A DNA stretch of 35,652 bases from Lachnospiraceae bacterium (GTDB taxonomy: Bacteria > Bacillota > Clostridia > Lachnospirales > Lachnospiraceae): assembly GCA_030526195.1 (NCBI GenBank), contig JAUNDG010000025.1, positions 1-35,652 of the forward strand, written 5' to 3'. Below, one piece after another: positions 1 to 35,652 of the stretch. Positions within the stretch are counted from its first letter, which is position 1; each line of letters begins with the position of its first letter. A model generated the notes under the pieces. That model saw only the letters and a program-made list of their open reading frames with translations, had not been told where the DNA came from and did no database searches. Made by a program: the position numbers and the translations under genes.

Positions 1-300
1 TTTTGGCGATTTTGGCCCGATGATTATTGGCTGAAATCACCCGATGCTAACAATAGCCAACCAGACCATGTAAAACCCGCCGATATATCTAAGATAAAAA
101 AGTGCGGTTTCAAAATAATGGTCCAATTCATACAATGCGATCGTACAAATTGCCTGTACAAAGCCATAACCTATACATATACCTAAAATCAACTTCCGAC
201 TGTCTTTCCATCCATATTTGCTGGTAGTGTTTAATGAAAGAATATTGCCAGGGCCAGGTGTAAAAGAGCAAACGACCATATAACCCAGTAGTGTAAAGAA
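1..300 (-). pseudogene. LysE-family amino-acid exporter, N-terminal remnant
   Basis: An open stretch on the minus strand (ATG at 279, stop at 37) encodes the N-terminus of a LysE/RhtB-type inner-membrane exporter. The family signature TPGPGN follows a hydrophobic start, and two more hydrophobic segments come after it, ending in YMVWLAI. Family members are about 200 residues; here the frame stops after about 80. The reading appears to continue in another frame towards base 1, which suggests a frameshift near base 40. The frame is also open upstream of the ATG (FFTLLGY precedes it), but no standard start codon lies in frame near the AGGAGG at about 317-322, so the start may be damaged too. Because the window edge cuts the gene, the call of a broken gene is likely but not certain. 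Family recognition is good; substrate is unknown. Confidence 0.55.
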
Positions 301-477
301 GCTATCACCGTTTTTTGCCTCCTGTGTAAATCTGTATTATAGAATAATAGATTCACTATCATTTTCCAACATACTAACAAATTTATGAGCAACTTATAAA
401 TTCGCTAATATCTTGTTTGCAGGGGGCTATTTTTTTATGATTGAGACATCAAAAGTAATCCGATGGAGGTAACAATT

Positions 478-873
478 ATGTTGAATGAAAATGTGGTAAA
501 TCTATTAAAGAAGAGCATGTGGGATCTTGCTACTTGCAGTAATGGCGAGCCGAATGTAGTTCCAGTGGCATTTAAGGATGTAACACCCGATGGAAAACTA
601 CTTGTAGGAGATGTGTTTCTGGAAACTACTTTAAAGAACCTTGAGGTAAATGAAGGAAAAATCGCCATTTCCATCTATGACACACAGAATTTGGAAGGAT
701 ACCAGGTGAAAGGTACTGCTGAATATCTCACAACAGGTGAAATTGTTGATACATTTAAGGCGATGGTTGAGAAAATGTTTAATGGCGCAGCAACTGCGAA
801 AGGTGCCTTAGTTATTACACCAGAAAAAGTAATCGTAACAACGCCTGGCGCAGACAATAAAAAAGTACTGTAA
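478..873 (+). CDS. Pyridoxamine 5'-phosphate oxidase-like (PNPOx) flavin-binding protein
   Basis: A 131-residue soluble protein of the small single-domain PNPOx-like split-barrel family, whose members usually bind FMN or a related flavin cofactor and act in redox or unknown roles. The N-terminal segment WDLATCSNGEPNVVPVAF is the typical first strand pair of these proteins, followed by DGKLLVGDVFLETTLKNL and a NPKIAI-like strand (EGKIAISIYD) and GYQVKGTAEY. I chose ATG 478 because GGAGG (465-469) lies eight bases upstream; the in-frame ATG at 463 overlaps that site. The gene is complete and stands between decayed genes in an A+T-richer patch, so it may be a relatively recent acquisition. True oxidase activity cannot be inferred: many small members of the family lack it. 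Confidence 0.8.
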   Translation: MLNENVVNLLKKSMWDLATCSNGEPNVVPVAFKDVTPDGKLLVGDVFLETTLKNLEVNEGKIAISIYDTQNLEGYQVKGTAEYLTTGEIVDTFKAMVEKMFNGAATAKGALVITPEKVIVTTPGADNKKVL

Positions 874-899
874 AATTTATTTATTTCATCAATGAGAGA

Positions 900-1076
900 G
901 TGGTCTCAATAAATCTAAGGTTTGGAGCATTTTATGTTATGACAAATGCACTTCAGGTAATGCTGGGACTTACAGGTCTTGTGTGGGCACAACCTGTTGC
1001 AGATGTGATATCTCTTATTGTGGATATTGTATTGTATTTGAGGATATCAAAAAAGATGATGAAAGTATCCGAATAG
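900..1076 (+). pseudogene. MATE efflux pump, C-terminal remnant
   Basis: The frame ending at TAG 1074-1076 encodes a short hydrophobic stretch with the residues GLTGLVWAQPVADVISLI followed by a basic tail (RISKKMMK). The pattern GLxGxWxAQPxADxxS is the usual last membrane segment of MATE-family drug/sodium antiporters. Everything upstream of about base 900 is missing, and the preceding gene ends at 873, so only some 50-60 of about 450 residues remain. An ATG exists at 939 but has no convincing ribosome binding site. This is a deletion remnant, unrelated in position to the intact MATE gene at 22208. Confidence 0.6.
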
Positions 1077-1090
1077 GATTGATGATAGTC

Positions 1091-1465
1091 TTAACCCGCC
1101 TTGTAAATATGCAGGGTGGGTTTTTCGTTAATAATGGAAAGAATGCTGTAACCATCCAGGTACAAACGGAAAATGAGACGTACATTCTTTGCCTGATCTT
1201 CATTGATGACAAGATGTCCGTTTCTATCATGTTTATAGCCATAGCAGACTTTGTTGTATAATTTGCTTTTACCTAACTTGGCACCGGCTTCTAATCCCCA
1301 GTTGATATTATCGGACCTGCTCATATTATCCTGCTCTGCAAAGGCAAGATGAGCAGCAAGATGTATCTGTATTTCCGGCAGAAAATGGGCCGGCAGCCAG
1401 TGATGTAAAATGGCCCGGGTGCTATCGTTGGATAATGGGTTCACAATACAACGATAAGGTTTCAT
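1091..1465 (-). pseudogene. Large serine recombinase, internal fragment
   Basis: Minus-strand reading gives 124 residues. The middle part (about residues 40-113) resembles the junction between the resolvase catalytic domain and the Recombinase domain of large serine recombinases: a helix ending NINWGLEAG, then KVCYGYKHDRNGHLVINEDQ, then VRLIFRLYLDGYSILSI. In intact enzymes this follows a catalytic domain of about 140 residues with the nucleophilic serine, and is followed by zinc and coiled-coil parts; both are absent. It is therefore a relic of a mobile element such as a conjugative transposon or phage integrase. The first 35 residues are not recognisable. The fragment supports the view that bases 1-1640 are degraded accessory DNA. 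Confidence 0.6.
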
Positions 1466-1488
1466 AGGATGTCACATCAGACTCAAAG

Positions 1489-1545
1489 AATAGGACTTTC
1501 GGAGTTTACCCGTTTGATCGTGTGGATAAACCTGAAAGTCCTATT
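1489..1545. repeat. Long imperfect inverted repeat
   Basis: AATAGGACTTTC (1489-1500) is perfectly repeated in inverted form as GAAAGTCCTATT (1534-1545). Inside it, GTTTACCC and GGATAAAC can also pair with one G-T. The result is a long stem with a short loop in the 290-base gap between the recombinase fragment and the surface-protein operon. No T-run follows, so it is not a standard terminator; it could be the end of, or a miniature copy of, a mobile element. Confidence 0.6.
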
Positions 1546-1694
1546 TTAGAAAAATGGTCATATTACCAAAAATCTAAAATAGAGTTGGAGACAGGCCCGG
1601 AATGAAAAAGGCAAAATGTTGATACCTTTTTCCGTAAATTTTACAGGAAATCTGCGCGCTTTTTTGGTACAATTATGTAGAATGCGGAATTTTT

Positions 1695-1719
1695 TTCTCG
1701 TTGTGGAGAACAACGGGAA
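1695..1719 (+). other. Leader hairpin upstream of the surface-protein operon
   Basis: TTCTCGTTGT (1695-1704) pairs with ACAACGGGAA (1710-1719) with one G-T pair and a five-base loop. It lies 35 bases before the TTG start of the first operon gene. A TACAAT that could be a -10 element sits upstream at 1668-1673, but I see no acceptable -35. The hairpin would be in the 5' leader and could affect message stability or translation; that is inference. Confidence 0.35.
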
Positions 1720-1754
1720 TTTATATCACCTGATAGAGGACTTGGAGAAGACAC

Positions 1755-2924
1755 TTGACAGATAAGAGACCCCTTCAAACGGAACAAACAGAATATGGCG
1801 AGGCCTGTTCGCTGCCGGCGGTATCGGACAAAGGAACGAAAGGTAATGGCTCGGATCTGAAAAAGCAGAAAGCCAGACTGCTGCGGTCCTGCTTTATCCT
1901 TTTTGTGGCCATGACCTCCCTGGTGGTGGCTGTTGTGGCCTGGTTTGTCAACAATTCGAAAATGCAGGCGACGGGCATCACCATCGGTCTTGATGACCGG
2001 GCCGTGGAGCTGCGCAGTTATGGCACGGCGGGTGTCCATGATGACGTGCTGAAACGCATTTTGGGCACCGATGGCGAAAAGGGTTTCTGGTACAAGCTGG
2101 GATTGGGCGCTAACCCATTTTCGGAAACGAGTACAGGATATGCGGCCATCAACTGGCTGCTGAGCCCGGACAGCAATATCGGCAATTACAGCGATGTGCC
2201 CGTTGACTGGACAGATCCCAATGCCAACCGACAGGAAATGGCCATCGAGCCCGGCTCCAGCGGACGGGTTAGCTTCAGCATCGTGCCGAAGTACAGCGGC
2301 GATGTGAAACTGGATATGAACCTGGATCTGATCCCTATGGCGGTGTCGGAAACCAGTTTTTCCGAAATCCCGGAGGACAGCATCGAGCATGGCTTTATTG
2401 ACGGCCATATTCGATTCTACATGATCAAGCCGGGCCTTAGCGGGGCGCAGTATCTTGAGTGGATCGAGGACGGGGCATTTTCAATCGAGATCGATAATGC
2501 CGAGGCGAACCGGGAGTACGTGTACACCCTGTATTGGTGCTGGCCGCAGACCTTTGCGGTGACGGTGCTGAAGGCTCGCGATGTGTACCTGAACGGCAGA
2601 GCGCCTCTCTTTTATGCCAATGTGGACGGCCTGATCGGGGCACTGTTTGGTAACAGCGAGGACATGCGCCGTTACTTGCTGACGGTGATGACCAATGATC
2701 CGCAGCATTATTTCTTCAGTAACCTGACCGGGGCGCCGCTTGAGCCGGGGCAGAAGGATCTGGCTTACATCGACGAAATTTACAACACACTGTCGACGGA
2801 TATGTCTTTTGAGGCAAGAAATGCCTTTGTTGAGTTGAGTTCTTATTACAATCAGGCCGACCAGTATATCGGGAAAAACGTCAATTGCGTGAGGGTTAGC
2901 CTGACAGGAGATTTGCGTGATTAA
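1755..2924 (+). CDS. Exported single-TM protein with AWF motif (operon gene 1)
   Basis: A 389-residue protein of no family I can name with certainty. It has a short basic cytoplasmic tail, one hydrophobic segment (about residues 45-65) and an outside domain of about 320 residues. The segment is followed at once by AWFVNNSKMQATGITI. This layout, a hydrophobic helix then an A-[YW]-F/T motif and a strand-rich domain, recalls SipW-dependent exported proteins such as TasA and camelysin; that link is inference. The start is TTG, chosen because GGAG (1744-1747) lies seven bases upstream and no ATG fits. Its end overlaps gene 2 by eight bases, so the genes are translationally coupled. It may be a subunit or partner of the giant secreted protein encoded downstream. 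Confidence 0.7.
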   Translation: MTDKRPLQTEQTEYGEACSLPAVSDKGTKGNGSDLKKQKARLLRSCFILFVAMTSLVVAVVAWFVNNSKMQATGITIGLDDRAVELRSYGTAGVHDDVLKRILGTDGEKGFWYKLGLGANPFSETSTGYAAINWLLSPDSNIGNYSDVPVDWTDPNANRQEMAIEPGSSGRVSFSIVPKYSGDVKLDMNLDLIPMAVSETSFSEIPEDSIEHGFIDGHIRFYMIKPGLSGAQYLEWIEDGAFSIEIDNAEANREYVYTLYWCWPQTFAVTVLKARDVYLNGRAPLFYANVDGLIGALFGNSEDMRRYLLTVMTNDPQHYFFSNLTGAPLEPGQKDLAYIDEIYNTLSTDMSFEARNAFVELSSYYNQADQYIGKNVNCVRVSLTGDLRD

Positions 2925-3696
2925 GAAACGGAAAGAAAAGAACAATCTATCACCGGAAAAGAGGGCGAAGCGTATGCTCACGGCCTCGGTCGTGTCATGC
3001 ATTGTGGCTGTGCTGGCGCTGATCATCGTGACCTTTTCCTGGCTGTCCTACAGAAGGGCGTTGGAGTCTCTGACATGGATCAAGATTCCCATCACCCTGG
3101 ATATCCAGAGCGGTGATAATCATAACATCGCGTATATGGATATGGGCAATATCGATGCCGATCAGGGTGAAAAGACCTATGTTTTCTGCGTCTACGGGGA
3201 GCCGGTGGATATTTATTCCCTTCAGCTGGCGTATACCACGAATATTGCTTTCTATTATGACGTGTACAGAGCGGATCTGGCCTCCGGCAGCGGGGACGTG
3301 GCTTTTTCATTTACGGATGCCGGTGGTGACCACACTGAGTGGTTCAACTATGTGAAGGATGGCAGCGGTAATATCGCCGCACCCGTCATTTCCGCAAAGC
3401 CTGTTCATGCGCTGACCAGTGCCCAGGTGGCGGAGCATCAGAGCCACCGTTTAAGCTATGGTGACGAGAAGGGGCTGAACCCCATCAGCACGGATAAGGT
3501 GCAGAGCAATGCCCAGCCGCTTTACTGGCTGGCCAATGAAAATGGCATGAGCGTGCTTAATCCGCGCAACATTCAGTTCCGGGATGCCATGAACCAGTAT
3601 TTCTGCGACTATTACATCATCAAAGTCAGATGGGATCCGGGCACCGTCGAAAATGACAAGGAAACCGACATGGTTTACTTGACCGCCAGCCGCTAA
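2917..3696 (+). CDS. Exported single-TM protein (operon gene 2)
   Basis: A 259-residue protein with a very basic N-terminus (about 20 residues), one hydrophobic segment (about residues 23-45, ending TFSWLSYRR) and an outside domain of about 210 residues rich in aromatic residues and predicted strands. The start is GTG with AGGAG at 2906-2910, six bases upstream, and it overlaps the stop of gene 1. The arrangement repeats that of genes 1 and 3, although sequence similarity is low. SFSWLSYRR sits where gene 1 has AWF and gene 3 has AAYTS, so the three probably share an export mode. Function unknown; a structural or assembly role for the surface protein is inferred from the operon. Confidence 0.65.
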   Translation: MIKKRKEKNNLSPEKRAKRMLTASVVSCIVAVLALIIVTFSWLSYRRALESLTWIKIPITLDIQSGDNHNIAYMDMGNIDADQGEKTYVFCVYGEPVDIYSLQLAYTTNIAFYYDVYRADLASGSGDVAFSFTDAGGDHTEWFNYVKDGSGNIAAPVISAKPVHALTSAQVAEHQSHRLSYGDEKGLNPISTDKVQSNAQPLYWLANENGMSVLNPRNIQFRDAMNQYFCDYYIIKVRWDPGTVENDKETDMVYLTASR

Positions 3697-3839
3697 TCTG
3701 TTGACGGCAGTGCGAAGGGGGCCTGAGCGCAAACTCGGATTCGGGAAATCTGACGGGACGGGCCGAAAAACGGGTCTGTGCTGCAGAATTGATAAGACAG
3801 AACGATAAGACAGCTCCGCCGGGGAAGGAGGATACAGAT

Positions 3840-4787
3840 ATGAAGAAACAGCCGAATATGAAGAAAATGAAGCAGTTGACCACTGTATTCTTTGTCCTTG
3901 CCGCCCTTCTGGCAGTCATCACCATCAGCTTTGCGGCTTACACCAGTATCAGTAGTGTGAAGCGAGTCGTCACCGTTAAGGGCACCGAGCAGTTATTTAC
4001 ATCAGACATCCTGATGCCCTATGAGGATGCGGACAATCTGGAGAGCCGGGTCATTTCCTTTGGCGCTGGGGCGACGGATAAGTCATTCGAGGTGAACATC
4101 TCAAACCACATTCAGGGCGACGTCAGCAAATACGATGCCAAGGGTTTCTCTTACACCTTTAACATGGAATTATTTGACCGGAACGGCAACCGGGTGACGG
4201 ATGCGGCGGTTTATCAGCAGTTGAAGATCAACGGCACGGCCATGAGCGCCAATCCCTATGCCATTTCCGGTGTTTTCCCGGGCGGTGCCTCCAAGGATGA
4301 TCTTTACAAGTTTACCCTGACGGATGATCTGATGGCCTGCAAGCTGAAGCTCACAGCCGTGTCTTCCGTCAATACCTATAAGCCCCTGGGCCGCCTTATC
4401 AGCTTCACCACGGACAAAACCAGTGCGAACTGGACCGGGGAGTTTATGACGGCTGAAAAGGTCACAGCGGTTATGAACAAAGAACTGGGCATGATCAATT
4501 ATCTGATCTCCGGCCATGTGGAGGAGGATTGCGTGCTGAGCTGGGATGCCACACGGGTTGATATTGATCAGTGGTTCCTGGATGATCTGGGGGTGACGCC
4601 TGAAGAGGGCGACGGCGGTCGGAAAATGCTGAGACTTCATCTGGGCGCCGAGAATACACCGGATCAGTACATCATCACTTTCTACAGAACCTATGCCGTT
4701 TCTGACCTTGAAAGTGAAACCTGGGATGATATTCAGTCATACATTTCATTTACTAATTCCAAGGATACATCGGGAGGCAGTCTATGA
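3840..4787 (+). CDS. Exported single-TM protein with AAYTS motif (operon gene 3)
   Basis: A 315-residue protein with a basic N-terminus, one hydrophobic segment (about residues 12-32) ending SFAAYTS, and a strand-rich outside domain. The ATG at 3840 is preferred over the in-frame ATG at 3789 because AAGGAGG (3825-3831) lies eight bases before it. The SFAAYTS junction resembles the (A/S)xAYFT motif of SipW-type signal peptides in TasA-like matrix proteins. That is a resemblance only: no SipW-like peptidase gene lies in the window. The stop overlaps the start of the giant gene (ATGA), giving translational coupling. A 143-base gap separates it from gene 2, without a terminator that I can see. 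Function unknown. Confidence 0.7.
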   Translation: MKKQPNMKKMKQLTTVFFVLAALLAVITISFAAYTSISSVKRVVTVKGTEQLFTSDILMPYEDADNLESRVISFGAGATDKSFEVNISNHIQGDVSKYDAKGFSYTFNMELFDRNGNRVTDAAVYQQLKINGTAMSANPYAISGVFPGGASKDDLYKFTLTDDLMACKLKLTAVSSVNTYKPLGRLISFTTDKTSANWTGEFMTAEKVTAVMNKELGMINYLISGHVEEDCVLSWDATRVDIDQWFLDDLGVTPEEGDGGRKMLRLHLGAENTPDQYIITFYRTYAVSDLESETWDDIQSYISFTNSKDTSGGSL

Positions 4788-7700
4788 AAAACATATATAA
4801 ACGGTTGATGGCCCTGTCGCTGTCGTTCGTGCTCTCGTGGCAGAGCGTCAGCGCGGTCTATGCCGATAACATAACGGGACTTTCGACGGCCGAGTCAGCT
4901 GTTGAAAGCCAAAACGGTCAGGTTTCCGGCGATGTCGGAGGCACCGGTTCTGTCGACAATATCGGGCGAGCGGATGCCGCAAGAGTCGCGGCTGTCAACG
5001 TTGACCCGCAGGCGGAAAACGACGCCGGCGCAGGCGCGGGCACAGGCTCGGATACCGGATCAGGCTCGGATACCGGATCCGGTTCAGACAGCGGCTCGGA
5101 ATCCGGCGCGGGTTCCGGTTCAGGAGAAGCACCCGGCACAGGTTCGGCGTCAGGCGATGGCACCGGTTCAGAAGGTGGTACCGGCTCGGGCGAGGAAACC
5201 GGCACGGAAGAGGGCGCCGGCTCAGGCGACGAGACGGGCTCGGAAGAGGGCAGCGATTCAGAAGACTCAGAAACTGAGGATGAGGCTGATTCAGAAGAAG
5301 ACAAAAAAGAAGATGACACTTTAAAAGATGAGGGGCTTTGGCCGGATGACCTGGGTGATGAGCTCATCACGCTGGATGGGCCGCCGGAACTCAAGAGCTC
5401 TCAGGACTTTTTTGACCTGTCCGCTTTGCCGGCTGATGTCTATCAGTATGCGGATATCACCATCACCCGTGCATCGGATGTTGCCTTTGACCTGACGGAA
5501 AAGGACGAAAATGGCCTGCCGAAGTTCAAGGGCTTCGGGTCTGCCGAATACCCCTTCATGGGGTCCATCACGGTGACCAACTATCAGTCGGGTATCGAGA
5601 TTCCTTTGGATACCCCGCTGTTTAACGCGCTGGATCAAAGCGCGGTGATTCACGAGGGCTTATTCCTGGAGGCCACGGTCGATACCAACAATCCGTTGCT
5701 GGCCGGCCAGTACACCAACAGAAATAATCTCCCGGAGGCCGGTCTTGTTCAGGTGAAGATCAATGCCCGGCAGAATATCAGCACCGGTGAGTTCCCCGGC
5801 TTCGGGGGTCTGATCGACACCATCGAAACCGGCGCAGCGCTGAGGCTCAGCGTGGATAATGTCACCGTGGCCGGCAATACCAGTGTGAACGGCAACGGCC
5901 ATATCGGGTTATTCTGCAATAACCTGGCAGCCGGGGCCCGGCTGGATCTTATGGCCTACACCGGCGACACAGCTTTTAGTGTCATGACCATTGGCGGTCA
6001 TGCCGGCGGCCTTATCGGTCAGATGGAAGCCGGTTCCGTGCTCAACTGCTATGCCTTTGCGGAGACCCTGACCCATACGGTCACATCTGCCGGCGGCTAT
6101 GCCGGCGGCCTTGTGGGGCATATGCAGGATGAAGCCGAGATCCACATTTTCTCAGGTGAAGGCACAGCTTTTGCCGCTGAGGTTACGGGCAACTTTGCCG
6201 GCGGCATCGCCGGGCGAGCCCGGAATCCGCATGTTGACAGCCAGAACGCCATTTTCGTCAGAGGCACCATGTCCGGCGACAGCGCGGCGGGCGGTTTTAT
6301 GGGTCTGGCGGAGTACGTCTCCGCTCAGGGCCAGGGCCGCGAGGTTGATTTTACGAAAATGACGCTGCAGGCGGCGACAAACGGCGGCCGTCATGTGGGC
6401 GGTGCCTACGGCGCTCTGAATCAGGGCGGCGCAGGCTCTCTGACTTTAAAAAATGGCTCTGTGACTTACACCCACAACAACGGGTTCACCAGCTGGCAGG
6501 ATGCGGGCTTTATCGGCCAGTATACCTGTGATAATCTGGCCGCTGTCCTGCGAGTTCAGGATATGGTGATCGATGTCACGGAAAAAGGCAGCACCACGGC
6601 TTACGGTGGTGTGATCGGCTATGTGGCGGATACCGGCGCAGCCGACTGCATCGCAAATGCGGGGGCCGCTTATGTGGAAATCGACCATGTGACGGTGACA
6701 GCTTCTGTGAACGGGGGCAGTGTGAGCGGCGTTGACGGGACCTTCGGTGGCCTGGTGGGCCAGATGAGCGGGTCCGGTCACTTTGTGAATATCAGTGGTG
6801 TCAACACCATTTCCTCAAACGGCAAAGTCGGGGCGACCCGTTGGGGCGGCCTGGTGGGGTCCGCAAAGAACGGGGCGATCCGCATCGCCGGCACCTCGGA
6901 TCTGGCGGGGCTTAGCACAGGCAGCCGGGGCAACACTGTCGGTGTGATCGTGGGTGAGATCAGCAGCACCCTGGTTTACGCCCTGGGCAGCGGCAATGAT
7001 GCCGCCACCTGGCTGCTGAAGCGCGTGAACACCACCCAGACCAGTGACGTGGGTTCCTACGGCTCCGTCACAAGACTCTATAGTCCCGATGCCACCGGTC
7101 ATGTTCTCACAGAAGCCGTGAGAACCGGCAATGCCCTGTCACCGGATCAGGCGGGGGCGGACGATGTGGTCGCTTTCTATTCAGACAGTCACCGCGTTGA
7201 AATCTGTTATAACGCCGGTGCCGATCTGGTGATCCGCAATAAGCGGGACCTGGTGGCCCTGGCCATGCTGATCCAGTGCGGCCTCACAGGCGATGTGGGC
7301 ACCTACCGGAATCAGGCCGGTGCCACAGCCAACATTCTGACAAAAGATATCACGGTGGATGCCGCCCTCGGCGGTCAGACCATTGATCTTGCCGGCACCG
7401 GCTTTACCGGCATGCTGCGGGATAATGACAGTCAGCAGTATACCGGCAACTTTGAGGGGCAGAATGTGACCATCAAGCTGGCGGTGGGCGAAGCGTACGG
7501 CCTGACGGCCGGCGGCAATGCGGCCACTTACGGCGACTCGGCGGCCGGTCAGATCTACAATCATCCGACCATGGGCTTCTTTAGCCGCGTATCCGGGATC
7601 ACCGTCAAAAATGTGACCTTCGACGGCATTTTCAACTTTGGTATGGTGGAAAATGGTCCCTTCGATCCGGTCAATTGCGGCATCGTGGCCGGGCAGGCCT

Positions 7701-10700
7701 GGAACGGCGTGACCTGCGAAAATGTCACGGTGAAGACGGTCATTTCCTATAAGGAAAAGGGCGGCGGCATCAAAAATGCCCGGGTGGCCGGGTATGTGGC
7801 CACCGTTTTCACGGGGGATTACAATTTCCTCAGCTGTACCATGGCGGGGCAGATCCTGAACACCTGCGGCGCCTGGTCTTTCTACAATGCCGGTTTTGTG
7901 GCTTACACCGATCAGCCCAATGCGAACTTCCGGTTTAAGGATTGTCGTCTGGAAGATATGGTGCTGTCCGCTGTGAGCATGGGGAGCAACTATTATGCCT
8001 TTATGGGTGGCCTTCTGGCTTATGCCCATAACTGCGGTCAGGAAAAGAAGATGGACATTGATGGCCTGACCATCACCAACTGTCTGATCGAGAATACGGC
8101 AAATGACCGGTCGGGTGGCCTTTTCGGTTACGAGTGGCAGGGCGTTTATGCCGAGGTAAAGGATGTGACCATCGACAGCTCCACCGTCAAAACCAACGCT
8201 GTTTTCGGCGGCCTGCTGTATGAACACACCGGTTACTTTAAGGTGGGCCGGGAAAATGCCGCTGACGGGACCTGCAGCGGGATCGCTTTCCGAATGAAGG
8301 ACGGCAAGGGGAATAGCTTCAAGGGAAAGACTCTTGAAAGCTCACCCTCAGCCCTGATGATCGCCACCACCAAGGATATCTATAATGAGTATTACTCTTA
8401 TATCGAGATCCTGAAGGATGGCTATGTGCTTGAGGACGGTGCGGTGACTGTGACCTTAAACGGCGGCAATTATTTTGATGATATTGCCGGTGTGACCGAG
8501 TATAAGGACAACGCCAATACGGTTGTGTCCATCGGTCTGACAGCTCAGTCTGCCGGTCAGGCGGTGCTGCTGGATGAGGCAGGCTGCAACAGCTGGCACA
8601 ACGGGTGCCTGGTCAACGGCAGCAAGGCCTACATCAACAGCCATACACGTTACTATTACAATCTGGATTATTACCGGAAGGCGGCGGGCACGGTGATCAG
8701 CACCATTGACACACCGGGCAAGCTTCTGCTGTGGAGTGTGAATGCCTATACCAACGCCACCGTTAACCTGAAGAATAAGAATTATTTCAGAGCCGGCAGC
8801 GGGGTCATCACCGGCAATCTGGATATGTCCGGTCTGTCTTATTACCCGGTGGTGGGTTATCGCAATATCAGCAATGCCGTTATCACCTTCGATTACGAAG
8901 GCATGAACGGTTATGAGATGGCTGAGGGCGATGGCGGCAACAAGGCCTTTGATCAGAGCAATCTGCAGCATTATCAGATGCAGACCGGCCTCTTTTCAAC
9001 GGTGAGTGCCGTCAAGGATAATGCGGTCAACCTCAAGGTGACAAACGTCACCCTGAAGGGCACGGTGGGTAAGTATACCGATCAGGCAGCGGGTGGCCTT
9101 GTCTGCAACAGCATCCGCGGCTATGACTCCAACTACAGAACCACCCTGTCCATCCAGGGCCTTCAGCTTGAAGGCTTCCGGGTAGCGGGCTTTAATGCGG
9201 GCAGCGACAGCCAGCCTCTGCTGGTCAATGCGGCCGGGTCATTTACGGCCATTGCCCTGGACAATGTGACTTATGATGAGGCTGCCTATGCACCGGATGG
9301 TCAGGTGATCAAGGCCGGTGCGGCGCTCATGGGCAGCATGGGCTCAACCGGCACGGAAGCCATCACCCTGAGCTTTTCCAATATGGCGCTGAACGGTAAG
9401 GCAAGCGAGAGCATTTTCTCAAAAGCTTCCTTTGCCACCAGCTTCATGTATAAGGACGAGGCCAGCGGCGGCAGCTACAACTTCACCCGAAATGCCACCA
9501 AGGTGACCTACGGTAAGGAAATCTCCAACGGTGTGGGCAATTCCCAGTACAACCGCAATGCTTACAATGAGGCTGACGGTACCGGTCAGGTCTGGTATCT
9601 GGATACCTTTGGTGAGACGACGGGAGATGTGTATGTTACTCCCACAGGTCCGGGGGCTACCCGGTATGATTTCACGGGGGCTTACCTGCCGTATATCGGT
9701 CACTGGGAAAATGCGGCGCAGAAGTATTATGAGATCGACGTCAACCAGAAGACTGTGTTCCTGGTTGACGGTTGTGGCACCTATGGCCATCCCTTCAAGA
9801 TCAAAGAGGTCAGAAGCAATTTTGACGATCCGTCTATTGCCGACGCCGATGCGGACAAGCTTTTCGGGGCGGCGGATCAGCTGCTGGCTATTATGAAACT
9901 GCTGGATGGGAAGGGCGACGGTACCGCCATCCGGATCAACAAGGCGGTGCTCAATAAAAAAGCCTCAACGGCAAACACGGCCAATACCGCCGGTCATCCG
10001 GACCAGCACACATCGGCCAATGTGCCGGCGGATGATATTGTCATCATCAAAGAAGGTGAAACCTGGTACGAGGCCGAAAATGACGGCATTCGATATAAGA
10101 AGAAAGAGGGCGGCACGTCCTTTGCCAATGCCATCGTCACCGCTTATATCCGAAATGCGTACTATCAGATCTGCGAGGATATCGAGCTGGATCTTGGCCG
10201 TTTCACCGGTATCGGCGGTGCCGGTACCTCCTATGCCTTCAGTGGTGTCATCATCGGTGACAACGCGGCAGCGCCCAGAACGGTGACCATCAAAGGCAAT
10301 GCCAAGAACGGCAACGCCGGCGGTCTTATCCGTTACAGCCAGGGGAGCGTTGTGAAGGATCTCAACATTGTCCTCAACAACGTGACCATCGGCTACAGCC
10401 AGGATTCCGATAAAGCCTCCTTCTTCGGCGGCGCCATCGGCTATGTGATCGGCGGCGACAATGTGATCGACCGCGTGAATGTCAGCGCGACGGGCCTGAC
10501 CATTTCCAAACAGCTCACAGCCGTGGGCGGTTTCGTGGGTCTGGTGGGCGGCGCAGACTGTAAGAAGGGCGGCGGTGTCATTTTCAGAAATATGACATCC
10601 CCGGGCTTAACAGCCTTTGCGGGGGAAGCCCCGGACAACGGCAACTATTACTGGAACCCCTATGTGGGCCGGGTGCTGGATGGCTTTGCCTGTGCGGAGG

Positions 10701-13700
10701 CCGCCAACTGCGGGTCCATGGGCGACAATACGGATAAGAATTACAAGATTCCGAAGCTGACCCAGGGGGATAAGCTGGATATCACCGGCGTGCGCAACGT
10801 CACAAAGGGCGGCGTGACCTTCTATTATGAAAGCACGGTGAAGCCGAATACGGCCCAGGATCTGTGGGTGCTGTCGGCCATCATCAACTCCGGCTACGGG
10901 GCCAAGGGGTCCAACGACTTCTACCCGAATATGCTGGTTAACACCTCCTATGCCCTGATCAGTGACGCCTCTTATTACGGCAGAACCCGTATCGGCGCTT
11001 ATGAGGGTGTGGGCACAGCGACCTATGATGCTGCGCTTGACGATGCGGATTTCTGGGGCGGCGTCAATACCGGCGACCACAGAAAGATGTCCAACAGCTA
11101 TCTGTCCACTTATGTGGCGCCCTTCGGCTCATATTCCGGTGCCACCATGATGTCTTTCCTGACATACGATTTAAGCGGTCGAAATATGACGCTGGCTGCC
11201 GGCGAGTATGATCTCAAGAGTTACGGCAACGGGTTCAGAGGCATCGGGCAGTCCTACACGAAGGCGCTCACCACCGGCGTTTATGCCACACGTCTGCGTA
11301 CCTTCCGTATGGGCGATTACAACACCACCTCCACCGCGATCAACGGAAATGGGGCTGTGGTCAAATATCAGCGTCATATTTACGAATACGGCACTGACAA
11401 CTTCAAGGTATTCCAGGCGGGTTTCCTGCCGCAGTATTATTCCAGCAGCAGCTACTCGACCATCGACCATACGGTCAAAAATGTAACCTTCGAGGCGGAA
11501 CTGACCTCTAATGTGAGACGGACCTCCTCGACGGATAAAACGTATTTCGGGATCATTTTCGGGACTGACGGCTGGACGAGCATTGCAGGACAGGAAATCT
11601 TCGATAATGTCTGCATCAGAAACTCGCTCATTTCCGGCGGGTATTATGCCGGTGGTATGCACGGCTATCAGTATTACGATACGCCGAATACCAATAAGTT
11701 TATTAACTGTAACGTAAATGGTCTGACCATCACCAATGCCAACTGCGGCGGCGGTTATGTGGGGGCCAATGACAACAAGAATTCTGCCAGAAAGCTTTAT
11801 TTTGACAACAGTCAGGATCCGGATAAGGCGGCTGTCGAGCATGTGACGATCGAGTCGGATGCCGGTAACCAGGGCGGCCTGGTGGGTTATGCCAATGTGC
11901 CGGTGACCCTCACCAAGGTGAAGGCGCAGGATGTCACCGTGACGCTGACCGCCTCTGAAACCAAGGCTGCGGCTATGATCGGCTGTGTGGGCAAGGGCGG
12001 CATCAAAGCCGATGAGGTGTCCGTGACAGATTCACATCTGAGCGGCGCCAGATACAGCGGTCTTCTGGCGGGGCATGTCGTCGACGGTGGTTACAGTGTC
12101 GATCTGACAGGCGGTGAGTTCCGGGATTCCGTGATGACCATGGAAAAGGCGGATAAGGCGCTGACAGCCGGCGGTGTTGTCGGTTTCATCAACGGTGGCT
12201 TTACCATCAATGCCACAGGGACGGCCGACACAGTGATCAGCGGGCTGCACATCAATGCGTATAAGGCTCAGAACGGGTCATCGGTGGGCGGTGTCGCCGG
12301 TCAGACGAACGGCAATGTCACCATCAACAATCTGCTCCTGTCAGGCATCAAAGCTGTCAATGCGGGTTATTCAGCCGCAGCCATCGGCCGCTGCGAGAGC
12401 GGCAACAGTCGGACATTTAAGAATGTCACTATTGAGGATGCGGCCATTGTGATTACGCAGCATTCTTCGTATACGGCAGCAGCCGGCCTGGTGGGTCTGC
12501 TTACGGTGGGGACGATTGATGGTTTCCAGATCGCCGGCAACAATAACCTCTATGGTTACCTGGTGGAAGGCAGTTCGGTCGATGCGGACTGCTCAACAAT
12601 CAAAGACGGCAGCGGTCAGATCGATTTTGGCCGTCTGTCTGCGGATACCATCGGCCGACGCGTCAACGATACACTCTATACGCCTTATTCACGACTGGCC
12701 TCTGATGTCACGTTCTATCACGCTGACAGAAGTGCTGAATATGTCGGGGAGGTGAACGGTGAAAATGCCGGCGCCATCAGACTGGTGGCGGTGACACGTC
12801 AGGGTCCGTATCACGGCATCCGTAATATCGGCTTTATTGAAAATGTTGTCAAAGCCGCGGCCAGAGACGGCAGTTATGTGATCTACAGCGATTACACCGG
12901 TCAGGCGCTTCAGTCAGGCGATGCCAATCCGGCTAAACAGGTGAGCCAGTTGCCGGACAGTGGCCTGGCCATGGCCGGGACAGCATTTACCGGCGACGGT
13001 ATTTCCATTGTGGACGGTGTGCCGGTGAGAGACAGCATCATTTCCGATAGTCTGGTGGATCCGTCTCTTGTGAAGGGTTATATCGGACCCGGCAATCCGA
13101 GAACCAAATCGAAGGAACGGTTCCTGGATGAGGTGATGAAGAAGTTCAGGACCGGTGGCCAATACGCCAATAAGCTGGCGATGTACAAGACGGAGGAGAG
13201 CACGACCCAGTATCAGGGCGAGCCGGATATCCCGATCCTTATTCTGGATACCACCTCCCAGACGGAGATCAATAAGCTGGTGAATGCTTATATCTCTGTT
13301 CTCACCAACAACGACCAGACCGGTACGGCGGATGGTCAGGCGGTGAGATACAAGACCATCGTGCCGAAAACCTACGCCTTTAAGAACGGCAGCTGGCAGG
13401 TTGCCGACAAGCCGTCACTGACCACCAATGCCGCCGGCCTTAAGGTGGTGTCGGGTCAGTTCGATAACACCAGAGACCAGGTGACGATCCTGGATGTTCA
13501 GTACAACAGCCCCATTTCCGGCTCAAAGGATGTGTATCATCTGTATATCCCGGTGATGGTGAAAAAGGTTATGGAAGTCCGTTTCTTCGTGAAGGTTACC
13601 AACGGGGCGGCCGGTTACGAGGATGCCTACGGCAACACCGGTGCGACTCTGGCCAGCTTCGGCAAGGACTTCACGGTGAAATTCTCGTTCCGGTACGACT

Positions 13701-15526
13701 GGACAGTGGCTGAGTGGAAAAATGCTGTGGCCAACGGGGATTCGCTTCTGTGGAGCTTTGACAAGACGGTCAGTCTGGATAACCTGGATGACCTTGACCT
13801 GAATAAGGTCAGGCTGTCTCTGGTGGATATGAACACTCACGGCAGCGGCAGTACGGTCTGCCAGGTCAAGGGGACGGTGCTGGATGATCAGTATCAGCTG
13901 GATCTGAAGACGCTGTCACCCGATTATCAGCCGGCCTTTATGTGTGATCTTCTGCCGCTGACCTGTACAGAGGCGGCAAACGGCGGTTATAAACGCCTGG
14001 CAGCGGATGAGGTCGATGATGCCACGATCCGTGTCTTTGACAAGACGGATGACTGTTACTATTATTACGCACCGAAGGCAGATGATGACGAACCCGGCAC
14101 ACAGTATTACACCATCACGGTGGAGACCAGCCTCTCCGATACGGCAATCCTGCCGGTCAATGAGCGGTATTATCTGGTGGTCAACTGTGCGGAGGGTCCC
14201 CGGATGTACAACAACCTGGTTGAACTGGGGTCTTCCGGTATCAAGGGCGGTCAGATCCCGACGGATCCGAAGTACGTCGAAAATGCCACCTATGTCTTAG
14301 GCGACTTCTATGCCATCAATGGTCTGATGCTTCAGTCCTTATCGGAAACCGGCAGTCAGATCATGAAGCACGAAAGCAATAACAAGATCACGGTGAGTCT
14401 GGACTCCTTTGTCGCCAACACCTCTCCGCAGCTGATTCAGTATGTTAATTCACGTGGTGTGTATTTCCGCTATGTGGTGGATATGCTGGATGAGAAGGGG
14501 GCACCGGTGGAAATTCAGGCTTCCTCAGTGGAGGTCGATACACTCCAGATCGGTGATACGGTGATTCCGGCAGTGGATGATCTGGAAAGCCTGTCCGCCG
14601 GCAGCAACGGGTACACTCTGTCGGTCAACGGCAACACCTGCTACGTGGACATCAAGGCCAACGGTCTGCTCTTTATTGATAAAGACATTCATGCCGATCT
14701 GATCTTTAATTACAATGACAGCCAGAGCATCTCACAGCAGTTCCCGGTCAGAGATGCCGGCAATGACGCCGGTGTTCAGTTCCGAGGCAAGGCCTATATG
14801 GCTTATGATAAGAATGCTTTGGGCAGCAGCAACATGAGTATGCAGACACCGGCCGAGGGCACACTCTATTACACAGAAGAGGCTTCTCAGGTAAGTCTGA
14901 CCTACGACTCCTACAACACCAACAGCGCTGACGGTAACACCAGTCAGCTGGGGCTTAACGGTCGGGAAACGCTGGGGGCGGATGCCCTGATCAAGACCCG
15001 CGCGTTGTTTAACGCAACGGCTATGTATGGGCTTAACACCACCAATGAGAACCATGAGCGGTATCCTTACTATCTGGAAGGCAGTCTCACCCTTCAGAAG
15101 AAGACGGAGGCGAATAAGGCATCCGGTGTGGGCAAGGCCTATTCGGCACCGCTCAACATCGCCGATTACCTGGCGGTGGCGGGGATCAGCGCGGATGACG
15201 CGGCGGTGGATACCACCTCAGGCGGCATGGGCGTTCAGCCTAATGGTAAGAGCTTTAAATTCCGGCTCGGTCTGACACCGGCTCAGGTGAAGGCCCTGTC
15301 CAAACAGCAGCTGCTCATCAACATCGACCTGAAGGTCAAGACGGCCTCCGGTCTTGAAGCTGTCACCGGCAGCCAGTATGCCAACTACCGGGTGGATATC
15401 GAAGCTCAGCTTCTTAACAAAAACGGGGATGCGCTCACGGCAAAACCGAGTGACTACCTCATTTACACCAATGCCAAGGTGTACAAGGGCATCATCGGTG
15501 TGACCGATGTGGGCGGCAACGATTAA
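4784..15526 (+). CDS. Giant secreted GLUG-repeat/beta-helix surface protein (3580 aa)
   Basis: A Sec signal peptide (basic KNIYKR, hydrophobic core, cleavage likely after VYA at residue 27) is followed by a low-complexity Gly/Ser/Thr/Asp/Glu linker (about residues 78-185). From there to about residue 2550 run repeated blocks with the GLUG-like motif GGLVG or variants (GGLIGQM, GGLVGHM, GGVIGYV, GGLVGSA) between short strands ending NVT, ITNC or VTFDG, as expected of a right-handed beta-helix. Several blocks begin with a segment like RNKRDLVALAMLIQCG. The last 1000 residues lack the repeats and look like strand-rich domains. The C-terminus ends VGGND, with no LPXTG signal, membrane segment, SLH or choline-binding repeats. 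GGGAGG precedes the ATG, which overlaps gene 3. Likely an extracellular adhesin or fibre; the role is inferred from architecture. Confidence 0.85.
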   Translation: MKNIYKRLMALSLSFVLSWQSVSAVYADNITGLSTAESAVESQNGQVSGDVGGTGSVDNIGRADAARVAAVNVDPQAENDAGAGAGTGSDTGSGSDTGSGSDSGSESGAGSGSGEAPGTGSASGDGTGSEGGTGSGEETGTEEGAGSGDETGSEEGSDSEDSETEDEADSEEDKKEDDTLKDEGLWPDDLGDELITLDGPPELKSSQDFFDLSALPADVYQYADITITRASDVAFDLTEKDENGLPKFKGFGSAEYPFMGSITVTNYQSGIEIPLDTPLFNALDQSAVIHEGLFLEATVDTNNPLLAGQYTNRNNLPEAGLVQVKINARQNISTGEFPGFGGLIDTIETGAALRLSVDNVTVAGNTSVNGNGHIGLFCNNLAAGARLDLMAYTGDTAFSVMTIGGHAGGLIGQMEAGSVLNCYAFAETLTHTVTSAGGYAGGLVGHMQDEAEIHIFSGEGTAFAAEVTGNFAGGIAGRARNPHVDSQNAIFVRGTMSGDSAAGGFMGLAEYVSAQGQGREVDFTKMTLQAATNGGRHVGGAYGALNQGGAGSLTLKNGSVTYTHNNGFTSWQDAGFIGQYTCDNLAAVLRVQDMVIDVTEKGSTTAYGGVIGYVADTGAADCIANAGAAYVEIDHVTVTASVNGGSVSGVDGTFGGLVGQMSGSGHFVNISGVNTISSNGKVGATRWGGLVGSAKNGAIRIAGTSDLAGLSTGSRGNTVGVIVGEISSTLVYALGSGNDAATWLLKRVNTTQTSDVGSYGSVTRLYSPDATGHVLTEAVRTGNALSPDQAGADDVVAFYSDSHRVEICYNAGADLVIRNKRDLVALAMLIQCGLTGDVGTYRNQAGATANILTKDITVDAALGGQTIDLAGTGFTGMLRDNDSQQYTGNFEGQNVTIKLAVGEAYGLTAGGNAATYGDSAAGQIYNHPTMGFFSRVSGITVKNVTFDGIFNFGMVENGPFDPVNCGIVAGQAWNGVTCENVTVKTVISYKEKGGGIKNARVAGYVATVFTGDYNFLSCTMAGQILNTCGAWSFYNAGFVAYTDQPNANFRFKDCRLEDMVLSAVSMGSNYYAFMGGLLAYAHNCGQEKKMDIDGLTITNCLIENTANDRSGGLFGYEWQGVYAEVKDVTIDSSTVKTNAVFGGLLYEHTGYFKVGRENAADGTCSGIAFRMKDGKGNSFKGKTLESSPSALMIATTKDIYNEYYSYIEILKDGYVLEDGAVTVTLNGGNYFDDIAGVTEYKDNANTVVSIGLTAQSAGQAVLLDEAGCNSWHNGCLVNGSKAYINSHTRYYYNLDYYRKAAGTVISTIDTPGKLLLWSVNAYTNATVNLKNKNYFRAGSGVITGNLDMSGLSYYPVVGYRNISNAVITFDYEGMNGYEMAEGDGGNKAFDQSNLQHYQMQTGLFSTVSAVKDNAVNLKVTNVTLKGTVGKYTDQAAGGLVCNSIRGYDSNYRTTLSIQGLQLEGFRVAGFNAGSDSQPLLVNAAGSFTAIALDNVTYDEAAYAPDGQVIKAGAALMGSMGSTGTEAITLSFSNMALNGKASESIFSKASFATSFMYKDEASGGSYNFTRNATKVTYGKEISNGVGNSQYNRNAYNEADGTGQVWYLDTFGETTGDVYVTPTGPGATRYDFTGAYLPYIGHWENAAQKYYEIDVNQKTVFLVDGCGTYGHPFKIKEVRSNFDDPSIADADADKLFGAADQLLAIMKLLDGKGDGTAIRINKAVLNKKASTANTANTAGHPDQHTSANVPADDIVIIKEGETWYEAENDGIRYKKKEGGTSFANAIVTAYIRNAYYQICEDIELDLGRFTGIGGAGTSYAFSGVIIGDNAAAPRTVTIKGNAKNGNAGGLIRYSQGSVVKDLNIVLNNVTIGYSQDSDKASFFGGAIGYVIGGDNVIDRVNVSATGLTISKQLTAVGGFVGLVGGADCKKGGGVIFRNMTSPGLTAFAGEAPDNGNYYWNPYVGRVLDGFACAEAANCGSMGDNTDKNYKIPKLTQGDKLDITGVRNVTKGGVTFYYESTVKPNTAQDLWVLSAIINSGYGAKGSNDFYPNMLVNTSYALISDASYYGRTRIGAYEGVGTATYDAALDDADFWGGVNTGDHRKMSNSYLSTYVAPFGSYSGATMMSFLTYDLSGRNMTLAAGEYDLKSYGNGFRGIGQSYTKALTTGVYATRLRTFRMGDYNTTSTAINGNGAVVKYQRHIYEYGTDNFKVFQAGFLPQYYSSSSYSTIDHTVKNVTFEAELTSNVRRTSSTDKTYFGIIFGTDGWTSIAGQEIFDNVCIRNSLISGGYYAGGMHGYQYYDTPNTNKFINCNVNGLTITNANCGGGYVGANDNKNSARKLYFDNSQDPDKAAVEHVTIESDAGNQGGLVGYANVPVTLTKVKAQDVTVTLTASETKAAAMIGCVGKGGIKADEVSVTDSHLSGARYSGLLAGHVVDGGYSVDLTGGEFRDSVMTMEKADKALTAGGVVGFINGGFTINATGTADTVISGLHINAYKAQNGSSVGGVAGQTNGNVTINNLLLSGIKAVNAGYSAAAIGRCESGNSRTFKNVTIEDAAIVITQHSSYTAAAGLVGLLTVGTIDGFQIAGNNNLYGYLVEGSSVDADCSTIKDGSGQIDFGRLSADTIGRRVNDTLYTPYSRLASDVTFYHADRSAEYVGEVNGENAGAIRLVAVTRQGPYHGIRNIGFIENVVKAAARDGSYVIYSDYTGQALQSGDANPAKQVSQLPDSGLAMAGTAFTGDGISIVDGVPVRDSIISDSLVDPSLVKGYIGPGNPRTKSKERFLDEVMKKFRTGGQYANKLAMYKTEESTTQYQGEPDIPILILDTTSQTEINKLVNAYISVLTNNDQTGTADGQAVRYKTIVPKTYAFKNGSWQVADKPSLTTNAAGLKVVSGQFDNTRDQVTILDVQYNSPISGSKDVYHLYIPVMVKKVMEVRFFVKVTNGAAGYEDAYGNTGATLASFGKDFTVKFSFRYDWTVAEWKNAVANGDSLLWSFDKTVSLDNLDDLDLNKVRLSLVDMNTHGSGSTVCQVKGTVLDDQYQLDLKTLSPDYQPAFMCDLLPLTCTEAANGGYKRLAADEVDDATIRVFDKTDDCYYYYAPKADDDEPGTQYYTITVETSLSDTAILPVNERYYLVVNCAEGPRMYNNLVELGSSGIKGGQIPTDPKYVENATYVLGDFYAINGLMLQSLSETGSQIMKHESNNKITVSLDSFVANTSPQLIQYVNSRGVYFRYVVDMLDEKGAPVEIQASSVEVDTLQIGDTVIPAVDDLESLSAGSNGYTLSVNGNTCYVDIKANGLLFIDKDIHADLIFNYNDSQSISQQFPVRDAGNDAGVQFRGKAYMAYDKNALGSSNMSMQTPAEGTLYYTEEASQVSLTYDSYNTNSADGNTSQLGLNGRETLGADALIKTRALFNATAMYGLNTTNENHERYPYYLEGSLTLQKKTEANKASGVGKAYSAPLNIADYLAVAGISADDAAVDTTSGGMGVQPNGKSFKFRLGLTPAQVKALSKQQLLINIDLKVKTASGLEAVTGSQYANYRVDIEAQLLNKNGDALTAKPSDYLIYTNAKVYKGIIGVTDVGGND
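5015..5330 (+). repeat. Low-complexity linker region with 18-bp direct repeat
   Basis: This part of the giant gene encodes a Gly/Ser/Asp/Thr/Glu linker. An 18-base unit, CAGGCTCGGATACCGGAT, is present twice head to tail (5043-5060 and 5061-5078), with decayed copies after it. Such tracts change length by slippage, here always in multiples of three codons, so linker length may vary between strains. The protein becomes strongly acidic towards the end of the tract. Confidence 0.75.
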
Positions 15527-15544
15527 TGTTGATAAAAACAAAAT

Positions 15545-15600
15545 AACAGGGCTTCCTTGCTGTACCGATGGTTGAGTCGGTAGGCAGGGAAGCCCTGTTT
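15545..15600 (+). terminator. Terminator of the surface-protein operon
   Basis: AACAGGGCTTCC (15545-15556) pairs perfectly with GGAAGCCCTGTT (15588-15599), and TACCGA/TCGGTA extends the stem inside. It starts 18 bases after the giant gene's stop. A short T-run follows. Its right arm is repeated at 16429-16446, on the far side of the toxin-antitoxin genes. Confidence 0.75.
15583..15600. repeat. 18-bp direct repeat flanking the TA module, left copy
   Basis: GGCAGGGAAGCCCTGTTT is identical to bases 16429-16446. The toxin gene stop codon begins two bases beyond this copy. With one mismatch the match extends a further five bases (ATTAT versus GTTAT). Confidence 0.85.
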
Positions 15601-15601
15601 A

Positions 15602-15931
15602 TTATAGTTTATTTTTTTGCACTCTGCGTTGTGCCGTTTCGTATACTTCATCGTCCGCACGGGCACCGATGACAACAACGAGCAGTTCTGTTTCGGTTCG
15701 AATTAATTTGTATACAATGCGGATGCCGGCAGATTTGAGCTTGATTTTTAAGAGGCCGGAGAGCTTTGTGGAGGCATGGTTGCCAAGGGGCTTTCCATAA
15801 CCGCCTTCATCGGCAGGCAGCGGATTTGTACAGACTTTTTTCAAGGCTTTTTGTACAAGAATACGCTGGCTACCATCTAAAGCTCGTAAATCCTTTTCGG
15901 CCTCCGGGAGAAAAATGGTTTTCCAATTCAT
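15602..15931 (-). CDS. RelE/ParE-family toxin
   Basis: A 109-residue protein of the RelE/ParE superfamily. It begins WKTIFLPEAEKDLRALD, the usual first strand and helix, then KPLGNHASTKLSGLLKIKLKSAGIRIVYKL, in which basic residues and the RIVYKL strand are characteristic of RelE-like mRNA interferases, and ends with a strand plus DDEVYETAQRR helix. RelE relatives cut mRNA at the ribosome; ParE relatives inhibit gyrase. The R-I-V-Y strand favours RelE/YoeB-like activity, but I cannot decide. The start codon overlaps the antitoxin stop (ATGA). The stop lies two bases from an 18-bp direct repeat whose other copy is beyond the antitoxin promoter. Confidence 0.85.
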   Translation of the reverse strand: MNWKTIFLPEAEKDLRALDGSQRILVQKALKKVCTNPLPADEGGYGKPLGNHASTKLSGLLKIKLKSAGIRIVYKLIRTETELLVVVIGARADDEVYETAQRRVQKNKL

Positions 15932-16251
15932 TCGAATTCAACCTCTTCGTATCCGGCAAGATCATCGTCAGTGATACCCAAACGCTGATTCATTTCCTCG
16001 AAAGGAATGGTTTTTGCAGGTGCATAGTTTTCCAGGCGTTCTGTGGCCAGTGCCAGCAGTTTGGCATCATTCACCTGGTCCATAAGCTGTACGTATTCTT
16101 CCGGTGAAAGAAGGACACATTCAGGGGCGTTGTTCTTCATAACGACTTTGGCCCCCGAACGTTTGACTTCAGAAAAAATCTTTCCGGCCAGTCCGCGGTT
16201 GAATAAGGAAATGGAGATGGTATCTTCAATTGCACTTAATACAGATCCCAT
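15928..16251 (-). CDS. Phd/YefM-family antitoxin
   Basis: A 107-residue antitoxin. The N-terminal part (SISLFNRGLAGKIFSEVKRSGAKVVMKNN, then APECVLLSPEEYVQLMD) is the Phd/YefM DNA-binding fold, which represses the operon's own promoter. The C-terminal part is acidic and probably disordered until it wraps the toxin. I chose ATG 16251 over the in-frame ATG at 16272 because AAAGGAGG lies eight bases before it. It is transcribed first and overlaps the toxin by four bases, the normal order for such pairs. A strong promoter lies upstream. Confidence 0.85.
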   Translation of the reverse strand: MGSVLSAIEDTISISLFNRGLAGKIFSEVKRSGAKVVMKNNAPECVLLSPEEYVQLMDQVNDAKLLALATERLENYAPAKTIPFEEMNQRLGITDDDLAGYEEVEFE

Positions 16252-16327
16252 GATCGTGGCCTCCTTTGTCAATTGTTCTGCCCCGTATCTTTTAGATTTG
16301 GGGATGTGGTGATGCTTTTACAATATA

Positions 16328-16356
16328 AGTATATGATGGAGAAATAAAATTATCAA
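16328..16356 (-). promoter_or_regulatory. Promoter of the toxin-antitoxin operon
   Basis: On the minus strand TTGATA (16356-16351) is followed after 17 bases by TATACT (16333-16328), close to the sigma-A consensus and about 77 bases before the antitoxin start. The surrounding ATATAAGTATAT sequence is a plausible site for autoregulation by the antitoxin. Confidence 0.7.
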
Positions 16357-16428
16357 TAGAATTATTGGTAAATATACTGACTAAAAAAGTGATATAAAGA
16401 CTGCTTGCCATTGCGTATATATGTGAGG

Positions 16429-16446
16429 GGCAGGGAAGCCCTGTTT
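16429..16446. repeat. 18-bp direct repeat flanking the TA module, right copy
   Basis: GGCAGGGAAGCCCTGTTT is identical to 15583-15600. It abuts the stop codon of the convergent LuxR-type gene (16448). Read on the minus strand, CAGGG-CTT-CCCTG gives a small hairpin that may end that gene. Confidence 0.85.
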
Positions 16447-16447
16447 G

Positions 16448-17872
16448 TTATTCAATGGTTTTGGAAAATGAGGCCAGGCTTCGGAACAGACCGACGCGTG
16501 ATTTAGTGCCGGTTTTTTCATAGATAGAGGCAATATAGCGCTGAAGCACCCGGCGCGATACGTAGAGGCTGTCAGCGATTTCCTGCACACCGTCTTCTGT
16601 GTCGATCAGTTTTTCAAAAACTTCCGATTCTCTCGGAGTGAAATGAAAATGTTCAAAATACTGACATAACAGTTCGTGCTGAGTTATGGCCGAATCTGTG
16701 GTGTCAGCTGAGTCATCATTCCGGTCAGGGGCCGGGATGGCGCGGCTGATGGATGGCAGCAGAAGCAAAAGTGTGATGATCGATAAGAGACAACTGCCGA
16801 TGACCATGATGATAGCGCCAAAGTGTTGGAAGAGCCAAAGCGTTGGCAGAACCATGACAGCGGTTGTCAGACTTCTCAGAATGCGGCCCATGCCCGCCCA
16901 AAGTGCCGGCATCTTCGTTTGTGGTGCGGCATCTATAAAGGTCAGTGTCAGATACATGACATAGAAACCGCTGTATATGTACATAAAAACCGTAGCCGGG
17001 AAGAAGGTTTCCGGAGCCCCCATGAGGGCGGTGGCAATGGTTGAGATAAACAGCACGCAGACAGTCGCCAGAGGCAAATAGCATCGCCGTCTGATATCGG
17101 CAATATACCCGGCAACCGGAAGACTTAAGGCGTAGAAGAGACGCGCATAGGACGAAACACTTAAACTGCCCTGTGCATGCTTTTGCACTACAACTCCGTC
17201 GATCAGTGTGATGACAAGGGTCATAGCGACAGTGGCTATCATGATGGTCAGAAGCTGGCATTTAAGGTCAGGCTTATTTGTGGGCTGGTCAGTTGTATGT
17301 TCCTGAGACGTGTCTTCCGGGGGCAGGCAGACAGAGGCTGTATTGAAATAGAAGAGAAGAATCGGCACACTCACAACCATACAAAACGGGAAGGCCATTT
17401 TGGTCCGGAGGGCATTCTGAACAACAAACTGCAGCAGAACACCACACCCCATGCCAAAACCGATGATACGGCCGGTAAACTCATTTTCGAAAAATAAGAT
17501 GGAAGCCCGGTGGTACATCTGACCCGCCATATGTCCCCAACCGATAAGGGCCGCAAAGGCGGTGATCAAAAAGAGTGTATGTGCATCTGTCAGATAAAAG
17601 AGCAGGCAGCTCAGGCAGGTGAGAATCCCGATGAAACAGGTCAGCATCAGCCGAAGACGGTCGCTTTTTATGAGTGCGTTGAAAATTGAAAAAGACAGAA
17701 AACCAAGCGCAGTACAGGCAAGGCCGATGGCATATACCACATCGACAAAATCAGCACCAAACAAAAGACCGGCGCGATCATTAACCGTGAATTCGGTCAG
17801 CTGAAATGAAAAAAAGCATAAGGCAAAACACAGGCCCGTGCTTATAACGGAAGTGGATTTCAATTTATTCAT
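16448..17872 (-). CDS. Membrane LuxR-type regulator with MFS-like domain
   Basis: A 474-residue protein. Residues 1 to about 385 contain about 12 hydrophobic segments in two sets of six, separated by a polar loop (about residues 188-205), like a major-facilitator transporter. The C-terminus (about 405-470) is a LuxR/GerE helix-turn-helix: HFTPRESEVFEKLI, then VQEIADSLYVSRRVLQRYIASIYEKTGTKSR. This architecture is known from many Coriobacteriia and some Clostridia, where such proteins are thought to be membrane-bound one-component regulators. The usual HTH spelling V..H...IY.K is changed to VLQRYIASIYEK. The gene is divergent from a two-gene lipoprotein operon with a large inverted repeat between them, so that operon is its likely target. 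Its own ribosome binding site is weak. The ligand is unknown. Confidence 0.85.
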   Translation of the reverse strand: MNKLKSTSVISTGLCFALCFFSFQLTEFTVNDRAGLLFGADFVDVVYAIGLACTALGFLSFSIFNALIKSDRLRLMLTCFIGILTCLSCLLFYLTDAHTLFLITAFAALIGWGHMAGQMYHRASILFFENEFTGRIIGFGMGCGVLLQFVVQNALRTKMAFPFCMVVSVPILLFYFNTASVCLPPEDTSQEHTTDQPTNKPDLKCQLLTIMIATVAMTLVITLIDGVVVQKHAQGSLSVSSYARLFYALSLPVAGYIADIRRRCYLPLATVCVLFISTIATALMGAPETFFPATVFMYIYSGFYVMYLTLTFIDAAPQTKMPALWAGMGRILRSLTTAVMVLPTLWLFQHFGAIIMVIGSCLLSIITLLLLLPSISRAIPAPDRNDDSADTTDSAITQHELLCQYFEHFHFTPRESEVFEKLIDTEDGVQEIADSLYVSRRVLQRYIASIYEKTGTKSRVGLFRSLASFSKTIE

Positions 17873-17937
17873 GATACTGTCTACAGGTGTGAGGGATGAT
17901 CTGATCAGTGTCAGAAATATTCGCAGGTGACAGAGCT

Positions 17938-17943
17938 ATTGTA
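17938..17943 (-). promoter_or_regulatory. Possible -10 of the LuxR-type gene
   Basis: TACAAT on the minus strand, 66 bases before the ATG. No good -35 is found 16-18 bases upstream (TCATGT at 17 bases), so the promoter is weak or needs an activator. Confidence 0.35.
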
Positions 17944-17979
17944 CCATAATGCAGCCTCTCACATGAGAAAAAAGGGCTG

Positions 17980-18011
17980 TTGACAAGGTTGGCACATATG
18001 TGACCTGTCAA
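17980..18011. promoter_or_regulatory. Large inverted repeat between divergent promoters (operator candidate)
   Basis: The sequence is symmetric about CACATATGTG: going outward, AGGT pairs with ACCT and TTGAC with GTCAA, with small interruptions on the left arm (TGG and A). It lies just upstream of a TACAAT -10 (18029-18034) that lacks a good -35, the usual place for an activator site. The neighbouring LuxR-type regulator is the obvious candidate to bind it. Confidence 0.6.
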
Positions 18012-18028
18012 AATCAAGTGGTTGGCGC

Positions 18029-18034
18029 TACAAT
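18029..18034 (+). promoter_or_regulatory. Possible -10 of the lipoprotein operon
   Basis: TACAAT, 37 bases before the first lipoprotein ATG. The hexamer 17 bases upstream (TGTCAA) is a poor -35 and falls in the right arm of the inverted repeat, which suggests activator dependence. Confidence 0.4.
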
Positions 18035-18070
18035 ACCCGCATAATACCCGTTTTGCGGAGGTGAAATTTG

Positions 18071-19693
18071 ATGAAAAAGAAAATAACAGGGATCATGATG
18101 GCATTGGTCTTATTGGCTTCGACAGGATGCGGTGCACAGTCGGGCGCAGCCACTCAGACTGATGTGGGCAAAACCGAGGCCGGTACATCGGATACGGGCA
18201 AGACAGAGACTGAAAAAACGGCACAGGATGAGACCTCAGTTTCTGAGGAGGAGATGACTTACCCGCTGTTGGTGGAGTATGCACATTGGGCCGATGATGA
18301 TGAAATAAAAGGATCCTTTATGATCGATGCCTGTGAAGGGGACAGCTTTACGGTGGACCAGAGAATCTGTGATCTTGTGGCGACCATTTTACAGGTAAGC
18401 GATGATGAGATTGTTTTGAGTTATACCTATTCCGATCAGGCGGAAATGGAACCAATAGAACTGAAACTGGCCAAAGGGGAGAAAAAGGACGTGTTCGTGC
18501 CATCCCTGGACAGTGGCGGGGTTACCTGTTTTACCTATAAGGGTCATGAAACAGATGCATCGGATGATGCCTGGGAAAACCAGGCAGAGGAGGCCGCCGT
18601 TTCCCGGGGAGAGTCATGGGTTCTTCGACCGACTGTGTTGAGAGACAATTGCGGTGTTGATGCTTTTTTTACGTATCTTCCGGAGGACTGGATGGCTTCG
18701 GTGTCAACGGAAATGATGATCAGCACATATTATCCGCTGCGATCTGTGGTGACATTGATGGCGCCGGACCGGAGCTGCGCCATTTTGATGGTGACGCCGA
18801 TGTCCTATAGAGAAAAATACAAAGGGTCGACGATGAGCACCGACTATGAGGACTCTCCGGATGACGGCACCACCCGACTGTTGAATGAATATGCCACATT
18901 TCTTCATAAAAGAGATGCCTCAGAATTTTCGGATCTGTTCCTTTCGGAAATGGGGCTGTTCTGGCAGTCCTGTAAAGAGCAACCGGTCGATGCCACGGAG
19001 GTGAAACGGTATGCCGAAGCCATGAAAGCTGTCGGAAATGACGCCGTTAATACTGTGAGGTACAGCATTGGAGCAACGGCGAACAGCACAACGGTTTCCA
19101 CAACAGTCTCCCTGACAGACTATGAAGGGTCCATCAGTTGTAAGAGCGGTGTCCTGACAGATGGCAATGGGACGGAGTATGCCGAACTTACCGCTTACAA
19201 CGGCTCCGTGACCTATTTGGTTAATCAGGATATTCCCAACGACCTGATCACGCTAAAGACCTGGGAGGAGACCACAGACTGGACAAACTATGGGGTGTTT
19301 TTGTATCTGGCCGATGATCGGGAGGCTTATGAGCGGTATTACGATATGGCTCATTTTATTATGAGCAATTCCGGCACGACGGCCATGTATGAACAGTGTA
19401 AGAATCAGATCCTGACTTATATGATCCCGAAGGTTGTGGATGGAGCCATGCAGACCATGAACTACGGCTATCAGCTGATGAGTGAGGTGTCGCAGTCCTA
19501 TAATGGCACGAATGATCGGGTGTCCCAGATGTGGGATGACTACATTCTGGACCAGGATCGTTATCGGGCATCAGACGGCACGGAACTTGTGGTGCCGACG
19601 ACGGCTGACTATGTGTATTACAACGGTGATCAGGTGGTGTGGTCCACATCTCCGAGCTATGATCCGGGTCGTGGTTATGAACAGGTCAATTAA
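18071..19693 (+). CDS. Lipoprotein of unknown function (540 aa)
   Basis: The N-terminus has a lysine-rich start, a hydrophobic core and a lipobox-like ASTGC, with the lipidated cysteine at about residue 20. A Thr/Glu/Asp/Ala-rich linker follows (about 22-60). I do not recognise the remaining 480 residues. They are acidic, contain five or six cysteines, and have a probable strand-rich domain in the first half and a helical, Tyr- and Met-rich C-terminal third (RYYDMAHFIM, YGYQLMSEVSQSY). ATG 18071 is chosen over the in-frame TTG before it because GGAGG (18057-18061) lies nine bases upstream. It is divergent from the LuxR/MFS regulator and 32 bases ahead of a second lipoprotein, so the two probably act together on the outer face of the membrane. 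Confidence 0.75.
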   Translation: MKKKITGIMMALVLLASTGCGAQSGAATQTDVGKTEAGTSDTGKTETEKTAQDETSVSEEEMTYPLLVEYAHWADDDEIKGSFMIDACEGDSFTVDQRICDLVATILQVSDDEIVLSYTYSDQAEMEPIELKLAKGEKKDVFVPSLDSGGVTCFTYKGHETDASDDAWENQAEEAAVSRGESWVLRPTVLRDNCGVDAFFTYLPEDWMASVSTEMMISTYYPLRSVVTLMAPDRSCAILMVTPMSYREKYKGSTMSTDYEDSPDDGTTRLLNEYATFLHKRDASEFSDLFLSEMGLFWQSCKEQPVDATEVKRYAEAMKAVGNDAVNTVRYSIGATANSTTVSTTVSLTDYEGSISCKSGVLTDGNGTEYAELTAYNGSVTYLVNQDIPNDLITLKTWEETTDWTNYGVFLYLADDREAYERYYDMAHFIMSNSGTTAMYEQCKNQILTYMIPKVVDGAMQTMNYGYQLMSEVSQSYNGTNDRVSQMWDDYILDQDRYRASDGTELVVPTTADYVYYNGDQVVWSTSPSYDPGRGYEQVN

Positions 19694-19725
19694 TCCGAAA
19701 AACACATAATCTGAGGGGAGATAGT

Positions 19726-20211
19726 ATGAAAAAAGCGGGAGTTTTACTTGTGGCGAGCTTGCTGCTGTTATCCACTATAATGGGCTGTGGACGGACCGCC
19801 GGACAGTCGCCGACGGAAGGGCCAACGGTCACAGTCGAGACACCGTCGTCAGGTGCGCCCATCACAGACTTTGTGGATGCCGAGACAGCCCATTTTTTAA
19901 AAAATGGGGATCCGGCGGATGTGATCTACGTTGAATATGGCCGCTACGGGGTCGACGGCCTGACCATTATGAGCAGCGAGGAGGCGGCTGTGGTATATGA
20001 GGTATTTGAAGGACTGAATCAATTGATCGTTACGGAAAAAGTTCTTGAAGAGGCCACGGATGCCGATGAATATTTCTCACTGAAAACCACGGATGCTGTT
20101 TATACCGTCTGGTTCAATATGGGCAATCTGACCGTGGGACAGGACCATTTTCGCGTGAAGCATCATGAGTCCCTGTGGCTGGCGTTGTCGGATATGACAG
20201 TAGCAGAATAA
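19726..20211 (+). CDS. Small lipoprotein of unknown function (161 aa)
   Basis: A signal peptide (KKAGVLLVASLLLL) ends in the lipobox IMGC, with the cysteine at about residue 21. A Pro/Thr-rich linker follows and then a domain of about 110 residues (DVIYVEYGRYGVDGLTIMSS onward) that I do not recognise. It contains a helix EEAAVVYEVFEGLNQLIVTE and strands VYTVWFNMGNLTVG, reminiscent of small mixed alpha/beta lipoprotein domains in Firmicutes. GGGGAG precedes the ATG. It is the second gene of the operon led by the 540-residue lipoprotein and is followed by a clear terminator. Confidence 0.75.
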   Translation: MKKAGVLLVASLLLLSTIMGCGRTAGQSPTEGPTVTVETPSSGAPITDFVDAETAHFLKNGDPADVIYVEYGRYGVDGLTIMSSEEAAVVYEVFEGLNQLIVTEKVLEEATDADEYFSLKTTDAVYTVWFNMGNLTVGQDHFRVKHHESLWLALSDMTVAE

Positions 20212-20228
20212 CAGACATTATATTAAGA

Positions 20229-20278
20229 AAAAGCTCTTCTGTATTTGGCCGATGTGACGGTAAAGCAGAGGAGCTTTT
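20229..20278 (+). terminator. Terminator of the lipoprotein operon
   Basis: AAAAGCTCTTCTG (20229-20241) pairs with CAGAGGAGCTTTT (20266-20278) with one G-T, giving a 13-base stem 18 bases after the stop codon, with a T-run in its right arm. Confidence 0.75.
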
Positions 20279-20312
20279 ACTGTTTACGAGAGTTAATAGC
20301 CTGTTTTCGTGA

Positions 20313-20341
20313 TAGGCAGTGTAGGCTCGTTGCTGTATAAT
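20313..20341 (+). promoter_or_regulatory. Possible promoter of the spermidine-synthase-like gene
   Basis: TAGGCA (20313-20318), a 17-base spacer and a perfect TATAAT (20336-20341). The transcript would carry the following hairpin (20360-20392) in its leader. Confidence 0.45.
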
Positions 20342-20359
20342 TTGAACAGCAGTAAGCTT

Positions 20360-20392
20360 CCCCGCTTCAAAGACGTAGCGTCTTAAGCGGGG
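20360..20392 (-). repeat. Palindromic element, copy 1 (IS200/IS605-type end candidate)
   Basis: CCCCGCTT and AAGCGGGG form the outer stem, AAGACG and CGTCTT the inner one, with loop TAG. A near-identical hairpin is at 28852-28886. Flanks differ beyond a few bases. Hairpins of this form, with a TAA in the outer stem on the minus strand, are typical of the right end of IS200/IS605 (tnpB) elements; no transposase remains here. Confidence 0.5.
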
Positions 20393-20448
20393 TGCCTGGT
20401 CTGCTTGACAAATACGACAAGGACAGCGCCCAAGGCGCAGGTACAAAC

Positions 20449-22059
20449 ATGGAAAAACGCAGAATCCTGAAAAACAAAACCTTCCTATATCTAACGGAGT
20501 TCTTCGCCGGCATGTCCCTCATGGCGGTGGAACTGGGGGCCAGCCGTCTGTTGGCGCCGTATTTCAGTTCCTCTCAGATCGTGTGGACCATCATCATCGG
20601 CACCATCATGATCGCCATGGCACTGGGCAATGTCTACGGCGGGCGCAGCGCGGATAAAAATCCGGATCCCGACAAGCTGTATAGCCGCATCATCGTGGCG
20701 GCGGTGTGGATCGCTCTCATTCCGGCGGTGGGGAAATACGTGATCATGGGCATCTCGGCGGTACTCATTTTTTCAGTGAACAGCGGGTTTTTGATCTGGG
20801 CCGCTTTCGCCGCCTGCATGGTCATTTTCGTCTTTCCGCTTTTTCTGCTGGGCACCGTGACACCCTGCCTTGTGAAATACACGGTGGAAGACCTGGGGGA
20901 CAGCGGTAAAACCGTGGGTTTGCTCAACGCCTCCAACACCATCGGCAGCATCATCGGTACCTTCGTGCCCACCTTTGTGACGATCCCGTCCGTGGGGACC
21001 TCCATCACCTTCCTCATTTTCTCCGGGATCCTGCTGCTTCTGTGCACCATCTATTTCTTCAGCGGCGGCAAAAAGTCAAAGAAAGTCATTGTGGGCATCG
21101 CGGTTTTCGTGATCGCCTTCATCGTGGGCAAGTCCGACAGTTTTGCCTTTTGGGAAAATGACCTGGCCTACGAGGGGGAATCGGTCTACAACTACCTTCA
21201 GGTAAAAGAAAATGAGGATACCGTTTACCTTTCAACCAACGTGCTTTTCGGCGTTCAGTCCGTGTACGAAAAATCGGAGACACTGACGGGGCTTTATTAT
21301 GATTACGCCATGGCGGCCCCGCTTATGACGGGGGTGCATGAGAAGGATCATCTTGACATGCTGATCCTGGGCATGGGCACCGGAACCTTTGCCACCCAGT
21401 GTCAGCGGTATTTCAGTGAGGATACGGCGTTGGCCATCGAGGGGGTGGAGATCGACGAGTCTATCACCGATCTGGCCCGGGAGTATTTCGCTCTGTCAGA
21501 GGATATCCCCGTTTACACCTATGACGGCCGGGCTTACCTCAACGCCGTTGACAAAACATACGATGTCATCATGGTGGATGCCTATCAGGACATCACCATT
21601 CCGTTTCAGATGACCTCCATTGAATTTTTTACCATGGTCCGTGATCATCTGAAAGATGACGGGGTGCTGGTGGTCAACATGAATATGCGCGGCGAGGAGA
21701 GTGGCAGCATCAACGAGTACCTGGCGGACACCATTTCTGCCGCCTTCTCTGAGGTCTACACTGTGGATGTGCCCCGGTCCACCAACCGGGAGCTGCTGGC
21801 CTCCAACAACCCGGACATGCTGGCCGTCTTTTCCCGTAATCTTGAAAATGAGTCTCGCGAAGACCTGAAGGCTTTGCAGGAAAACACTTTGGAAAACCTG
21901 GTGCGGTACGAGGCCGGTGATCATGTGATGACAGATGACAAGGCGCCGGTGGAACTCCTCAGCATGAGGATGATCGATGATCTTATCGAGACGGAAGCCA
22001 ACTATTACAAAGGCATTTATAAGGAAGAAGGGCTGGAAGGCCTGTTGGCGGCGTTTTAG
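20449..22059 (+). CDS. Membrane-fused spermidine-synthase-like protein
   Basis: A 536-residue two-part protein. Residues 1 to about 230 carry about seven hydrophobic segments beginning FLTEFFAGMSLMAVELGASR, the membrane domain found fused to spermidine-synthase-like enzymes. Residues about 245-500 form a SpeE-type aminopropyltransferase/methyltransferase fold: the nucleotide motif LILGMGTGTFATQ, an acidic residue in GVEIDESI for the ribose of the cosubstrate, DGRAYL, and VDAYQDITIPFQMTS where spermidine synthases have their catalytic aspartate loop. Because the substrate loop differs, true spermidine synthesis is unproven. I chose ATG 20449 (AGGT eight bases upstream); the longer in-frame GTG at 20392 lies in a hairpin. 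No speD-like gene is in the window. The gene is monocistronic with its own terminator. Confidence 0.8.
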   Translation: MEKRRILKNKTFLYLTEFFAGMSLMAVELGASRLLAPYFSSSQIVWTIIIGTIMIAMALGNVYGGRSADKNPDPDKLYSRIIVAAVWIALIPAVGKYVIMGISAVLIFSVNSGFLIWAAFAACMVIFVFPLFLLGTVTPCLVKYTVEDLGDSGKTVGLLNASNTIGSIIGTFVPTFVTIPSVGTSITFLIFSGILLLLCTIYFFSGGKKSKKVIVGIAVFVIAFIVGKSDSFAFWENDLAYEGESVYNYLQVKENEDTVYLSTNVLFGVQSVYEKSETLTGLYYDYAMAAPLMTGVHEKDHLDMLILGMGTGTFATQCQRYFSEDTALAIEGVEIDESITDLAREYFALSEDIPVYTYDGRAYLNAVDKTYDVIMVDAYQDITIPFQMTSIEFFTMVRDHLKDDGVLVVNMNMRGEESGSINEYLADTISAAFSEVYTVDVPRSTNRELLASNNPDMLAVFSRNLENESREDLKALQENTLENLVRYEAGDHVMTDDKAPVELLSMRMIDDLIETEANYYKGIYKEEGLEGLLAAF

Positions 22060-22076
22060 CCATATAGGAAAAAATC

Positions 22077-22108
22077 AAAATCGAGCGAGCTTCGGCTGGC
22101 TCGATTTT
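22077..22108 (+). terminator. Terminator with UUCG loop
   Basis: AAAATCGAGC (22077-22086) pairs with GCTCGATTTT (22099-22108); an inner AGC-TTCG-GCT hairpin caps it. It begins 18 bases after the spermidine-synthase-like gene. Confidence 0.85.
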
Positions 22109-22138
22109 GTGTATTGTATCCAAAAATGTGATTGATTC

Positions 22139-22168
22139 TTGATTTTTTCTTTTTCTATACGATACAAT
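22139..22168 (+). promoter_or_regulatory. Promoter of the MATE gene
   Basis: TTGATT (22139-22144), an 18-base spacer and TACAAT (22163-22168), 40 bases before the start codon. Confidence 0.5.
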
Positions 22169-22207
22169 GCCGGGGTGAAAAAATGAGAAGGAGAAAATGA
22201 GAAGACA

Positions 22208-23560
22208 ATGACGACAAATGTTTTTGAAGAACAGAACATTTCCAAAGCGGTGATCAAGCTCGGTATCCCGGCGATGCTGGGGTCCTTGACCACGCTGGTC
22301 TACAATATCGCCGACACCTATTTCGTGGCCCTGACCAAGACACCGGCCATGATCGCAGCGGTGACCCTTTGCGTCCCCATTTTATTGATCATTATGTCCA
22401 TCGCCTGTATCTTCGGCATGGGCGGTAGCTCCGTGATGGCCCGTATGTTAGGCGAAGGCCGCGGGAAGGATGCGGCGAAATGCCTTAATTTCTGCACCTA
22501 TGCCATGACCATTGTGGGTTTGATCGTGCTGGTGTTGGGCCTGCTGTTCACAGAGCAGATCGCGGTGGTGGCCGGCGCCGACAGTGAAAACCTGGCCTAT
22601 ACCTGTGATTACCTCAAATGGATTTTTATCGGCACCCCGGCGATCATGCTGTCCAACGGTCTGACCCATGCCTTCCGGTCCATCGGTCTTATTAAGGAAG
22701 CGACCATCGGCATGGCTCTCGGGAACGGCATCAACATTGTGCTGGACTGGATCTTCATCGTCCTTTTGGGCATGGGCACCATGGGGGCGGCGCTGGCCAC
22801 ATCCCTTGGGTTTGTGTGCGGCACCCTGTACTACCTTATCTGCCTGGTGTTGCAGGAGAAAAAAGGCAATATCTGCGTGAAGATGGCGCCGAAGCATTTT
22901 TCCATGGAAAAGCAGATGGTGGGAAGTGTGATCAAGATCGGCATTCCCGGTGCCCTTATCACCGTTATGCTGAGCGTGTCCAACATCGTGCTCAACAATT
23001 TCATCGGCATTTACGGGTCCGATGCGGTGGCTTCCTACGGCATTGCTTATAAGATCGATATGTTCCCGATCATGTTATCGGTGGGTCTGTCTCAGGGCGC
23101 GGCGCCGCTGGTGGGCTATTATTTCGGTCAGAAAAATGAAAAGAAACTGGCCAAGGCCATGCGGGTATCGATTCTGTATGGTATCTTGCTGGGGGCAGCC
23201 TTCCTGGTGGTGCTGTTCTTCGGCAATCGCCTCTTTGCCGGGGTTTTCATCGAGGATCCGGCGCTGCTGGACCAGACCGCTTTCTTCTTAAGATTGCTGT
23301 GCTTCCATGCACCGCTCCTTGGCATCATCAACATGGTGACCGCCTACTTCCAGGCCCTCGGCAAGGCCGCAGCTTCTTTGACCATCACCATTTTGCGGAA
23401 CCTGGCGCTGTTCATTCCCGGCGTTATGCTGATGAACTACCTCTTCGGCCTCACCGGCGTGCTTCTGACACAGTTCACGGTGGAAGTGGTGATCTCTGTC
23501 ATCTGCCTGCTGCTCTATGCCATCAACAAGCCGGCGAAGCTTGTTGCGGGGGCTAAATAA
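22208..23560 (+). CDS. MATE-family efflux transporter
   Basis: A 450-residue protein with 12 hydrophobic segments in two related halves, the standard length of MATE antiporters, which export drugs or metabolites using sodium or proton gradients. Family signatures include IPAMLGSLTTLVYNIADTYFV near the start, GGSSVMARMLGEG, LDWIFIVLLGMGTMGAALAT in the first half, and IGIPGALITVMLSV and GLSQGAAPLVGYYFGQKN in the second. It belongs to the NorM/MepA-like group common in Firmicutes. The ATG at 22208 has only a weak AGAAG just upstream; a better AAGGAG (22188-22193) precedes a tiny reading frame (ATG 22197) that ends in the overlapping ATGA, so reinitiation is possible. It is followed by a strong terminator. 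The substrate cannot be read from sequence. Confidence 0.9.
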   Translation: MTTNVFEEQNISKAVIKLGIPAMLGSLTTLVYNIADTYFVALTKTPAMIAAVTLCVPILLIIMSIACIFGMGGSSVMARMLGEGRGKDAAKCLNFCTYAMTIVGLIVLVLGLLFTEQIAVVAGADSENLAYTCDYLKWIFIGTPAIMLSNGLTHAFRSIGLIKEATIGMALGNGINIVLDWIFIVLLGMGTMGAALATSLGFVCGTLYYLICLVLQEKKGNICVKMAPKHFSMEKQMVGSVIKIGIPGALITVMLSVSNIVLNNFIGIYGSDAVASYGIAYKIDMFPIMLSVGLSQGAAPLVGYYFGQKNEKKLAKAMRVSILYGILLGAAFLVVLFFGNRLFAGVFIEDPALLDQTAFFLRLLCFHAPLLGIINMVTAYFQALGKAAASLTITILRNLALFIPGVMLMNYLFGLTGVLLTQFTVEVVISVICLLLYAINKPAKLVAGAK

Positions 23561-23576
23561 GGGAAACGTAAAGAAA

Positions 23577-23600
23577 AACAGGGCGCGGGCCCTGTTTTTT
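23577..23600. terminator. Bidirectional terminator between MATE and GAPDH genes
   Basis: AACAGGGC (23577-23584) pairs with GCCCTGTT (23589-23596), followed by a run of Ts on the plus strand and an A-rich left side, so it can serve both convergent genes. Confidence 0.85.
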
Positions 23601-23607
23601 CTTGTCT

Positions 23608-24705
23608 TTATTCATCAATCTGAATGGTCTGATGGCGGTTTGATTTCTGAGCCCCCATCCTAAGTGACGGCGGGGTTTTGCCTTCGGCGACGGCATCCAC
23701 ATAAGCCATGTGGATCAGCATGTTGACGATCTTGTTGGAGTAACCCCATTCGTTGTCATACCAGGCAATGAGTTTGACAAAATGGTCGTTCAGCATGATG
23801 CCGGCTTTCTCATCAAACACGCAGGTGTGATAATTGCCGCGGATATCGCCGGAGACCAGCTCATCATCCAGGTATTCGATGACATGCTTCATGCTGCCCT
23901 GGCTGGCTTCCTTGATGGCAGCGCAGATGTCTTCGTAGGTGGTCTTTTTCTTCAGGCGTACCGTCAGGTCCACAACGGACACATCATTGGTGGGAACACG
24001 GAAACTCATGCCGGTGAGCTTGCCCTGCAATTCAGGAATGACCTTGCCCACGGCGGTGGCGGCTCCGGTGCTGGAGGGGATGATATTGTTGAAGACGCTG
24101 CGGCCGGTCCGCCAGTCGCGGCCACCGTTGGAGTCAACGGGCTTCTGCTTGGAGGTGGAGGCATGGATGGTGGACATGAGGCCCTCCTCAATACCGAAAG
24201 AATCCTCCAGAACCTTGCAAAGCGGCGCCAGACAGTTGGTGGTGCAGGAGGCATTGGAAACCACGGTCATAGAAGGATCATACATATCCTGATTGACACC
24301 AAAGACAAAGGTGGGGAATTCCGGATCCTTACCCGGTGCGGAAAGGATGACCTTTTTGGCCCCGCCCAGGAGATGCTTCCGGCAATCTTTGATGGTGCGG
24401 AAGGCACCGGTGGACTCGATGATGTACTCAGCCCCGGTCTTTTCCCATTCGATATTGGCCGGATCCGATTCCGACAGAACTGTGATCTCATGACCGTTGA
24501 TGGAGATGCCCTTATCGGTGGGGTGAATCTCCCCCTCAAAACGGCCGAAGACGGAATCGTAATTCAGCATGTATGCCATGCGCTTAAAATCCGCATTGCG
24601 CTGATTGATGGCGCAGACCTCCACGTCCACATCACGGATCGCGAGGCTTCTTAACACAATACGGGCAATACGACCAAAACCATTGATACCAACCTTAATA
24701 CTCAT
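23608..24705 (-). CDS. gap: Glyceraldehyde-3-phosphate dehydrogenase, type I
   Basis: Converts glyceraldehyde 3-phosphate, NAD(P)+ and phosphate to 1,3-bisphosphoglycerate in glycolysis, as a cytoplasmic tetramer. The N-terminal Rossmann motif is INGFGRIAR; the active-site signature SNASCTTNCLAP places the catalytic cysteine at residue 154; the downstream STGAATAVGKVIPEL, RVPTNDVSVVDL and WYDNEWGYSNKIV motifs are all present. I chose ATG 24705 (MSIKVG) rather than 24717, because AAGGA touches the latter. Two oddities: the aspartate that usually follows AxN in the NAD-binding strand is glutamine here (AINQRNAD, residue 35), which may relax cofactor preference, and the C-terminus is about 30 residues longer than usual (GKTPPSLRMG onward). 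Monocistronic with its own promoter. Confidence 0.95.
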   Translation of the reverse strand: MSIKVGINGFGRIARIVLRSLAIRDVDVEVCAINQRNADFKRMAYMLNYDSVFGRFEGEIHPTDKGISINGHEITVLSESDPANIEWEKTGAEYIIESTGAFRTIKDCRKHLLGGAKKVILSAPGKDPEFPTFVFGVNQDMYDPSMTVVSNASCTTNCLAPLCKVLEDSFGIEEGLMSTIHASTSKQKPVDSNGGRDWRTGRSVFNNIIPSSTGAATAVGKVIPELQGKLTGMSFRVPTNDVSVVDLTVRLKKKTTYEDICAAIKEASQGSMKHVIEYLDDELVSGDIRGNYHTCVFDEKAGIMLNDHFVKLIAWYDNEWGYSNKIVNMLIHMAYVDAVAEGKTPPSLRMGAQKSNRHQTIQIDE

Positions 24706-24755
24706 TTTCTTCACCATTCCTTATTTATTGAACATTGGACCAAAAAATTATTTAT

Positions 24756-24783
24756 ATCGTAACACAAATTTTTAGGCAGTCAA
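24756..24783 (-). promoter_or_regulatory. Promoter of the GAPDH gene
   Basis: On the minus strand TTGACT (24783-24778), a 16-base spacer and TACGAT (24761-24756), about 50 bases before the start codon and close to the sigma-A consensus. Confidence 0.65.
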
Positions 24784-25094
24784 CTTAAGTTTATTTATTA
24801 ACGGGCTGGGCATTTTTATAACAAAGTACCGCCAAAGTGAGAAAAGACGGCCCATTTCCGGGGGAATCCGTCAAGTGGAGTATTTCCTTTTGGGCGCAGG
24901 TCACGTATTATAGACGTAAGATTATAGTTTTTACGGGGTTTTTACAGAAATCCCACACCATATGTTTTTTGAAAAACAAGAACACAAGCAAAGAACATAA
25001 GTCAGGAGCACAGGTCGCGTCCGCACGAAAATGGGTGTGCGGGCTGCGGGTCTGTCCTGATTAAGACAGGTGTTCATTCAATGAAGGAGGCAGC
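24784..25094. other. Intergenic region between divergent GAPDH and binding-protein genes
   Basis: No gene is supported here. A TATTAT (24906-24911) could be a -10 for the downstream lipoprotein, but the hexamer 17 bases upstream is poor. Short hairpins such as CTGTC/GACAG (about 25052-25069) and a GC-rich imperfect stem at about 25020-25045 are present. AAGGAGG lies just before the lipoprotein ATG. I looked for known riboswitch cores and saw none. Confidence 0.5.
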
Positions 25095-26423
25095 ATGAAA
25101 AAAAGAGCGATCGCAGGGCTTTTGTGTTGTGTCATGATGCTGGGTCTTTGTGCCTGTGGGCAGGAGACAGCGAAAAACGGAGGACAGACAGAGGGAGCGG
25201 CCCCCGAGCCAACACCCGCATCAGAAGAGACCAGTTTGGACCCGTCCTATGAAACCACGATCTACGTGTGCGGCAGCTGGGGCAATTTCGAGGCTCTGGA
25301 TGCGGCGGCACAGATTTTCAATGAACAGTATCCCAACATACAGGTTGTTTACGAACAGCTGGAAAACTACACCAGTGACCTGGGAAACCGGTTCGTGTCC
25401 GGTGAGAATATTGACATCTACCTGACGGACTGGCTGCTGAGCAATGATGAGCGGTACAGCAGTTACTGGGAAAATGCTGAGGATCTGACGGACGTGCTGG
25501 ACCTGTCCGCGATCCCGGAAGCCTATGCGGAGACCGGCCTTCGGGACGGCATGCAGTTCGCGGTACCCATTTACAATCACAGCTACGGCATCATGGTCAA
25601 TGAGGATCTTCTGGCCGCTCATGATCTGGCGGTGCCGTCAACCTACGAAGAGTTACTCAACTGCTGTGAGGTCCTGAAGGCCGCGGGCATCGCCCCGGTG
25701 CTGAAGGCCGATATGGATTACATCAATCAGATTTATTTCAATCACGTGTATCAGGCGGTGATGACCGCCGATGATCCGGAGGCTGCGGCGCAGGCTCTCC
25801 TGGCGGGGGAAGACAGCACCGGCAAGGTGGCCAATATCGTGTCCCATATGGACAACTTCCATTCATCGGATTATATCCATCCGGACAGCGAGGGGTTGCC
25901 GGACACCTATGACAGCGTCATCATGCGCTTCTTCGAGGGCGACATCGCTTTCGTGCCTTTCGTGTCCTCAAGCTTCTCCGGCACAAAGAAGCGGGAAGCC
26001 AAATCTGAGGCATTTACGGCAAACCCATTTTCATACAGCTTCATCCCGGCGCCGGGCACGGACGGGTATGAGCATGTGGTGGAGCAGCTGGGCACCGTTT
26101 ACATGTGTGCCTACAACGGTGTTGATGAGGAAAAAATGCCTTATGTCAACGCTTTCCTGCAGTTCCTGGTGGACGATGCGGGGAGCGAGGCGCTGGCCCG
26201 GGTCAAGAATATGGCCACATCCAATGCCCGGGTGGGAGACGCTGCATTCCCGTATCTTAATAGCCTGCCGGAGGATCAGATCCTCTATGCGGGCATGAGC
26301 GCTAAGGGTGACACCATGCTGAAGGTCAATCAGCTGCTGCGAGCCGCTTCCATCTATTATGAGGTGGGGATCAGCGCCGAAGATCTGCTGGCGGTGGCCA
26401 TCGGGAAAGTGAACGAGAAGTAA
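25095..26423 (+). CDS. Extracellular solute-binding lipoprotein (family 1, sugar type)
   Basis: A 442-residue substrate-binding protein of the kind that feeds ABC sugar importers. The signal peptide ends in the lipobox GLCAC (cysteine at about residue 21), then a Pro/Glu/Thr linker. The body has the family-1 pattern: a first strand with GSWGNFEALDAAAQIFNEQYP, a ligand-lobe strand FAVPIYNHSYGIMVNEDLLAA, the hinge helix PSTYEELLNCCEVLKAAG, and a C-terminal AFLQFLVDDAG helix. AAGGAGG precedes the ATG. No permease or ATPase gene follows; instead a membrane hybrid histidine kinase begins 114 bases downstream in the same direction. It may therefore present a ligand to that kinase rather than, or as well as, to a transporter. 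The ligand is unknown. Confidence 0.85.
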   Translation: MKKRAIAGLLCCVMMLGLCACGQETAKNGGQTEGAAPEPTPASEETSLDPSYETTIYVCGSWGNFEALDAAAQIFNEQYPNIQVVYEQLENYTSDLGNRFVSGENIDIYLTDWLLSNDERYSSYWENAEDLTDVLDLSAIPEAYAETGLRDGMQFAVPIYNHSYGIMVNEDLLAAHDLAVPSTYEELLNCCEVLKAAGIAPVLKADMDYINQIYFNHVYQAVMTADDPEAAAQALLAGEDSTGKVANIVSHMDNFHSSDYIHPDSEGLPDTYDSVIMRFFEGDIAFVPFVSSSFSGTKKREAKSEAFTANPFSYSFIPAPGTDGYEHVVEQLGTVYMCAYNGVDEEKMPYVNAFLQFLVDDAGSEALARVKNMATSNARVGDAAFPYLNSLPEDQILYAGMSAKGDTMLKVNQLLRAASIYYEVGISAEDLLAVAIGKVNEK

Positions 26424-26537
26424 TCATCCGGTAACCGGGGGCGACTCAACCCGCACATCCGATTGTGTTGTGCGATGAATCGGCCCGAAAATGGGACTGA
26501 GATTAAATATGAGCTGACTGCGGAAAGGAGGGGGCCT

Positions 26538-28721
26538 GTGAAGCGATATGCCATCGTCTTCTTTAACATCATCATATGCATGACACTGGCGTTTGGCATC
26601 ATTGCTTATGCCGGTATTCAGCGGAATGCCGCCCATGAACAGGCTGAAAAGAACCTCGCAGGGACCACGGAGATCATTTGCGGCATCACCGACAACTATT
26701 TTGTTGAAACCGAGAGCGTCTGTTCCACCTGGGCCACCTACATCAATGACAGCGCCATGACCATGGCGGAGACCCTGCAGTATCTCAACACCGTGCGGAT
26801 CCGCGACGATGTGTATGCTCAGGTGATCTGGGCCGATGACATGATCGGTCTTTCCCGGGAGAGTTATCTCTCGAATCCGGATCGCTTCGATGTGGATTAC
26901 AGCGGACGTCGTCAGCTTTTTGAAGCCTGGACCGACCGTAGCACCCTTTTTGTCACACCGCGTTTCACCAATCCGGTGACCGGGGCCTATGGTATTGCGT
27001 TCTGCCGTCAGGTGAATCTTTTAGAAAATGGGCAGCCGCGGCCCGCTATTTTGATGCGGATCATTCAGAACGATTATTTAAGATCCCGGTGGATCTTCCC
27101 CTCCGGCTATTCTGAGGCCTCCATTGCCATCATTGACGAAAATGGCAAGTATGTCTTAAAACCGGATTCTATGAAAAATGAGGATTTCTTCAGTTTCCTC
27201 TATTCCTATAATCAGGGCGAGATCGATCAGGCACAGCTGGAGCAGCAGGTCAGACAGAACAAGAGCGGACTCATCACGGCCAAAAATGCCGTGGGCAAAA
27301 CCTGCCTCTGGAGCTTCCGCCATCTGGACACCAATGAAGGCTGGACGGCCGTTATGGCTGTACCCCAGACAATTGTCACCGGCAGCGGACCGGACTGGTT
27401 CATGCCGATGCTCATTCTGGTGACCCTTCTGGTACTGTTCAGCATCGACATGTATTACTTTGCCGGTATCCGCCGGCATGACCGTCAGGTGCAGGAACAG
27501 CTTCGGGAGCAGGGCGAGCAGCTGCAGGTGGCGCTGGAAGGGGCGGAATACGCCAATAAAGCCAAGACCACTTTCCTCAATAATATGTCCCACGACATCC
27601 GAACCCCCATGAATGCCATTCTCGGGTTTACCAACCTGGCGGCCTCAAGGGTAGAAGATACGGCGCTGGTGAAGGATTACCTGAATAAGATTCAGGCCTC
27701 CGGCGAGCATCTCTTAAGTCTCATCAATGACGTGCTCGACATGAGCCGCATTGAGTCCGGCACCGTGGAGATTGAAGAAAAAGAGGCCAGTCTGCCGGCC
27801 ATTTTGCAGGACATTCAGAATATCCTGCAGCTTGATATGAAACGGAAGCAGCTGACCTTTGAGGTGACGGCCGATGCGGTCACTCATAATGCCATCATCT
27901 GCGATAAGCTGCGACTCAATCAGATTTTGATCAACCTCTTATCAAATGCGGTGAAATTCACGGAGCCCGGCGGACGGGTCAGGCTGCAGGTGACGGAGGT
28001 CCCCGGGGCACCGGAGGGCCGGGCCGATTTTGCCTTCCTGGTGAGCGATAACGGCATCGGCATGGGCGAAGAGTTTGCAGCCCATATCTTCGAGCCCTTT
28101 ACCCGGGAAAAGAACAGCACGGTGAGCCGGATCGAAGGCACCGGCCTTGGGATGGCGATCACCAAGCACATCGTGGATCTGATGGGCGGCACCATCACGG
28201 TCAAAAGTGAAAAGGGCAAGGGCACAGACTTTACGGTGGCCCTGCGCTTTAAACTGGTAGATGAGCAACCGGCTGCAAGTGAGCCATCGGCGGAAGCCAA
28301 GACACCGGCGGAAAGCATCGATACCGCCATTTTCGCCGGAAAACGGGTGCTCCTGGTGGACGATGTGGAACTCAACCGGGAAATTGCCGCCGCAGTGTTG
28401 GAGGAAGTGGATATTCTGGTGGAAACCGCCGTCAACGGCCGGGAAGCCGTGGATATGGTGGCGGCCTCACAGCCCGGGTATTACGATCTTGTCCTTATGG
28501 ATGTGATGATGCCGGAAATGGACGGTTACGCAGCCACCCGCACCATCCGTCATTTAGAAAATGAGGCTCTGGCCGGCATTCCGATCATCGCCATGACCGC
28601 CAATGCCTTTGACGAAGACCGCCGGGCTTCCTTTGAAGCCGGCATGAATGCCCATATCTCAAAGCCCTTCCGGCTGGATGAGCTGTATAGCTGCATGAAA
28701 CAGTATCTGGCGATCAATTGA
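26538..28721 (+). CDS. Membrane hybrid histidine kinase (727 aa)
   Basis: Order of parts: a membrane segment (residues about 4-25), an extracellular sensor of about 260 residues (probably Cache-like, unproven), a second membrane segment (about 287-309), a short coiled coil, a HisKA domain with phospho-acceptor His352 in NNMSHDIRTPMNAILGF, an ATPase domain with N-box LLSNAVKF, G1 DNGIGMG and G2 GTGLGMA, and a receiver domain with phospho-acceptor Asp655 in LVLMDVMMPEMDGY. No output or Hpt domain follows. I prefer the GTG at 26538, with AAGGAGG six bases away, over in-frame codons at 26463 (TTG) and 26475 (ATG), which lack sites and would place about 25 polar residues before the first membrane segment. 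It is probably co-transcribed with the binding lipoprotein upstream. A strong terminator follows. Confidence 0.88.
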   Translation: MKRYAIVFFNIIICMTLAFGIIAYAGIQRNAAHEQAEKNLAGTTEIICGITDNYFVETESVCSTWATYINDSAMTMAETLQYLNTVRIRDDVYAQVIWADDMIGLSRESYLSNPDRFDVDYSGRRQLFEAWTDRSTLFVTPRFTNPVTGAYGIAFCRQVNLLENGQPRPAILMRIIQNDYLRSRWIFPSGYSEASIAIIDENGKYVLKPDSMKNEDFFSFLYSYNQGEIDQAQLEQQVRQNKSGLITAKNAVGKTCLWSFRHLDTNEGWTAVMAVPQTIVTGSGPDWFMPMLILVTLLVLFSIDMYYFAGIRRHDRQVQEQLREQGEQLQVALEGAEYANKAKTTFLNNMSHDIRTPMNAILGFTNLAASRVEDTALVKDYLNKIQASGEHLLSLINDVLDMSRIESGTVEIEEKEASLPAILQDIQNILQLDMKRKQLTFEVTADAVTHNAIICDKLRLNQILINLLSNAVKFTEPGGRVRLQVTEVPGAPEGRADFAFLVSDNGIGMGEEFAAHIFEPFTREKNSTVSRIEGTGLGMAITKHIVDLMGGTITVKSEKGKGTDFTVALRFKLVDEQPAASEPSAEAKTPAESIDTAIFAGKRVLLVDDVELNREIAAAVLEEVDILVETAVNGREAVDMVAASQPGYYDLVLMDVMMPEMDGYAATRTIRHLENEALAGIPIIAMTANAFDEDRRASFEAGMNAHISKPFRLDELYSCMKQYLAIN

Positions 28722-28799
28722 TTTCGGGATGCTAAACAAGTCCGAAAATCAGGCGCACTGGCGAGAACTGACGGCAGATCAATTCAATAAAAAAGTTAG

Positions 28800-28831
28800 A
28801 AAGAGTCGTTGTCTTCGGACAGCGGCTCTTT
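28800..28831 (+). terminator. Terminator with UUCG loop after the first hybrid kinase
   Basis: A 14-base stem (28800-28813 with 28818-28831, two G-T pairs) capped by TTCG. An A-run precedes it and a short T-run is in the right arm. Confidence 0.8.
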
Positions 28832-28851
28832 CTTGAACTGCAACGAGCATT

Positions 28852-28886
28852 CCCCCGCTTCAAAGACGCAGAGTCTTAAGCGGGGG
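28852..28886 (-). repeat. Palindromic element, copy 2 (IS200/IS605-type end candidate)
   Basis: CCCCCGCTT and AAGCGGGGG form the outer stem; inside, AAGAC pairs with GTCTT. It matches copy 1 (20360-20392) at nearly every position, in the same orientation. On the minus strand the outer stem contains an in-frame TAA for the short open frame upstream, as at the right end of IS200/IS605 elements. Confidence 0.5.
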
Positions 28887-29080
28887 TTACGAGTGTCCTC
28901 TTTCCATCCCGAAGTGGCATAGAGGTGGTGCCGAAGAGATTGCGCGAACAATTGAGGGGGTCGAGCGAAAATGCTTTCACAAAAGAGCGATTCGCGGTAA
29001 AATGAAGTGAATACCTATCAATTAGAAGACAAAAATGAAGATTTATCCGATTTGTTGTCAGCCAAAGACAGGAATGATAT

Positions 29081-31957
29081 ATGAACACTAACACCAAGGC
29101 TAAACGCTCAAAAATCCTGGCCTGTATGCTGCTGGCCGCGCTTATCCTGCCGGTTTTCAGCACCCTGGTCCTGGCGGATCAGAATGAGCGCAAAACTGTG
29201 CGGGTGGGCTATTACGAGGACCACAATTTTCAGGCCGGGGCAGCGGATGATCTGGTGAAGACAGGCTACTCGTTTGAATACCTGCAACGCCTCGCGATCT
29301 ATACCGACTGGGAGTATGAGTATGTCTACGGTGACTTCAGTGAGTTATATGACGCGCTCCTTTCCGGAGACATCGATATTCTGACGGGTCTGGCCTATAA
29401 AGAGGAGCGGGCTGACCTCATGAGTTACCCGGACCTGGCCATGGGTAACACCCTGTATTCATTTTTGAAGGACCAGACAAGAACAGATATCACCACCGAT
29501 CCCAAAACATTTTCGGGTAAAACCATCGGCACCCTGGAAGGGGTCATGGAAACGGTGGTGGAGCATTTCCTGACAGCGAATGGTGTTGAGGCCACTGTTG
29601 AGGTGTTTTCTGACCTGGATGCCCGGGATCAGGCCCTGGTGGCCGGTACGGTGGATATCATTATCGTGGAAGGCAGTGCCACCGCTGTGACGACCGGTAT
29701 CGAAGCCTTCATGGAAGTGGGGGACAACGATTATTTTGTCTGCGTGGCCAAAGCCCGACGGGATATCCTTAAGGATCTCAACGAAGCCCAGGCGAATCTG
29801 TTCCGGGCCAATCCGAATCTTAAAAATGAGTTGTATGACCGCTGGTTCCGGAATAATGCCCAGAGTGCGGCTCTGACAGACTCCGATCGGGCATGGCTGG
29901 CGGCGCATCCGAGCTTCAAGGTGGGCTACTACAAAACCTATCTGCCCTATTCCGATGAGGGCGAGTCCGGCCGGGTCACCGGTATCATCAAGGATGTGGT
30001 GCCGGAGCTTTTCAAAGTGCTGGATGTGAACAACATCACCGTTTCCTATCAGGGCTACAGCAGCTATGACGTGATGCTGGAAGCCTTGCATAGCGGGGAG
30101 GTGGATGCGGTCTTCCCAGTCATCTCCGAATACTGGACCGCCGAGCAGAATAACATCACCCCCACCAATCCCATCATTTCGACCTATTACAACCTGGTCT
30201 ACAAGGACGAATATCCCGATCTTGACGGGGCTGTGATCGCCATGCGTCGGTCCAACGGTCTGGTGCGGGCCTATCAGAAACTGAAGTGCCCCAACAGTCA
30301 GGTGCTGGACTGCGATACCCTGGCGGAGTGCCTGGATGCGGTGGCATCGGGGGAAGCGGATGCCACACTCATCAACGGTCTGCGCACCGCCTCTTATCTT
30401 GTTTCAAAAAATGAATACAAAAACCTCAGTGTGTCTCAGATCCCGGGCAATGTGTCCCTGGGGCTTGGCGTGTGCCGCAATAAGAGCACAGACGTTGAAT
30501 TTTTAAACCACGCCATTTCCTTGCTGGATCCGGATTTTGCCCTGACACAGACGTACGCTTATCAGGAAAAGGCTTCTGTCAGTGTGCGGGAATTTATCCG
30601 GCAGAACTGGTGGATCGTGGGCATTCCTTTTGCCCTGGTGGCGGTGGTCATCATTATCTTTGCCTTCCGCGAGCTTTTGCGCAACCGGCAGCATCTGGCG
30701 GAAGAAGCGTCTCATAACCGGGAACTGGAGGCGAACCTCAAATCCATTTCCGAATTAAATGAGGCGCTGACGGAGGCTAAAAATGCGGCGGATCAGGCCA
30801 ATGCGGCCAAGTCGAATTTCCTCTTCAGCATGTCCCATGATATTCGGACGCCTATGAATGCCATCATCGGTTTCCGGGATCTGCTGGAACGGTATCAGGA
30901 TGATCCCGAAAAGCGGCAGGACTACCTGCGGAAAATCGAGGATGCCAACAACATGCTGCTGTCCAGCATCAACAACGTGCTGGAAATGGCCCGGATCGAG
31001 AGCGGCCACATCACGGTTGATGAGCAGCTGTACACCGCGACACAGTTTAATGATGCGCTGTATTCCATTTTCGATGCGCTGATGCGGCAGAAGGACATCA
31101 CCTTTACCCGGGAACTTGACATTGAACACAGCCGGGTTTACTGCGATCCGGTGAAGTTGCGGGAAATCTTCGCCAATATCCTAAGCAATGCCTATAAATA
31201 CACCAATGCGGGCGGTCATGTGTCCATGGTGCTGAAGGAGCGGCCCTGTGAGAGAGAAGGCTGGGCGCTTTACGAAACCACCATCACGGATGACGGCATC
31301 GGCATCGGGGCGGAATTCCTGCCGCATATTTTCGAAGAGATTACCCGTGAAAAGACCACCACGGATGCGAAGATCGAGGGCACCGGTCTTGGGATGCCCA
31401 TCGTGAAGAAACTGGTGGAAATGCTGGACGGCACCATCGAGGTGACCAGCACCAAGGGCGTCGGCACGCAGGTGGTGGTGAGAATCCCCCATCGGATCGC
31501 CGGCGAAGAGGCGGAGGCCGAGCTGCAAGGCCGGGCGGTTGAAGCCGTCACTTTCAGCGGGAAACGCATTCTGCTGGCCGAAGATAACGAACTTAATGCC
31601 GAAATCGCTCTGGAGATTCTGGGGCAGGTGGGCTTTAAGGTGGAGTGGGTCGAAGACGGGGCAGCCTGTGTGCTGAGACTTCAGGAGGCGTCGGATTATT
31701 ATTATGATCTGATCCTCATGGATATTCAGATGCCGCGGATGAACGGTTATGAAGCAGCCCGGAAGATCCGGGCGCTGGATAATCCCATCGCCGCCGAGAT
31801 CCCCATTGTGGCCATGACGGCCAATGCTTTTGAAGAAGACAAGCGGGCGGCCATGAAAGCCGGCATGAACGGTCATGTGGCCAAGCCCATCGATATTGAT
31901 ACCCTGATGAAGACACTGTCGACGATCCTGGCGGAAGAGGAGGAACGACAGGCCTGA
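29081..31957 (+). CDS. Hybrid histidine kinase with two periplasmic-binding sensor domains
   Basis: A 958-residue membrane kinase. After an N-terminal membrane or signal segment (about residues 11-32) come two SBP_bac_3-type domains, about 38-268 (starting TVRVGYYEDHNFQ) and 278-505 (starting FKVGYYKTYLPY), so it probably senses amino acids or similar small solutes directly. A membrane segment (about 509-531) and coiled coil lead to HisKA with His586 (FSMSHDIRTPMNAIIGF), an ATPase domain (N-box ILSNAYKYTNAGG, G2 GTGLGMP) and a receiver with Asp881 (LILMDIQMPRMNGYEA). There is no output domain. AGGA precedes the ATG at a normal distance. It resembles the next gene strongly in its kinase and receiver parts, which suggests duplication. 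Architecture is BvgS/EvgS-like, but without PAS and Hpt domains. Confidence 0.9.
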   Translation: MNTNTKAKRSKILACMLLAALILPVFSTLVLADQNERKTVRVGYYEDHNFQAGAADDLVKTGYSFEYLQRLAIYTDWEYEYVYGDFSELYDALLSGDIDILTGLAYKEERADLMSYPDLAMGNTLYSFLKDQTRTDITTDPKTFSGKTIGTLEGVMETVVEHFLTANGVEATVEVFSDLDARDQALVAGTVDIIIVEGSATAVTTGIEAFMEVGDNDYFVCVAKARRDILKDLNEAQANLFRANPNLKNELYDRWFRNNAQSAALTDSDRAWLAAHPSFKVGYYKTYLPYSDEGESGRVTGIIKDVVPELFKVLDVNNITVSYQGYSSYDVMLEALHSGEVDAVFPVISEYWTAEQNNITPTNPIISTYYNLVYKDEYPDLDGAVIAMRRSNGLVRAYQKLKCPNSQVLDCDTLAECLDAVASGEADATLINGLRTASYLVSKNEYKNLSVSQIPGNVSLGLGVCRNKSTDVEFLNHAISLLDPDFALTQTYAYQEKASVSVREFIRQNWWIVGIPFALVAVVIIIFAFRELLRNRQHLAEEASHNRELEANLKSISELNEALTEAKNAADQANAAKSNFLFSMSHDIRTPMNAIIGFRDLLERYQDDPEKRQDYLRKIEDANNMLLSSINNVLEMARIESGHITVDEQLYTATQFNDALYSIFDALMRQKDITFTRELDIEHSRVYCDPVKLREIFANILSNAYKYTNAGGHVSMVLKERPCEREGWALYETTITDDGIGIGAEFLPHIFEEITREKTTTDAKIEGTGLGMPIVKKLVEMLDGTIEVTSTKGVGTQVVVRIPHRIAGEEAEAELQGRAVEAVTFSGKRILLAEDNELNAEIALEILGQVGFKVEWVEDGAACVLRLQEASDYYYDLILMDIQMPRMNGYEAARKIRALDNPIAAEIPIVAMTANAFEEDKRAAMKAGMNGHVAKPIDIDTLMKTLSTILAEEEERQA

Positions 31958-32062
31958 AACACCACACAGGTCCCGACTGGTACAGTGAACAGCAGCCGGC
32001 ATCGAATTTAATCGCGCCGCAGGCCGGGAGTCCCTGTCCGGTGCAAAAGAAAGGATACCTGA

Positions 32063-35000
32063 TTGAACTATTTATCACTTGATGAGATCAATGAATACAG
32101 CCGCAAAAGTCAGACCGGCTTCTGGAAACTGGAGATGGAAGGCGGCGTGTCCAAGCGCATGTATGTGGATGAAAATATGCAGCGTCTTATCGGTGTGCCG
32201 GATGATGTGACTCCGGAAGAGTGCTGTCAGTTTTTCATCGACCACATCCATCCCGAGGATCAGGCCCTCATGGTGCCCTACGGAGCGGAAATGATGCGTG
32301 GCAACGCCGAGGTGGTGTATCGCTACAACCATCCCGCCTGGGGTGAGATCGCCGTGACCTGCGGCGGCCGCCGGGTGCGCATGGAGGGTGAGACCGCCAT
32401 CCTCATCGGCTACCACAAGGAGCTGGCAGAGACCATTCACATCGAAAATGGCCATGAGAACGAGGAAAAGATCATGCGCCGGGCCCGGGATATCCAGATG
32501 CAGGAATCCCAGGACTTCTATTTTGGTCTGATGGACAAGGCCACCTGCGGTCTGATGGTTTACACCCTGGCCACCCATCGCATTTTGTATATGAACGCGG
32601 AGGCGCTGCGTCTTTACGGTGCCAGGAGTCTTCCTGAGGTGCAGGAAAAGGTGGGGACATTTAAGTTTACGGAGGCGGATGCGTCGGCGCTTTTGAAAAT
32701 GAAGCGTCTGGCGGCAGAAGACATCGCCATCGACTACGAATGCACCATTTTCGGGATCAATGGTAAGGTCTCCAACGTGCTGGCTCATTCCGAGGTCATC
32801 ACCTCCCTTGACGGGGAGCGGTGCGCCTTCACCACCTTCCTTGATGTGTCCGAAAATAAAATGCTGAAGGACCAGTACAACATCATCAATTCTGTGTCCG
32901 GTATGTTTGACTGCCTCTACTATGTGGATATGGCCGACGGCTCATTTTCGGAACTGGGCAAGGCCGCCGATCGCATCGGTATGGTCATCGGTGAACGCGG
33001 CAATGCCCGGAAGGCTTTCGAGGTGATGTACCAGCATCTGGTGTCCCCCGGGGATGTGGAAAATATCCGCCGGTTCACGGATCTGAGTACCTTAAATGAG
33101 CGCATGAAGGATAAGCCCTGGATCAGCTGCCAGTTTATCGGGCAGAGTCAGGGCTGGTTTGAGGGTGTCTTTATTGCCGCAGACCGGGACGAGGCAGGGA
33201 ATTGCCGTCACGTCATCTGGGGTGTCAAAAATATTCATGAGCAGAAGACCCGGGAGCTCAGCTTCCAGCAGGATCTTCAGAAAACCTATGACATTCTGGC
33301 CACAGCCGGCATGGGTGTGTGGGAAATCACCCTCTTTGACGGCGAAGCCCCCGGCATGAAAGCCAATAAGAAAATGATGGAGCTGCTTCATTTACCTGAA
33401 GAACTCCGGGATGAACATGAAATCTATGAGGCCTGGCACAGCCGCGTGAAGCCGGAAGCGATGGAAAGCGTCAACGCTTCGGTGGCGGCCATGATCGCCG
33501 GGATTCAGAACGAAAATACTTATCTCTGGAACGATCCGGTGCTGGGGGACCAGTATGTCCGGTGCGGTGGCTACGGCGAAAAGGTGGAAGGCAAGGGCCA
33601 TATCCTCCGGGGCTACCATTACAATGTGAACGACGAAGTGCTACGGTCTCAGCATGAGCAGATCGAACGCCATCGTCTGACCGAGCTGAAATTAAAGACG
33701 GTGTCCGAGGCTATCCACGGTGGCTTCAAGATCAGCGAAAATGATTCGCAGTTTACCTTCCGCCTGGTATCGGAGCAGCTGGCCCGCCTTTTCGGATACG
33801 ATTCTCCCGAGGAACTGCTGGAAGTTTCCGGCGGCTGCATGGCCGGCATCGTGAACCATGAGGATACGGCCAAAGCCATGCCGGCGGCTCGCGAGGCTGT
33901 CAAGCGGGGCGAGATGTACACCATGCATTACCGGGTGCGCTGCAAGGACGGTCGCTGGAAAAATGTGGAGGATCGGGGCCGTCTCATCACCAACGAAAAG
34001 GGTGAGGAAGAATTCTGGAGTTTCATCGTTGACCAGGATCAGCTGACAGAACTGGAAAAGGCCAACAAGGCCAAGACCGAGTTCCTCTTCAACATGTCCC
34101 ATGACATCCGGACCCCCATGAATGCCATCATCGGGTATTCCCAGCTCATGCGGAAGGAACTGACAGATCCGAAGCTTCTGGATTATCAGAAGAAGATCGA
34201 TGCCTCCGCCAGCCTGCTTCTGTCCATCATCAACCACGTGCTGGATATGTCCCGCATCGACAGCGGCAAGACAAAGATCGCAGAGGAATACACCCTGCTG
34301 AGGGATATTCCCGTCAACATCATCGATGTTTTCGGCGAAGAGGCCCGGAAGAAGGATATCACGTTAAGCTATCGCATGGATGTGACCCACGAAGCCATTT
34401 TCTGCGATATGACCAAGCTGAACGAGATTTATATCAACATCGTCAGCAACGCGGTTAAATACACACCCGCGGGCGGCAGCATTTCCGCCCTCATCGAAGA
34501 GCTGCCCTGTGAACGGGAGGGTTACGCCTACATGCGGACCAGCATCACGGATACAGGCATCGGTATGAGCGAGGAGTTCCTGCCCCATATCTTCGATTCC
34601 TTTACCCGGGAACGCAATTCCACGGTGAGTGGTATCCAGGGCACCGGCCTTGGGATGTCCATCGTGAAGAAACTGGTGGATCTCCTGGAGGGCACCATCG
34701 AGGTGGAAAGCACTTTAGGCAAGGGCACCACCTTCCGGGTGACTCTGCCCCACAAGATCGCCGATCCCCTGCAGGACACTGCCCATGAAAATGGCGCTGC
34801 TTCTGCCGCAACGGTGTCGCTGTCCGGCCGTCATATCCTGATGGCGGAAGACAATGAGCTGAACGCTGAGATTGCCATGGCGATTCTCGAGGAGGTGGGC
34901 ATCTGTGTGGATTGGGTCATGGACGGGTCTGCCTGTGTGGAAAGACTTAAGGAACAGCCGGAGGAAACCTACGATCTGATTCTTATGGATGTGCAGATGC

Positions 35001-35203
35001 CGGTGATGAACGGGTATGAGGCCACCCGGGCCATCCGGGCGCTGCCCGACTGTGCGAGACGGGATATCCCCATCATCGCCATGACCGCCAATGCCTTTGA
35101 GGAAGATAAAAAAGAAGCTTATGATGCCGGCATGAACGGCCATATAGCCAAGCCGGTCAATGTGGAAGAGTTGCTGGCCCAGCTGGCCCGGATCATCGGG
35201 TAG
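32063..35203 (+). CDS. Soluble multi-PAS hybrid histidine kinase (1046 aa)
   Basis: No membrane segment is seen, so it is cytoplasmic. The first 650 residues look like about five PAS-type modules, the first close to the N-terminus (WKLEMEGGVSKRMYVDENM), the second at about 150-270, and the last (about 550-655) with a clear PAC-like strand set HYRVRCKDGRWKNVEDRGRL. The kinase core has His680 (FNMSHDIRTPMNAIIGY), N-box IVSNAVKYTPAGG and G2 GTGLGMS; the receiver has Asp976 (LILMDVQMPVMNGYEATR). The start is TTG, with AAAGGA seven bases before it; no ATG fits. It lies 105 bases after the preceding kinase, without a terminator between, so the two are probably one operon. Being soluble, it may read redox, ligand or partner signals; the cofactor, if any, is unknown. 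Confidence 0.85.
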   Translation: MNYLSLDEINEYSRKSQTGFWKLEMEGGVSKRMYVDENMQRLIGVPDDVTPEECCQFFIDHIHPEDQALMVPYGAEMMRGNAEVVYRYNHPAWGEIAVTCGGRRVRMEGETAILIGYHKELAETIHIENGHENEEKIMRRARDIQMQESQDFYFGLMDKATCGLMVYTLATHRILYMNAEALRLYGARSLPEVQEKVGTFKFTEADASALLKMKRLAAEDIAIDYECTIFGINGKVSNVLAHSEVITSLDGERCAFTTFLDVSENKMLKDQYNIINSVSGMFDCLYYVDMADGSFSELGKAADRIGMVIGERGNARKAFEVMYQHLVSPGDVENIRRFTDLSTLNERMKDKPWISCQFIGQSQGWFEGVFIAADRDEAGNCRHVIWGVKNIHEQKTRELSFQQDLQKTYDILATAGMGVWEITLFDGEAPGMKANKKMMELLHLPEELRDEHEIYEAWHSRVKPEAMESVNASVAAMIAGIQNENTYLWNDPVLGDQYVRCGGYGEKVEGKGHILRGYHYNVNDEVLRSQHEQIERHRLTELKLKTVSEAIHGGFKISENDSQFTFRLVSEQLARLFGYDSPEELLEVSGGCMAGIVNHEDTAKAMPAAREAVKRGEMYTMHYRVRCKDGRWKNVEDRGRLITNEKGEEEFWSFIVDQDQLTELEKANKAKTEFLFNMSHDIRTPMNAIIGYSQLMRKELTDPKLLDYQKKIDASASLLLSIINHVLDMSRIDSGKTKIAEEYTLLRDIPVNIIDVFGEEARKKDITLSYRMDVTHEAIFCDMTKLNEIYINIVSNAVKYTPAGGSISALIEELPCEREGYAYMRTSITDTGIGMSEEFLPHIFDSFTRERNSTVSGIQGTGLGMSIVKKLVDLLEGTIEVESTLGKGTTFRVTLPHKIADPLQDTAHENGAASAATVSLSGRHILMAEDNELNAEIAMAILEEVGICVDWVMDGSACVERLKEQPEETYDLILMDVQMPVMNGYEATRAIRALPDCARRDIPIIAMTANAFEEDKKEAYDAGMNGHIAKPVNVEELLAQLARIIG

Positions 35204-35207
35204 GGGG

Positions 35208-35450
35208 CTGCGCAAGCCGTACAATTCCCGATACGGCACGGGTCGGTCACGGGTCGGGCTCCGGGAGTACTAAGAAAAGCAAGCTCGCAGGGCCTTCGGC
35301 CCCTGCGCAAGCAATTCAGATCTTGATGCGGCACCAGACGGTCACGAGTTGGGCACCGGGATCACTAAGAAAAGCAAGCCCGCAGGGCCTTCGGCCCCTG
35401 CGCAAGCAAGACAATTCCCGATGTGGCACCGGGACTGGTAGGAAAAACGG
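35208..35450. repeat. 95-bp tandem repeat with internal hairpins
   Basis: Two full units (35208-35302 and 35303-35397) and part of a third (from 35398) share a common start CTGCGCAAGC and the block TAAGAAAAGCAAG. Near the end of each full unit is a GC-rich hairpin (35287-35306 and 35382-35401) with arms GCAGGG and CCCTGC around TTCG. It begins five bases after the last kinase's stop, so the first hairpin may also act as its terminator. No coding capacity is evident. Confidence 0.75.
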
Positions 35451-35469
35451 GATAGTATCGACTATTTTG

Positions 35470-35589
35470 GGGTCGAAAAATTGGCTCGACCCTGATGAAA
35501 CCTAAAAAACTGCTCCAGCAGGGTACTTTTGCCTGTTCTCGAGCGCAGATGGGCACTGATGGAAGCAAGATTTTAGGTTTTCCAGGGTC
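35470..35589. other. Structured non-coding element with alternative pairings
   Basis: GACCCTG (35488-35494) pairs with CAGGGTC (35583-35589) and AAACCTAAAA (35498-35507) with TTTTAGGTTT (35571-35580), making a long stem around about 60 bases that contain a small CTGCT/AGCAG hairpin. The 5' strand can instead pair upstream, since GGTCGA (35471-35476) matches TCGACC (35486-35491). It may be a leader RNA or the edge of a mobile element. Confidence 0.4.
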
Positions 35590-35598
35590 AGAGGGCGT

Positions 35599-35652
35599 AA
35601 AATGAACCCCAAGAAATGGACACGGGTAAACAGGGCTTTTTCGACACCTACT
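35599..35652 (+). mobile_element. Possible IS3-family terminal inverted repeat at the window edge
   Basis: The sequence TGAACCCCAAGAAATGGACA has the form of an IS3-family (IS150-like) end: TG, a C-run, an A-rich middle and TGGACA. The transposase, if any, would lie beyond the window, so this rests on the terminal pattern alone. Confidence 0.3.

Follow-up and report, generated by a model that had tools for sequence, protein, structure and literature searches.

The four-gene locus and its conservation

The window analysed here is the entire contig C38 (35,652 bases) of the 2.54 Mb draft genome of Lachnospiraceae bacterium GCA_030526195.1. Four consecutive genes of the same direction, orf1, orf2, orf3 and a gene for a giant protein, span positions 1755-15526, and all four reading frames are present in the order given by an earlier, sequence-only reading of the window. 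The features of the locus are listed below by position, with strand and description.

1755..2924, +: orf1, 389 aa, TTG start; SipW-type exported protein, proposed adaptor to the core fibre subunit
1941..1988, +: mature orf1 N-terminus, WFVNNSKMQATGITIG; donor-strand-like segment common to core major subunits, from the shuffle test
2917..3696, +: orf2, 259 aa, GTG start; SipW-type exported protein, proposed connector
3840..4787, +: orf3, 315 aa from the likely ATG; SipW-type exported protein, proposed connector, predicted mostly beta
3789-4787, +: longer reading of orf3, 332 aa from TTG
4784..15526, +: giant, 3,580 aa, exported protein
4784..4864, +: giant signal peptide, ordinary Sec-type, cleavage after VYA read by eye
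6005..12301, +: giant motif stretch, containing all 18 GG-hydrophobic-hydrophobic-G motifs
15377..15526, +: giant C-terminal tail, shared consensus YANYxVxxxAxL ... SDYxIYTNAKI, with variants in the second copy of the genome (contig C12) and in locus L010
15579..15603, +: terminator-like hairpin 3' of the giant gene, 1 found against a shuffle mean of 0.1

Coupled translation had been proposed from the overlaps of 8 bases between orf1 and orf2 (2917-2924) and of 4 bases between orf3 and the giant gene (4784-4787), both of which are real. Since AGGAGG stands before ATG 3840, this codon is most likely the real start of orf3; with this start a gap of 143 bases separates orf2 from orf3, and coupling is not shown at that junction. 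A promoter scan 5' of orf1 found none. Directly 3' of the giant gene, at 15602-16272 (-), lie two small genes resembling a RelE-type toxin and a Phd/YefM-type antitoxin, and a row of three large hybrid sensor kinases occupies 26463-35203 (+); both were recognized by eye.

Eleven giant loci were collected, two from this genome, 7 from a pattern-based scan of genome contigs and 2 from a survey of 391 genomes of the class. Loci L013 and L015, whose contigs begin inside the giant gene, were left out; in all of the nine loci with sequence upstream of the giant gene, the order orf1-orf2-orf3-giant is found on one strand, so that the fixed company of the three small genes is borne out. In L012, orf1 (a fragment), orf3 and the giant gene are broken frames. 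A second complete, strongly diverged module is located on contig C12 of the same genome: its orf1, orf2 and orf3 products are 22-26% identical to those of contig C38 by BLAST, and its giant, of 3,340 residues, is alignable with that of contig C38 over most of its length. Upstream of this second cassette, the gene at L004 4717-7305 (-) appears, by eye, to encode a leucine-rich-repeat lipoprotein of the BspA kind.

The class survey was performed with improved profiles and covered orf2 and the giant. Full-length orf2 (E below 1e-60) and full-length giant genes were detected in the identical 3 of the 391 genomes, in 4 loci each, side by side; full-length orf2 occurs only beside a giant gene in this set, in agreement with the sequence-only reading, which had staked its case on small-gene homologues not commonly occurring without one. 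Weak, partial orf2 matches in genomes G407, G040, G263, G406 and G199 and on contig C7 of this genome (E 8.5e-4 to 5.6e-7) were left out of the member sets, as were weak, local giant matches in G228 and G444. A search for orf3 in 40 relatives gave no match.

Each of the four genes was placed in a tree of 8 or 9 tips; in every tree the contig C38 and L009 copies are sisters with a support of 1.000, and the cassette was therefore inherited as a block. The C12 copy is not the sister of the contig C38 copy in the gene trees, so the two copies of this genome were either gained separately or duplicated long ago.

Signals and folds of the exported proteins

Each of the three small proteins has a single strong hydrophobic segment, located at the N-terminus, as had been read from the sequence. 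The hydrophobic stretch is closed by a conserved site, [AG]-WF in orf1, [AS]-W[FL] in orf2 and A-[AE]Y in orf3, the hyphen marking the point of cleavage; in the contig C38 proteins it reads AVVA-WFVNN for orf1 and ISFA-AYTSI for orf3. Residues W63/F64 (orf1), W42 (orf2) and A49/Y51 (orf3) are invariant in the family alignments. Position P1 is Ala, Gly or Ser in all 25 small proteins and P2' is aromatic in 23 of the 25, the exceptions being Leu in orf2 of contig C38 and of L011; since the search patterns were taken from the same alignments, these counts describe conservation and are no independent test.

According to an excerpt of PMC10269814, the TasA site, TWA-AFND, is cut by the ER-type peptidase SipW, and an aromatic P2' is absent from 143 verified E. 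coli LepB substrates. The same excerpt supplied the arrangement by which SipW substrates were recognized, a small P1 and an aromatic P2' after a hydrophobic stretch, and orf1-3 have it. The helices of orf1-3 thus look like cleavable SipW-type signals, which SipW would remove, rather than permanent membrane anchors. This bears on the earlier proposal of an assembled surface structure in place of a lone adhesin: the co-inheritance of the four genes speaks for it, the helices no longer look like anchors, and the assembly itself is still a matter of inference.

Family models were not matched by the small proteins. At E<=1, orf1-3 gave no match to the NCBIfam cognate_SipW model or to the Pfam TasA/camelysin family models, nor did they match BsaA (TIGR04090, NCBIfam); all these results count against a fibre module. 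Searches of Pfam, NCBIfam and solved structures with all four proteins returned no convincing relative, the comparison of the giant with solved structures being made on one 421-residue stretch. The matches of lowest E-value, a photosystem chain with orf1 (E 0.0048) and the FosB model with orf2 (0.0058), were unconvincing.

The three small proteins had been called dissimilar, and this was upheld: profiles of the orf1, orf2 and orf3 families show no similarity to each other past the signal, and BLAST finds among them only weak matches, all of which include the signal region. They had also been described as having strand-rich outside domains, a claim which could be followed in two of the three by structure modelling and with which both models agree. 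The orf3 model (5 sequences) is of moderate quality, with a mean pLDDT of 69.5, and consists mostly of strands. Foldseek reported 122 matches for it at E<=0.001, headed by a transglutaminase chain (3.2e-6) and with a glycosidase at rank 5. The best 50 of these 122 are mostly antibody chains, together with clostridial Cpe0147 repeats, glycosidase and RbmA, a biofilm matrix protein; TasA is absent from these best 50. The orf3 model thus resembles the Ig-like beta domains of many proteins, with TM-scores on the query of about 0.2 throughout. The orf2 model (6 sequences) is poor (mean pLDDT 57.3); a copper-binding surface protein is among its best matches (E 8e-4) and TasA appears at rank 6 (E 0.058), while clostridial toxin binding domains, at E 0.13 and above, were given no weight. 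As predictions, the two models neither rule out nor demonstrate a role in a beta fibre, a jelly-roll fold as in TasA/camelysin, or the unrelated enzymatic folds that the sequence-only reading had named as contrary to it.

The giant has no hydrophobic segment above the threshold used for strong transmembrane segments, and no LPxTG motif was seen in its last 70 residues. Its homologues form frames of 3,313-3,632 aa in seven other loci. It had been assigned to the GLUG proteins (Pfam PF07581), which is only loosely correct. A GGLVG-like GG-hydrophobic-hydrophobic-G motif is indeed repeated in it, with 18 occurrences where shuffled sequences have 1.9 on average and 7 at most, but under the HMMER filters the Pfam GLUG model matched neither the contig C38 giant, with the limit set at E 1 or at E 10, nor the L009 giant at 10. 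The giant thus has the repeated motif in common with GLUG-motif proteins and differs from them in this lack of a family match, and its full-length relatives fall only within its own family. It may have the beta-helix fold proposed from the sequence.

Association with a SipW/McrBC-like core

The module goes with a second group of genes, referred to here as the core, which consists of two SipW peptidases, a McrB-like NxD GTPase of the AAA type, a DUF2357 protein, a membrane protein and fibre-like subunits. In five loci, L009, L010, L011, L012 and G315, the module has core genes next to it. A SipW-type gene lies upstream of orf1 in L011 (at 17 bases), L012 and L010, the distance in L010 being about 0.7 kb and including two small frames of doubtful status; the SipW identity of the L010 and L011 genes is backed by NCBIfam. 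In L011, AAA and DUF2357 genes precede the SipW gene, and in L009 a membrane protein and a TasA-like subunit precede orf1. The most complete run is found in G315, where genes for a membrane protein, SipW, the AAA protein, the DUF2357 protein, a second SipW and a 173-residue protein are followed by orf1-3 and the giant. Locus L014 begins at orf1 and is uninformative in this respect. In the genome under study and in G241 the module and the core are on different contigs, and no core genes were seen within contig C38, which counts against the link.

The core of this genome is on contig C7 and includes a PilZ protein, the membrane protein, five proteins with SipW-type signals, SipW, the AAA protein, the DUF2357 protein and SipW again, so that here, as in G315, SipW genes flank the GTPase/DUF2357 pair on both sides. 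Both C7 SipW proteins score over the cut-off, two further matches in the genome being weaker and below it, and SMxP and THR motifs are present in all 7 aligned SipW proteins; by these scores and motifs, the genome has the ER-type Ser-His signal peptidase which SipW-dependent proteins require. The C7 AAA protein has the motifs GISGTGKT, LIVLDEMN and NNDD (NxD), and its G315 counterpart, 49% identical, has GISGTGKT, IILLDEMN and NNDD; a strong hydrophobic segment covers residues 61-79 of the C7 protein. The C7 DUF2357 protein matches PF09823 (E 6.4e-13), and its tail, rich in A/E/K/Q/R/L, suggests a coiled coil. Among the C7 subunits, one protein reaches 12.6 bits with the cognate_SipW model, against a cut-off of 19, and one matches the BsaA model at E 0.24, below the cut-off. 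The core membrane protein (L026 1109-2209, L029 5224-5952) has an outside domain in common with the fibre-like subunits (hhalign E 1.3e-10) and is a possible membrane anchor of the fibre.

The features of the core recall the CoCoPALM clade, described in part of PMC11090510 by a McrB-like NxD GTPase fused to a transmembrane and coiled-coil (FtsB-like) segment, a McrC-like DUF2357/coiled-coil protein and associated signal peptidases. The core on C7 and its relatives have an NxD GTPase, whose hydrophobic segment may correspond to the transmembrane part, a DUF2357 protein with a coiled-coil-like tail and signal peptidases, and by these traits the C7-type core fits the clade. In the portion consulted, PMC11090510 names the clade for a guessed role in pilus assembly, leaves its description to a later paper, and differs from the present case in mentioning neither SipW substrates nor a giant; the four-gene module is proposed as cargo, not as part of the core.

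The core GTPase was detected at E<=1e-30 in 23 of the 391 class genomes, including all 3 that bear a giant. The corresponding hypergeometric probability for giant and core, 1.8e-4, overstates the link and was not used as a test, because the GTPase profile was built from the sequences of this genome and G315, two of the three cases; G241 is the only independent one. Neighbourhoods of the core were studied in 16 stretches from 15 of the 23 genomes, plus C7 and G315, leaving out G138, G158, G233, G268, G415 and G433. A SipW match (E<=1e-4, home-made profile) was found in 14 of the 16 stretches, and proteins with SipW-type signals in 9 of the 16 by scripted rules; the first rule overlooked several proteins, which were recovered with a looser one or by eye.

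Some of these stretches deserve separate description. L074 and L075 (G411, G251) carry core-related AAA-DUF2357-AAA triplets, with no SipW gene recognized in the stretch, and may represent a different branch or role. L066 and L067 (G199) and L072 (G407) contain five, three and two SipW-like genes, respectively, interleaved with small exported proteins around the core, which suggests a pairing of peptidases and substrates. In L063 (7775-13468) and L065 (11521-15120), four proteins with SipW-signal-like N-termini (up to 877 aa, some read by eye) stand between DUF2357 and the second SipW; these sets may be other cargo modules, and no giant was recognized in those cores.

Neither the giant nor the core GTPase was found in 41 other genomes of the genus, of which 17 are at least 90% complete with low contamination. 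On contig C7 the core sits between a peptidase-like gene and a block of response regulator, kinase, HisH and HisF genes ordered as in G021, where the peptidase-like gene adjoins the regulator directly, although the C7 peptidase-like gene is only 29% identical to its G021 counterpart. In G004 a 3,035-residue gene separates kinase and HisF, and the stretch of G002 is too short for this comparison. This one comparison fits an inserted island of about 13 kb. Beside the C7 core, L028 3-1043 and 1390-4038 encode a surface-repeat protein and a peptidase-like protein, both resembling a single 1,062-residue protein of G021.

The absence from congeners would also follow if the contigs were misbinned and module and core came from a different organism of the metagenome, and the GAPDH gene of contig C38 (23608-24717, -) is closest to a genome outside the genus, being 64% identical to one from another family of the order and only 39% identical to the other copy of this genome, on C30. 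Against this, the HisF encoded near the C7 core shares 87% identity with that of the congener G002, the core lies within a gene order common to G021, and the contig C38 gene at 20392-22059 is present in 17 of 24 congeners but in none of the 16 other genomes. After these checks misbinning is a highly improbable explanation. The GAPDH gene, which points outside the genus, was probably acquired.

Proposed assembly of the module and alternative explanations

It is quite probable that the four genes are inherited together as an export module and that this module is linked to a core of the CoCoPALM kind, a grading which allows for the partly circular statistic of the class survey. A candidate point of contact is the N-terminus of mature orf1. 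A shuffle test compared the 14 residues that directly follow the site. Those of orf1 resemble the core major subunits in all 8 cases (p<=0.023, with p<=0.0008 in 6 of them), no such resemblance was found for orf2 (p>=0.57 throughout, 8 scored out of 9) or orf3 (p>=0.30, 8 of 8), and the four other C7 subunits are intermediate (p 0.015-0.27); these p-values count related proteins as separate, and the test was devised after the BLAST result. The latter consists of a match of contig C38 orf1 to the C7 major subunit over 45 residues, limited to the signal and N-terminal segment, and of a match to another C7 subunit over 176 residues (25%, E 6.7e-6). As this longer alignment shows, orf1 resembles the core beyond the strand and may be more broadly related to the core subunits, a point against the fibre scheme given below. 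An hhalign comparison past the signal aligned columns 1-33 only (E 0.035), and this weak match also counts against that scheme.

Excerpts of PMC9674648 and PMC10151520 describe TasA fibres as held by donor-strand exchange, the mature N-terminus being the donor strand, and TapA as an initiator whose N-terminal strand is common to TasA. The N-terminal segment common to orf1 and the core subunit parallels this, and by analogy orf1 would be the adaptor to the core fibre subunit. In the reading preferred here, for which the chances appear about even, the SipW/McrBC-like core would make a TasA-like fibre, and the adhesin module would be exported alongside this fibre and attached to it. SipW would cleave the signals of orf1-3; orf1 would donate its strand to the core fibre subunit; orf2 and orf3, which have different N-termini conserved within each family, would join in a fixed order; and the giant, which has an ordinary Sec signal and no such strand, would accept the last one, forming a long, non-anchored, beta-rich end able to bind a surface, mucus, a polysaccharide or another cell. 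At the membrane, the GTPase pair may regulate or energize assembly or release. The exact arrangement of adaptor, connectors and giant as an ordered donor-strand tip is a tentative part of this scheme, somewhat less probable than the attachment to a fibre as such; in hhalign comparisons, pieces of the giant, including its C-terminal parts, showed no similarity to the subunits by which an acceptor domain could have been recognized through homology, which counts against the scheme. More doubtful still is the generalization that a McrBC-type GTPase pair at the membrane and two SipW peptidases build Gram-positive donor-strand fibres capped by interchangeable cargo modules, the cargo here being a tip of about 4,500 residues in the order adaptor-connector-connector-giant.

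Two other arrangements of the same proteins are each rather unlikely. The helices of orf1-3 might remain membrane-embedded and tether the giant to the cell surface in a complex that forms no polymer, as the one strong hydrophobic segment of each small protein would allow; the subunit-like domain behind a hydrophobic segment in the core membrane protein, noted above, also indicates that anchored relatives may exist. The conservation of SipW-type sites in all three families and the two over-cut-off SipW genes of the genome argue against such anchoring. Alternatively, orf1-3 and the giant might be loose biofilm-matrix proteins, co-regulated with TasA-like fibres and physically separate from them. 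The sipW-bsaABCRSD operon of Clostridium perfringens includes extra putative secreted proteins, and BsaA polymerizes without BsaB and BsaC, according to part of PMC7395162; the presence of RbmA among the many Ig-like matches of the orf3 model points the same way. Yet the fixed order and co-inheritance of four unlike proteins suggest contact between them, as does the orf1 strand match.

It is very unlikely that the core is an anti-phage system with the cassette as its defence effector or a hitchhiker. The idea arises from a match of the GTPase to PDC-M26A, a model of candidate defence proteins (E 4e-40, strongest over 226-345 of 543 aa), and from the placing of McrBC in a restriction family in the consulted part of PMC11090510, but SipW genes occur near the GTPase in 14 of 16 stretches, and no PADLOC model was matched at E<=0.01 by the two DUF2357 proteins compared.

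The preferred reading, that of a module built onto a core-made fibre, may be compared with systems already known. SipW-dependent surface fibres and CoCoPALM are known by name. With TasA/TapA/SipW of Bacillus subtilis, as described in the excerpts of PMC9674648 and PMC10151520, it has in common an ER-type signal peptidase, a SipW-type site in which Ala is followed, two positions on, by an aromatic residue, beta-rich subunits and an accessory protein with the N-terminal strand of the subunit (TapA there, orf1 here). It differs in that no sequence similarity was detected and in having three unlike accessory proteins, a partner of 3,300-3,600 residues, a GTPase pair and a second peptidase. The C. 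perfringens operon offers, in the part of PMC7395162 consulted, a clostridial SipW-dependent polymer with extra secreted proteins, but no counterpart there to the GTPase pair or the giant, and the module proteins lack a match to the BsaA model. In chaperone-usher pili with a tip adhesin, minor subunits are ordered and the tip accepts a strand and gives none. An excerpt of PMC10151520 compares TasA with the chaperone-usher pilus; the likeness to the module concerns its proposed logic only, no homology is claimed and no usher or chaperone was recognized. Among the matches listed in open-licence papers, the name CoCoPALM occurs in PMC11090510 and its preprint only, the rest being unrelated, and no description of what CoCoPALM acts on was found. 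Neither the module with its giant nor its connection to the core was found among the matches listed in open-licence PMC papers, and the matches listed for GLUG, camelysin and giant proteins hold nothing on this system.

The module represents a concrete, co-inherited candidate cargo for CoCoPALM, with a candidate contact between the orf1 N-terminus and the core subunit and with a giant end piece. If the proposed scheme is true, some Clostridia would carry a swappable, mobile class of giant adhesins, and a family of McrBC-like motors would act at the cell surface, a restriction-enzyme motor having been turned into a pilus-building machine.
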